From contig KV918810.1 in assembly GCA_002049455.2 (NCBI GenBank), positions 62,001 to 126,000 of the forward strand: 64,000 bases of DNA, in the 5' to 3' direction. Both the position numbers and the translations under genes were made by a program. Shown here one piece after another: positions 1 to 64,000 of the stretch. The notes under the pieces were generated by a model. The model did not search any database and was not told where the DNA came from. It saw only the letters and a list, made by a program, of their open reading frames with translations. Source of the stretch: Porphyra umbilicalis. Its lineage: Eukaryota > Rhodophyta > Bangiophyceae > Bangiales > Bangiaceae. How positions within the stretch are numbered: the stretch's first letter is position 1; every line of letters starts with the position of its first letter.

Positions 1-208
1 GTGGCAGTGGAACGACCATCGCGGCAACACCACCACCGGTGACATATCAGCCGTCAGCCGGCAAGAGCGTCATCGCACGACGGCCACCCCTTCACCGCGT
101 CTCCCAGCATCCCCAACTGGAGCCCCACAGACCAACCGCCAGACGAGCTCGCGACGAGGGCCACGCCGGGATTCGGCGCGGAAAGGCGGTGAAAAGACGC
201 TGCAACCC

Positions 209-616
209 CTACCGGCAAGACGCTGCCCTGCCCCCCGGCCACACCCGGTCCGGGGCAGCCGCCCGACCCGTCACGCACCCCGCACCCTGCCGACGCAGCT
301 GTCCGCTCACGTCTGCCTCGCCGTGACCCGCCACCGCTGCCACCGTCGCCGCCAGCTCGGATGCGGACGCGGTGGTGAAGCCCACTGGCAAGCCGCTGCC
401 TTGTAACCGCCGCCCAGCGGCCGGTACTGCCGCCGTCGTGCTGGGCGACGACCCGCACGTTCGCGCGGAAGTCCACAGCTTTGGCGACCGCCGCCCCCCG
501 CCCCCCCCCAGCTTCATCGTCACCCACGCGCGGTCAAAAAAGTTAGGGTACCTGCTGTGATCTGCCGGGAGCGCCAGCACCGCCGCGACGACCAGCACGG
601 AGCAGGTGGGGCGCAT
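209..616 (-). CDS. possible small secreted protein (unsupported hypothetical)
   Basis: A 135-codon reading frame starts with ATG at 616. Its first 18 residues look like a signal peptide: M-R-P-T-C, then a hydrophobic run V-L-V-V-A-A-V-L-A-L ending in P-A. The next stretch (DHSRYPNFFDRAWV) is not low-complexity. After that the frame passes a G/C homopolymer near 497-511 and becomes Ala/Gly/Arg-rich, so the true protein may leave this frame there, for example by splicing at the GT in the codons for A-W-V. I recognise no family. The overlapping frames on both strands are also open because the DNA is so GC-rich, so only the signal-like start argues for a gene. Confidence 0.25.
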   Translation of the reverse strand: MRPTCSVLVVAAVLALPADHSRYPNFFDRAWVTMKLGGGGGRRSPKLWTSARTCGSSPSTTAAVPAAGRRLQGSGLPVGFTTASASELAATVAAVAGHGEADVSGQLRRQGAGCVTGRAAAPDRVWPGGRAASCR

Positions 617-1084
617 TTGGCGGCATTTGGATTCGCCATCCCCCCCGCCAGCGACAGATACGTGGGTGGCAGGCCCGGTGTACAGAAAGAGGGGGCCGCC
701 AGCGGTGGCCGTCACGGCGGGCGAGGAGCCGAGGGACCGGTGGGGGTGGCACGTAACCGGCGCCCCTCGTTTTCTGAGTTGTGTCCGTAACGCCAGCGCC
801 GGTCGGGGCAGTGTGGCTGATGGGGAGGTGCTCCTGGTTGGGGCAGCGGCCGGGTGCGGTACGGCGGGGAGGAGCGGGCGCCGCGGCCGGCGCGGCGTCA
901 ACGCCCATCCCCCATCGGCTCGTGTCGGCGGAACAGCGTGAGCTGGATGGGGGGGCGGAGGGGGGCGTCGTCGAGGGAGCTCAACGACCACAGCGGCAAC
1001 GCCACAGCAGAGGGGGAGAGATGGCGCACAGACCGAGAACGGCGAGAGAGGGTGCCGCAATCCCCCCCCCCCCGTCCCCCCCAC
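617..1084. other. GC-rich stretch, no supported gene
   Basis: Open frames exist on both strands, but they show no recognisable motif and their composition follows the base composition. Bases 1-208 are the same. Confidence 0.6.
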
Positions 1085-1970
1085 GGAGCGCACGGGCGCA
1101 CCGGTACACCAGGCGAACAGGCGCACCGGTGTACCAGGCGCATGGGAGCACACGCGCATCGGTGCACCGCGCGCACGGGTGCACCGGCGCACAGGGCGCG
1201 CGGTTGCCTGGGGCGCATGGGCGCACTTTTATGCGAGGTGGGGCGCTGGGGAGCGCGGGGAAACTGGCATCGGCGCTCGGCGGCACCCGCACACGAAGCG
1301 CGCAGTGGAAACAGCACGCGGGGCGCACGGGCGCAGCAGCGTACGGGGGGGGGGCGCGAAGGCGCGAGCGGGGATGCGCGTGGGATCTCGGGGCGCACGC
1401 CGCACCCACGCACCGGCGCTTGCAGCCCCCAGACACGCCGGCGCGCGGGGCGCTCGGGGCGCACGGGCGCTTGGGGCGCACTGGCACTCAGGGCGCACCG
1501 GCGCACGACGCCCCGTGGAGTGCGGGCGCGCGGGGCGCTTGGGGCGCACCGGCGCTGGGGGCGCACCGGCGCTTGCGGCGCACCGACACACTGGGCCGGC
1601 GCCCGGGACGTCTGGAAACACAGGCGCTTGGGGCGCCCCGGCGCACGGTGCCCCCGGGTGTGCTGGCGCGCGAGGCGCTCGGGGCGCACCCGCGCTTGGG
1701 GCGCACCGACAGTCGGGGCGTAACGGCGCTCGGGAATTCTGGCCGCACCGGCGCTCGGCGAGCACCAGCACATTGCGCCCCTGGGCGCGCGAGGGCGCGA
1801 GGCGCTCGGGGCGCACCGGCTCTAGACGCTCACCGGCGTTTCGGGCTTCTGGACGCACCCGCGCTCGGGGCGCATCGGTGCACGGTGCTCCTGGGCGCAC
1901 GGGCGCGCGGGAAGCTCAGGGCGCACCGGCGCTGGAATCTCACCGGCGCTCGGGGCGCACCAGGTGCAGG
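1085..1970. repeat. degenerate GC-rich minisatellite
   Basis: About 0.9 kb is built from many variants of a short unit around GGGGCGCACCGGCGCT, 15 to 17 bases long and joined with small length changes. All six frames are open because the unit lacks stops, which explains the long Arg/Gly/Ala ORFs here on both strands. I do not treat those ORFs as genes. A looser GCAGGTGG-type repeat follows to about 2090. Confidence 0.85.
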
Positions 1971-3432
1971 CGGCAGGTAGCCGACAGCGGAAGGTGGGCG
2001 ACTGCGGCAGGTGGATGTCCGCGGCAGGTGGGCTGCAGGGGCAGGTCGGCGGCGGCGGCTGGCCGCCGGCCGTCAGGTGGCCGGCCGGCCGGGGAGAGCG
2101 TCCAGCTCCCCGTTGGCGGGTGGGCGCATGGGGGGGCTGGACCCCCAGCGCGGGTGGGCGCGCATTGCGCGGGCGACCTGGTGCCTCGACGTCCAAGAAG
2201 GGTGAGCGGGCGGGGCCGGCGGGGCGGGGCGGGCGAAGCGGGGCGGGCGGCGCGGGGCGACCAGCGCCTGATCGAACCCTGTACTGTCAGCCTGGCCGGC
2301 GATTGCACGCTGCAATTTGATTGGGCCGCTGAGAGAGAGAAAGAGAATAGCGTGTGTTCGTCTCGAAGGAGAGAAAAACGAGATTCCTCGCCGCAGCGGT
2401 GCGGCATGCAAAAAACGGTTAAGAAAAAAAGACTGAGCGTATATTTCTGCTGGTACTGCATATATTGTTTTTCTACGAGCGCATCCCTGTACTCAATGCC
2501 ATGTTCGAAACGGTCCGGCGGGGATGTGCATTTCGCGCGCTCGGCGCCTACCACGCCGGATGCAATGCACGGATGGGGAGAGCAGGTGGATGATTACAGA
2601 AGTGTCGGTGAGGCGGCCGACAGAGTTGAAGGTTGCTGGCTTTGTGGTGGGGGTGCGTCGTCAGTTGGATGATCACCTTGGACCCACCGCTACGCGACTC
2701 ATGCGGCTCCTTATCCCACTGTGCGACCCGCTCCCCACATCCCCACACCTCCCACATCACCTGCATCACGCCCAGCCCGACCCCTTCCTCCACGTAGACT
2801 GGTTCTTGGTCCTTCTCCACTATTTGCACCAATGTGAAAGACCTGCAGGGGAGGCCCCTCCATGGCTGGTGACGGTGGCGGCACTCCAGCATGTCCACTT
2901 GGAGGACGTGCGGGGGGGGGCGCCGCCGCCGCCGACGCCGCCGCCTCCATTACCCCCAGCCCGCCATGAAGAGGCAGTTGCGCCTGCCTCGAGGCAGGCA
3001 TCCGCCCCCCAGAAGAGCAATGCGTCGTGCCCCCGCTGGGCCCGGCACCGCGGCCGCCACGATGAGTCGCCCACCCGAGTCCGTCTGAGTCCTAGCCGCG
3101 TCGCCACGGGAGGCGAGCGAGCTCGTGGCGGCAAGGGCTGCCGCGAGTGCCACCCTAGAAGCGCGGGGTTGGGGGTCACAACATGAGTGGCGAGCAAAGA
3201 CGCAAAGCGCATGGTGACATCTAGGGTGAGTAGGCGCGTCGACGGAGGCCAAAGAGGAAACTGCAGAGCGGCATGCCGGGGGAGAATGCGCCGACGAAAA
3301 AAGAAAACATCGATTGATGCGCGGGGATACCGGGGGAGACAAGGTCGTCAGCGCAATTTTCCATACCGGCAGGGGAGGGTGCGACCACCGGCGGCAGCCT
3401 GGGCGCGGGGGTGAGTAGGACAGCGGGTGGGT
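1971..3432. other. no confident gene; one weak minus-strand ORF
   Basis: A GC-box-like run (GGGGCGGG variants) lies at 2205-2265. A minus-strand frame with ATG at 2892, ending at 2548 (114 codons), has non-repetitive content (for example QEPVYVEEGVGLGVM), but I cannot assign it to a family and it may be chance. Nothing else stands out. Confidence 0.4.
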
Positions 3433-3486
3433 CAGTGAGTGGGGCAGCGGGTGGGTCAGCTGACCCACCCGATGCCCCACTCACCC
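3433..3486. repeat. near-perfect 54-bp palindrome
   Basis: Two arms of about 27 bases meet without a spacer at 3459/3460 (centre GGGTCAGCTGACCC). The arms differ at only a few positions. It lies in GTGGG-rich DNA and could extrude as a cruciform. I see no element around it. Confidence 0.75.
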
Positions 3487-5410
3487 TCACTGCAGTGGGT
3501 GGGGTGTACAGTGTGCCCAAAGAGACGGACAGGCGCGGACGTGACAGATGCGTGTCAACTCACCGTTGCTGTCGTCCTCGGTACTCAAGTGCCGACTTGA
3601 TTTCGAGAAATTGGGTTGGAGGGCTTTGTACCGATGTACGGTCAACTAGCCAAGTCAATCGGCATATATTAGCTGGTCCCCTCACTCTTAGCTAATCGGA
3701 TCGCGGGGACTGAGGGGAGTGCGATTTTGGGCCATCTGGGGCACCTGTCGATCCCCTCAGGCCGAGTGGGTACTGCTTCCTCCTTGTTTTCCCGCCAACC
3801 CGCAGCGCGATGGTTGGCAGCCACAAACAACCATCGCGGCTAACAGAAGACTCATGTTGCATTGCCTCAGAAGTTTCACTGAGTGCGTTTCACAACGACT
3901 TGGTACGAACACGGTGACGACGCGAACACGGGGAACCTGCCCTCGGGGGCCGCCGTGCGGCGTGCCATACGCGAAATCGCTCATCCGCACGCGTTTCAAG
4001 GCGGTAACTATCTCCTCTGCATACCGTTCGACTACCGACCGGGAAGACCCCGGCACCGCAGACATCCCCGGGGTTGATCGCGACCTTGAGCCCTCGGGGT
4101 CCAACATCTCCTCGTTCTCCCAAGACTGTGGCACCCGCGTCAACCGGCAATATCTGCCAATGGCTGCGGAACGAACCCCTTAAGTTCGAGTAGCGGCAGC
4201 GATGGCGCTGCATGGAGGCATTGCGCTGCACATCGACTTGACTCGCTCAACGAAGGCGGTGGGGTCGCGTGGAATTCGCGGATTCAGCCGGGGTCACGAG
4301 CGGACCGGAACGCGCTCTCAGCCCCATTTTTGGACGTCGGCGGCTCGCGTCGTTCGGCTCCGGATGCATCCCGCTTCAGCTTGGTCGATGGGACTGATTA
4401 ATTCTTAGTTCAGTTGTGTTCCCATTCTTTGACTCCCCAGATCCATGACAGCTGGCGTCCACATTGGGCGTATCAATTCCATATTGCTTGCTTGAATCCA
4501 CGTGCAACTCGCACGGACAGTCGTCTTCGCAGTATCTCCGCACCCTGTGAGCGACTTAGTACGACCGCTTGCTAGCAGCGGGGTTTGAGAGCTCAACGAG
4601 CTTCATGTTCAAACATTGTTGCGACCCTACTCGCTTGCCAGATGAGGCCTCGTCGTCCCTTGTTACCTTCCTCATGCTCCATCTCACACCGTGCTGCTCC
4701 ACATCACTTGAAGACGCTCTCCGTGACGGTCCTGGAGCATCCAATAACAGTGTGAAAAATGCAAGTACGTAGCCACAGACAAGCAGAATATGGAATTCGG
4801 CGAAAAAAGCTGTCACAAAGGCTTTCAATGATTTCTTTTCACCAGCTTGACAGGTTTCTCGTCACCGAATCGAGAAAAAACGGCCTCGTCGTGGATCCTG
4901 CAACAAGCCGCAGTGCGCAGACAGACCAGCAGGCCAGACGCGATACATACGATAGTGAGCGCACAAGGCACCAGTGTCTGGCAAACAGAATCTCCCGCGC
5001 CAGTCCAGGTGGCCCGCTCTGCCCGAGCAAGGGTGCCCACTGCCATCTCATGTCTTGCCTGGGTGTCTCCAAAAGGTAGTGTGGCGGTTGCGCAACTGCC
5101 GCGCCACCAAGTTTCCTTTGCGTCATACTGTTGGCAGCCGAGTGGGCGGGCAGTTTGCTATCGACGTGTGTGCATTGATGCATGAGGAAAAAGGGCGTGG
5201 CTGGGCATGCTAGAGAATAATTGACGGGGGGGCAAAGGGACGGGTCCAAGCTAGCCCAGGTCAGTCACGGTCGAGGTCGTCGCTCTTGTTGGGTGGAGTG
5301 CAGAGATGAGTAGTTGGTTAGGTCGGGTCATGGGATGGTCTGTGGGAGAGGTGCGAACGGGAGTGGTGCTCCGACTACACATCTCAGGAGTTCGAAACAT
5401 CAAGAAACTT
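3487..5410. other. no gene seen
   Basis: 1.9 kb of moderately GC-rich unique DNA. Short ORFs occur on both strands, none with a recognisable motif and none longer than about 150 codons. Confidence 0.5.
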
Positions 5411-5506
5411 AAAATATTGAGTTATCGGTACGAAATCGGTAAATCGGTATACCGATCGGGAAACGGTATCCAGAATCGCAACGTTCGGTAAATGCCAAAC
5501 TTACCC
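5411..5506 (+). repeat. CGGTA-rich dispersed repeat, copy 1
   Basis: The segment carries AAATCGGTAAATCGGTA, then a short ACCGATCGG motif, and ends with CGGTAAATGCCAA. The same order of motifs recurs at 40741-40846. Copy 1 runs into a G-tract at 5517-5650, while copy 2 runs into other repeat DNA. Confidence 0.7.
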
Positions 5507-6615
5507 AAGGGAGGTGTGGGGGGGGGGGGGGGGGGTCGGGCTGCTGGGAGGGCCCGGGTGGGGCTGGGGAGGGGCGCGGGGAGAGAATGCGGGGGGGGCC
5601 TGGGGGGGGGGTCTGGGGGGGGGCTCTGGCGGGGGGCCCTGGCGAGGGGTGCCGGCGGGGCACATCGCGACGATAAATTTATATCGATTGGGAACTGAGG
5701 CATGGTTGGACTCACTACAATGACCAGTGCCTCGGTGACAATTCGGTATATTCCGGGACGTAACGAAACGATGGCTGTCCGATGGATGCGAGCGTCACAA
5801 GACAGACTACGACAGCGGGCCCCAGCATGTTCTGCGGGGTCACGAACCCTGCCCGGGCGTGCCCCTCCTCTGAGACTGCCCTTTCCCGACGCCAGCTCCT
5901 CTGCAACAGACACCTCGCCGCCTGCCGCCGCCCCCGCCGCTCGCCGCCACCTCCCTACGGGCGCCGTCCCCGTATGGCGCCGCCCCAGCCGCTGCCGCCG
6001 CCGCCGCCGCTGGCTGCTGTCCCAGTGGGCGGTCGGTGGCAGCGACCCCGGCGCGTTTGCGGGCTGCCTGAGGGAGCGCCTTCGGTGTTGGGTGGCGGGT
6101 GTTGGGGTGGGTGAGGCGCGGCTGTTGATTTTGTGTGACGACGCGGAAATGGTGGGGGGAGGGAGCGGCCACGAGGGGAAGCATCGGCGATGTGGGGTGG
6201 CAAAGACGGTGAGGGGGTGCAGCGAAGGTCTGGGGAGGCAACGAGGGTGGGGAGAGGCAGCAGGGATGGGGGAGGTAGAGGCGGTGTGGGAAAGCATCGG
6301 CTAAGGGGAGGTGGGCGGCGGACGCGAGAATGAGCGTGGTGGAGAGCCAGGGCGCATCGGTACTGGGTGAAAGAGACAGGAAAGGCGGGAAGGAGGGATA
6401 TGAATCCTTCTGACAGTATGGCAGATACAGTGTATACGACAGAGAGGCACTGTCGACGGCAGTCGTAGTCGTCCTAGCAGCCAGCTGAGGGGGACACGGA
6501 GGCAAAGGAGACTACAGACGGCTCCACCAAGCAGCGTGATTGGACCCACTTTGACAGTGCTTCAGATCCAGTGTACTCCACAGATCGAGACTGACACTGT
6601 CCAATCCAGTGGATC
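5507..6615. other. G-tract and GC-rich stretch, no supported gene
   Basis: Poly-G runs at 5517-5650 could form quadruplexes. From about 5860 to 6110 the plus strand is CCG-rich. Overlapping ORFs on both strands are Pro/Ala/Arg-rich and show no domain. Confidence 0.5.
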
Positions 6616-7878
6616 ATGTCTTTTCTTGCAAAAACAAGGAACGGTGCGCACGTCCTGCAGCACACTTTGCCCATTCTGTTCACATTTTTTTTGGAGACAG
6701 AACGGTCTGGTCACCGCCTCGTCGCACGGTTTCATCTGGTCCAAGAAGGACGAGCATTCGCCCTCACCCACCGCCAATTTGGTCATGCTCGCGTCGACGC
6801 CCTCTTCCGCGCCTTCCCGCCCATGACGTTCACGCCCACCGACGTGGCCAACCTCCGAGACGTTGGTCGCTCTTGCGTGCCCTGCCAACAGTTCTCCCAC
6901 CTGCCCCGCTCTCCCCGCCACGCCCTCCCGCCGCGCCTGCTCACATTCAACCAGATCATTGCCCTCGACACCTTCCAGCTCCACGCCGACGTGCCCAAGG
7001 TGCTCGATATCACCTGCCTTCACACGAACTTTGGGCAAGGCGGCCTCGTCCGCTCCATGCATGGCTCCCACACGTTTGCCCTCCTCTACCTAACCTGGCT
7101 CTGCATTTGGAGCTGCCCCGACTCTGTACTGACCGACCGTGGCACCGAAGCCGAAAACGACGGCTTCATCCACGCCCTTCACTCCATGGGCGTACACTGG
7201 CGCCCTTTTTCCTTCGAGGCCTCTCTGGGCAATGGCCGCTACGAACGCCACCACGGACCCATCCGCGACGCCTACCTCCGAATCACCGCCGAGACGCCCG
7301 CCCTTGCCTCCGACCTCGCCCTCGCTATGGCCTTCAAAGCCCGAAATGACTCCCCTCGCGCCCATGGATCCTCACCCACCACTGCCGTCACCGAAGAGGC
7401 CCCCCGCCTCCTCATCGGCGACAACCACAACAATGACCCAGCCATCGCTGCCCGCCACCGCGCCATGCAAATTGCCGGTGCCACGATGGAGGCCTACACC
7501 GCCACCGATCGCCTGCGCGGCGCCCTCTCTCACCCGGGCGCCACCGTCCTATTCGTCGAAGTCGGCCAAGCCGTCTGGCTCCACCGCGACCGCCAAGGGT
7601 GGCTTCGCGGCTCCGTACACTCCCTCGACGGTAAGAACGTGTATGTCCGACACAACGGCTGCCTCTTTTCCTCCCACGAGGCCTGCAATAAGCCCTGCGT
7701 CTCCCGCCAACCGCCGCAATCGCTCGCCTCGCCCACCCTCCCCGTCTCCGCCTCCACCGCCCCAATCCGCACGCACACGCCGGCCCCGTTAGCCCCCTGC
7801 CACCTCCACGGGGGGGGGGCAAGTTTGCACTTGACCTCCGCCGCCCCCACCACCGCAGTCACCGACGCATCCCGCTAG
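6616..7878 (+). mobile_element. copia-like integrase fossil (LTR not found)
   Basis: A 420-codon frame contains an integrase zinc-binding region (HRQFGH followed by a CVPCQQ pair), then core segments around ALDTF and LTDRGTE, and a C-terminal part that includes NDSPRAHG and LSHPGATV. The same blocks, in the same order, occur in the older element at 10843-15807 (for example LSHPGAS and SLDGKDVYV against SLDGKNVYV), so the two belong to one copia-like lineage. I found no gag, reverse transcriptase or flanking LTRs, so this is a fragment and should be read as a fossil. Confidence 0.8.
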
Positions 7879-8411
7879 CGGGCGGGAGCGCCGCTCGGCC
7901 TCACGCCTGCCGCCGTAAGCCGTATGGCCATGTCACCGGGGCGCGGCCACGCTACCATCCGCCATTCATCCGCACCCTGAGGACGTCCACGAGGCCGCTC
8001 CGTAGCCGCAGCCGCCACTCTACGACCTGACGGCGGCGGCAATCATCTCGTCGGCGGCCACAGCATTGGCCGACGCCTGCACGGCGCGGCGGCGGCACGA
8101 GGTGGCAGCACTTCGGGCGCACGTGCAGCTGTTAGCAGCGTAAGATGCGGTTTGTTCAGGCCTCAGTGGCTTACAATTTATGGCCGCCCCAAAGCACTTG
8201 TCGGTATCTACGTGGCCCAAGGAGGTGGCGGGGGATGGGGGGATGCCGCCGCGGCTGACGGCAGCAGTGCGGTCGGTGGAGGCCCGCGCGGCGACGCAAC
8301 TCTTCCTGTGGAGTTGGGGGGTGCGATGGGCATTGCATTTGTTGATGGCATGTTGGTGCCCGGCTGGCGAGTGGGGGGGTGAGCACGGCCGTAACGATTG
8401 ATGTCCCAGGG
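7879..8411. other. no gene seen
   Basis: GC-rich tail beyond the integrase fossil. Short frames on both strands show no motif. Confidence 0.5.
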
Positions 8412-9286
8412 ACATAGAACAGACAAAGCGCAGTGTACCCCAAATTTCTCACAAAGGAGGAAACAACTTGTAAAAGTGCGGCTCTCTCCTCGCGCTGCTC
8501 TTTGTCGCGGCGGTCCATGCGCTCACGAATCTCTTTCTCAAAAACGCTCTCGACGCGCCATCTCTTCGTCGTGCAGCTGACGCTCTTGGTTCAATCGACG
8601 CTCACCCAGCCCAATCTCCTTGCTTTTTAGGTCCCAGCGCCGCTTCTCGCTGTTCTCCAGCATCTCGACGACGTCGTCATCCTGAATCTCGCACCGCTTG
8701 CGGCGCCGTCCTCGCCGAGTTGGCGTGCTCTTGCTGCTGCCTGGCGACAAGGGTGGAGCAGTGGTGTCCCCCCGCCTGCTCTTCGGATCCCTCGACGGGG
8801 CGCTTGCATCTGAAAGGCCATCAGCACTACGGTGCGCCCACCACTCCATGGCCATCCGTCTGATGATCTCACCACATTGAAGAAGCCGCTGCTTCTTCCC
8901 ATCCTGCTCTCCTCGGTCCTCCTCCTCCAACCTTTTGTGGTCTTGCGCCTCCTCCACTGCGTCGATCAACAACTTGTTGAGATTCGAGACGTCCTTCTCT
9001 TTCCCCGTTGTCAATGCTTGTTTCTTGTCCTTGAGTGAAAGGTGATCGTACAACAGCAGCCAACGGTCACATATCGCTTGTACTCGATTTTAAATGGCGC
9101 TTGAGGATGGTAATTAAATATACGTGCCGCCTCGCCGTACCGCTCCACACGCTGGCCCCGAGGCGCCCTGTGCACGTAAGCACTCCGTACAGCATGGACA
9201 CAAATGACGTCGGCGTCTTGCGTCCATCGGCGCCGGAGCTTTTTCGGGCTACCCCCCCCGGCGCTCTCTCCGTTGTTCAAGTCCAT
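8412..9286 (-). pseudogene. Myb/SANT-like DNA-binding coiled-coil gene, frameshifted
   Basis: From ATG at 9286 the frame begins with an acidic, Gly-rich leader and then a Myb/SANT-like (trihelix-type) block starting RRRWTQDADVICVHAVRSAY and ending near FKIEYKR. The rest of the protein continues in a different frame: YDHLSLKDKKQAL, then a long charged segment rich in E, K and R that should form a coiled coil (DHKRLEEEDRGEQDGKKQR), a basic TRRGRRRKR patch, and more coiled coil up to MARRERF. A second change of frame at the TTTTT run near 8535 leads into FEKEIRERMDRRDKEQ. So at least two frame changes separate one coherent protein. Both may be real decay or base-calling errors in runs. Such Myb-like coiled-coil proteins occur as host regulators and as partners of Harbinger-type transposases, and I cannot tell which applies. 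Confidence 0.6.
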
Positions 9287-9789
9287 CTCTATGTGATCAT
9301 GAGCCACAGAGCCGTCAGGCTCGCCACCGGTGGAAGGCCGAGAGAGAGTCGTCGGTGTCGAGCGCGTCTGATCACCGCTTGAATCGACGTCTCCTCCAGC
9401 CCTACCGCCGTCCTTATTGCCAGGCAGCGAAGTAAGGACAGAGCACGGGGGCGCGCGGCGGGTGGAGAGAGGATTGATAGGGCGCAGGGATAAATGTGGG
9501 CAACCAGGTGCGGTGGCGTGTGACCATAGCAGCACCGGGCGTGCACCTCAGCAGTCCCGCTCGGGGTGTCTATCCGTGCCCTGAGCGCCCATGAGACAGC
9601 AAGGCCAAGAGTTCACTCAGGGCGTCTGTGCCAGGGGTGCCTCAGAGACCCCGTGTGGCCGGGTCCCTCTTCCGAAACAGTCTTTCGTTATTTCTCCGAG
9701 ATAGCGACCACTTCGGAAGGGGTCTTCGGAAGCAGGTGCCTGACTGTAATGCGATCCGGCCGTGCATCTGAAGAACTAACGAAGAACTA

Positions 9790-10188
9790 TTGCTGATCCC
9801 CGAATTTTGTCCTGGGGGACAGAGACAGAGACTGACTGTGAATATCAGCACTCTATTGGTCTGAACCGACAGTAAGCAGGCATCGAAGCCAATAGAAAGA
9901 CCGCATTCGGTGAGAGGACCTTTCATCCTTCAAAACTTACTGTTTGTTGCCGCTTGATCCGCTTTTCTTGGCACGGAGCAAGCAGCCCACGCGAGATCTT
10001 GAGATTTTCTACAGTCTCCTTGCCAGAAGTGCAGAAAAAAATAGGAGCTGATTTGGATTTCCAGGCTGTATGGGCACATGTCAGCAATCAGGAGCACCAA
10101 GTCAGTCCCAGGGACGCATCTGATTGGTGGAGAGAGTCGGTCCGCAAGTCAGTCTCTGTCCACCGGGACAAAACTCGGGGATCAGCAA
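9790..10188 (+). mobile_element. 399-bp inverted-repeat element (MITE family 1), copy 1
   Basis: The ends are imperfect inverted repeats of at least 37 bases: TTGCTGATCCCCGAATTTTG on the left and the complement of the same motif on the right. There is no coding capacity. TA lies directly outside both ends. A 9-base direct repeat CGAAGAACT also lies just outside (9780-9788 and 10192-10200), so the target duplication is either TA (Tc1/mariner-like) or 9 bp (Mutator-like). A second copy of exactly the same length lies at 45749-46147 in the opposite orientation. Confidence 0.85.
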
Positions 10189-10200
10189 TACCGAAGAACT

Positions 10201-10842
10201 GACGGCGAAAACCCTCTATCATGCAGCCAATGACTGCTCATTATTCAATGTTAAGAACACGGTCCAGACCCTGTCCGAATGCCAGTTCAATGACTGTGAC
10301 CACGTGCCTATTGGCTGCGCCAGGCGGCTTAGTTTCACAGTTTTTGAGACGGGTATCCGCGGTCCACAAGTCAGAGACTGCGCACCTGTGCCATCTGGTG
10401 CGCTAGAAGAAACGCGAGTGGGCTGGATTCAGGCACTGCTGTAACTTTTATAGATGATGATTGCCCAAAAGAGTGTCAGTGACTCGTCTCGATGTCAATG
10501 AACAAAATGCGATCTACTGGTCACGGGGATCACGTCTTCATAGGGCCAATGAACGGCCGAAACGGATAGAAATGAATTGCATGAACTCCTCAAACGTCAT
10601 GCATGTTCGAAGGCCGATTCAGCCTCTGCGAGCAAAGATAAGGAGCCGGTAAGGGGAACGCTCCTGACGGCACCGCTGTGACCGGTGGCTCAAGAATATT
10701 TGTCCTGATTACGCTGTCAGCGCGCATGTTCTGGCATCGCTTCACAAAAACCACCGCGGGTGTCAGAAGGAGACTTCCACCGGGTCACCCAGAGTGCGGT
10801 GTTTCAGCTGCAGTCAGCCTTCGTCGGCCTGAGGGCCCGGTG
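10201..10842. other. no gene seen
   Basis: Unique DNA of mixed composition between the 399-bp element and the LTR element. Only short ORFs without motifs. Confidence 0.5.
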
Positions 10843-10989
10843 TGTCCACCCCGGCCATCGCCAGGTGCGCCCACGCCTCAGTGTCAGGCCACGTGTGCGC
10901 GTTACGGCGCACCGCCCCAGCACACTGTCGCACCTCGCAAGGGTGCACCGCCTACGAGGGCAACGAATCGAACCATACGCTTTTCGACA
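10843..10989 (+). repeat. left LTR of the old copia-like element
   Basis: 147 bp, starting TGTCCACCCCGG and ending CTTTTCGACA. It has the same length as the right copy at 15661-15807, with about 12 percent difference. Confidence 0.88.
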
Positions 10990-10995
10990 ATTACA

Positions 10996-11007
10996 TGGTA
11001 TCGCTCC
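10996..11007 (+). promoter_or_regulatory. primer-binding site
   Basis: TGGTATCGCTCC starts six bases after the left LTR. It resembles the TGGTATCAGAGC type, complementary to the 3' end of initiator tRNA-Met, that many copia elements use. Confidence 0.65.
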
Positions 11008-11308
11008 AGGAGGCTCTTTTCCATTGGGCTCCTTCTCCCCCGGGCCTGGCGTGACGCTCCCTCGGGCGCCTCGTACCCTCGTTCGGGCGACATTTGCATA
11101 GCTGTGCCCGCCGCCCCGGTGTGACGCGCTGCCACGGTGCCTCATATCCTTCGCTCGGATCCACGACCCGGGAGGTGCCCCCGTCGCTACGCTTTGGTGT
11201 GACGCGTGCGGCTTTTCCGCGCCCCTCGTGTCCCTTGCCTGCCGCCGATCCTCCAGGTCTCCCCGTCCCGGCCCCGCCTGAAGCTTCGCTTCGCTCCTCC
11301 CCGCCGCC

Positions 11309-12100
11309 ATGGCCGCCCGCCAGCATATCCCCACCCTGTTGCCCGACATCTCTGTCCCCTCCACAATCGACTCAGCCCGGCAGCGCCTCATCACCCTCCC
11401 TGACCGCCCCGAGCACCGCCTGTGGTGGCCGCTCGACATCCTCCACCTCGCGACTACCGCTGCCTGCGACCTCGACACCGCTGCCCTCACGGAGGACCAA
11501 GCCAGCGCCCTCATGACACTCATGAGCAGCATCTGGCCGGCCACCTCGTACAAGACTCGTGGCAAGAGCTTTAAGGACGAGCTAATGACGTATTTTGCCG
11601 GCGACGACGCCGCCGACGCCGAAACCGCCACCCGCGCCCGCGTCGCCGCCGCCCCTTCTCCGCCCACGCAGCCGCCCCCTCCTGCCGCCCCGTCGCCGAC
11701 GCACCCCGCGGTTGCTCCCCGCTATCTGCCACCGGCTGCCAGCCCCTCCCCTCCGGCCGACACCGCACCTGCCCTCGCCAGACGTGCCCCCCACCCCGCC
11801 GGCCGCCGCGCTCAGCTCCGCGGCCCCCGTTCCAGGTTTGGCCTTGCCGCTCTATCTCGTTGCCGATACCCATTCCGCGTTGGCCGCACGCGATCTGCCG
11901 TTCAGCGCCCTGCTCCCGCCGGCCGTCGCTTCCGACCTGTCACCCGGCGTCGCCACCCTCTCCCTGACCTCCGTCCACAACATCCAGGTCGTCGAACGAT
12001 ACTACACTCCTGTACCACGCGGCCCAAGAGCGAATTCGCGCGGGAACGTCTGCGGCTCTTCGGCCCACTGGGCGGCCGCCTGCCCCCGTCGCACCTCTGA
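11309..12100 (+). other. gag-like ORF of the old copia-like element
   Basis: The frame starts with ATG at 11309, about 320 bases after the left LTR. Its first 95 residues are globular (for example the stretch LWWPLDILHLATTAACDLD) and the rest is Pro/Ala-rich linker. Position and content fit a copia gag. It is part of a broken element. Confidence 0.6.
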
Positions 12101-12627
12101 CGATCGCCCCTCCCCCCCCCGCCGCGACTCGGCCTTTCCGCTCCGCAACCGTCGCCCCGCGCGCGCCCAGTCTGTCCACTTCTTCGACTGCCTCCCGTTG
12201 CCCGCTAACCCCGCCGCCTGCCCGCCCCCCTCCGACCCCTCACGTGCTGCCGACGGTGCCCCACCCGATTAAGACCAGTCCTATTTGGACTGATACTTCA
12301 TACGCTGTCTGGAGGCCTCCTACGCAAGCTGCCCGATGCCCGCCACCGCCGTCGTCGACACTCGCAGCCCGCTAGACGCTGTCGGAGAGGCCTGGTTGCA
12401 CCGCCAGCGCCCCACCATCTCATCGCCGATTCGCCCCACCGGCGCCCTGCTCCTCTTCGACCAGGACACCCCGCCAGTGCTCGGCTCCCTCGGACTCATC
12501 CCCTACCTCTCAGACACGCAGGACCGCACCCGCACGCTCTCGCTGCCCTCCGTGCTCGTCGTCGCGAGCGACCACATCCCCCATATCGTCGGCCTTCAGA
12601 CCTGCGCCCGCCGCGTTCTCCTCATCG

Positions 12628-13329
12628 ATGCCGCCGCCTCGTCCGTCTCCGTCGAAGGCTCCGCGATTTCCTTGCGCTGCTCCTTGTTCCAACGGCGACA
12701 TCTGCCTCCCCCCCTCCCCCCAGCCGGCGTCCACCCTGTACAACTCGTGCGAGCTGGAAAACATCCACTGTCAGTTCGGTCACTCGGGCGCCGACCGGGT
12801 CGTCACCGCCTTCCGCCTGGGCACCTTCACGCGCGGACTTTGCCGACATGAAGCGCGTCGTGGCGAGCTGCGACGCCTGCTAGACCCAGGCCCAGCTGCC
12901 GCGCCGCCCCAAGTACAGAGCGCCTCAACGGCCGGCATATTTCAACTGCGTCGTGCTCCTGGACGTGTTCTCGGTCGACCTTTCCTGCATCAAGTGCTCG
13001 CTATTACCTGCATGGACACCGACTCTGGTGCTGGCTCCTTCCTCGCGTATATGCGCGCGGAGCTGGTGATCGGCGTCCTCTACATGTCCTGGCTGACGCT
13101 CTACGGCCTCTGCGAGACTGTTATCGCGGACCGCGGAAGCAACCTGCACGCACCGGCCGTGGCCAACGCTCTGCACAGCATGAGCATCCACCTCCAAGTG
13201 GCTCCGACCGAAGCCCCCTGGTCAATCGGGAAAAACGAGCGGCACAACGGCCCCGTCCGGACCACCTTTCTCTGGGCGCGCTCCGAGTCCCCTGCCGTAC
13301 ACGTCGACATCCTGCTCGCGCTGGCGTAA
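12628..13329 (+). other. integrase part of the old copia-like element
   Basis: Downstream of a protease-like region (about 12336-12660), this segment carries a HCQFGH zinc-binding half and integrase core blocks around ITCMDTDSGAG and VIADRGSN, then GKNERHNGP. It aligns by eye with the fossil at 6616-7878. Part of a broken element. Confidence 0.8.
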
Positions 13330-13566
13330 AAGGCACGCAACGATGACCCGCGCGCGTCCGGCGTCTCCCCCACCACCGCCGTCTTCCGCGAGCGCCCCCG
13401 CTTGCTGGTCGACGACAATCCCCACTGGGACGCCCCCTGCGCCGCTCGCGCCCGCGCCTCCCCGGGCGCTTCTGCCGCCATGAAGGCCTACACGGTCTGC
13501 GACCGCGTGCAAGGGGCCCTGTCCCACCCGGGCGCGTCCGTGCCGTGCGTGACGGTGGGGTAACAC

Positions 13567-15423
13567 GTGCTCTTTCATGGCACCAAGGCGGGCTGGCAGC
13601 ACGCCCGCGTGTCGTCGCTTGACGGCAAGGACGTGTACGTCACACGAAAAAACTGCCTCTATTCGGTACACAAGAGCCGCGGCAAGCCCTACGTGGACTC
13701 GCTGCTGCCGGACCCGCTGTACGAGCAGCGCCGCACGGACGTGGCCGACCGCAACTCCACCCTTGGCCCGTACCACCAGACCCACTACCCATCCCCGCTG
13801 CCGCCCAACCAACCCCCCCCCCCCCACCCCCTCGGGCCGCCCCGCCCCCGCCCCCCCGCCCCCATCCGTGGCCCCCTGCGCCCGCGTCTTCCACGCATCC
13901 GGCGTCGCCGACCCGCCGACGTCCTCCCACCACCACTCCCGCTGGCACCCCGCCAAGGTCACCGATGTGTCCTACTCAAGTCGCTAGGCGCTGTCACGGC
14001 CATGACCCTCTCATCCGTGCCCCGCGGCACCCAGGTCTTTCCCTACACCTGTAGCTGCACAGAAAAGAACAAGCGCGGCAACGGCAAGCCACCGCTGCGT
14101 GCACGCTTTTGCATGCGAGGGCACCTCGCCCGCAATAAGGACACCAACGTCTCGACAGCGCCCTTCTTCTATCTGAAGGCGATCCGCACGGTCACCGCAG
14201 CCGCCGTTGTGCTGTCCTGGGACCTGCGCACCGACGACTTTAAGCGCGCGTACCTGCAGGCCGACAGCCTTTCCGTCCCCATGCACACCCGCATCCCCCC
14301 CGAGGCCGGCGAGACCGACGACTGCGTGTGGGCATTCAGCTGTCCTATCTACGGCAAGGATGATGCTGGCCGCCATCTTTTCTTCACGCAGCGCAAAGTA
14401 ATCCTCTCCTCCACCAACCTCTCCACCAGCCACACCCACGAGGCCGTCTACTACTTCCATCGCCTTGGTGCCCTGTGCACCTACTCGGACGACACCTACA
14501 GTACCGGCACGCCCCCTTTCATGCGCAAGGTCGACGATCTGATGGAGGCGTTCCGCACCCAAAAGAGCGACGTCAAAAATGTCCGTTTCGCCGGCATCCA
14601 CATCGAGGCTACGCCAGACGGCGTCGCCACGGACGGTCGCGCCTACCCCGCGCGGCTGGCCCGCGTTTCCGCCCGCGCCGGCGTCCCGGAGTCCACCCCG
14701 CTGGCCGACCCGTCACTGTACGAGTCCGTGGCCGCCGGCCACCTTTGGATTCCTCGCATCACCCGGCCCGACCGGGCTTGCGACGCTTCCCTCCTGTGCA
14801 ACCGGCCCGCCCCCGCGCTCGGCGACGCGGTCGACCTCAACAGGCTCACGGCCTACATCAACGACAACCCGCTCTCCCGCGTATACCCCCGCCTCGAGGA
14901 GGCCTCGCTGCGCATCTCCGCGTACGCCGGCTATTCGGGCTCGCCCCAGACGCCGGCTCACCGCCACCACCAAGGTTACCTAGTCGCCGCCACCGACGAC
15001 AGTGGCCGGTTGGCGCCCCTCCACTGGGAGTCGCGCCGTCCTCGTCGGACCGTGCACAGCAAGAAGGGCGGCGAACTCCTGGCCATGGCTGATGCCATCC
15101 AGGACGCGGTCGACATCCGCAACCTTCTCGCCAAGCTGCTCGCCCAGCCGCTGCCTATCACGGCTTTCACCGACTCGGCCGCCGCTAACAACTGCGTGGT
15201 CGGCTGTCGCGAGCCCTCCGAGCTGCTCAGCAAGCCAGACGCGGTGCTCTTTCGGCAGGCCCGGCATCAGGGCACCGTCGCCGAGGTGTGCCGTGTCGAC
15301 AGCGCGGACAACCCGGCCGACGCGCTTTCCAAGCCAACCTTTCTGCGCGTCAAGCCGAACGACTCCCTTGCCGCCGCCCTGTCGTCCAGCCAGCTGCGCA
15401 CGCCCATCCGCGCGAACACCTGA
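13567..15423 (+). other. integrase tail, reverse transcriptase and RNase H of the old copia-like element
   Basis: This long frame carries the integrase tail (SLDGKDVYV), a proline-rich linker, reverse transcriptase blocks (DFKRAYLQADS and a YSDDTY active-site box) and an RNase H end (AFTDSAAANN, later NPADALSKPT). That order is typical of Ty1/copia. It is part of a broken element and is not claimed to be expressed. Confidence 0.85.
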
Positions 15424-15627
15424 GCTCCTCTGCCTGCGACTCCCCGCGGGCCGGCCTCACGTTGAAGACGCCCGGCTAGTCGTCTTGGCCGCCGCTCCGC
15501 CTCGCTGCCCTGTCGTGCACGCCCGCGCTTGCGCCCGCCTTTCGTTTTTCCTGTTGCTTTTTCCTTTTCGTTTTCTTCTTTTTTTGCTGGCTTGCGATGG
15601 GTGGGCGCGCTCGCGGGGGCGCGAACG

Positions 15628-15660
15628 AAAGAGAGAGAGAGAGAGAGCGTGCGGGGGGGA
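15628..15660 (+). promoter_or_regulatory. polypurine tract
   Basis: A GA-repeat and G-run directly precede the TG that starts the right LTR, the expected place for the plus-strand primer. Confidence 0.7.
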
Positions 15661-15807
15661 TGTCATCCCCGGCCATCGCCACGTGCGCCCACGCGCACGT
15701 GTCAGGCCACGTGTGCGTGTCATGGCGCACCGCCCTAGCACACCGTCGCACTCCGCCAGGGTGCACCGCCTAGGAGGGCAACGAATGGAACCATACGCTT
15801 CTCGACA
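15661..15807 (+). repeat. right LTR of the old copia-like element
   Basis: 147 bp, from TGTCATCCCCGG to CTTCTCGACA; partner of 10843-10989. Confidence 0.88.
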
Positions 15808-16394
15808 TCTGCACGGCAAACCTGTGCGGCATTCTTGACATGTCACATATTACCCCGATATATCATGAGTCTCCCTGCAGCACGGGTCAATGCTCGCAGT
15901 GGTCGGGCGTGCATGTTTGTTTGCGCAAACGTGCATGCTTCATTTCTCATATGAATGATGGGATGATGTTCAGCTCGCGGGAACGTTTTAACGATCCGTT
16001 CTCTGGCTTCTCGTTGTCATTCCCCTGTGCTGAACTGTCCGTCCGTCAGTGCATTTGAATCCCGACCGCACTCTATCAGGGACGGGGCAACCGCTGCTGA
16101 AAGGGACCCACCCCTAGTTAAGGCCCAGTATATGAGCTCCTCTGGGTTTCTCAGCCTCCCAGTCGCCGACCAATTCAATTTCACCATCCCATTGGTCAGT
16201 AGAGTTCCATCAGCATCTTTCCGGACATAATGAGACTTGGCCAACCACGTGTCACAAAGTGGAAGCGTGTCCTGCCTGCGGCCGCTCAGACGTCAGACTC
16301 GCAGTGCATCTTCATCGTGCACAGCAAAATTGGCGGATACGTTCCGGACATATTCTTTCATCTCTTGCCTCCCCGCCTCCTATCACTGTTTCGT
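15808..16394. other. no gene seen
   Basis: Unique lower-GC DNA between the LTR element and the 0.7-kb repeat copy. Only short ORFs. Confidence 0.5.
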
Positions 16395-17018
16395 GGCCCT
16401 TAGGACAGGGTGCTCTCAAATTGTAGTGATGCACATATACTTAGATCAAGGGACTTGCTCTCCGTTTCAGAGGTTGCAGACTGCATTCGTGTCCTCAGGG
16501 ATCTGAGGGCGTGTCAATGTTGAAAGGGTCGCGATGACGCTAAAAAAGCGAATGGAGTTACGTGGCTGAGAAGGACTGTCCGGCCACAAGGGTCATAGGG
16601 CTCGGACGGCGCCTGCCCCCCTGCCCCCCCCCACCGCTCCAAGTTGCGCGGGGCAACCGCACGCAGCGACTTCCAGGGTTCGATGCGCCCGCGATGACCC
16701 GCGGGTGATCATGCCTGCGCGCCGGCTTCTGTTGCGGCGGCTCGTCGGCAGTATCTGACGCCGTCTAGCGGCGCGGTTAGAGGCGCCCAGTCGCGCGGCA
16801 GTCGGTCCCACCCGCCCGCCCGTGCGCCGTGTCGGCCGCCCCGCTCGCCGTGCGCAGGTACGCTACGCGGCGGAGCGACGGTCCCTCCCGTGGGCGTCGC
16901 GCGACGCCGGCGGGCCGCCGCCGCTGCAATGGTGGCGGCGGCACCCCTTTCCCCGCCCGACGTTTCCCCCCTCCACGGCAACGTGGCTGTACGTTCCCCC
17001 GTGCGCGCTCACGGCTAT
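16395..17018 (+). repeat. 0.7-kb repeat family, copy C (one end missing)
   Basis: Starts GGCCCTTAGGACAGGGTGC and follows copy A (32799-33505) closely: TAGTGATGCACATATACTTA, then GTGTCCTCAGGGATCTGAGG, then GTCGCGATGACGCTAAAA, then a GC-rich half. It stops matching near 17018, so its far end is lost. ORFs inside (for example minus strand 16777-17289) are shadows of the repeat. Confidence 0.85.
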
Positions 17019-17943
17019 CGTCGGAAACCCGGTGCTGCCTGACGAAACCCAAACAGCACAGGACGAACCCGAACGGCACGAAGTCGTTCGGCTTTTGTTC
17101 GAGTGTTCGTCCGGCGAACGAACGCCGGATGTTCTCCGGTTTTCGTCCGACAGAGTGACAATCCGCCCACAGCGACCTGTCAGAGAGGTGCTTGTCCAGG
17201 CCTCTGTGAGAGGCATACACACAGCCAGCCCGGCTCGAAGTCGATTTCCAAGACTGCCCCAGATCTTGACAAAAACAAACATGGGTCAATCAGAGTCTCT
17301 CTGGCGGCAAGGTCACCAAGTCTATGAGACAAGTCAAGCCTCGAGTGCTGGTGCAACTCCAAGTCCGAATGAGAAGGCGCTCATGGAGCATCATGAGAGC
17401 GTTCTGCAATCGACAACAGACAAACTATTGTATTGATGAAGACGTTAGGTGTTTGATTTTTCAAACATGGGCACCCAACCGTGCCTGTCGTACGTTCTTT
17501 CCGGGGCAAGGAGTGGGGTGCCGGTCTGGAGTGGAAGCTACAGGAGAGGGGCGAGCTCTACGAGAGCAACCGACACATCTTACTGACAGGGCAGTCCTTG
17601 CCTTGGCTAACTCTTCCATGTCCGCCATCCTCCTCTGGTCGACACTCACGCACTCTGGTTGCCATGCTGCCAAAAGAGCCTTTCTGCATCTGGGGCGGCA
17701 GCAGCGGACAATATATGGAGAATACTGTGAAGGCGCAAGTTTTACGACGCGGGGGAGCGGCAATGGCTGCGGAAGTCGACAGCGGTGGACGTGGAGGGGG
17801 ACAGCGGCGTCGGTGGGGGGGGGGCAGCGGTGGGCGGGGGGCGGGAGGTCGGAAGGGACGAGGTCTGGACGTAAGCAAGAAGCGGCAGGTGCAGGGGAGT
17901 GTGGAGAGTTGAGGCGTGGGGAGGGAGGGGCAAGGTGGGGTGG
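17019..17943. other. no supported gene
   Basis: Short frames on both strands. Several GTTCG/CGAAC motifs cluster at 17085-17130. No recognisable domain. Confidence 0.5.
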
Positions 17944-18086
17944 AGGAAGGCGGGGAGGGGGACGACGGGGAGGGGGACGGCGGGGAGGGGGACGGCGGGG
18001 AGGGGGACGGCGGGGAGGGGGACGGCGGGGAGGGGGACGGCGGGGAGGGGGACGGCGGGGGGGGGACGGCGGGGAGGGGAAAGGTA
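17944..18086 (+). repeat. 15-bp G-rich minisatellite
   Basis: About nine head-to-tail copies of GGGGAGGGGGACGGC with small changes at both ends. The strand bias and G-runs make quadruplex formation likely. The Gly-Glu-Gly-Asp-type ORFs over it are repeat products. Confidence 0.95.
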
Positions 18087-18368
18087 AAGAGGCAGAGAAC
18101 CGGTGTCCTTAGCTTTGCAGTCTTCGTCGTCATCATTAATAGAGAAATTGTGGCACCAGAAGAAGTACTGTCAGGACGGTGCCGAGCTGTGTTTCGGGCG
18201 CCATCGTTTGTCCGGACGAAAGGCCTTTCGTTCGGCCGCTCGTCTCTCCGGACGACTGCCGATCGCTGCTGCTGGCGAATGTCGATTCTTCCGGTGTTTG
18301 CAATCCGAACGAGAAGCGGACAAAACAGAGCGTTCGCTCGAGGCAGAGGTGGCAGGTGATTTTTTATT

Positions 18369-18435
18369 TGATTATAATCATGATGATTATAATGATTAAA
18401 ATCATTTTACATGACGGGGCTGATGATTATAATCA
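18369..18435. repeat. AT-rich palindrome cluster, left side
   Basis: The palindrome TGATTATAATCA occurs at 18369-18380 and 18424-18435, with GATTATAATGATTAAAATCA between. The surroundings are GC-rich. A matching cluster lies at 19198-19306, so the two may be the ends of one 0.9-kb unit. Confidence 0.7.
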
Positions 18436-19197
18436 CATGGCCATGCAAGGGGATTTACAGTTGGGCATGCATGAGGGGGGCTACTAGGAGATAGAGAGAG
18501 CTGGTTGGCCTGCCAACTGACAGATTCAAGCGTTTCACTGGCTGCTTGGCCAGTCCACGACTGTCGTTCGTGTCAACAATGCGAAGGACATGCCCTGCTG
18601 CACTCACACGGTATGCTCCGACAGATGGCAGAACTGCCAATGAGCATGGCAGTCTGATGCGTCTACGCGCAGGGAAGAGTGAAGAAAGAGTCTGAGCCAA
18701 GCGACAGAGCGTCGAAGAGCACCACATGCATATGAAGACAGGCATCTGCAAAAATAGCCAAGGTTACCATGGCATCAGTACACAATTGCCACATGGAATC
18801 GTACATAGTACATCTGAGCGAGGTTGCCAGGTGTGGTCGATTCACGTTGGCCCCCTATGCGTTCTTCATGGCCCGTGAACTGACTGGAGCGCACGAGGAC
18901 GCTTGGTCAACGCTACGGCGTTGTCACGAGCAGCCGCTCAGGCCAGACCTCAGTCTCACTATCCAGCAGAACATGTCGCTTCAGCTCCACGATCGTTTCT
19001 CACCATCAGTTGCTGCTCAGCGGCGGCGGTGTCGGCACTGTCTTCTTTCGACAGGGACACAGCCTGCAACCCTGCCGAAGTCACTCTCGTAGCTTTGCAC
19101 AGGATGTTTAGGAAGTTGGCTTATCACGTCTGATGTTGACTTGATTGGACTTCTGTCATATTTGTGCGTACTTCTGCTCTGTCGTAAAGGCGCCCAA
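18436..19197. other. interior between the palindrome clusters, no gene seen
   Basis: About 0.76 kb of average composition. Short ORFs only. It could be the body of a mobile element ending in the AT-rich clusters, but I see no transposase motif. Confidence 0.4.
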
Positions 19198-19306
19198 TGA
19201 TTATAATCATGGCCAATGATTATTATAAAAAAAATCGCCCCATACGATTTAAAATCAAGGTGTTGATTATAATCATTTTACCCGAGCCCAGGAATGATTA
19301 TAATCA
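19198..19306. repeat. AT-rich palindrome cluster, right side
   Basis: TGATTATAATCA occurs at 19198-19209, 19264-19275 and 19295-19306. A related GATTATTATAAAAAAAATCG lies at about 19216. Five exact copies of a 12-bp palindrome in about 940 bases of a GC-rich genome is far above chance. Confidence 0.7.
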
Positions 19307-19585
19307 CACCTCTGGTTCGAGGGCACCCGATTTCTGACGATACCCAAGATGCGTGCATGTGTGGGGAAGACAAAGGTGTAGAGCGGGCTTCCGTGCCCGC
19401 ACGTACCTGCTAGTCCCAAGTGGCCTCTGCACAAGAGTAGCCATACGATTGGTCAGCAAGTATTAGTGATACTGCCGGCCAATTGTGGGTCATTCGTATA
19501 CCCACATACCATACCACTGGCGAGCGCCACTCATGTTCATACGTTTGGCAACACATTGGACCGCTGTCAGATGATACGCTTCGCA

Positions 19586-20290
19586 AATTCCAGGCACGTG
19601 CGTGCAATACCCTGGCCTTCAGGGCGGTGGCGCGCTCGGCGACGCATCGACACGGGGCATGCCGGCCCGCCCCATGGCTGCGAGCGCGCGCGGGGGCACA
19701 TACAGCCACGTTGGCGTGGCGGGGGGCGCGCGGGGCGGGGAAAGGAGTGCCGCCGCCGCCACGACAGCGGCGGCGGCCCGCCGGCGTCGCGCGACACGCA
19801 CCAGAGGGGCCGTCACTCCGCTGCGCAGCGCACCTGCGCACGGCGGGCGGGGCGGCCGACACGGCGCACGGGCGGGCGGGTGGGACCGACCGCCGCGCGA
19901 CGGGCCGCCTCCAACCGCGCCGCTCGATGGCGTCAGAAATTGCCGACGAGCCGCCGCTACAGAAGCTGGCCCGCAGGCACGATCACCCGCGGGTCATCGT
20001 GGGCGGGTCGAACCCCGGAAGTCGCCGCGCGCGGTCGCCGCGCGCAACTCGGGGCGGCGGGGTAGGGGGGCAGGCGCCCTGTGACCCCTGTGGCAGGACA
20101 GTCCTTCTCAGCCACTTAACTCTATTCGCTTTTAGCGTCATCGCGACCCTTCCAACGCTGACACGCTCTCAGATCCCTGAGGACACGAATGCAGACTGCC
20201 ACCTCTGAAACGGAGAGAAAGTCCCGTGATCTAAGTATATGTGTGCATCACTACACTTTGAGAGCACCCTGTCCTAAAGGCCAGGGAACT
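19586..20290 (-). repeat. 0.7-kb repeat family, copy B
   Basis: Reverse-orientation full-length copy. Read on the minus strand it begins at GTTCCCTGGCCTTTAGGACA (end near 20290) and finishes with GTGCCTGGAATT at 19586. It shares with copy A both the low-GC half (TGATGCACACATATACTTAG) and the GC-rich half. Its outer edge touches the stop codon of the ankyrin gene at 20289-20291. Confidence 0.9.
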
Positions 20291-22175
20291 ACAGGTGGCA
20301 ATACCATACCCTCGGCCAAATCCGATACCCTAGACTAGCCCTGCTATGAATACTCATTCTTGCGGTGGAGGCAGCGGTGGTTGGGCCAATGGGCACCGGC
20401 GAGTGCGTCGGGGCCTCGTCCGCCGACGCCGCCGACGCCACTGACGGTGCCGCCACGTCCGTCGCCCGCGCCGCTGCCTGCGCGGCCGCGGCCCAACCAA
20501 ACGCCCCCTCCACCTCCTCCGCGTATCCCGGCGTCAGCTGTGCCCGCAGGGTGGCGGCGTTCCCCTCGTCGAGCGCGGCCGTGAGGGCGTTCTCGGACAG
20601 CGCGCGGGCGGCGGCGGCCGCATCCGCCGGGTTGAGCACAAACGCCACCGCCGCCGCTCGCGGGTCATTTTCGACCATCCGCCACAGGGGCGGACCGACC
20701 GACACGGCGGCGGAGAGGACGGGGCCGACGATGGGCACAAAGCCGAGGGCCAGCGCCGCCCCTGCGACGGCGATGGAGATGCGGTCGCCCCTGGCGGCGG
20801 CAGCGGTCGCCGCCGACTGCGCAGACGCCATTGCGTGGACGGCGGCAGATACGGTGTGGTGGAGGCTGGCCAGACCGGCGGCGGCAGCGGAGGCGACGAG
20901 GCGGTCCTCCAGCCGCCCCTCCAGCGCGTTCGTGCAGACATCCAGCGACCACGGGCAGAGGAAGCCCCGCTTCTTGGCGTCTTGGAGAATGCATCGGCCG
21001 AGGGCATGCCGCTCCGTTGAGAGGGCCCAGCAGCCTGGCTGGTACAGGAAGGCGCTGAGAAATTCGGGCGCGTTTTGGTCCGTCGGCAGCAGCCCCGCAT
21101 CGTCCAACAGCCGCACCAGCCAGTGGCCGTGGAGGAGGTTGTCGGGGTGACGGCGCGAGCGCGGCTCGCTCACCTTGAGCGCCGACCACACCAGCTCCTG
21201 CGTCAAGGGCACCTCCCCGTGCGCGACGCGACTGAAGCAGTTGTACAGGATCGGCTCGGGCGGCAATGGCTCGTGTGTGGCGGCGGGGGAGGCCAGATAG
21301 AGGTTGGGGTACCCTGACACCGCCGTGCGACACAGCCACCGCCACCGCAACACAGAGGGGCGGTCCTCGTCCTGGACGGCAGAGGGGTCTGCACCCACCG
21401 CAATCAGCTGCCGCGCCGCTCTCATGTGCCTCTTGGCAACAGCGACAGCTAGTGGGGTCCTGCCCTCTCTGTTGCGAGTTTCGAGGTGCGGCGACCGCTG
21501 CAGGAGCATACGGAGAATGTCAAAGTCCACCGCGTGTTGCGCCACCGCGTCGTGCAGGCTGGTGTTCTCCCAACAGTTGGGCTGCTCCACGTCCGCCCCG
21601 TGGCGAAGGAGAAGAGCTACAAACGGGGCACGCCGAAAGAAGACGGCGTTGTGCAAGGCCGTGCCCCCCCCCCTCAGCATGCTGTTGACCGGTGCTGGTC
21701 GCATCCTACTCCTCAGCAGAGCTTCCCCGACGCCTGTGTGGCCACCAAAGGCGGCCAGATGCAGGGGTGTGCTCCCATCCTCCAGCGCCACCTCTGGCTC
21801 CGCCCCCGCCGCCAGCAGCGCCGTCGACGTAGCAACTGCTCCAGAATAGGCCGCCACGTGCAGCGCCGCCATCCCCGCTTCATTGCCATACGCCTCGTTG
21901 TCAAAGAACAAACCACACCAGGATTGGCTCGCCGGCCTCCCCGCGACCTCCTTTGCCGCCGGCGATACGGGCGTCTCGGGGGGCAGGCGAATGCGAAGCA
22001 GCGCCGGCTGTGCGCTGATCAGCGCCTGGACGGTGGCCTTGTCATTGTCGCGGGCGGTCGCCAGCAGCTGCAGCCAGGCCCGGTTTTGAGCAGGCGACTG
22101 GGCTTCCGTGACCGGCGCGGTGGAGGTAGAGGGGGAGTCCACGGCGCCGCCGAGAGGGGGGCTGGGGGTCTCCAT
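20289..22175 (-). CDS. ankyrin-repeat protein with hydrophobic C-terminal segment
   Basis: Single uninterrupted frame of 628 codons from ATG at 22175 (M-E-T-P-S-P-P-L). The frame stays open a little further upstream, but the only earlier candidates there are GTG codons. About five ankyrin repeats span residues 100-268, with clear TPLHLAAFGGH, TALHNAVFFRR, TSLHDAVAQ and TPLAVAVAK cores; a weaker one may lie at 29-60. Such repeats bind partner proteins, and no catalytic domain is visible. Residues 425-494 are Ala-rich and end in a hydrophobic stretch (IAVAGAALALGFVPIVGPVL) that could insert in a membrane. The C-terminus is Ala-rich and disordered-looking. The stop codon lies on the edge of repeat copy B, so the last residues may come from the insertion. 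Many red algal genes lack introns, which fits. Partners and role unknown. Confidence 0.88.
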   Translation of the reverse strand: METPSPPLGGAVDSPSTSTAPVTEAQSPAQNRAWLQLLATARDNDKATVQALISAQPALLRIRLPPETPVSPAAKEVAGRPASQSWCGLFFDNEAYGNEAGMAALHVAAYSGAVATSTALLAAGAEPEVALEDGSTPLHLAAFGGHTGVGEALLRSRMRPAPVNSMLRGGGTALHNAVFFRRAPFVALLLRHGADVEQPNCWENTSLHDAVAQHAVDFDILRMLLQRSPHLETRNREGRTPLAVAVAKRHMRAARQLIAVGADPSAVQDEDRPSVLRWRWLCRTAVSGYPNLYLASPAATHEPLPPEPILYNCFSRVAHGEVPLTQELVWSALKVSEPRSRRHPDNLLHGHWLVRLLDDAGLLPTDQNAPEFLSAFLYQPGCWALSTERHALGRCILQDAKKRGFLCPWSLDVCTNALEGRLEDRLVASAAAAGLASLHHTVSAAVHAMASAQSAATAAAARGDRISIAVAGAALALGFVPIVGPVLSAAVSVGPPLWRMVENDPRAAAVAFVLNPADAAAAARALSENALTAALDEGNAATLRAQLTPGYAEEVEGAFGWAAAAQAAARATDVAAPSVASAASADEAPTHSPVPIGPTTAASTARMSIHSRASLGYRIWPRVWYCHL

Positions 22176-22312
22176 CACGGCGGCGGAGTGGTTGGGGCCG
22201 ACAAAGGGCACACAGCCGAGGGCCAGCGCCGCCCGTGCGGCAGCAGCAGAGACGGTGAGGTGGAGGTTGGAAACGCCGGCAGCTGCAGCGGTCCGGTCTT
22301 TTTGACGCGTGC
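22176..22312 (-). pseudogene. upstream partial duplicate of the ankyrin gene C-terminal module
   Basis: On the minus strand, in the same frame as the ankyrin gene and directly before its ATG, the translation reads AAAAGVSNLHLTVSAAAA and AALALGCVPFVGP. The gene's own residues 430-494 contain AAAAGLASLHHTVSAA and AALALGFVPIVGP. So a shortened copy of the C-terminal module sits immediately 5' of the gene. It has no ATG. It may be the tail of a former tandem gene copy. Confidence 0.7.
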
Positions 22313-24005
22313 ACGGCGCCCTCAGTGTTGAACGGCATGTTCAATTGGTCAGATAGCGACCGGGCAAACCCGAAGACCCAGCCGACCAGCGGACGTGCCT
22401 TCATACGCGGTCCGACGAGGCCACTGCTGGCTCTCGAGCACGCACCAACTCGCCAGGGCACGGTGGGTACAGCAACCCTCCTGTGCACATGCTGTACAGT
22501 CATTGCTCACTGGTGTAAGGGGGTGGCGCTTTTCGTAGCCCTGGTGATAATTTATAGAAGATTCGGCACCCTTGTCTGAATCCATCACCATCAGAGGGCG
22601 GCAGCACGCTCGAACGTGGACTTGGGTTTCAATTTCTAGGATCACGCACCCATGGACAAGGAAATGCTTCTGGGCCGGTTCTGAAGGGGTCCTGGCGGCG
22701 GTACATCGCCAATGTCAAGCCTACTTGACATCAGAGATTACTCGATCGCGGATCATCTCCGGATGATCGCGTCAATGGCTCGTCAAACACAGAATCATCT
22801 GTTTCCGAGGTTCGTTGCCAGGGACTACACCAGGGTTGTCAGCGTTTGGTTTGGTTTGCCAAACATGAACGGAATTCAACCTAATTCACTTGAACGCTCG
22901 AGCGTTCAGGTTGAACGCAACATGTCAAAGGCCGTACTTGTTCCGCGTAATACTTAGTGTGCCACGCTTAATGTAGTTGAGATTGTGCTTGGGGAAGTCG
23001 GGTTGTCTGACTCGAGCTCCATCGAGCTTGAGTCGCCAAGCCGATGTAGCGTGTGCATAGTAGGCCTGCTGCAGTCCCGGCGACAGAGCCCTGCTTGCCT
23101 GCCACACCACCGCGACACAATCCAAACGACTCGTACGAGCCGACGCCGGGGCGACGACGATGACAACCGCCTGGGCCTCCGCGCAGTAACGGAGACGGGG
23201 GGACCAAACAGAAAAGACCAAACACCGATACGTGTAGACGGGGCGTTGAGGGCGAGTGGATTCTCCGTTGTCTGAGAAGTAGCTTGCTGCACTCCACGCA
23301 ATCCTGGGTGCGACCACGACCCATCTATCCTCCAGCCAAAGAGGCTATGATTCACGCACACGTTGGCAGGAGATGAATCGATCTATGTACTCAGCGCCTA
23401 GGGTGCTACACAGCCGATTGGCAAAAGTTGACATGAAGGAGGGTCTGGGAGCAGAACTCTCAGCGCGACTGACCTGTAGGGGGTCTGGCAACGAGGCAGT
23501 CAGAGCGGCCGCACAGCGCCGAACCACCTGGCTGATCAATTTGAAGTGGTCAACGAAAGCTCCTGTCTGCCCGGGAAACTGATCATAAATACAACCAAGT
23601 CGTTTGTCGTTTGGTTTGGTTCGTTTCTTGAAATCAACCTGATTCATCGAACCATCTGTAGATTCAACATGAACTTACAACCCTGCTACACATTGCTCTT
23701 GGCGGACTAACCTTTGGTTGATTCTCTTTTGCCCTCTGGATAGTTTATCAAACGACATTTGGGCGCGACCTCTGTTCGATACACGGAGGACTACGATAGA
23801 AGTCGACGCTCATGGCGTTGAAGGATTATTCTAGGAACGTCGCAACAAAGCATGGTGTTGTCTGTTGTCACGACTGGAAATCCGCGCCGGACTCTTGGAG
23901 GCACTCATCGAACATGGTTCTGTGGGCGCTCGGAGGGCGTTTGGTTCGGCCGAACGCCGCCGATCGGCGACGCCAACGAAGGTGTTGCACTTCGTGCTTG
24001 TCAGT
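22313..24005. other. intergenic region, no gene seen
   Basis: 1.7 kb of lower GC between two divergent host genes (minus-strand ankyrin, plus-strand kinase-like). An 18-bp palindrome TGAACGCTCGAGCGTTCA lies at 22891-22908. Both promoters may lie here, but I see no clear core element. Confidence 0.5.
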
Positions 24006-24833
24006 ATGGACCAGTGTGCGGACGAGCCTCTTCGCGAGCTGTTCTCCTGTGACGTGATGGTCGGGGCCTGGCCGAACGGGAGGCATCACACGACGGTCGT
24101 GATTGCTTCTAAGGGTCTGAAGCGGCTGTTCGCATCCACTGACGTAAGGGTGGCCGATCTTGGGGACATCTCCAAGCGGAAGGATCTTTGTTTCGAGGTC
24201 GTCAACTACGCCGACATTTGCCCGGCGTTTGACGCCCTGTGGCACTCGGAGGCGTGCGTTGCTGCAGGATCGTCCGGGCGGGCGCTGTACGTGAAGGAGC
24301 TGGGCGTGGCGAGCTACGACGGCCCCGCTTCCACGCCTACCGTCAAGAAGATTGCCACGCAGGAGGCATACGTATGCGGGCTGCTGTCCCGAGCGGGCCC
24401 CCGTCACAAGAATATTGCCGAGTACCTCGGGTGTGTCGTGCGCGACGGGTGTGTGGCGGCCCTGGTCTTCCCCAAGTACTATGAGACGTTGGCGGAGCGG
24501 CTGAAGCGCGGGTGCGAGCCCGCAGACGTAGCAGAGGTGGTTCAAGGGCTACGGTCTGCGATCGCACACCTATACACCATGGACCTAAGCCACAATGACG
24601 TCAACCCGACCAACATCATGTTTGCTGGGCGGCAAGACACGACCCCCATCCTCATCGACTTTGACTCGTGTCGCGAGCTGAACAAGCCGCTGTTCAAGGG
24701 GTGTACTGACGAGTGGGGAGATCTGAACGCCAGAACGGCGCGCAAGGAGCATGACGACAATGCCGTGGAACTCATCGAGGCCCACCTGAAGACGTATACG
24801 AAGAACTTCAAGGCACAAGTCGGACAGCTCTAG
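24006..24833 (+). CDS. small atypical protein-kinase-like protein
   Basis: 275 residues from ATG at 24006 (MDQCADEPLREL); the frame is open upstream but has no earlier ATG. An N-terminal part of about 90 residues is followed by a compact kinase fold. LYVKEL (Lys97) fits the ATP-binding lysine. EAYVCGLLSRA (Glu120) fits the helix-C glutamate. LSHNDVNPTNIMF (residues 194-206) is the catalytic loop, with HND in place of HRD and the metal-binding Asn kept. LIDFDSC (218-220) is the metal-binding DFG position, here DFD. The closing residues lack the usual large C-lobe, so the protein is shorter than a typical kinase domain. Small fungal proteins with HNDINPSNI and IDFDSC blocks are similar. It may be an active kinase, a small-molecule phosphotransferase or a pseudokinase. 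Target unknown. Confidence 0.82.
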   Translation: MDQCADEPLRELFSCDVMVGAWPNGRHHTTVVIASKGLKRLFASTDVRVADLGDISKRKDLCFEVVNYADICPAFDALWHSEACVAAGSSGRALYVKELGVASYDGPASTPTVKKIATQEAYVCGLLSRAGPRHKNIAEYLGCVVRDGCVAALVFPKYYETLAERLKRGCEPADVAEVVQGLRSAIAHLYTMDLSHNDVNPTNIMFAGRQDTTPILIDFDSCRELNKPLFKGCTDEWGDLNARTARKEHDDNAVELIEAHLKTYTKNFKAQVGQL

Positions 24834-25776
24834 CCCGACCTCACCCCACCCCCCCCCCGCCCGCCCGCCCGCACCCCACCTGCCTCTTCTACCCCCCCCC
24901 GCCCGTGTGCCCCACGCTTGTGGGGCACGGAGTGATGTCAACGCGCACATTCGACAGTTGATGGCGGGGAGCCGGTTGGCGGCGGGAGTGGCGTCAGCCG
25001 ACGCAGCGCGGCGGCGGCGGGCGGCTGCAGCGGCAGCGATGGCGGCGGGGGCGACGGTGTGTGCGGCGACGGGGTTGGGGGGTAAGGAGCGGCCGGTGGG
25101 GAAGGGGGAGCACCCGGCGGCGGTTGTGCCTCGCTCTCTTGGTGGCTCGCATCCCCGCGCGCGTGGGCGGTGGGGCGGGCAAGGGGGGCAGGGGGGCGGT
25201 GGATGGGGAGCCTCGGTGATGGCGGTGGCACCGTCAGCGGAGGCGTCGCCGCCGCTGTCTGAGGTGGTGGCCACCAAGGTGGTGTCTGTGGGGGTAGGTT
25301 GAATGGTCATGATGACGGTCTGGCTTGCGAAAGAGAAGAGACAACAATGACAAGGAACCCCAAAAAGGCGCCATCATCCCGCAAGCCGCCGCCACCGGCC
25401 GCGGGGGCGTGCGCCGCGGAAACCGCCGCGCCGCGCCGCAGGGGAGGAGGGCGCGAGACAAGACGAAGGCCGCGTCCCCGACGCCGGCGGCGGGGTGGGA
25501 GAGTGCGCCGCCTCGCCAGCGGTGGCAAGGGGGGGCGCCGCCCGCCGCCGCCCCCACCATCGGGTCGTCCGTTCCCCCCTCGCGCGCACCCCCGGCGAGC
25601 GACGACCGCCGTGGCGGAGCGGATCCGCCACCCCTCGGCGGCGGCGGCGACGGTGGCCGCCCCCCACCCCCCGGCCCGTCGCCCGCTCCACGACGGCGAC
25701 GCGACCACCCGGGCGCGGACGCGCCCCCCACCGCGGGCCGGCGGGGGCGGGTGCCGGGCCAGCTCAGCCGCCGCCT

Positions 25777-25853
<77 letters not shown>

Positions 25854-27315
25854 CTTGCCGGGCCTCCCCCCAGAGCCCGTGCCGGCGGCCAGTCCCCGCC
25901 GCCGTCTGCGTGCAAAATGAGTTGAGGGGCGGGGGGGGGGGTGCACGGAGTGAGCGGCTGGCCGGTCGCATGGGCGCCACCACCGACGGTGGCGTGCGGG
26001 GTGGCAGAGGCCGACGCCTACGTTCCCACCCCGCCTGGCCGCGCGACGTGTGCCGTACGAGCGTCACGGCGGTTGGTGGCTGCGGCGCCGCTCGGCGGCG
26101 GCGGCGGCGGCGGCGGCGGACGCCACTCCCGCCGACGCCGGCGACGCTGGCGTCCGCGTGACGACGACACTGGCGGGGGCCCCAGCCGACCGCAGGCGGC
26201 CGCCCACGAGCCAGTGCTGGGAGGGGGCTTGGCAGACGCAGGGACCGCACGACAGGCGGAAGAGGAATGCGCGCACCTCCCCCCTCCCCCGCCCCTCCCC
26301 CACGCCGTGCTCCGTCCGACGGCAGGAATGGACGGGGTGCGGCCCCACACCCGCGGCCACCCGTCCACGCCAGCACACAGGTGCCCCCACCCGCCGTGGC
26401 GCTTGTCGGCGGTGCGGGCGCCACCGCTCCGCCGCCGGCCTCCCTACCCGCACAAGCGCGGGCGAACCTGCCTGGGGGTTGCACGTCGTCCGCGCCCCCC
26501 CACCTCCCTCCCCCCCCCCACTCCCGCGTCCCACCGACTCCACCACCACGGCGGGGGGCGCCACCCCCACCCCCAGAGCAGGGGACAGGACGCGCCGCCG
26601 CGCGGCAGCCGCTCCCCAGCCACGAGCGCCGCGTTTTCCCGATGCTGCCCGCGGGGCGTGCGCCGCGACGCGACGCGGTGTGCGGTCTAGGCCGGCGGAG
26701 GGGGGCGGGCGGCGGTCGGCGGGGGCGGGCAGGTGCCCCCAGGGGGAGCACTCCGCGGCGGGGTGGTCGCCGCTTGCGGTGGAGGGGGAAGCGGCCACGC
26801 GCCATCGGCGCCGACGCGGCGCCGCACCACGATGCCCTCGCCAGACACGTTGGAACAGGACTGGGAACAGAGACCGTTGTATCCTGGGAAGTCCACGTGG
26901 CAGATCTGAGCGGACCCTGGGAAGCTGCGTATTTTAACTCCATCGGAAGTCTCCAAGTCTACCACAGTCGTGATGCTACTTGCGAAACCAGATTTCAACA
27001 CCACTTATCGTCCTTCGACTGTTTCATTCTTCACCCGCGTTTCTCTTGCGCCAAAGTCTTCGGTAGTTTTCCCGTCATTCTCAGCCAAAATGGCTCGTAC
27101 GCGTGTTTGCCGCGCCAAGAGTAGACCGTAGCCTCGTCGAGGTTTTGCCGCCACTTGCGTGCTTTCCACCACGCCTTCAGTGCTTGATGTGCCGCCCGCC
27201 AATCTGGCCCTCTTGGTCCGGACGCACTAGCACCATACCCCCTCCCACCAGCGGCGTACTCGCAACGCCGGACCCCATTGAGCATCCCCTTAACCCCTCT
27301 TGTGCTGCTATGATT
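24834..27315. other. GC-rich low-complexity region, no supported gene
   Basis: 2.5 kb with C-runs, (GCC)n and GGC runs. Long ORFs on both strands (poly-Ala, poly-Arg, Pro-rich) follow the base composition and are rejected. A minus-strand frame at 27031-27285 (AWWKARKWRQNLDEATVYSW) looks less random and could be a helix-turn-helix remnant, but it is short and I cannot place it. The copia insertion at 27316 interrupts this region. Confidence 0.5.
25766..25857. repeat. (GCC)n trinucleotide repeat
   Basis: Almost pure GCC/CCG with few interruptions. It produces poly-Ala, poly-Pro and poly-Arg in the overlapping frames. Confidence 0.95.
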
Positions 27316-27732
27316 TGTTGGACTGTGATGCTCGTCGCCGACTCCACTGGCGGTTCGCGGATGGATGATGGTCGGTGACCCTTATGGTACCCCACATGGT
27401 ACATTTGCAAGACGTGGTCAAGTTGCACACATTCGTGTTGGGTCATCTTGGGGCGTTACTTTTGGCGAATTTTGGATTTGATCTTCGCTTTGCTCTAGTG
27501 GCTTTTGATTTGGTGAGTGATTCGATTTGGTGCGAGGGCGTGGGCGTCGGTGTGGGCGCGAGAGGAGGGAGCACTTGGGCCGGTGGGGACTATTTGAGAG
27601 GTGCTCTCGGTTGGGAGAGGCGGGCGAACCTTAGACAACCAACAAAGCACGTTCGCACACACACACACAATCTCAAGCCACTCAACCACTTCACCGTGGT
27701 CCCCCAACCCCTATCCCCACTGCGCTTCAACA
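27316..27732 (+). repeat. left LTR of the young copia element
   Basis: 417 bp, begins TGTTGGACTGTGATG and ends TTCAACA. Nearly identical to 31847-32263. A CA-dinucleotide run lies near its 3' end. Confidence 0.96.
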
Positions 27733-27750
27733 GGTTATGGGCCCAGAGCC
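27733..27750 (+). promoter_or_regulatory. primer-binding site of half-tRNA type
   Basis: GGTTATGGGCCCAGAGCC starts directly after the LTR. It is complementary to the anticodon stem-loop of initiator tRNA-Met (CCCATAACC), not to the tRNA 3' end. Drosophila copia and yeast Ty5 are known to prime with a half molecule of this tRNA, and the first 14 bases match the Drosophila copia site as I recall it. Confidence 0.8.
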
Positions 27751-27884
27751 GGGGCTGTGACAAGAGCAAGGTGTGCCGGCTGGTGTCGCGGCGAGTGCGA
27801 AGAGGACGAGGTCAAGGTGGTTCAAGGACGTGACGGTCAAGGCGCACGGCTCGGCAAGGTCGGGCGCTACGACAAGACGACATC

Positions 27885-30800
27885 ATGGACGGAGGCGCTG
27901 CCGGCATGGGCGGCATCAAGATCGACAAGTTGACGGAGACGAACTTCCACGAGTGGCGTCAGCGCATTGAGATGGTCCTCGCGCTGCGCGACCTGGACGA
28001 TATGCTTGACGAAGACGGCAGGCCGACGGACGCGGAGACCCGCAAGTTGGCGGTGTGGAAGCGTCGAGAAACGGAGGCGAGCGCCATCATCGGGCTCACC
28101 CTTGGGTCTGAGCAGCTCGAGCACGTGTCGGGCTGCAAGACGACGGCAGAAATGTGGTCGACGCTGCAAGGTGTCTTCCAGCGCAAGAGTTTGATGAACA
28201 AGATGAAGGCGCGACGCGAGTTCTACACCGTCGAAATGACCGTCGCCGAGCGCATGCTGGGCTACATCAACCGCGTGCGCAACCTCGGCGAGAACCTCAA
28301 GGCCATGGGCGGCGAGGTGACGGAGATGGACGTTGCCATGAGCGTCCTCAACGGGCTGACGTCAAAGTACGAGAACCTGCTGGTGGCTCTCGACGCCGAG
28401 GGCGAGGACGAGCTGAGCCTCGACTTTGTCAAGAGCCGCTTGCTTCAGGAGGAGCGGCGGCAGGCGGACAAGTCACCGGCGACGAAGCGCATTGGCGACA
28501 TGGCACTCGTCGGCGCCAACTATCGAGGTCAAGGCCGCCGTGGTGACCTCTCCAAGATCGAGTGCTACTACTGCCATACGTTTGGGCGCATCTCTCGTGA
28601 TTGCCCAGAGCTCAAGGCCAAGAAGCAGAGACATGACAAGGTGGCCGCGATTGCTGCTGACGATGGTAGCGACAGCGACGACGCCATCTGTCTGGTGGGC
28701 ATTGCAGCTGACACCGATGACATCTCCAAGTCGTGGCTTGTGGACTCTGCGGCGTCTGCACACATGTGCTGGATGCGCGGGTGCTTCGACGACTACCATA
28801 CGACCACGGGACGGAGCGTCACGATGGGTGACAAGGGGTCCGTAGCCACGGCGGGCGTCGGAACCGTCGTGCTCAATGTCATCGTTCACGGCAAGACGCG
28901 CAAGATCAAGTTGGAGAAGGTACTCCATGTTACTACAATGGGCTTCAACCTCATGTCGGTCGGCATGATGGAGGAGCGTGGAGCGGAAGTGTCATTCAAG
29001 GGCGGTAAGACGATCATCAAGATGAACAAGAAGATTGCTGCGTGCGGCACTCGTAAGAACGGGCTCTACCACCTGGACATGTCCCGACTGTCGGATATTG
29101 CTGCGGTGGCCTTTCTTCAGCTCTGGCATGAGCACCTTGGGCACGTCAACGTGGCTGGCGTTAAGCGGATGATCAAGAACAAGGACATAAATGTACTCAA
29201 GTGCTCTTCCATGGCGGTCAAGGACGTCTGCGAGCCGTGCGTGTATGGGAAGGCGGCTATGACGCCTATGCCTAGTGCAGGAGGAGGTCGAGTGACCAAG
29301 CGCCTGCAGCTCGAGCACTCGGACCTGGGCGGGCCAATGTCGGAGCCGTCGCGTGGCGGTGCACTCTACTTCGGCACCTTCACCGACGACTTCTCCCGCT
29401 GGACCGACGTGGTCTTCCTGCAGAAGAAGAGCGATCTGCTCTCTGAGTACAAGGAGTGGCTGACTAAGGCCCAGCTGCACACGGGAACCAAGATCAAGAT
29501 CCTGCGATTCGGCAATGGCGGCGAGCACGTGTCGAACGCATTCAAGGCTCTCCACGATGAGAACGGCACGACGCACCAGACCACGGTGCCCGAAACGCCG
29601 CAGCAGAACGGAGTTGCTGAGTGGCTCAACCGAGGTCTCGTGGAGATGGCTCGCACCATGGTGCGACATAAAGACGTCGATCAGGAATTTTGGGCGGATG
29701 CCATCAAGACGGCGGTGTACACTAAGAACCGCGTCACGAGCCGGGCGCTTCCCGTCGGCAAGACGCCTTTTGAGCTGTGGACCGGGAATAAGCCCAACGT
29801 AAGCCACATGCGGGTGTTTGGGTCGACATGCTGGGTGGTGCTGCACAAGAGTCACATCGACGGCACGTTTGGCGACAAGGCGGCGAAGGGCGTCTTCTTA
29901 GGCTATCCCGACGGCAGCAATGCGTACAAGGTCATCCTCGACGACGGCAAGGTCTTCAAGGCACGAAGCGTTGTGTTCGCCGAGACGAACGTAAGCGAGG
30001 TCGCAGAAGTTGCGGAGGAGCTTCCCGAAGACGAAGTTGTCGAAGTCGAGACGGGCTTGCGTTCTGAAAGCGACGGCGAAGACGTAGATGCTGACAATGA
30101 CGAAAAGGACGAAAAGCAAGACGATGGATCTGACAAGTCCGCGGACGACAATCAAGGTAGTGGCGGCTCTCAAGACACGCTACGTCGGAGTGGCAGAGCG
30201 CGGCGACGACCTGTCGAGTACTGGCGCCCAGTGAGCCTGGTTGCGCACGAGGCGCCCACGACGTACGTGCAAGCCGTTCAAGGGCGAAAATCGGCTAAGT
30301 GGAAGATTGCTATGGACGAGGAGATGGAAGCCATCTGCAAGAACAAGACTTGGCGCTTGACGGATCGCCCGGCCAGGCGACGCGTGCTGAAGGGCAAGTG
30401 GGTTTACAAGGTCAAGAACGAGGTTGACAAGAACGGGAACAACACGACGCGGCACAAGGCGCGCCTGTGCTTCATGGGGAACCGGCAGATCAAGGGGCTC
30501 GACTTCAACGAGACGTTCGCGCCGGTGGCCAAGTTCACCACCATTCGATGCATCCTGGCGATGACGGCGGCGAACGGGTGGGAGCCACATCAGATGGACG
30601 TCAAGACGGCATTCCTCAACGGCGACCTTGAAGAGGTGGTCTACATGGACCAGCCAGACGGCTATGTCGATCCGACGTATCCTGACAAGGTGTGTCGTCT
30701 CCTCCAAGCGCTGTATGGGCTGAAGCAAGCCCCCAAGATGTGGTACGCCAAGCTCGACGACTTCCTCAAGTCGCAGGGGTTTGACAACATTGACCCGGAT

Positions 30801-31811
30801 GCATGCCTCTACCTCCTTACGGATGACGGCGAAATCATCATCGTCCTGGTGTACGTCGACGATCTTCTTTTGGTGGCATCAAGCCTGGCGGCGATCTACA
30901 AGATTAAGGACGCTCTGCACAAGCGTTTTGAGATGAAGGACCTGGGCGAGGCGAAGGTCATCCTTGGGCTAGAGATAAGACGTGACAAGGCGTTGGGCAC
31001 CCTCAAGCTGTCGCAGGGCAAGTACGCGGGGCAAGTGCTGGAGAAGTTCGGGATGGCGGAGTGCAACCCGATCGGAACGCCGCTGGAGGTGGGCCTGCAG
31101 CTGGTCAAGGCCAACGAGAGCGACGACGCGCTGCTCTACCGCGAAGCCGTCGGCAGTCTAATGCACCTGATGTTCGGGACGCGTCCTGACCTCGCCTTCG
31201 CCATCGGGAAGCTGAGTCGGTTTGTCTCGGGCTACGGCAAGAAGCATTGGGCGGAGATCAAGCGCGTTCTACGGTATGTCAAGGGTTCGATGGACAAGGG
31301 GCTGGTCTTCGACAAGAGCTCTTCCTGTGTTCTACAAGGCTATAGTGATGCCGACTGGGCGGGTGACCACGAGACGCGACGTTCTACGACGGGCTTCACC
31401 TTCCTCTTTGGCGGAGCAGCCGTCAGCTGGGGTTCTAAGTTGCAGAAGACGGTGGCGCTGTCGACGACGAAAGCTGAGTACATGGCTCTATGTGAGGCCA
31501 GCAAGGAAGCTGTTTGGCTCAACAAACTCGTGCAAAGCGTGGCATCTCAAGGGCTGCGAACAGCGATCTCGGGCGGGCCGATCAACATCAAGGTCGACAA
31601 CAGCGGGTGCATTGACTTCTCCAAGAGCCCCGTCGAGCACAAGCGCACCAAGCACATCGACATTCGATACCACTTCGTGCGCGAGGCCATCACGATGGAC
31701 AAGGTGACACTGCAGCATTGTGCAACTGACGACATGGTGGCGGACCCGATGACGAAGGAGCTCGGCAAGACCAAGCACGACAAGCATGTCGAGGCCATGG
31801 GGCTTTGCTGA
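27885..31811 (+). CDS. copia gag-pol polyprotein
   Basis: One frame of 1308 codons from ATG to TGA. Domains in order, with rough residues: gag (1-215, with a copia-gag block ending SLDFVKSRLLQEERR), a zinc knuckle (about 227-240), aspartic protease (about 280-380, WLVDSAASAHM), a pre-integrase zinc domain (about 408-460, LWHEHLGHVNV), integrase core (about 470-640, with the PETPQQNGVAEWLNRG block), an acidic linker (710-770), reverse transcriptase (about 800-1050, with MDVKTAFLNGDLEE and the YVDDLL active site) and RNase H (about 1140-1280, GYSDADWAGD and STTKAEYMAL). Gag and pol lie in one frame, as in many copia elements, so the gag:pol ratio is set after translation or by splicing. It is part of the mobile element, not a host gene. 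Confidence 0.96.
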   Translation: MDGGAAGMGGIKIDKLTETNFHEWRQRIEMVLALRDLDDMLDEDGRPTDAETRKLAVWKRRETEASAIIGLTLGSEQLEHVSGCKTTAEMWSTLQGVFQRKSLMNKMKARREFYTVEMTVAERMLGYINRVRNLGENLKAMGGEVTEMDVAMSVLNGLTSKYENLLVALDAEGEDELSLDFVKSRLLQEERRQADKSPATKRIGDMALVGANYRGQGRRGDLSKIECYYCHTFGRISRDCPELKAKKQRHDKVAAIAADDGSDSDDAICLVGIAADTDDISKSWLVDSAASAHMCWMRGCFDDYHTTTGRSVTMGDKGSVATAGVGTVVLNVIVHGKTRKIKLEKVLHVTTMGFNLMSVGMMEERGAEVSFKGGKTIIKMNKKIAACGTRKNGLYHLDMSRLSDIAAVAFLQLWHEHLGHVNVAGVKRMIKNKDINVLKCSSMAVKDVCEPCVYGKAAMTPMPSAGGGRVTKRLQLEHSDLGGPMSEPSRGGALYFGTFTDDFSRWTDVVFLQKKSDLLSEYKEWLTKAQLHTGTKIKILRFGNGGEHVSNAFKALHDENGTTHQTTVPETPQQNGVAEWLNRGLVEMARTMVRHKDVDQEFWADAIKTAVYTKNRVTSRALPVGKTPFELWTGNKPNVSHMRVFGSTCWVVLHKSHIDGTFGDKAAKGVFLGYPDGSNAYKVILDDGKVFKARSVVFAETNVSEVAEVAEELPEDEVVEVETGLRSESDGEDVDADNDEKDEKQDDGSDKSADDNQGSGGSQDTLRRSGRARRRPVEYWRPVSLVAHEAPTTYVQAVQGRKSAKWKIAMDEEMEAICKNKTWRLTDRPARRRVLKGKWVYKVKNEVDKNGNNTTRHKARLCFMGNRQIKGLDFNETFAPVAKFTTIRCILAMTAANGWEPHQMDVKTAFLNGDLEEVVYMDQPDGYVDPTYPDKVCRLLQALYGLKQAPKMWYAKLDDFLKSQGFDNIDPDACLYLLTDDGEIIIVLVYVDDLLLVASSLAAIYKIKDALHKRFEMKDLGEAKVILGLEIRRDKALGTLKLSQGKYAGQVLEKFGMAECNPIGTPLEVGLQLVKANESDDALLYREAVGSLMHLMFGTRPDLAFAIGKLSRFVSGYGKKHWAEIKRVLRYVKGSMDKGLVFDKSSSCVLQGYSDADWAGDHETRRSTTGFTFLFGGAAVSWGSKLQKTVALSTTKAEYMALCEASKEAVWLNKLVQSVASQGLRTAISGGPINIKVDNSGCIDFSKSPVEHKRTKHIDIRYHFVREAITMDKVTLQHCATDDMVADPMTKELGKTKHDKHVEAMGLC

Positions 31812-31835
31812 ATACAAGAACCACCGCGGCAACAA

Positions 31836-31846
31836 GAAAGGAGGAG
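31836..31846 (+). promoter_or_regulatory. polypurine tract of the young copia element
   Basis: AAAGGAGGAG-type purine run ending directly at the TG of the right LTR, 25 bases after the polyprotein stop. Confidence 0.8.
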
Positions 31847-32263
31847 TGTTCGACTGTGATGCTCGTCGCCGACTCCACTGGCGGTTCGCGGATGGATGAT
31901 GGTCGGTGACCCTTATGGTACCCCACATGGTACATTTGCAAGACGTGGTCAAGTTGCACACATTCGTGTTGGGTCATCTTGGGGCGTTACTTTTGGCGAA
32001 TTTTGGATTTGATCTTCGCTTTGCTCTAGTGGCTTTTGATTTGGTGAGTGATTCGATTTGGTGCGAGGGCGTGGGCGTCGGTGTGGGCGCGAGAGGAGGG
32101 AGCACTTGGGCCGGTGGGGACTATTTGAGAGGTGCTCTCGGTTGGGAGAGGCGGGCGAACCTTAGACAACCAACAAAGCACGTTCGCACACACACACACA
32201 ATCTCAAGCCACTCAACCACTTCACCGTGGTCCCCCAACCCCTATCCTCACTGCGTTTCAACA
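31847..32263 (+). repeat. right LTR of the young copia element
   Basis: 417 bp, TGTTCGACTGTGATG to TTCAACA. Followed by the target duplication TGATT. Confidence 0.96.
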
Positions 32264-32357
32264 TGATTGAGCTGATCAATATCCGGGGTCTGCGTGTTCC
32301 ACCGCCGCTAACCTCACTCGCCACTTTGCAATGTAGAATGGGGAACTGATCAACTCT

Positions 32358-32406
32358 GGTTGGGCTCTGTGACGTGACAACAAGGTTGTATGTCACAGAG
32401 CCCAAA
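32358..32406. repeat. short fold-back sequence
   Basis: TTGGGCTCTGTGAC and its complement GTCACAGAGCCCAA flank an 18-base loop. It may be a minimal inverted-repeat element. The rest of 32264-32798 holds no gene that I can see. Confidence 0.7.
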
Positions 32407-32798
32407 CAGAGATGATCTGCAGTCAGTCGCGCGAAATCCAAGCTACAAAACATTTTTAGTCGCTGGAGTTCCTCTGCTACCCGAAGCGCCACATGCATGC
32501 CTGCTACAGCCCGCCACGGCCACGAGCAGCCCTGCAAACATGGCGCGATGAGACTTGCCCAAAACGTGGCATTTGACGAAGAGTCACTACTTGCATCAGC
32601 TAACACCATAGACATTTCTATCTAGAATGTACTTCGACTTCTGGGAATGGGAGTTACAAGGCATTCCGTCAAAAAGGGGTACACTAGGAAGTGACCACTT
32701 CCCAGCCAATAGAAATATTGCAATTCACTTTCAACCGTGGGGGTGTGTCAGAGCTCTGACCCCTCCTGCAGGGGGGGTCGGCATATGTTTTGCACAGA

Positions 32799-33505
32799 AA
32801 TTCCCTGGCCTTTAGGACAGGGTGCTCTCGAAGTGTAGTGATGCACACATATACTTAGATCAAGGGACTTGCTCTTCGTTTCAGAGGTGGCAGTCTGCAT
32901 TCGTGTCCTCAGGGATCTGAGGGAGAGTCAGCGTTGGAAGGGTCGCGATGACGCTAAAAGCGAATAGAGTTACGCGGCTGAGAAGGACTGTCCTGCCACG
33001 AGGGTCACAGGGCCCAGACGGCGCCTGCCACCCTGCCCCCCCCCATAGTCTCTAGTTGCGCGCGCCGACCACGTGCAGCGACTTCCAGGGTTCGACGCGC
33101 CCGCGTGGACCGGCGGGTGATCGTGCTTGCGCGCCGGCTTCTGTTGCGGCGGCATGTCGGCGATTTCTAACGCCATCTCGCGGCACCGTTAGAGGCGCAC
33201 CGTCGCGCGATGGTCGATCCCATCCGACCACACGCGCGCCTTGTCGGCCGTGCGCAGATGCGCTGCGCAACGGGGTGACGGCCCCCCCCGTAGGCGTTGC
33301 GCCACGCCGGCGGGACGCCGCCGTCGCGGCGGCGGCGGCGGCACCCCATTCCCCGCCCCACGCCCCCCCCGCCACGGCAACGTGGCTGCACGCGCCCCCG
33401 TGCATGCTCGCGGCCATGGAGCTGGCCGGCTTACCCGGTATATATGCGTCGCCGAGCGCGCCACCGCCCTGAAGGCCAGGGTATTGCACGTACGTGCCTG
33501 GAATT
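32799..33505 (+). repeat. 0.7-kb repeat family, copy A (full length)
   Basis: 707 bp from AATTCCCTGGCCTTTAGGAC to GTGCCTGGAATT. Inner inverted motifs are CCCTGGCC near the left and GGCCAGGG near the right (33474-33481). The left half is average GC, the right half GC-rich (GGCGGCGG near 33330). The family has copies B and C in this window. No transposase is encoded; overlapping ORFs run on both strands and are not supported. Probably a non-autonomous DNA element. Confidence 0.88.
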
Positions 33506-33563
33506 CTGTTTTTTCAAACAGGAACACGGGCTACCAAGCAGCTCAAAGCAGACAAACACATCG
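33504..33563 (+). repeat. 60-bp segment shared with 51661-51720
   Basis: GAATTCTG, a T-run, then TCAAACAGGAACACGGGC and a CTCAAA-CAG-CAAA stretch. The related segment at 51661 leads into the right inverted repeat of another element. Confidence 0.7.
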
Positions 33564-36500
33564 TCGGGAAAGTGGGGCGCATACTATGGTGCTTTTCTGT
33601 AATCTGCAACGGTTCCTGCGCACCAGGTTTCCTCAAACCCGATGGCAAGGACATCAACCACCCCACACGGCCCCGGCAAGGCCTATGTTGAGCACGACTT
33701 CGCGTCATGGAGGCCGGTCCGCAGTTGAGAAGCGGCCTGATCGAGACGAATTGGTAACAATAAAAGCCACAGAGCCCGATGTTGCCAGTGGGGGCACCCG
33801 CAGGACGTGTTTTTGAGGACCTGTACCAAAGTTCCGAAGGCCGATGTGAAATGGCGATGGAAACCCGCCTCGGAGGAGATTAGTAAAAGGCCAAAATCTT
33901 ACTAGCACCCCTCTACCGTCCCCCATTGGGCACATGCCTCCCTAATCACACATAGGGGTTTGGGCAAAGACGCCCGAAGGGCTGAATTGGCAATGCAAAC
34001 CCGCTGTGCTGACAGTGTATGTTCGACCGAACGCGACCGTCCACGCTGTCAGCATGTACCTTTTAGAAGGACACCATTGGTCAGACAGCTCGAGGAGCGC
34101 TGCGCTTTCTACTTTGTTCAGTTCGGACCCAGAATGCGTTGAGCTCCTGACCGGAACAGAGTCACTTGGTCTGCTGGTCTCAGTTCTCTGTGCCTCTGGC
34201 TCGGAGTCAACTCAGCCAGTGCCTGGTGGGGCTCCGCCAGTGGGACTCAGGGCCGTCCGCGAAGGGGACGCCCGAGCCGCTCAACGACTGCAAGAAAAAA
34301 AACAGCTTCCAGGACGTGTTTTGCAGCTTGCCTGCAGGCTTCGATTGTCTCGTCGATCGTCGCATCGCCTGACGCAACGCGAAAAGGGGGGTGGATTTGT
34401 CTGTGCAGAATTTTTCTGTAAAAGTCGTGGGCTGTGTCCTGCCAAATGGGTGGCTTCAGAGCTCCGATTTGAGGAAGTGGAATTTTGACCTCCTCAGGGG
34501 GGTGAGCGTGTTGACGCCGCCGGGTGGTGGCGGATCGTCGCCCCCACCGTCGTCGCCCCCACCGTCGTCGCCACCACCGTCGTCGCCGCCACCATCGTCG
34601 CCGCCACCATCGTCGCCGCCACCAACGTCGCCCCCACCATCCTCACCATTTTGGGGGGCACCGCGACGTCGTGACAGCAGCAACAAGGGTCACGGTACGT
34701 GTGGCCTGCGAGGGGGCTGAAGTCAGGTGTGGTAGAGACGGCGGGTGCCGTATCACAGTGTGTGCGTGAATGGTGGGTGGATGCCAGCGAGCCGTGAGAA
34801 CCAGGGATGACGGACACTGGCGTGACTTTTTTGGCGGATTACAGTACCGCTGACCATGTCCGTCTGCGCCCGCGGCAGGGTGACGGCCTGAAAACGACCC
34901 TTGCATCGTCTACGAACGTCGCAGGGAGTGGGAGCAGTCGGCGAAGGCGCTTGCGGCGGCGCCACCCCCCAGGCCGGTCGGCCTGCCGGGAGCCCCCTGC
35001 GTAACGGACGTCTCGGCCGGTGTCGAGTCCCCACGGGCGCTCGCAGACGCGTTCCTCCGCAGGTGGATGGGGCCCGGCGCCACGGGCGGCGGTGCTGGGG
35101 CCGGGCAACGACCGGGGGTCGTACGCCATGTACCTGCTGTGTTTTAGAGTATTGAGGTGGTGGGGGGAGGGGTGGCGGGCGTGCGGGAGAGTCGGGAGGC
35201 CGTTGAGGGGGGGCCAGGGAGTGAGGGCGCCGGCACCGTTCTCAACCGACCAACACACCACTCTGGCACCTGATCGACGCCACGTTCCGCGTTTCCTCGA
35301 AAAGATAAAGAAGCGGCGACGCTCATTCGCAAGCACGTTCCATCCCACCGCCCCCCACCTGGTCAGTTCGAAGCTGGCGTTGCCTTCCCTCCCTGTACCC
35401 CCCCCCCCCAGTCTCATGGCCGCACATCGCTATACATGCGCGCCCCACTATATGCCGCCGCCGCCACCGTCCGCTCCCTTTTGCCCCACCGTCGCCGTCA
35501 CCACCGATTGGTGCCGCCTGCCTTGGCGCCACCGTAGCCGACCCCGGTCATGAGGCGCGCCGTTGTCCGGACCCACCGGTTTTCTGATGCCCCTGCGGAG
35601 ATGCCGTCGCGGCGACACGGCCGGCTACGCGCGGCGCGGTACTGGCGGTGACGCCCCGCCGGCGCTGGACGCCGTTGGTGGCGGCGCGCCGCGGCGGCGG
35701 CAGCGACCCACCGCCGGCGGCGGCAGTCAGTGGGCGGGAGTGCGGCCTAGCGCGACGCGCGGCTGCCACCGCGACGCGCGGCTGCCACCGTTGCGACTCT
35801 CGTTCAGTGTATTTTTTCCCTATTGCATAAAATGGGCGGCCCCCGCCGCCACCGCCATCATAAAAAAGCACCATCGCCAGCAGAGGATGGCTTGGCGGGA
35901 GGAAACCGCCCGCGGCGGTCGCCGCCATCAAACAGTATGGCAACCGCTTTGCTTCTTTCCCACCAGTTGTAAACCCCCCGCCCCCAACCGACAGCCGTCC
36001 TATCATCATCTTGCCGCCGGAACCCCGTCACTCCCGACCGGCGCAGGCGCCGCCGTCTCTATTCCCGCCCCCCTTCGCGCCCGCCGCCATGCACACATTC
36101 ACCGCCCCGCACGGCGGCGACAACTGCGCCACCCCGCGACGTCCTCCTCCCGCACCCCTTCGCCCCCCACTCGCTCGGCTACTCATCTGGTGGCCAGCCG
36201 CAGGAGGGACCGCCACCGGAACGTTCATGGCGCCGCCGCCGCCGCACCGCACCAACCCGCCCCCCCCCACCCGCACGCCGCCGGCCTCGCGGCCGCGCTC
36301 ATGGTCGCTGCCGATGCCTCTGGCCGCGGCATCGCCAGCGCCGGCCCCGGCGCCGACGCGGGCGGCTGCTGCCGGCGTGTGTGGTGAGAAGGGTCGCTGG
36401 AGGTGAGTAGCGGCGATAGGGGCGTCAATCGGGGACCAGCACGTTGGTACTGACTACCGTGGCGACGCCCGTATCAACGTCGAGCGGCGAGGCAGCTCGA

Positions 36501-37339
36501 CCGGTCGACCCCCCCCCTCTGAGTGTATCAAAATGCCAGCATCTCCGCATTGGTCGTATCTGTGGCCACGGACAAAGCACACAATACAAACATGTGTTGA
36601 TGGCGAAAAAGATGGACAGATATTCCACATGTACACCCCTCAAGCCCGATTTCTCGATCGGTAACGTAGATGGGAACGGCCTGACGAACGATCGCTGCTG
36701 ACGGAGTCGTCCTCGGGTCTGCACGAAGGGATTCAAAATCGTGTGAAGCAAACTCCGAAGCATCGGCCGCTTTCCTTTCTATTCCAGCGGTGATCTTGGC
36801 TGGCCGGAACTGTCTGAAGCCTCATTGGTCCATAAACTCTCCAGAGAGCATCGAGACACAGTGGTCCACATCCGGTTTGGTCAAACGCGGGCGACATCTA
36901 ACCTTGCGAGTTTTAGAAAAGCACCATAGACGTGTGCTAAGACGCGTACTAGTCTGAATTTTATGTACTACAGGCCCGATTGCGTTACTGGCATCAATTC
37001 GGAGCGGCGGCCGTGGGGGGGGGGCCGAACGCACGTCATCTGCGGGGGGGGGGGGCCAGAACGTGGGGCACAAGTCCCACGTGCTGGCCCCGTGGGGTGT
37101 ACCATGTAAATCGGGCCAGATTCGTGGGCTTGTAGCCCCTTCTGAAGCAGGCTACAAGTGACGCGCACACAGGAAATCGGGTGTGTCGTCGTCGTTTCGC
37201 AGCGTGCCAGGGCCGGTCAGGATGGTTTGTCACACGTCAATCTGTGTCGGGCGTCTCTGGACTGCCAGGAGCCACCAGCGTTCAGCACGGATCAAAACGA
37301 GCAACGAAGGTGGATACCGGTCAAATTTCCGTTCGAATA
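33564..37339. other. no supported gene; two short repeats inside
   Basis: 3.8 kb. The only structured parts are the 15-bp minisatellite at 34535-34649 and a short tandem GCGCGACGCGCGGCTGCCAC at about 35752-35790. Pro/Ser- and Ala-rich ORFs at 34.4-36.4 kb on both strands follow the composition. C-runs flank 35400 and 36510, and a G-run lies at 37015-37050. Confidence 0.45.
34535..34649. repeat. 15-bp minisatellite (Ser-Ser-Pro-Pro-Pro coding frame)
   Basis: About seven to eight copies of CCACCGTCGTCGCCC-like units. In one plus frame they read SSPPP repeats, which resemble extensin-like cell-wall motifs, but the frame around them shows no signal peptide or domain, so I call it a repeat. Confidence 0.85.
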
Positions 37340-37470
37340 CAGTGCGTTCTCGTTATAAGAGAATCGTTTACAAAAGAATATGGGTCGCGAGTCTTCCATT
37401 CCAGTCCGTATCGGCCACTTTTTCTTCATATTGAGCCGAATCAGCTGTCTCTTATAACGAGAACGCACTG
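37340..37470 (+). mobile_element. 131-bp pogo-type MITE, copy 1
   Basis: Perfect terminal inverted repeats of about 23 bases starting CAGTGCGTTCTCGTTATAAG, flanked by TA on both sides (37338-37339 and 37471-37472). CAGT ends plus a TA target are typical of pogo/Tigger elements. Copy 2 at 45044-45174 has the same length and differs at only a few bases. Confidence 0.93.
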
Positions 37471-37472
37471 TA

Positions 37473-39640
37473 GCTATCGTTGCCCAATCAGATACGTGCA
37501 CACAGTTTGATGACGCAGTACTGCTGTCGAGAACTGACAGGAAGGCTATCGCTGTGTTCCATGAAACGCATCACGTATTAGTCGCACACGACAGCGCCCA
37601 GCTGCACACTTAGTCGGAAGAGGCTGGGCGGACCTTGCACAATGTGCCCTGTCGGTGCGTCTGAGAGGGTCGAAAAACAGTGCGCTCGCCTCATATGAGC
37701 CAGCGTGACCGCGAAGGCGGCGTCTCTGAGGCTTGGCCACAGGTCATCGAGTCGGGTCGAGACCGACGCCCTCGCCCAGCCTCCTGGGGTCGTCCGATGC
37801 CCCGCCGGCGTCGCCGTCGTGCGCCACCGCCTCGATCCGTCTCCGATCTGCCGCAGGCTCCTCGGTACGTGCCGTGAGGTGGACGCTTTGTCGTGCAGCT
37901 GCTCAGAGTGATGCAATTCAGAGGTATGTTGTACCTGTGTACTTGATAGGCGGCGGTGCGGGTCTCACGGACGTGCTAGGTTTCTGTATCATTGTACTGA
38001 CCAACATCTCGCGTTTCCGTGCTCCTCGTCGATCTCTTTGCTTCTCGTGATTCGATACGTGTTCGTGGGTCTCGCGGACGTACCGAGTCTTTGTGTCATT
38101 GTACTGACGCACGTCTCGCGTTACCGTGTTGCTCGTCGATCTCATTGCCTCTCGCGATTGGCTACGTGTTTATCTCTTTCTGGCTGTCCCGCAATCGACG
38201 CTGGTCTACTGGTTTCTATTTCATTGACGCGCCCAGCGGGGCACGCGGGGGTCCAGCATGCGATCCAACCGGGGCGCTGTGACCTCTGCTTTAGTTTTTA
38301 TTCTTGGTCCTTTTTTCTGGCCTGGCCTCTGCTTGACATGTTATGCAGTGTTTGCAGAGGAAGCGCAGCCAAAGAAGAAACGCATGAGACGAGGCATACA
38401 CGGCCCCACTGCAGAGCAGCAAAAAGCCTCACGACAGCCCGCAAGGGAAGCATGAGTGATCGCCGTTTGTAGGTGCCGCGTTACGCTTCTTGATCCTGGG
38501 ATGTCCTGCCAGTTCTACGTGTCCCCACCCAGCGCCCGAAAGACCCCCGCGTACGCGATGTCTCAGCGGTGTCGGTGCCGTGGAGTGGCACCCAGGCGCG
38601 TTTTGGGCGCAGTTTATTCTTATACTGGCCGCATGCAGAGGAGCGCTTCGGTCTAAAACGCGAATATCGTTTCTGTCCTCTTTTGGAAGTTTTGCAGTGT
38701 GGAGGGGGGTCGAATACGGCATAGTACATGCCATTTCAGCCTGTACTGGACGCGTTTGGAGGCAATTTGAAATTTGTGGGTACCGGCGCCAGGACAGCAA
38801 ATCAGCATGCGCCCCACTTTGCAGACGATGTGGGACACGGCTGGGCTGCTGGTCAAATGACCGTGCGGTGAGACCGTCGCGATCGCAAAGCGACTGCAGC
38901 GCCGCCAACTGCTATTGCCGCATGAGCCGTGGTTTTGCAGCTCTGATGGAGAGAAGGCTGTACTCTGCAAAGGCCTGAAACGCCGGTGTTTGTCCAAATT
39001 CATATTCTTTGTTGATACGTATTGTAGCGTATACCATCAGCGGTGAGCCTTTTGAGGGTGCGACCCAGCATTGACGCCCCGATTCATGTGTTCGAGTCCG
39101 ACCATGCCCGGCCGGTGCAGGGGGAGCGGGGGTCACCTTGAAAGAGCAGCGGGCGGCGTCGGGGGTACAGTATGCGAGCACTTTTCGGCCACATGTCAGA
39201 TTCACCAAGCAGTCCGTGACCGTTGGCTCTTGCGTCCGTGACGATCAAAATCAAGCTGTTGCTAATTGGGTCCAGAATTTTCATTCTTTTAGCACGCGAG
39301 GTCGAGCTCTTCAGAAAGATTGCTGCCCTTAACTTTTCCAAACAGGGCTCCATCGTAGAGTCAATATGCTGTGATTGCTTTACTTTAATATTGCAAGTAC
39401 TTCGCACTCTAACTGTTGCCGAGTTATTTTTAACTCACCTCTGCAGGGGCGTTGAGGCCGGTCTGATACAGTTGGAGTGCAGGAAATTCAAGAGAACGTC
39501 CGTATTAACTGTACTGTACACATGAGGCCACGCTGCGGCTTCTCAATCCGACTCTGTCAGCTATCTCTGAAGGCCCTCAGCGTTGTGCTCGCATGAGGTG
39601 GGTTCCGCCCGGGGGCAGCAGTTGACGGTGCTGTGCAGGG
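37473..39640. other. no supported gene; one tandem duplication inside
   Basis: Unique DNA except for the 107-bp duplication at 37961. A plus frame ending at 38455 (EEAQPKKKRMRRGIHGPTAE) looks protein-like and could be a last exon, but nothing upstream supports it. Confidence 0.4.
37961..38170 (+). repeat. 107-bp tandem duplication
   Basis: GGTCTCACGGACGT at 37961 recurs as GGTCTCGCGGACGT at 38068. The following sequence (TGTATCATTGTACTGAC, then CTCGTCGATCTC) also recurs at the same distance with about 15-20 percent change. Confidence 0.85.
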
Positions 39641-40075
39641 CAGCACTCCTCGGCATGCTGTCTTGGTGCTTGGACCTGGAGTGCCCTGGCCAGCCGTCCG
39701 CGCAGGGCCCCTTGAGGCACGCCCCATTTTTGGCGCAATGGAGGCAATGGGGGTCCCAGCAGAGAACTGCAGTCGCCGGTATGCTGCTTGGGTGCTTGGG
39801 CGCGCGGAGCCGTAACCAGGAGTGCGCGCAGGGCGCGTGGGGCTGGCCTCATTTCCCGCACAATGGGGGCAGTTGGGGTCGACCTAGAGCACGACAGTCG
39901 TCCGTCGTCGGCTGCTTCGGGGCCTGAGTGTAGAAGTCCGCGCAGAGCCTATGGGTCAGGCGCCCATATCCACACAGTGGGGGCAGCGGGGGTCAATTCA
40001 GGAGACAGCAGTCCTCCGTAGGCTGATTGGGGGCCTGGGCTTGGGAAGCAGAGACCAGTAGTCCGTGCATCAAGT
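39641..40075 (+). repeat. degenerate tandem repeat, period about 114-129 bp
   Basis: Four to five units, each beginning with a CAGTCCTCCGTATGCTG-like motif (39641, 39769, 39894, 40008) followed by CTTGGGCCTGG, CCGCGCAGGGC and a GCACAATGGGGGCAG block. One more unit fragment lies at 40846-40925, next to repeat 40741-40846. Confidence 0.8.
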
Positions 40076-40740
40076 TTCGCATCTCGGTGATATCGGTCGG
40101 TAAAGGAAGTCGGTGACCCTTGGTATGCCGGTCGCTATCGGTAACCAAAAGCGTCGGAAAGAACTCGGTGAACGACTGGCGCTTTCATTTCATCATGAGA
40201 GCTCCCAGCTGAGCTATGTTTCTACGCATGCGAAAATCGACCTCTGGTCAGGCCGCTCAGTTATGTTTGACTGGCACAGCACCCCCAGGGGTGCGCAGTG
40301 GAAATGGACAGCGCTGCCTTGCGCGTGTCTGCAACCCAGCCCAATGCACGTATCCTGCAGCATTCATCACGTTTGCCAGTGGCTGTGCGCGCTGGCATTG
40401 CTGTGCGTGGTACCCAACGCTCATCGCACCGCGTCCAACCCATTCTAGCATATTCTGCTGTCCACATCTGCCTTTCCCAGTGCACAGACCCTTAGCAGCT
40501 GCATCCACTTTTGCCATGCAGCCGACAACGATGACGGACTGATTAAAGAGTAGGTAGGGATGTGGAACGTAAAAAAGAATGAGCTCGTGCGTTCAGATGG
40601 CACGGCATGTCGACTCACAAAGGCTTCGACACGGGCTCGCCGGGACAGCACGCTCCCTGAGCACAGTCCGAGCGGACGGACGATGCGCAATTGTATGGGA
40701 TGTTGATCGACGGATTTCGGCAGCATATTGTCAATTTAAT

Positions 40741-40846
40741 AGCAGTATTTGAGCTTTACCAATTTCTGTAACAAAATCGGTAAATCGGTAAACCGATCGG
40801 TATACGATATAGAGATTCTCAAAAGTCGGTAAATGCCAACCTTCCG
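40741..40846 (+). repeat. CGGTA-rich dispersed repeat, copy 2
   Basis: AAAATCGGTAAATCGGTA, ACCGATCGG and CGGTAAATGCCAA in the same order as at 5411-5506. Confidence 0.7.
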
Positions 40847-42141
40847 CGCAGGGCCTGCAGGGCAGACGCTATTTCCGCACAATGGAAGCAGTGGGGTCGA
40901 GGCCCACCACGGCAGCGGTGAGGACCGCCATCCTCGCCACCGCGTTCTGTGCAACCACTGTCGTGATTTGTCCCCCGCCGTGCTCCTCATAAGTGCGCTT
41001 CCTCCCACTGCTAGCGTGTTGCAAATTGCTTGTGAGTGCCATTTGTTTCGGCAGCCCCACCTCCTGCCTCCGCCGTGCCCATAGCCATGGCGGGCAGCAA
41101 CAGGCCCCCCCCTCTCGGCCCTTCTCGTCCCCTACGGTGCGGCTTCTTGCCTGATGTAGCGCATGCGATTGACCGGGCGCGCGACTCGACACACCTCAGA
41201 GGACACGATGGTGCTGATTTGGATCCGTGGCTTGAACCTGGGGAGCTGGGCATGCTCAAGGAGCCCGCTCAAGATGACAACGTGGCAAGCATGACGCACA
41301 GCCGCTCGAACCGTCCGGTTCCGGCCCGGAACGGGGCCGATGAGGTCAATGGCGCCCGTGGCGGCAATGTCGTCAAGTCGCCGCCGCTGTCCGCCAGCCC
41401 AGCGCGCTTGGGGACTCGGTCGAGGTTCCTGTGGACTCCAACGACGATATTGTGCCGAGAGGGGGCGTGAGTGGCCGACTGGTGCCGCTGGGGGTGTCTG
41501 CCCTGGGATAAGCAGCAGTGGCACCCATGCCGTCGGTGACGATGGCGTTGGTGTCTTTGCTGTTGGTGCCACTGGCGCCGGTGCCAACGGCGACAGTACC
41601 AGCAATGATGGCGGTGTCGAGGACAGTGCGGGAGCCTCCAGTGGTGCGCCTGGTGGTCCTGCGAGCGGCGCGCGCACCACAGGCGAGCGCGGGCAGCCTC
41701 GTGGCCGAGTTGCTTCGGAGATATTCACGCAGGAGGAGCTCAAAACGCTCTTCATAGAAGAGCTGCGGGTTACCCTTGGGCTGTCGGCTCGACAATCAGC
41801 CGCGTCGGGCGTCTAGCGTCTGCATGGCCACTTCGTCAATGGCGCGCAGGTGATGGTGTTGACAGAGCTGATGGACCCTCTCGTGGTGTGGACAAGGTTT
41901 GTGGACGGCGTCGTTCTGGCGTTTTGCTCATGCGGCAATGTGATGGCCACAGGTCAAACAACCACGGCCCAAGAGATCAAGTTCGTCGACCTACAAGTTG
42001 TATTGGGCGAAATCTCCTCCTGCCGCCATGCCTTCGCAACTCTCTTGGCCTACGACAGCCTGTGCGTGGACGCGAGGGCTGGGTAACTCGATGAGCTCAC
42101 GAAATCGTGCCCAGCGCTGCTAGTCTCCGACAATAATTCCT

Positions 42142-43758
42142 GTGGAGGAGGACGACACCGTGGACTTAATTGCAATGCTCTCTGGAAAGCGTAACAACAT
42201 TCCCGTCTATGTGGTCTACCACATGGGTGTTTGGTCCGCGGCAGTGGTGTGGCAGCAGGGAAACAGGTACAACCTTACCACCTGTTGTCTGGTCTCTTGC
42301 AAGACCCAGCCATGGGCATGCATCCACGCCCAGGCCGTCAACGACGAGACCTGATAGGACAGGACGTCGTCCTTCCAGGCGTTGGCGGACACCGTGGACG
42401 CCATGCAGCTCGGGGCGAATGGCGTTTTGGAAGACAGCGAGCAGGAGACGGTTTCTCAAGATCCCGACCCTCCCACAGCAGTGCCTGTTGCTGCTGCAGC
42501 AGCGGCAGCAGCCGTGAAGGCAAGTATGCGGCCATGCCGCGCTCGAAAAGTGTTTCCCTGCGTCAAGGAGGTGGAGATGTGCGTCATGAATGCCGCATTT
42601 GTGGAGGAGGAGCGGGAGTCACCAGGAGAGATCCACTTCACAGACTTCTTGCACGTTGAGGATGAGTGCTTTGCGTGCGATGGAAGATGGACAGAGAGCA
42701 CGGTGTGCAAGTCGACTCTCGCCGCACTGTTCACCATTCGTGGCCGCCTGGCGATCATCACCAAGTCGTGGACGTGCTCTCGCGGCCACAACGTGTCGTA
42801 CGACGGCTCAGCAGACGGGCTGTTTGCCTTCCGTCCGGAGACGGTGTACACTCTAGTCTTCTTAGACAGCATCATCGAGCTGTGTGTCATCGCGCGGAGC
42901 ACGTTGGCGGCAGTGTCCGAGTTTCTCGCCAGCTTCTTCCGTAACACTGCGGCCTTCGTGGAGGGCGAGCCGGGACAAGGACGGCAGCAGCTGTTCAAAG
43001 CATGTGAGGACTTTTGCGACACCCTGGTGGTGGCCAAATGGGCGTTCGTTTGCCATCGTTGCGGCGAGGACGAGGCTCAGGGCGGTTCTTTTCACTGCAT
43101 CGTGTGTGACGGGCAGATCCCCTCCGTCCTGCACGAGAACGTCGTTGTCATGCTGCGGCCAGGCATAAACGCCCCGCGTGTTGAGCTTTGCTTTGAAAAT
43201 TGCATGCCTGTCCGGCGCGCCGCTCCCCGCCGCGTGATGCGCAACCGCGTGCGGGCGAAGCCGGCGGACGACTCGGCGCTGACCAAGGCCGCGGCGGAGG
43301 AGTGGCCTGCATTTGCCGCCATTGCGGACGGACTGCCGCCAGCACCTCCGTCTCTGCCGCGTCACGGGCGTCCCCGCACGGACGCGGAGAAGCAGGCTGC
43401 GGCTTTGCAGGCGGCGAGCGTCCTATTCGGCGCGTTTTGCCGAGTCAAGTGGCTCAACCTCAAGAACCTGCACGCGCGAGTCCGGTGGGAACTGATGATG
43501 CCGGCGAGGAGCCTGGCGAGCTGGCGGGAGGATGATAGCAAAAGGGTGGATCTTGTGGGGAACAGAGCTTCTGACGGCGAGGAGAGTGGCGATTGGCGGG
43601 TGGATGAGGCGAGGCGCGTCGGCCGTGCCAGACTAGGAACGGATGGCTCGGACGACGATGCCGAAGCGGCCTTCAAGGTCAAGCCGACGGATGGCTGCAC
43701 GCCCAGCAGCGACCTCCCGCTTCTGCCCCTGCCAGTCCATCCAACGCTCCGCCGTTGA
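42142..43758 (+). pseudogene. KDZ/HMGXB3-like cysteine-cluster transposase core
   Basis: Frame open from 42142, with a TGA-TAG pair at 42352-42357 and then open to TGA at 43756. The N-terminal part has a CxH zinc-type cluster (SCKTQPWACIHA). The core reads: ECFACDGRW, then RGRLAIITKSWTCSRGHNV, then YDGSADGLFAF, a predicted helical run (YTLVFLDSIIELCVIARS), a further helical block, then FVCHRCGEDE and FHCIVCDGQIP. In proteins of the HMGXB3 type the same order occurs: a CxxC pair, a YQEWxDGxxNF-like block, a helical region, then FxCxxCG and a VxxDG step that supplies an acidic catalytic residue. The tail is acidic and low-complexity. No ATG lies near the start of the core frame. Assignment to KDZ rests on motif order only. 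Confidence 0.5.
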
Positions 43759-43892
43759 CACAAGAGCAGCTGTCTGCGGCTTTTCACAAAGTGTTTTTGT
43801 GACTGCAAGGCTCTCCCCATGAGGCTGGGACAGCCGGCCTAGGTACTACCGCCGAGGGGCGGTCACGGGAACTTCCAGGTGGGCAGCAAGCT

Positions 43893-44380
43893 GTGTCACA
43901 GGCGCGTGACGACCCCGCACCCCTTCCGCCTCCTTCCGCGACTTCGCTGCCCCATTTGGCCGTCGACTCCCCGGACGAGCTGGCATCCGACGACGTTGCT
44001 CGGACGGCTTCTGTCTGGCGCACACCTCTGACGTCGACGGCGACCTTCGTGGGGCTGACGGCATCGGTCCAGGGCCCTGTGGTTCTCGACCGCCAAAACC
44101 CCGCCTCGCCATTGATAGAGGAAACGCTACAACAGACACAGGCCGTTGTAGACGCGACCGATGAGGACCACCTTGACGTTTTCGAGACGAACCACAACGT
44201 GCCGCTGGATGTCTCTAACCTGCAGCGGACAGTGCCTGGCCAGTGGTTTACGGACAATGTCATCAGTGGATACATCAACCTCTTACGACGGCGGCAGGCG
44301 CACAGGCGGCGGGCGGACGGCCGCGCCCAGCGGATGTGGTTTTTCAACACGTTCTTCTACTCGCGCATGCCCGTCTGTGG
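43893..44380 (+). pseudogene. Ulp1/SENP-like (C48) SUMO protease fragment
   Basis: After an acidic Ser/Thr-rich leader, the frame reads VPLDVSNLQRTVPGQWFTDN, then VISGYINLLRRRQ and MWFFNTFFYSRM. This matches the first half of the Ulp1 domain (W-L-N-D-E-V-I-N-x-Y-x-N-L-L, then F-F-N-T-F-F-Y). The HW and later catalytic blocks are not in this frame. About 44710-44830 the plus strand has MRIVDSVRSS followed by IFAHAIHHWL, which could be the distant end of the same domain after an intron or a deletion. Without the catalytic His, Asp and Cys in view it is called a fragment. Confidence 0.6.
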
Positions 44381-44420
44381 CTGTAGCATATCTTCGCCCG
44401 CAATTGGCAAATTGCCACAG

Positions 44421-45043
44421 GTAGCTCCCTTGACTGGCCAAAGCCCACGTACTGTGAGAATTGGCCTGTGGCATGCCTTTCGGGGGGTTACTTTCGCATG
44501 GCTCATTTTCTATTGTTTGTCTGCTTGCCTGTCTTTTCTGTCTGCCGGCACTCTTTCCGATCGCTTGTGATCGGACGGTCGATCGACCAGTGCCCTGAGG
44601 TCTTTCCTCCTCGCCGCGACAGGGATAAAACTCGCTTTGTTGCTCCCCCCCCCCAGACCCCCCCTCGTCCTCCATCCACAGCCGCCGCAGTTGCGAGATG
44701 CGCATCGTCGACAGCGTCCGGTCTTCAACTGTTAAACATCACCGTGGGACTCGTCGCATATTTGCGCACGCAATCCACCACTGGCTTGGCAAATCCAAAC
44801 CGAGAATGTATGCAATGCAATTCCTGTAGGCGTTTAGAAACGTGAAGTGGCACACTTGTTGTTGGGATATCAAATCACACTGGAGTGGAAATACCAGCGC
44901 TGCCCCAGAACCTCGGATCTGTCTCCGAGCGGACGAGATCTCCCTCTGCTGATCTCTGGCACGAAATAAAATAAATTGGCAGGTTGTCCGGCCCATTCAG
45001 CACTCTCTGGCGGCAAGTGGCTTTGACGTGTCGTGCGTCTGTA
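44421..45043. other. no gene beyond a possible Ulp1 tail
   Basis: Apart from the possible Ulp1 remnant at 44710-44830, only short frames. Confidence 0.4.
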
Positions 45044-45174
45044 CAGTGCGTTCTCGTTATAAGAGAATCGTTTACAAAAGAATATGGGTCGCGAGTCTTC
45101 CATTCCAGTCCGTGTGGGCCACTTTTTGTTCGTATTGAGCCGAATCAGCTGTCTCTTATAACGAGAACGCACTG
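45044..45174 (+). mobile_element. 131-bp pogo-type MITE, copy 2
   Basis: Same ends (CAGTGCGTTCTCGTTATAAG), same length and same orientation as 37340-37470, with TA on both sides (45042-45043 and 45175-45176). About five differences between copies, all in the middle. Confidence 0.93.
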
Positions 45175-45748
45175 TAGTTCCATGTCGAATACGCTGGAAA
45201 ACCGTTTCGAGAAGGCACAATTGAAGTGCTCCACCTCCCTCACATCCCTCTCTGAGCGTGTAGCATGTCGTGTATCTTGCTGACCGTCTCTACCGAAGAG
45301 TGAACCGATCACGCACTACCATTGGCAGACGCATGATGGGTCTCAGAACGAGTTCTCAGTCAACTCTAGTGGCCAATGGCAAGCCAAGACCGGTGCAACA
45401 GTAGATGCAAGAGTTCTCGCCAGTGAGCTATTGTCCCCACCACGCGTGAGTGAGATTTTAGTTCCCCCGCCACGGGTGCAACGATGGAGGCAGGCCCTTC
45501 GATTGTGTGCCTTTTCTGTCCTCGGCCGGGATTTGATGCTCGCAAAATTCTGGAATCGTCTCTGTCCACCGTCGCGCCCAGTCGCACGATTGCGGCGTCC
45601 CACCTGGAATGAGTCGAGCAGAGCTTTTGTCGCCCGTGCTTTTCGAAGTTTTGAGTGGGTAAGTGCAAGTTTATTCGCTTTCATGGGAATATTCTCGACT
45701 TGTCACATGTGCCGGTCACTATTGATGCCGCCCGAGTGTCGGAAAATC

Positions 45749-46147
45749 TTGCTGATCCCCGAATTATGACTTGGTGGACAGAGACTGACTTGCGGACCGA
45801 CTCTCTCCACCAATCACATGCGCCCCTGGGACTAACTTTGTGCTCCTGATTGCTTACCTGTGCCCATGCAGCCTGGAAATCAACATCAGGTCCTCTTCTT
45901 TTCTGCACTTCTGGCGAGGAGAAAGTAGAAAATCCCAAGATCTCGCGTGGGCAGCTTTCTCCGTGCCAAGAAAAGCGGATCAAGCGGCAACAAACAGTGA
46001 GTTCTGCTCGATGCAAGGTCCTGGCACAGAAGGCGGGCTTTCTATTGGCTTCGATGCCTTCTTACTGTCGTTGTCAACCAATAGAGTGCTCGCATACAGA
46101 GTCAGTATTTGTCTCTGTCCCCCCGGACAAAGTTCGGGGACCAGCAA
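45749..46147 (-). mobile_element. 399-bp inverted-repeat element (MITE family 1), copy 2
   Basis: Starts TTGCTGATCCCCGAATTATG and ends GTTCGGGGACCAGCAA. Its plus strand matches the reverse complement of copy 1 along the whole length. No clear target duplication. It ends 135 bases before the tRNA-Pro gene. Confidence 0.85.
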
Positions 46148-46255
46148 TGTATGGAGCGACCTTACCAGCTAAACCGCAAATGACATCTGTTCTTATGGTG
46201 AGGGGTCAGAGTCGTGCTGTCGAGACCTATTCGGGCAGCTCAGGACGAGATACCG

Positions 46256-46266
46256 GGATTCGAACC
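46256..46266 (-). ncRNA. isolated tRNA-like T-arm (B-box) sequence
   Basis: On the minus strand GGTTCGAATCC, followed by CGGTATCTCG, is a perfect RNA polymerase III B-box with an acceptor-like tail. I see no D-arm or anticodon arm that would pair with it, and the T-stem does not close. It lies just downstream of tRNA-Pro and may be a tRNA relic. Confidence 0.4.
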
Positions 46267-46282
46267 AATAAAAGTGATAGCG

Positions 46283-46379
46283 GGGTGATCCAAGATTTCC
46301 TGTTATTGCACTCGCGCGCTGATCGAACTCGGGACCTCGCGCACCCGAAGCGCGAATCATACCACTAGACCAATCACCC
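46283..46379 (-). tRNA. tRNA-Pro (CGG) with a 26-nt intron in the T-loop
   Basis: On the minus strand: acceptor GGGTGAT, D-arm GTCTAGTGGTATGATT, anticodon stem CGCGC/GCGCG with loop TTCGGGT (anticodon CGG), variable loop AGGTC, T-stem CCGAG. The T-loop then starts TTCGA, is interrupted by 26 bases (46297-46322), resumes with AT, and the arm closes with CTTGG and acceptor ATCACCC. Without the insertion the T-loop is the standard TTCGAAT and the molecule is 71 nt with all stems paired. The next base is C, usual for tRNA-Pro, and a TTTT terminator follows at 46270-46273. The anticodon loop itself has no intron. Ectopic introns like this are known from nuclear tRNAs of red algae. Confidence 0.88.
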
Positions 46380-46457
46380 TGCTTGTTGACACTGGCCGCT
46401 TGACTAGTATTAGTTCAGCTGTGTCCGTCACGCGTGAGGCAGCGCCTTATTTTATCG

Positions 46458-47397
46458 CTAGTGCAACACCATCTGGGGCCGCTTTCCTGAAACAAAGCGC
46501 GAGTAGGTACGCAACCCGCGCTCGAGCAAGCCTGTACACCCAGTGACCTGCGGGTGCGAGATGGAGCTACGGCAGCCAAGGTTGTCCATAATCAAGTAGA
46601 CATGATGCGCGGTGCGCGCTTGAATTTCCGGCACAAACACCTCTTCGAACCAGCGCTTGAAGACAGAAGCGTCAGTCAAAGCCGACTTCTTCGAGAAGTA
46701 CGGCAGCGGGCTCGCGTTGCCCTCGCCTTGGAAGCACATCAACTGAGCTACCTTGCCAATCATCGTGACCGGCACCTTGTGGGTACCCGTCGCGTTGCAG
46801 CAGAGATTCTAGGTAACACGGTCGTTGCCCTTCATCGCCTTCGAGCCACGTGCAGTGCGGCGGTCCTCGAAGGGCACGTATGAACGCGATGGTAGCCCCC
46901 GGTAGAGCAAAACCGGTCTCGTTGACGTTGTAGATCAGGTCGACATAAACACCCTCAAGCTACTGGCGGATGGCTGCCATGCGGCCAGCTGCCCCATCCA
47001 CGTTGGCCGAAGCGCCGCTTCAATGCAGAGCAACGTTCACGACGCCATGACGGGACGCCAAACGTTGAATGGAGTCGATGGACGCCGCAAAGTCAGTGAT
47101 GCCAAGGTGCTCCGCAACCTGCAAAGCCTTCTGCCGAAGAATGTCAAGAGGCAAAGGCACACGCTTGCGGCCCCTCGCACGCACAGTCAGGAACCACTCC
47201 AAGGGGGCGCCTCCAATGCGCCGGGCCGGCGCGCGCGTCGCAGTTGGGGATACCAAGACAGCATTGGCCGTCACGGCCGCGGCCCGCGCGGCCGCCCTCA
47301 CGCTCTCGGCGTGCTCCGCAGCCAATGCCTTGCTAAGGTCTTCCAAGACCGCCTCAGCCGCGGCAGCGGCGGCATCAGTAGCACTGGAGAGTGTCAT
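46458..47397 (-). pseudogene. pogo/Tigger-type (CENP-B-like) transposase, broken
   Basis: From ATG at 47397 the first segment (to 47020) has an Ala-rich leader and then a CENP-B/Tc5-type helix-turn-helix: PLPLDILRQKALQVAEHLG, then FAASIDSIQRLASRHGV. Next, in the same frame after a TGA at 47020-47022 and a TAG near 46960, comes LIYNVNETGFALPG, the first catalytic block of the DDE domain with Asn where the catalytic Asp is expected. After a change of frame and another stop near 46810, the open segment 46458-46775 reads RWFEEVFVPEIQ and YLIMDNLGCRSS, the second DDE block. So there are at least three stops and one frame change. The 131-bp MITEs in this window have pogo-type ends, but I cannot show that this enzyme moved them. 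Confidence 0.8.
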
Positions 47398-47665
47398 TGT
47401 GGTATGAGGATCGCCGTGAGTACGAGTGGTGCGGTACGGTGGGTAGGGAGAGGAACATAAGTGTGGTCGGTGCAGACGAATCACGCCGAAGTCGGCTGGA
47501 TCGGCTTAGCCGTCAGCGTAGCTCCGGTCGCAAACGGCAGGGGTTAGTTACTGATCCGTGGAGTTCAAGTAATTCGTTTGGTGTTAATTTAAGTACAAAC
47601 CCCGGGTGGCAAGTGCATTTTAAATTCACATTCCTTGATCTCTCGGGCTCTGTGTTGCCTGCGTT

Positions 47666-47700
47666 GTCCCGGTTATATTCACTGTGGATATAACCGGGAC
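47666..47700. repeat. 35-bp hairpin with pogo-like ends
   Basis: GTCCCGGTTATAT and ATATAACCGGGAC form a 13-bp perfect stem around TCACTGTGG. Read on the minus strand, CAGTGAATATAACCGGGAC resembles a pogo/Tigger terminal repeat, 270 bases upstream of the broken transposase start. It could mark that element's end. Confidence 0.55.
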
Positions 47701-47855
47701 GGATAAAACTGAATAATGACTGTACTGACCGCTGCCGAGCAGCAACCCTTGTTGCAGTTGCGCCGAAGGAGCAGCCTTCCAGATCATGACATCCGGTTCA
47801 AGGCGTACCAGGACCAATGTGGCTACGATGCCCCGTCTCGGACCAAGCGCTCGCA

Positions 47856-48026
47856 TGGGACGAAAATGTGCTCGCGTGAGACGGAATTTTCAATGATGTG
47901 AGACGGAAATGCGCTGACGTGAGACGGAAATGCGCCCGCGTGAGACGGAAATGCGATGACGTAAGGGAAATGCGCTTGCGTGAGATGGAAATGCGATGAC
48001 GTGAGACGGAAATGCGCCCGCGAGAG
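47856..48026 (+). repeat. 21-bp tandem repeat
   Basis: About seven units of GTGAGACGGAAATGCGCTGAC with the last five bases alternating between types (CTGAC, CCCGC, ATGAC). One unit is shortened by two bases. Confidence 0.92.
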
Positions 48027-51000
48027 TCTAACGGCAGGCGGCTGTTCTGGGGGGCAGAAGCCTATCTTTCCGACGCTCATGAGCACTTGATTGATGGCGA
48101 TGGGCGGCCGCATGGGTATTCAAGCCGATCATCTTTCCAAGTTGACTGACTTCAACTCGATTCTCGCGGATAACCTAATCCAAGATGGATTCTAAAAATT
48201 ATAACAAGCAACGTTATTTTGCTCATGAGAATATGTTCATCAGCACCACATCTCCCGACTTTCGAGCGCGTGCCAGAGAAGGAACTTCAAAGGATAGTAG
48301 GGCGGCGTACAGACAGAGGAGACCGAGTTAGAGTTGCTCTATGAGGCGAATGTAGCGCTGGAGACGAGCGCACGTTGGCTCTTGACGTAGTCTCGCGTGA
48401 TTTATCTCAGATCTGTGGCTTTAAACATGTGTGCGCATTTTATGCAGGCCAGAGACCATCTTCAACAATCAGCTCGCATGAGTATGCTTTTTGACGTAGG
48501 CCAGCATCTGGCCAGGTGGCCGGTGTGTTCGAAGCGGATAGATCGTCGTGCTGGTGCCGCACATTCTGGTTGGAGACCTAATTCCAGACAAAGCGCAGAG
48601 TGTCTCTCACACGGTTCAGCCAACATCCTTGAACAGGCACATCAATACTCTATGTGTGACTCAATGAGTGCCCACATGATCCAGAACCGACACGCAGCCA
48701 GCGGGGAATTAAATAGGATGAGTGGAGTCTTGCACATGTTCAATATCACTGGCGCTATCGAGTTCCACGCTGTTAGTCGCAGTCGGCGAATACCAACGAA
48801 GGGCATACGACAGATTTCTGGCAACCACGGACCTCATAAGAGGTACGTCGAGAACGTGCAAACTGAGTCTCTAAGAGTGTGTCGACGAGACACGAAGAGC
48901 CCATATCATGGGAGTGCATCGTGACGCGTGAGTATTTTCCTGTCAGTAGTTGAGCTGACTCCGTGCTTGCACGCACACCCTGCAGTGGCTTGCAATCTTG
49001 AACGTGTGGAAGGCAACGTACACGATCCGCTACAGCTGCTACGCGCGCATCTCAGCGTAGTTGTTTAAGTCAATAACTCGGCTGCAACGGAACTGATGTA
49101 GTCTACCTTTTTCCACAGCATCTCCTTCATGGCTTCGTTCACAAGCCAAAACCACGGCAGGTAGAACAGTTCAGCCAGTCCACAGCTCAAAACCTTCGAG
49201 TCGGAGTGGAGATGGAGGCTAGATTCTCGCGTTGCTTGCATTGATGATACCCCCTCACGTGGTAGCCTCGCTATCTACACTCCTTCCCATCCCATGCGCC
49301 TCGCAGTACAGTGTCGTGCGTGCCAAAGGCGCCTGATTCTTCGAGGCCCGAATACAGATTAAAACTCTCTGTCCTGATAACCGCGCCCCGGGTCTCGCGC
49401 AAGTCCTTACGAAAGCAGACATTGCACTCGACTCCGTCGAAAAAACTTGGCAACCTTCTTTCATTTGCGTGAGGCAACGAGCCCGCTCTTGAAATTGTCA
49501 TGGAAAAATGCGAACGACACCGCGTAATTAGTGCGTATTGTTGGTGGTGTCTGTGCGCTGCTCTTCGTCTACTATGTACCTTCGCAGATGAAGCAGCTGC
49601 TTTTGCCTCATGCCGATCGCCTCTCCTCCACCAGCACCCACCTGTGTAAAAATCTTCCGCAGCACCTGATTGACTTACGGCGCCTCATCTCCAGAAGACC
49701 GACCACCTTCACCGCTTGCATTCCTGTCTTCTGCAAGTTTCAGAATATCGTCGGTGACCTTTTTCGCATCCTCAGAGCGCTCATTGTGCGGAGACATCGT
49801 CACATATCACCATGTCGGCCGTCAGTCAGATTCCTCGCCGCCCCCACAATCGACGTACAATCCGTAAACAAGCACCCTCGTGCCTCACGCCCAGATAGCT
49901 GTGATAGGTGCGGCACTTCCGTCGGCGTCAAAGCAAAAGGTACAATTGTGCGCGGTTCCGAGCTGCCGGGAGAGATCTTGGCTCAACGACAATTGAATGC
50001 ATCTGCTCACCCACGGTCGTCGTGACCGAACGGCCGCAGCCTGGTCCCTGACCCACCAATGTCGCGGCGCAGATCTTCTGTTGTACCGCATGTGCAATGC
50101 CCGAAACAGCGTCCGTGTGACCCGTAAGGTGCGGATGGGCTGGAAAAACCGGGCATGCGAGAAAAGAACTTCTTCAGGGGCGGGAATGCCTCAGAAACCG
50201 GCTGGAAGAGCGAGTAGCTGTCTATGTGGTTGCTTTGCATGGAGGAGGGGACGGCCGGCGGGCACCATAGCCATTTGCAGTGGTCTATGCCACTTTCAAC
50301 CCGCAATACTCGAACTCAAGCATTCTATGTGGGTCAGATGTGGGCCAGGGTTGAGCCGTGGGCTCTCTATTTGGCAGTGCTGCAGCTGAGGGCGGCTAGC
50401 TGCACTCTTAGGCTCATGTCACTTCAAACTCGCACTCTCTTGCATTCCCCCATAACAGATGAGTACAGACAAAATTATGTTATCAGCTGAGCATTCGTTT
50501 TTTTTATTTTCTGAAGAAGAAGAGATACAGTCAGTCTTCATCCATATCCCGTCCGGATGCTGACCTACTGGCATATGGACGGAACTCACTCGTTTTCGTA
50601 AATTGGACGTTGCATGTGGACTGAGGTCGACTTGTGATCGAGAACAACGATTGCGAGAGGATCGCAATCGATTCCAAATCCGTCCCGATGGAGACCTCAT
50701 ACCGCCAGGACGTCGTCCAGAGTGTTCATGACCAAGCCCTAGTACGTCCTGGACTTCCTGGGTGCTTAAAGACTTGTACACTGGCCATCTGCAGGTGCCT
50801 CAGCATCTCTTTCCCTGCTGCTTTGAGACAAGAGCGTCACATCGCGGAGTCGGATGCGCGTGTTGCAAGACGTCAGATCAACTCCTTCAGTGTCAACATT
50901 CCGCATTTGAATCAGACAGTGCGGCTCCGGACCAGCGGGCTACATGAGTATTCGAAAGAGACCGTGCAACACGGCAACGACACCGGTTCTAACGGAGGGT

Positions 51001-51296
51001 GGGATATGGATGGAGAATGACTGTAAGAATGTTCTTGTTCTGGGTGGTGTGAGCAGACATGGCGCGATAGAGAGTGAGCGATAAAACCAGGAATGAACGT
51101 GCTGATCCGACCACATACATTTCCAATCACAGGAATTGCGTCCGTTGCGTATTGCAGTGCTCCAGTCGGCCAACACAAAGACAGTTGAAAAGAAACCAAA
51201 AGATGACTCTGCGCAGCCAGGCGCAGGCCACCGTTAGCATCTGATAGCCCACTGATCCTTCAAAGCAGAAGGCTACACGAAGAGACAGATGGTTCC
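48027..51296. other. no gene seen
   Basis: 3.3 kb of average-GC unique DNA. ORFs are short and scattered on both strands without motifs. No repeat or fold-back noticed. Confidence 0.5.
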
Positions 51297-51764
51297 CCAG
51301 CGCAGCGGGCCCGAAACTGTCGTCAAGAGCACGTCTGCTTTTGGGTGTTTTGGGACGAACAGATAATCTGCAAACCGCCCTGGGGCTCTGTCAAGGCTGT
51401 TTTTTCCCAAAAAGGGCGCCAAAATCATCTGTTCGCCGGGATAGATGCATCTCCACTCGTAAAAAGAGAGACACAGCGTGAGACGTATACACTTCACCCT
51501 TTCAGAAAGAGAGAGAGAGGGAGAAGCATCTATGGCCCTGCTAGCAGGCGGAATGTGTGGAAGGAGGAACGATTCCTGTTCTCGCGAACACAAATGTGCA
51601 AGGACCTCGCATGGGATTGCCTCTGAGAGCGTGTCAAGGGGGGTCGATCTGTTTCTTACACAGGAATTCTGTTTCTTCAAACAGGAACACGGGCCTCCGA
51701 GAGGCTCAAAACAGGCAAAAACAGACGTGCTTTTGACGACGGTTGCGGGCCCGCTGCGCAGTGG
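51297..51764 (+). mobile_element. 468-bp element with long terminal inverted repeats
   Basis: Left arm 51297-51343 contains GCGCAGCGGGCCCGAAACTG and TCGTCAAGAGCACGTCTG. The right arm 51717-51764 is its complement with few changes. The interior has no supported coding sequence. The segment 51661-51720 next to the right arm is shared with 33504-33563, so the family probably has another, partial copy there. No clear target duplication. Confidence 0.75.
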
Positions 51765-54207
51765 GCCCGCCGATGGCAGTCAGCGCCGTTGATGGCCAAG
51801 TAAATGAATTGATACAATTCCCTGGGCTTTTGTACAGGGTACTGAGCACACCCGTGCGTTGAAGAATAATATTGCTCTTCCAGAGTACGTTGCTGGGGTA
51901 CTGGACCGAACCCGTCCCGGGCGGGTCCTCTTGCGTCCTGGTCCGGCGACGTCCCTCGCTTGTCTCTTGAATATGGTAAGAAGCGCACAGGTCCGCCGGA
52001 CCATCGTACAAGTTTGTTCGAAGTGGATACGTTTTCATCGCGCGTACGGTTCGCGGGAGCAGTTTGTGGTAAAAATGATACGTGAGGGCAGGTGCGGTGT
52101 TTGCAAGGTCGTGATAGCGGGTTGACTGAGGCGGATGTGGTCACGCTCGCGCACGCTTTTGGGACTTGCCGAAAGTATGACTTGAGAGGCCTGAGAGAGC
52201 GTTTTCCTTTCAAACGTTCGCATGGACGGTTGTGTGGTTGCGGATCGCGTAGCTGCTCGAGCGGTCACGGCCGTTTCCGTTGCCTGTGGTCGACCGACGC
52301 AGCGTGGGTTTCGCCGGAATGGCCTGCTGACGAAGTGGCGCTGTGGATCGGGGAGGTGGCGGCCACCGACGGAGCATCAGAGATGCAGGGGGTAGGGGCT
52401 GAGGGAATAGCAGGATGTTTTATTAGGGCACGTGGACCATGGGGAGCCGGTCTGGATGAAGGGGTGCTCGGTGGTTCGCGTGTCGCGCAACACAAATTGC
52501 GTAGCGCGGTTGCTGACCATCATGTGGGCTGTGCTATGTGCGCTCCTGTGCGATTGCTGGTGCTGATTATGATGAGCCTCTTCGTAGCAGCCGTAGAGAG
52601 AGTCCCTCCCCTCCCCGCTGTGCTTCAATTGCTGGGAGCACGCCACCACCGTATCCTGCACCGGCGCGGAAGAAGGCGAGACGGCGGCCTTTGCCGGCCT
52701 CCGGGCGTTGCAGCGATGGGGTGGGCGGATTCAGCACTCGTGACGCAGCCGCCCCCGCGGCGAAGGCGGCCGCTCCGCGGCCTCGGTCACCCGTCGCGTG
52801 GCTGCTGCCGGGGTGGTCGGGCGCGAGGCTCAGCGCACCTACGCGAAGGGCTGGCGGCGCCCGAGCCGCCACGCCCCGTCGCCGCCTCCTCCATCACCGT
52901 CGCCGCGGCGTCCTCGGGCGTGCCACTCAGGGCAGTGGCCGCCCCAACTGCCGCGTTGCTGCCCGCCGCCGCGGCGTTGGAGGTCGTGCGTGACCCCCAG
53001 GGCGTTAGCCGGCCAACGGGCGCCGCCACCGCCGCCCGCGGAAGGGCTCCGTCTGGCCATCCCCGACGGCGGAGCCGCTGGCTTTGGGTTCCTCGCCCCC
53101 CTTGACGGCGGGGCGCCTGGTCAGGGCTGCGGCACGCCTACCCCTGCTCCCAGCCTCTGGTGGTCGCCGCCCGAGCCTGCGGGGGTCCTCTGTCGCCGCT
53201 TTCTGAGTGCGCGCGTGGCGGCGTCGGCCTGTGGCCATCGCCTCGGCGATGGCCGCCGCCGCAGCGTCAGCACCTTTCCCACCCCACGTGGCAGCGGAGG
53301 CGGACCGGCGGCGCCCGCCCCGCCGGCCAATGAGGCAGGGGCACCCCGGTCGGGCACACTTCGCGCCGCCCCCCGCCCCTTGTCGCCGCGCATGGACGCG
53401 CGGGCATTGCGGAAGGCGGGTAGAAGGGGAGCCGCTCGTCTGGTGCGGGTCGCGGCGCCCGAGCGGTTCCGTGGAGCGAAGTGTTTTCTTTCTTTCGGTG
53501 AGCCGGTGGCTGCCCCGTGCCGACCCGGGGAGGGGCACGCCGCGATTATGGGGGCGACCCGGCCTCTCCCCCATGCCGCCGTGCAACGCGCCGCCGAGGC
53601 GCAATCGCCCCACGGCGGTACGCGTGGGGAGGGGGAAACGGGGAGGAGGGCACGCCCGCCGGCCGGTGAGCTTCGAGGCGCGCCGCCGCCGCTGCGCACG
53701 GGCGGCTGCGCCGCCGACGGCGTACCGGTAGGGATGCGACAACGGGGTGAGCGCCGGCGCCGGGCGCCACGCCGACTCGGGGCATGCGAGGCTTGCATCG
53801 GGCGTCACGCCAGTGGGAACTCGTGGAGCCGGTGTGCGGGGGGGTCTGCACTTCCTGCGGTCGCTTTGATGGTCCACGCCGTCCGCACGCGTGGGTTGTG
53901 CGTCGGAGATGCGCTAGGGCGATTGTAAGGGGCTCCCACGGTGGCCGCCCTGTCGTGTGGGTGAGATAGGGGTGGAAACAGGACGAGAAGTCTCTTTTTG
54001 CGTGGCGAGACAGTGGCGTAGGTGTCGGTAGCTTTGTGTCAAAGCCGCATTGCCCTCTTGTCCGCGGCCACCCTCAGAAGATGCTCCTGACGCTCTCGTC
54101 TACCTTTTGTCGTGTGAAGGCGGTCTGGTCGTCTCGCCAATCCAGAGTGTTTTCGCTAGCGTTACTTCACACAATACAAAAATCTTCACATCGCCATCGC
54201 GCACATG
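51765..54207. other. no confident gene; weak plus-strand candidate at 52040-52450
   Basis: The plus strand at 52040-52115 reads MIREGRCGVCKVVIAG, and in another frame to about 52450 CRKYDLRGLRERFPFKR and EWPADEVALWIGEV. The second stretch faintly recalls a SAM-type helix bundle, but no start or second exon is clear. From 52640 to 53930 every frame is open in GC-rich DNA and no gene is supported. Confidence 0.35.
51816..51840 (+). repeat. terminal motif of the 0.7-kb repeat family, isolated
   Basis: AATTCCCTGGGCTTTTGTACAG matches the left end of copy A with a few changes. The following sequence diverges. Confidence 0.6.
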
Positions 54208-54325
54208 GGGGCTGTAGCTCAGTGGTAGAGCGCGCGCTTACCGGCGGGCCCTCAGCAGGGCAACAGGGTGGCGTGACAGTACGCTATCGCAATGCGAGGT
54301 CCAGGGTTCGACTCCTTGCAGCTCC
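54208..54325 (+). tRNA. tRNA-Ala-like gene with a roughly 45-50-nt insertion
   Basis: Acceptor GGGGCTG/CAGCTCC has the G3:U70 pair that marks alanine tRNAs. D-arm GCTCAGTGGTAGAGC and T-arm CAGGGTTCGACTCCTTG are complete. The discriminator is A, and a T-run terminator follows at 54327. Between the 5' anticodon half (CGCGCTTA, to 54240) and the 3' half (GCAATGCG, from about 54288) lie about 47 extra bases. Removing them gives TTAGCA, compatible with AGC, but the 3' anticodon stem then seems one base short, so splice points and anticodon remain open. It is either an intron-bearing gene with a weak stem or a damaged one. Confidence 0.65.
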
Positions 54326-54430
54326 ATTTTTATCTCCTGGAGTGAAGGTCTGACTCCTTGCAGAACCCTTTCTATCCCCTGTACTGGAGGTCAGACTCCT
54401 TTCAGCTCCATTTTTTTCTCCTTCACTGAT
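54310..54430 (+). repeat. 42-bp tandem array derived from the tRNA-Ala 3' end
   Basis: Units start at 54310, 54352 and 54394 with GACTCCTTGCAGCTCC or close variants, followed by a T-rich part and CTCC. The first unit is the end of the tRNA gene plus its terminator. Confidence 0.8.
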
Positions 54431-54452
54431 TCCCCTGGCCTTCAGGACAGGG
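54429..54452 (+). repeat. terminal motif of the 0.7-kb repeat family, isolated
   Basis: ATTCCCCTGGCCTTCAGGAC followed by AGGG, directly after the tRNA-derived array. The body of the repeat is absent. Confidence 0.65.
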
Positions 54453-57400
54453 CACATTTCAACATGCGCATACCGGCCCCCATTCTTATTTTTTTCCGAG
54501 CACGTTGCGGGAGTACTTGCGAAAAAGCGCGGTGGCCGCGAGGAGACCTCGTACGGCTCAGGCCGACGTCGCTGTACGGTGAGTCCGACATGGTTAGAAG
54601 CGTCCTTCTGCAACGTATCTCTGCATGTGTTTTGGCAGCATGGCCGTACATTGGGCGGTTGTGAGGTCCAGCCATGTGAAGGAAGGGTCTTTTTCTGGTT
54701 CATATGTCTTGAAACGGGGGGTCTGCGTTTGAGATGAGCTGGAAGCGAATATGCGTGCTGCATTTGACTGCGTCGGGTGCGGAATTGATAGTGTAATTGG
54801 TGGAACCTGCCTCTGAGATGCTCCTGACGATGTTTTTGTTCTTCAAATTTTTGACGGGCAGGAGAAGGCCAAGATCGGGGACAGCCGAGACGCGTGAAAT
54901 ATGGTGTGACCGTGGCGCGCAGTGGCTGAAGCGGGCAGTTGTGAGTGGCGCCACGCAGCTGCCCGCGTAGTGCTGTGAGCGGGCCTGTGACGGGGAGAGG
55001 GCGGCGCCGTGCGTGTGGCCTGCGCGAGGGGGTGGTGGTGTCGTGGTGGCGAAACTGGCCATGCGTGATGTTGCGCAGCTGACCGCGCGGTACGTCGTTG
55101 GGGGAAGTGACCGGACAGGGGGGTTCGTTCGGGGGGTTGTGGAGGGATTGAGGGGCTGTTGGGCTGGAGGGGGTGGGGGGGAGAAGAAGCCGCTGGCTTG
55201 CCGGTGGCAGCCCCTACGGCGGCAGCGGCGGCCCCTGCGCGCTGGCCCTTGGCTGCGATAGGCTTGCTGCTGGCAACAAGCCTAGCCACCATGAAAGAGC
55301 GGGCAGGAGTGGCGTGGCGTTCGCCTCGGGGGGCGGGTGGGCTGCGTGGTAGCGGCGGCGGAGGCAAACGTAGGTGTGAGGCCGGATGGCTTGGGGGGGT
55401 GAGGTTGTCGGCGAGCCGTGCGTGACTTAGGTGTCGCAAGCGCGGCGTCGCCTGGGTGGGGGGCCGGCGCGCTCCGGGGCGGACGGCTCGGGCGCGCGCG
55501 CCTGCCCGTGGACGCCCGCAGGGACATGAAAATAAAAACCAATGCAGTGCATGAAAAATGTAGCCACGTGCCAAGTGAAGTGCTCGCTGCATGTTTCAAG
55601 TCTAAATAATGCTTCGGAACTTGCACAAATAGATGGCCTTCGAATACAGCACAACTCTAGGCCAGCGTGTTTTCGCACACGCGCTTTGAGTCGGCTCAAA
55701 TGTGCCAAAGAGGGGCCTCTGCTGGTTGGAAACGAGCACCGGTGCACCGCTGGCTGCCGCGGACTCGGCTGTGACGCGCCGCGTGTGTCGGTTTGGGGTC
55801 CCCCGCGTCGCCGAGGCGCGCGCGTCGACCGCGCCCGCTGTCGACGCCGTCACCCGCCCCCACCCACCGGTGGCGGGTGCCCGACCGCACGGCGGCGGCG
55901 GCGACGGCGCGGCGTGGCTTTCACCGCCGCGACGGTCGTCGCGGCGGGTCGCACCGCGCGGGCGGTCGCCCGACCCGCCACCCGCGGCGTGACGGTGGCG
56001 GCGGCCGGTGCGGACGTCGACGTGGTGGGGGGGTTGGCTGGGGAGCTAGTGGCGCTCGCCACCCGCTGCCATGCTGCGGGCGTTGCTGGAGGGGGGAGAG
56101 TTTCCCCCGCCGCCTCTGCTGCCGCGAGGTGCGGTGGGGGGGAGGCGTCTGAGACGTGATCAACGAGCTCGGCGTCGCGTCGCCCGTGACCGCCGAGGCG
56201 ACCGCCGGCGCGCGGCGGGGGCGCAGCGCCGAAACCGTCGACGATGCGGCCCGTCAGCGTCGCCCGACCGTCGTGCCTGGCGCGCGGCGGCAGCGGCATG
56301 GCCCGCCCCGACGGCTGCGGCCGGAGCGACCGCGCGCGGCTGTGCGCGCAAGCGGCCACCCCCCAAAGGCCGGGCGGGCGCCTGTCACGCCGGTGGCTCG
56401 CCGTCGGCGTGCCCTCGCGGCGGGTGACGCGCCCCGGCGGCGTGGCCGCCGTGGACGCGGGGGGGGGCTCAGCGGCACCGCCGCGGCGGACGCGCGGCGT
56501 CGCGACTGTGTCCAAACGGCTCTGTCGGCCGTGTCCATGGGCCGGCGGTGGCGGGGGGGGGTGCGAGTGGCCCCCTGCTCGCCGTAGTGGCAGACATGCG
56601 CGGAGCGGCGACCGCGGGGGTGGGGGGATTGCCGCGACGTGAGGGGGTGGGGGGATTGCCGCGACGTGAGGGGGTGGGGGGATTGCCGCGACGTGAGGGG
56701 GTGGGGGGATTGCCGCGACGTGAGGGGGTGGGGGGATTGCCGCGACGTGAGGGGGTGGGGGGAAGTGCGGTGGGACCTCAACCGCTTTGCCGGAGGGGAG
56801 GGGGGGGAGGGCGCGACGCGGGGAGGGATACGAGCGGGGTGGGCCGCACAGTGGGCGGGCGCTGACGCTGCACCCCCGCGCGCGCGCGGCGTGTGGCGCC
56901 GCGCCGCCGCCGCGCCGCGCCCGCCGCGACGCCGCGCCGCGCCCGCCGAGCCGCCGTGCCGCGGGCGCGCGCCCACAGCGGCCGCGCCGCGCACCGGCGC
57001 ACCCCGCCGAGCGGCTGCCCCGCACGCGTGGCATGCCACCACCTTGGCCGGCGCACGGTCGTCGCACCGCGCGTCGGCCCGCCAGTCGGTGGCGGCGCCA
57101 CACACCCGCGCCGGTGGCTGTCTACCCCGCGCCGCCCCTTGGGTGACGGCCTAACCGACGGGCACGGGCGCGGCGGCGGCGCGCCGCACGCGCGCCTGCT
57201 GTTTCTCCCTTTGGCCGCGACGTGCCACGCCGCGTGCCGTCGCCGCCGACCGGCGGCGCCGCGGCCGTGCCGCGCGTCGCCACCCGTCGGGAACACCCGC
57301 CGTCCCGCCGGTTGTTTTTTCGCCTTGTTGCCGGTCGCCGCTCGCGCGCGCGGGAACGCCCCCCGTGCGTGGTCGCCAGACGCTTCCGCCACGGCTCGCC

Positions 57401-59672
57401 TCTGGCAAGAGGCTCGGCAGTATTCTGCCGAGGCGCCGCCCGTCGGTGGGCGGGCGGCGGGGCCGCCGCGGGCGCGGCGGCCGCCCGCGCTTTTTCCCCT
57501 CCAGTAACGTCTATGATTCACCACTACAGTACGGGCGGCAACTGACACTTGATGGTGGTGGCGGGGGGGAGAGGTCGCCGGCCCCCGCCGCCGCGCCGTC
57601 ACCACGGTGGTCACGAGCTTCGTGGGCCGAGGAGCGCCAGCGCGATTGGCCGGTTGACCCCCTAGTGGCGGTGCACGGGCAGGGACCGTGGTGATCCGAC
57701 GCCAAATACGGCTGCCAGGTGGCAGGCACGGCCCGTTGGCCGCCCGCCCGTCCGACCGGGAGACTCGGGAGGGGCCCTCCCCCGGAATTGCGGCACGGCC
57801 CTCTGCCGGGGTGGCGCCTCGCGGAGTGCGCACCCGCGTCTGCTGGTGACGGCACTCCCACTCACCGAATCGTGGCGTACGGTTCCGCCTGCTCCCCCCT
57901 GCCGCCCATGCCCTGCGGTGCGGCGCGCAGTGGGGGCATTCACCCTCCCCACCCGCCTCACTCCCCCTCCCGCTCCTCCGGTTCGTTGAGGTGGGCGGGT
58001 CGGGCCGGCTCGTGCCCCGACCAGCCCCGCAAGTGGGCGCGGGCGGCGGTTGCCGTCAGTTGTCGCAACTGATGGGGGGGGCGGGGAGCGGATGGCGCCG
58101 ACCAGCGGGCCACGAGTTGGTGGGCAGTGAGTGGCGGTGGCTCACCGTGGCTGATTGGGCTTTCTAGCTGCATCGTAGGCGTGGGAACCTGCCTCCCTGG
58201 TGAACTGTCCGCTTTGTGCCCGGGGCGGTCGACGTGCGGGGCCGGTGCAGCCGACCGAGAAGGTTGCCGCGTGAGTCCGTCATGGTGAGCGGCCGGGTAA
58301 GTGGTCAGCAGCTGGGGCGCCCGTGCCTCCTGACCAGTGTCATGCGCGTAGTGGTAGCGTGAGCGGGAAGCAGAGCAAGTGCGCTGGAGATAGAGCGCGG
58401 CCGTCGCGTGGCGCGACGACGACCGTGGTTGGTACGCGTGCCCCGCGACGGCACACCACAGGTCGGCCGCATATCGTCAGAAAAGTCGACGCCCTGGACG
58501 AGGGCTCTTCCCGTTCAGCCTTTCGTCCAGGACCTGTTCGCGAACGGCCAGGACTCCCGTTCCATACATGTTCAGGTGCATGGCTCTGGGTCACGGGACT
58601 CTCACATTTGCCACGCATCTTTGGGCTCAAATCTGCTAAGAAGCACACCGTAAGGACCGATGGCTCGTGGTGGAAATCCATTGCCACACACGTGCATTTA
58701 CTCTTGCGGCATGGGGGGCGGATCAGGTGCCGCGGCGCTGCTGTACGGCGCGTTGTTGCTTTTTTTTTCCCGCACTCCCATGCTACTCACGTACGGTGCA
58801 TTTTTTATGTATGGGTGGTACTCACTCTGTAGCACGCCCCATGAAAGATGCAGTGCACCCCAGATGTGAGAAAGAGCCACTACCACCCCCATCTGCACCG
58901 TTGCAAAAGCGGAGACAGAGCCAAGCCCGTCACCCAGCACCACTTGGACGCCAACCAACAATCCCCTGGCCCAGACACACTGAATATGAGCCACCACATC
59001 CCCCCCTCCCCCCCTCACAGATAAGCGCCATCCTCATCTCCCCCCCCGCAGCCCCCGTACTGAGAAGCCAAACCCAGTCGAGCTCAAGAAACCAAGAAGA
59101 GAAACACAGAAACATCAAGGCGGAACAACAGAGCAAAAGGGAAACGGTCAGAAGACGTCCTGTCGGACGCATGATATCATGACACGACCCTGCGCCACAT
59201 CTGAAAGCCTGCGTCACACCCTCAGGTCTACTGCAAGCCACTCGAGAAACAAACGATGCTACAAGCAACCGCCCCCCCAACCCTCTTACAAAGAGACGCA
59301 ACCTCCCCCCCCACATCAAGCACCCCCGAAGGAAGTCAACAGTCAGATACAGGTGGGGGACCGGACATAAGAAAAGAGGAAGCAGCCAAGCACAAATGGT
59401 TATGAAAGGGAGCGGACGGGGGTGAGGTGCGGGTGGAGACGGGACCTGCACGAGGACGACGCGGCAATGGAGGCGCGACCACTGACTGCCGCAACCACCC
59501 GCGCCCCACCCCCCCCCCCCGAAAAGCGGCACAGAGAGATACCTGACATATCACACACGGTGGGTAGGCAAGTCAATCAGCCTCACACACAACACACAAG
59601 CACGACGAAGGCAACCGCGGTGCGGAGCTGATCTGCTCGCCAACGACGGGACAGTGTGACCGAGACCGTTCT
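54453..59672. other. long GC-rich region, no supported gene
   Basis: 5.2 kb. From about 55750 to 58150 the DNA is extremely GC-rich and all frames are open on both strands, so no ORF there is credible by itself. A 27-bp tandem repeat lies at 56614-56765. From 58860 to 59530 C-runs alternate with short A-rich stretches. I see no domain anywhere. Confidence 0.45.
56614..56765. repeat. 27-bp tandem repeat
   Basis: Five near-identical units of GGGGGATTGCCGCGACGTGA plus GGGGGTG. 27 bases is nine codons, so on the minus strand it reads PPPPHVAAI repeats. The identity suggests recent expansion. Confidence 0.95.
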
Positions 59673-59784
59673 CCCAAAAATCCCGCACTCCAATAGTTGC
59701 AACAGAGTGCCAAATCGGCCTCTACGACCCCGCAGAGGCCGATTTGGAACATTTTTGCAACAGTTGGAGTGCGGGATTTTTGGG
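59673..59784. mobile_element. 112-bp fold-back element
   Basis: CCCAAAAATCCCGCACTCCA at the left and its complement at the right. The inner arms CCAAATCGGCCTCT and AGAGGCCGATTTGG continue the pairing around a short loop, so almost the whole sequence folds into one hairpin. Confidence 0.85.
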
Positions 59785-59972
59785 CGAAAGGCTGTATCCT
59801 GCATCTGTTCCCATACGGCCAGCGGCGCTGTGCGGAAGGACAAACAGTTGCACGAAAGCAGTGCTCCCTACCGGCGGTCATGGTGCTACGGGCAGAACAC
59901 GCCGCCAACAATAGAAAAACTACAGCAATAACAAGAGGGCGCTACCCACCGTTGTGCGTTGTGCTGCCGCGC

Positions 59973-60287
59973 ATGCGCCGCGCGGCGCATCGCCACGGAT
60001 GCGTCCTGACGCGGTATGGTTGCATCCGCTTGGCGTGGGACTTTGCCACGCCCAGCAACGACTACCCCGCGCTTGAGGTGGTCGACGCCGCGAACCTTCT
60101 CCGCACCGAGGACGTTCAAGTGGACCGGGAGGACCTTGTGGACCGACTGGGTCTGCGCTCTACCCCGGACGATCAGGACAGCTCGCCGGCCGAGCGACGT
60201 ACGGCACGCTATTTTGTGAACGTGTTTGATCCTTGGACCAGTCGCGAGCTGGTTCCCGGTTTGCAGGTCGCGCTCTCCGCGGAGTAG
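59973..60287 (+). CDS. hypothetical protein of 104 residues
   Basis: ATG at 59973, stop after ALSAE. The composition is protein-like, with balanced acidic and basic residues and few repeats: RLAWDFATPSNDYPALEVVD, then DREDLVDRLGLRS and RYFVNVFDPWTSRELVPG. The frame is open upstream, so it may be the last exon of a longer gene. No family recognised. Chance is possible because the local DNA is GC-rich. Confidence 0.35.
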   Translation: MRRAAHRHGCVLTRYGCIRLAWDFATPSNDYPALEVVDAANLLRTEDVQVDREDLVDRLGLRSTPDDQDSSPAERRTARYFVNVFDPWTSRELVPGLQVALSAE

Positions 60288-61438
60288 TTGGGGTCGGGAA
60301 CGAGTCCATAGAACACGGAGAGGATACATGTAAGCGACATGAAAGTGGGGCAGCTCACCCATTTCGGGTGTCAATGGTGGGCGACTGGCTGTCTCTGTGT
60401 GTCTCTTAGTCTTTATATTGTCACTATCGTGTGTAGCATAGGCATCTTAGCGCAGGAGCTGGACGACTTGTTCAAGCACACATGCCATTGCTTTCTGTTC
60501 ATTGAGATGGTCTTGGTCGCTTCCATTGCGGCGCGCTTGGTGCAAACAGACCAGGGGGCCTTGTTATTGAGACGGAGCTGGCGCCGCTGTCGCGGTTTAC
60601 AGCAGCGGGGGCAGCTCAGCTCTGCGGGTAGGACGTGCGGCTGTCGCCGCAGACGCAGCGGGGTGCACCCTGCAGGGAGGACTTCGTGTTTGTTTCGCGT
60701 CGTTGCCTGACGCACAGCCCACAACCCCGGACAGAGTACAATGTAGGAATCAGCTCTCCCTGTTCGTCCAATGCTCCGGCCTTACGTCCTCAACGAGGCA
60801 CAATTGCTTGGTCCTTACGGCATCTGACCGGAGGCATCTCCTGGTTAGCGGGAGCTGGGGTGTTCAACGCAATCTAGTGCGCCCATTGGCCCGTTGTAGG
60901 CATGGCTTAAAAAAGGACCTCGAGTTTGGTCTGCTGATGTGGAGGAGGCGGCAAGAGCCTAGCACGGACTTTTCCCGAACGGGATTTCCTCCCGTTCAGT
61001 CTGCTGCTCTCGAACGGAAGGGTGAACAGAATCGGCTCCTGTCCAGCCGGTCCGCGAACAGGACTCCCGTCAAGGCTCCCGTTCCGAACGCCGCTTTTCT
61101 GACGATGTCTGGGCCTATTAGCAGCGCGTGCCGTCGTGTAGTGCAATGTCAGAGATAGAGACCAGGGAAAGGAAGAGTTTGGTTGTTCTCCCACTTGCGC
61201 TCCTACGAAACACACTGGAGGGATCGACCATCCACGCACGTGCCGCCCATCTCGTCCTCCACCCACCCAACGTGAGCTGCGATTGCGGCTGGACCCCCGC
61301 TTCCGCTCGCCGCACGCCCTCACCGCCTACCACCTTGTGCACAACAGGGAGCGCCTCGGCGAACACGGCCGAGCACCCACCCGCCCGGATCAGCCGTCAC
61401 CCAATGGCGTGCCATGACTGATCGGACATCCCTGTCCC
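60288..61438. other. no gene seen
   Basis: Short ORFs only. A cluster of CCCGTTC/GAACGG motifs lies at 60975-61090 and resembles one at 58520-58565. Confidence 0.45.
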
Positions 61439-62287
61439 TCAGCGGAAGCCCGTCCAAGCGAACGTCGGGTCGGGTTGCCGGTACGTCCACCGGCTGCACG
61501 ACGTACCGAGCGTCGCGCAGCAGTTGCCCTTCTCAAACCCGGCGCTCCCACCGAGGTAGGTCATGGAGCGGCAGCCTTCGAAGCAGCACTGGGTGCCATA
61601 ACGAAAGTTGTAGGCGGCGCATGTCGCGCAGTAGTACAAGTAGGTCTTGTAGCCAGTCGGTTTCGGGGACTTGGAGGGGGTGAATTGGGGGCGGAGGACC
61701 ACGTTGGTCAGAATCCTGGTGAGGGTAACGTCCGGCGCGCCCGAAAAGCAGCGGTAGGCGCCGCCGGGGCGGCCCCCACCGCAAGGGGTGGAGAGGCTCC
61801 AGGCGAGTTTGGCAAACCTGGCCGTCCGCGCCCAGGTCGCCCCCTTTTGGGTTTTGCGCACCGACGTCCGCCACGCCTTGATCGTATTGTCGTACGCCTT
61901 GCGCTTGAGACACTTCCACGCGGGGCAAAGGGCGGCGTGGGCGGCAGCAGTGTCGGTGAGGTCGCCAGTACCAACGGGGGCAACAACGGTGGAGGAAGAG
62001 GCGCCAGAGGGGGAGGACAGCACGGCGCCCTCTACGGCGGCACGGACGACGGGGTCGAGGGGGACCGCCGCGGCTGCCGCGGCAGCATCGGTAGCCGCAG
62101 CCGCCATTGCCGGCGTCGCAGTGTTGGCGGCGCCACTGGCGACAGCCGCGACGGCCGCGGCGACCAAGAGCGGAAGAGCGAGCCCCGCAAGACGCAACCG
62201 CCCCCGCCAACCCCCGGCAGAGGTTGAGGTGGTGACGGCAGCACTCGGCCGGCTGCGCCTGTCCATGTCGCCCACGTGGTGGGCCAT
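61439..62287 (-). CDS. cysteine-rich secreted or membrane-anchored protein, unknown function
   Basis: 282 residues from ATG at 62287 (MAHHVGDMDRRSRPS); the frame is open upstream, but only through GTG. A basic stretch (RGRLR) precedes a hydrophobic run at residues 32-53 (LAGLALPLLVAAAVAAVASG), so the protein is either a type II membrane protein or is secreted with a long leader. An Ala/Ser-rich linker follows. Residues 120-282 carry twelve cysteines, several in pairs (CCFEGC, GNCC) or as CxxC (YYCATC), plus many aromatics (YKTYLYYC, RWTYRQPD), which suggests a disulfide-bonded extracellular domain. I do not recognise the family. An algal cell-surface or wall protein is possible. The motif-rich C-terminal half argues against a chance ORF. 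Confidence 0.7.
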   Translation of the reverse strand: MAHHVGDMDRRSRPSAAVTTSTSAGGWRGRLRLAGLALPLLVAAAVAAVASGAANTATPAMAAAATDAAAAAAAVPLDPVVRAAVEGAVLSSPSGASSSTVVAPVGTGDLTDTAAAHAALCPAWKCLKRKAYDNTIKAWRTSVRKTQKGATWARTARFAKLAWSLSTPCGGGRPGGAYRCFSGAPDVTLTRILTNVVLRPQFTPSKSPKPTGYKTYLYYCATCAAYNFRYGTQCCFEGCRSMTYLGGSAGFEKGNCCATLGTSCSRWTYRQPDPTFAWTGFR

Positions 62288-63476
62288 GACGACGGTGGTA
62301 TGAGGGAGGTAGTAGCGACGGGGATGGGTTGTGCCAAGCACGACGGATCGGGCGCGCGAGGTCGGCCACGAGGCCCGTCCCAGTACCCCGGCAGCTACTG
62401 CCACGGCCGGCGTCGACACAGGTTCCACCTCGACGGGGGCTGCAAGCTCAGGGTGAAAGGGGACGGCGCCGGGGATGTGCCACCACGACGGGCCGGAACG
62501 TGCGTCCAGAGCGGTGCGGTCCGCGTTTTACGCGTTCCCGTCGGCTGCGGCCGGCGGTCAGGCGTCACGTGGACGCTGCGGCGCGTGGGCAGGCGGCAGC
62601 GCTGTGGCCGTCTGGGTCGGCTGCTGGCCGAGTTGCCGCCCGCCCACCCGCTCACGTCCCCGCCATACCGAGACGTGACGCCCGGTCGCCGGTCCTCCCG
62701 TTGGGCAGGGAGGCGCCGGCGCGTGGCTGCCGGCTCGGCGATGCCTCTGATGCGGACGTGTAGAGCTGGGATGGGCCATGGGGTTGGAGGCACGTGCGGG
62801 ATGTCAGAGAATACAGTAGAGTGCAAGTGCGCTGCGCTACCACCCGTGGCTGTGGGGCGCTTCCATTGGCCGACCTGGGAGAGCCGGGGGGAAAGCAACG
62901 GGTTGTCGGCATAGGGTTCGTGGTGCGAGGACGTACATAGCGTGTGGCGACGGTGTGGCTGCACCGGGCTCACGCGAGTTGCGGTAGACGCTCGTGAGCG
63001 GCGCGACGCGTGTGCACACGAGATGTGCGGACCGCCGGCTCAGCAGGGCGGAGGCGGCGTCCAACGAGTGGCGGCACCTCTGGCGGTTGCGGTGTGAGGG
63101 GCGGGGGGGGAGGGGGGACGAGGTCGCTCAATGGCGACCGATCGTAAGGCACAGAATTGCCCGCCTGAACGGGGAAATGTCCTGGACAGCCTGCCGTACA
63201 GACACATAAGAGCTGAACATCGATTTCGGTTTAAGACGCATTCAGGCTGCAGGAATATCGTCTCGAGATTTTGGCAAGTACTGTACAGGTCTTCCCGTTA
63301 CACCAGGATCTGACTGGAGGCTAAGCGACGGTTTGCGGTGGGGACCAGAGCCTCAGGTGAAGAAGAAGAGTCCTGTCTTAGCGTACAGTACCATCTTGCA
63401 AGGCCGGCGACGAACAGTATTGGCGGCGGGGAGGTTCGTGGGCCGCGTTCTGGCCTCTTCATTGAGGGTCATGCTA
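62288..63476. other. no gene seen
   Basis: Upstream region of the cysteine-rich gene and further GC-rich DNA. ORFs on both strands lack motifs. Confidence 0.45.
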
Positions 63477-63624
63477 CACCAGCCCGAACGCCCCGAACGT
63501 CTCCGAACGCTGAACGGCCATATTGAAATTCCATTGGCCAAGCATCCCAGGCGAGGCCACGTCGCCCAATAGGATTTCGATATTGCCGTTCAGCGTTCGG
63601 ACGTTTGGGGCGTTCGGGCTGGTG
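63477..63624. mobile_element. 148-bp inverted-repeat element (Tc1/mariner-like MITE)
   Basis: CACCAGCCCGAACGCCCCGA at the left and its complement at the right, with pairing for about 60 bases per arm and a short middle. TA lies outside each end (63475-63476 and 63625-63626). No coding capacity. The remaining 63625-64000 holds no gene that I can see. Confidence 0.88.
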
Positions 63625-64000
63625 TAGAATGACCCTGTCTCACACGTGCGCAGATGGTGCAAAGGCGAGGGTGCGGCTCTCCCCCAATTGGCGGTCATCG
63701 ATTGGTACGTACCAGACGGTGCACTGGATTCTTATGTATCTCTGGGCAGCTTCTCCCGTCAATTCTGGGGCGCCGCTAAAGGTGTATGCGTCGGCCCCCC
63801 CGCACGCGCGTAGCAGGAGACGTTGGCGCTGTCGACAGCGCCCTGTCCAGTTCTTCAAAGGAAGTAACAGCGACGCTGGTCAGACTGCAGGGGGGTCACC
63901 CAATGGCCGGAAGGCGCGAGGATGTCGCATTCGTGCAGACCGTCATGCCGCCACTAGCGGTTTTCTGGCACCCGTGATGGGGAAAGGGAGACGGCACCCA

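What the first reader, a model, noticed from the sequence alone, without database searches (positions are those of the whole stretch)
46283..46379. tRNA-Pro with an intron inside the T-loop
Seen: every arm of a tRNA-Pro(CGG) is present, but 26 bases split the T-loop after TTCGA. Removing them restores TTCGAAT and a closed T-stem. Known: canonical nuclear tRNA introns sit one base after the anticodon; ectopic tRNA introns and permuted tRNAs are documented in the red alga Cyanidioschyzon merolae. Inferred: this genome uses the same noncanonical splicing, which also points to a red algal source.
Basis: partly seen in the sequence, partly recalled or inferred. Interest (0 to 1): 0.82.

Follow-up and report, generated by a model that had tools for sequence, protein, structure and literature searches.

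The report
tRNA-Pro gene interrupted in T-loop
A gene for a proline transfer RNA in an unidentified repeat-rich eukaryote is intact except for 26 extra bases inside one of its loops, most likely a rare type of intron cut out of the RNA, although a dead gene copy cannot be excluded from the sequence alone.

Summary
On the minus strand, 46379-46282, lies a tRNA-Pro(CGG) (Rfam 38.8 bits, E 1.2e-4) split in the T-loop by 26 bases. Acceptor, anticodon and T stems pair 7/7, 5/5 and 5/5; the discriminator is C. ARAGORN sees no gene here with the insert and tRNA-Pro(CGG) without it. The junction is ambiguous (after position 56, 57=58 or 59). I prefer 59/60 (intron 46321-46296), the T-loop equivalent of the canonical 37/38 site.

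Best explanation: an ectopic T-arm intron removed by the tRNA-splicing endonuclease (about 0.55). The intact body, an AT-rich block near -30 and a T-run favour it. Against: no proper bulge-helix-bulge (3 of 4 central pairs, reached by 29% of shuffles; no inner helix), a broken B box, and a published view that such insertions usually mark pseudogenes (rival, about 0.35).

The red-algal inference is not established: reviews link ectopic introns to a red alga, but also report T-arm introns in nucleomorphs of chlorarachniophytes, and neither a genome nor a relative was found. New oddity: a perfect B box just past the gene's T-run. Known kind; moderate interest.

The parts
46282..46379 (-). tRNA-Pro(CGG) gene with a 26-nt insert in the T-loop (72 nt mature, C73 at 46282)
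   Evidence: Rfam RF00005 38.8 bits E 1.2e-4; ARAGORN names tRNA-Pro(cgg) only when the insert is left out
46296..46321 (-). preferred intron (position 59/60; leaves TTCGATT). Alternatives of the same length: 46297-46322 (58/59), 46298-46323 (57/58), 46299-46324 (56/57)
   Evidence: enumeration; of six cuts tried only 59/60 aligns all five T-stem pairs as the outer helix of a BHB-type site
46308..46319 (-). small hairpin inside the insert, GCGC-GCGA-GTGC
   Evidence: ViennaRNA fold of the insert alone, -5.5 kcal/mol
46298..46301 (-). insert bases that could pair with T54-G57 (central helix of a relaxed BHB): T-A, T.G, C-G, G/A mismatch
   Evidence: 3 of 4, P about 0.29 by insert shuffles
46405..46412 (-). 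AT-rich TATA-like block TAATACTA at -33..-26
   Evidence: an 8-mer with at least 7 A/T at -38..-22 occurs at 5882 of 127760 window positions (4.6%; 8.2% locally); the criterion was set after seeing the sequence
46270..46273 (-). TTTT, candidate Pol III terminator, +107..+110
46256..46266 (-). orphan perfect B box GGTTCGAATCC just downstream of the T-run, +114..+124; function unproven
   Evidence: GGTTCRANYCC is expected 0.62 times in the window by chance and found twice (13 of 100 shuffles reach 2), the other being inside the second tRNA
54208..54326 (+). second interrupted tRNA of the window: Ala-like (G3.T70, A73; identity rule recalled), 47 nt longer than a 72-nt tRNA, excess in the anticodon region, anticodon not assignable
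   Evidence: Rfam 47.1 bits E 6.2e-7; ARAGORN with introns calls it Gly(acc) with a 26-nt intron and a 93-nt mature form; none of 3 one-intron solutions has an Ala anticodon

Best explanation
A nuclear tRNA-Pro(CGG) gene carrying an ectopic 26-nt intron in the T-loop, most likely between positions 59 and 60. Shown: the interrupted cloverleaf, the intact stems and the intact invariant bases. Inferred: RNA polymerase III starts from an upstream AT-rich element and stops at the T-run; the tRNA-splicing endonuclease cuts on both sides of the insert and a tRNA ligase joins the halves, restoring the loop TTCGATT, after which the T-loop is modified normally. The 59/60 cut repeats the geometry of the canonical 37/38 cut: a 7-base loop closed by a 5-bp stem, cut after its sixth base.
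For: All acceptor, anticodon and T-stem pairs are kept across the insert (none in 20 shuffled windows). Leader and trailer also pair around the acceptor stem (11-nt arms, 91%). A TATA-like block near -30 stands before both tRNA genes of the window (background 4.6% overall; 8.2% and 4.9% locally, criterion post hoc) and a T-run follows each: the arrangement described for C. merolae, whose tRNA boxes are often interrupted (PMC3978253, passages). The other of the 2 tRNAs in the window is interrupted too, but in the anticodon region, the ordinary place, so this is weak support. T-arm introns are removed in the G. theta nucleomorph (PMC4090602, section 5) and T-introns with hBHBh' motifs are described in C. 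merolae (PMC9602550, passages). From memory, not from a call: against the usual eukaryotic tRNA-Pro body the anticodon stem differs by a compensated pair (28-42), as expected of a constrained gene.
Against: BHB support is at chance level (3 of 4 central pairs, P 0.29; inner helix 0 of 3). The free fold of the precursor (-34.8; z -1.29, 23 of 200 shuffles as good) pairs the insert with the anticodon arm and is 4.5 kcal/mol better than the cloverleaf with three stems held (-30.3); 69% of 500 shuffled inserts have at least that gap, so the insert shows no sign of being shaped to fold well. The insert breaks the internal B box. PMC4090602 says short D- or T-arm insertions in eukaryotic tRNA genes are mostly found in one of many synonymous genes and are supposed pseudogenes. 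No transcript data, no relatives, no genome.
Confidence: 0.55

Rival explanations
1. A recent pseudogene: an ordinary tRNA-Pro(CGG), one of several copies, that received a 26-nt insertion in its T-loop and has not yet decayed elsewhere.
For: PMC4090602 names this as the usual explanation. BHB and folding support are no better than chance. The insert breaks the internal B box. The neighbourhood holds mobile elements: a partial DDE_1 transposase match in the frame 46461-46808 and a 400-bp element with inverted ends at 45749-46148. The insert shares the 7-mer GCGCGAG with the tRNA's own anticodon-stem region (34 of 2000 shuffles as long), as a faulty local duplication might leave.
Against: No other decay seen: long stems and invariant bases kept. 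No direct repeat of 8 or more bases in 46200-46420, although a shorter target duplication cannot be excluded.
Confidence: 0.35
2. The insert is removed by another route, or is tolerated: the mature RNA keeps an enlarged T-loop and is not a translating tRNA (for example a tRNA-like small RNA).
For: The precursor's best free fold is not a cloverleaf.
Against: The bases T54, T55, C56, G57, A58 and the 5-bp T-stem are kept in the form needed for a normal 7-base loop; the precursor fold is not significantly better than shuffles (z -1.29).
Confidence: 0.05
3. Assembly or sequencing error, or chance resemblance.
For: Only one copy was examined; no reads available.
Against: E 1.2e-4 in Rfam; no comparable structure in 20 shuffled windows; a clean 26-base error would be unusual.
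Confidence: 0.05

Closest known systems
Cyanidioschyzon merolae nuclear tRNA-Ile(UAU) T-arm intron (PMC9602550, passages seen)
   Same: nuclear tRNA gene of a eukaryote, short insert in the T-arm; an upstream TATA-like element and a downstream T-run are described for tRNA genes of that genome (PMC3978253, passages)
   Different: there the cut is at 53/54, with hBHBh' motifs and three introns in the gene; here most likely 59/60, one insert, no inner helix
Guillardia theta nucleomorph tRNA introns (Kawach 2005, as told in PMC4090602 and PMC3978253; original not seen)
   Same: inserts of 3-24 nt at non-canonical positions including the T-arm, many without a defined BHB, removal confirmed by RT-PCR
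   Different: a nucleomorph, not a repeat-rich 62% G+C sequence; here no RNA evidence, insert 26 nt
Archaeal non-canonical introns at 56/57 and 59/60 (PMC4090602, passages)
   Same: same T-loop positions as candidate cuts here
   Different: archaeal; splice sites in BHB, HBh' or h'BH motifs
Permuted tRNA genes with the break in the T-arm (C. merolae tRNA-Ala(UGC) etc., PMC4090602 section 5)
   Same: processing site in the T-arm
   Different: here the two parts are in normal order; my scan found no permuted tRNA in the window

Membership tests
Ectopic (non-canonical) tRNA intron | tRNA otherwise complete, interrupted elsewhere than 37/38 | tested here: met
Ectopic (non-canonical) tRNA intron | insert removed from the RNA in the cell | not testable with these tools
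   needs tRNA sequencing or RT-PCR
Ectopic (non-canonical) tRNA intron | splice sites in a bulge-helix-bulge or relaxed form | tested here: inconclusive
   outer helix 5 of 5, central 3 of 4 (P 0.29), inner 0 of 3 at 59/60; other cuts worse. Strict hBHBh' not met, relaxed form possible
Canonical eukaryotic tRNA intron | position 37/38 | tested here: not met
   anticodon arm is uninterrupted
Permuted tRNA gene | 3' half upstream of 5' half | tested here: not met
   normal order; 0 permuted candidates in both strands for a break after TTCRA in the T-loop, other break points not scanned; no 5' half with an A box near the orphan B box (0 of 18 acceptor-like 7-mers)
tRNA pseudogene | decay of stems or invariant positions | tested here: not met
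   D-stem T.T position only
tRNA pseudogene | redundant with an intact synonymous gene | not testable with these tools
   no whole genome held; no other tRNA-Pro among the 2 tRNA matches of the window
Red algal genome | taxonomic placement | not testable with these tools
   no relatives found (collections of viral, bacterial and archaeal sequence); G+C near Bangiales only, among the red algae named in PMC7423979

The most novel reading that the evidence does not exclude
The insert broke the gene's internal Pol III B box (GTTCGATCA) and a perfect B box (GGTTCGAATCC) at +114 to +124, just past the T-run at +107, has taken over, as in yeast SNR6, whose B box lies downstream of its terminator (PMC2667510, passages). 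A T-loop intron would then be kept by an external promoter element, in a nuclear genome that carries ectopic tRNA introns widely.
Probability: 0.12. Interest if true: 0.68.

Novelty: new member of a known kind. Interest (0 to 1): 0.43.

Why it matters
In the papers seen here, nuclear tRNA introns outside the anticodon loop are described from one red alga, with further cases in nucleomorphs. A T-loop case in a repeat-rich, 62% G+C eukaryotic sequence would, if spliced, show that relaxed splicing-endonuclease specificity is not tied to compact genomes, and that gene finders which expect introns only in the anticodon loop miss such genes (ARAGORN missed this one). The broken B box also makes it a natural test of how such genes are transcribed.

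Tried and rejected
Relatives: the Copia polyprotein of the window in genome contigs and viral contigs and a tRNA-Pro body pattern in both gave nothing; these collections are not meant to hold eukaryotes, so this says little. Own genome: not held. Host genes for placement: 30 open-frame queries to Pfam (10 each; 29 regions, one given twice), a selection from the frames, not all of them. 5 of the 29 matched something: Copia domains (27834-31808), ankyrin repeats (20292-22340), RVT_2 below cut-off (13564-15420), Pkinase and TCAD9 below cut-off (23835-24830) and DDE_1 (46461-46808); nothing taxonomic. A PDB sequence search of one frame found nothing.

Permuted tRNA around the orphan B box: 18 acceptor-like 7-mers nearby, none with the A-box pattern. 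Transposon capture of the tRNA: the 17 inverted-repeat pairs of 45600-48400 show none that convincingly brackets tRNA plus transposase. Insert as duplicated tRNA sequence: a 7-base match only. Bacterial-type promoter and terminator scan: nothing, as expected. The cloverleaf energy of -24.6 used a wrongly placed D-stem constraint and is not used; (-30.3) replaces it. My first structural scan kept one D-arm alignment per start and missed the second tRNA; one search replaces it.

The Ala-like gene: with two introns allowed the search is too free (309 solutions, 39 with an NGC anticodon), so no anticodon is claimed.

Literature: the original papers (Soma 2007 and 2013, Kawach 2005, Maruyama 2010) were not read; Soma 2013 is not held. 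Six searches bear on tRNA introns; I saw their listings, which were cut short in 12, 23, 24 and 34, and opened passages of some papers. I saw no report of a 59/60 cis intron in a eukaryotic nuclear tRNA, but this is no proof of absence: figures and most subscription papers are not held. Two more searches were on tRNA-derived repeats and downstream B boxes.

Full report
Observation. The minus strand 46379-46282 reads as a tRNA-Pro with anticodon CGG whose T-loop is split by 26 bases. Rfam's tRNA model matches the whole span with 38.8 bits, E 1.2e-4. A permissive run lists 16 matches with E up to 5, of which 2 are tRNAs, this one and one at 54208. ARAGORN finds no tRNA in the window without introns and, with introns allowed in the anticodon loop, only the one at 54208. 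With the insert left out it reports tRNA-Pro(cgg) for each of the three junctions tried. My own scan asked for a cloverleaf with at least 11 of 12 acceptor plus T-stem pairs and a 3' part placed freely: it finds these two genes, and nothing in 20 shuffled windows.

Anatomy. Acceptor 7/7, anticodon stem 5/5, T-stem 5/5 with one G.T, discriminator C73; the D-stem has one weak and one T.T position. Loop plus insert is 33 bases, so 26 are in excess. Because A and T recur at the borders, cuts after loop base 3, 4, 5 or 6 all leave an acceptable loop. The cut after base 6 (59/60) is the one in which the T-stem becomes the outer helix of a bulge-helix-bulge-type site, as the anticodon stem does for 37/38 (geometry from established knowledge; tested). 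A review lists 53/54, 56/57 and 59/60 among archaeal positions (PMC4090602, passages).

Fold. At 59/60 the central helix has T-A, T.G, C-G and a G/A mismatch: 3 of 4, which 29% of shuffled inserts equal or beat (4 of 4 in 4.9%). The inner helix has 0 of 3 pairs. The other five cuts tried have 1 or 2 central pairs. The insert alone forms a GCGC-GCGA-GTGC hairpin. Free folding prefers a form in which the insert pairs with the anticodon arm (-34.8) over the cloverleaf with three stems held (-30.3). Shuffled inserts behave alike (69% of 500 have at least that gap), so this neither helps nor kills the intron reading. Eukaryotic enzymes need not see a strict motif: many G. theta nucleomorph introns have no defined BHB (PMC3978253, passages), and removal of such introns was confirmed (PMC4090602, section 5).

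Transcription signals. TAATACTA lies at -33..-26; the second tRNA has AATACAAAAAT at about -35..-25. An 8-mer with at least 7 A/T at -38..-22 occurs at 4.6% of window positions (8.2% and 4.9% around the two genes). Multiplying the local rates gives about 0.004 for both, but I set the criterion after seeing the sequences. TTTT follows at +107. For C. merolae a review argues that tRNA genes with interrupted boxes are driven from an upstream TATA-like element without TFIIIC (PMC3978253, passages), which would explain how this gene can live with a split B box. Alternatively, a perfect B box GGTTCGAATCC stands at +114..+124 on the same strand. GGTTCRANYCC is expected 0.62 times in the window and found twice (13 of 100 shuffles reach two), the other being inside the second tRNA. 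Falling by chance within 60 bases downstream of this gene has a probability of about 3e-4, again judged after the fact. It is not part of a complete T-arm and no partner half was found. Yeast SNR6 has an A box inside, a terminator at +109 and a B box at +233 (PMC2667510, passages), a precedent for the layout.

Second tRNA. 54208-54326 (+) has the acceptor, D- and T-arms of an Ala-type tRNA (G3.T70, A73; the identity rule is recalled) and 47 bases more than a 72-nt tRNA, in the anticodon region. The three one-intron solutions have the loops TTACCGA or TTACCGG, none with an Ala anticodon. ARAGORN's Gly(acc) leaves a 93-base product. It may hold more than one intron, or be damaged. Its 3' end is repeated in tandem downstream, and the last copy could also close the cloverleaf with 11 of 12 pairs. 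Because the excess sits where ordinary introns sit, it is only weak support for ectopic splicing in this genome.

Source. No genome is held. A Copia element with near-identical repeats (27316-27732 and 31847-32263, 99.3%; domains), a DDE_1 match and other repeats point to a eukaryotic nuclear sequence with 62.2% G+C. Among red algae a paper gives 64-67.9% for Bangiales and 37-57% for others (PMC7423979, passages). A Bangiales-like alga fits, but many other eukaryotes would too. I do not endorse the red-algal inference.

Judgement. That this is a tRNA-Pro(CGG) gene with a T-loop insert is close to certain. That the insert is a working ectopic intron is favoured by the intact body and the transcription signals, weakly by the second interrupted tRNA, and opposed by the poor splice-site fold and the published view on such insertions. 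I put it at 0.55 against 0.35 for a pseudogene. It belongs to a known kind, in a possibly new lineage.

Noticed in passing
54208-54413: Ala-like tRNA, 47 bases longer than a 72-nt tRNA, with no assignable anticodon; its 3' end is repeated in a 42-base tandem array of about 2.5 copies, with T-rich stretches between, and a later copy could close the cloverleaf too.
   Followed up: partly
46256-46266: Perfect Pol III B box GGTTCGAATCC on the minus strand 3 bases past the T-run of the tRNA-Pro gene, without a closed T-arm or a partner half.
   Followed up: partly
27316-32263: Copia-type LTR retrotransposon: terminal repeats 99.3% identical, one 1325-aa open frame with gag, reverse transcriptase and other matches (integrase core just below cut-off). 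GGTTATGGGCCCAG after the 5' repeat looks like a primer site for the anticodon arm of initiator tRNA-Met (recalled).
   Followed up: partly
45749-46148 and 9789-10188: A 400-bp element in two copies (88% identical, opposite strands); the first has 37-base inverted ends (81%): MITE-like, about 130 bases from the tRNA. Coding content and the inverted ends of the second copy were not tested.
   Followed up: partly
46461-46808: Partial DDE_1 transposase match on the minus strand (profile 8-90 of 177, E 2.8e-15); its open frame ends about 80 bases before the tRNA-Pro gene. A neighbouring frame, 46675-46959, looks related by eye but has no Pfam match.
   Followed up: partly
16388-17018, 19586-20289, 32801-33505: Three copies of a 600-700 bp repeat, 83-86% identical, the middle one inverted relative to the others.
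   Followed up: no
56616-56763: A tandem array (100% matches) of a 27-base G-rich unit, 5.5 copies.
   Followed up: no
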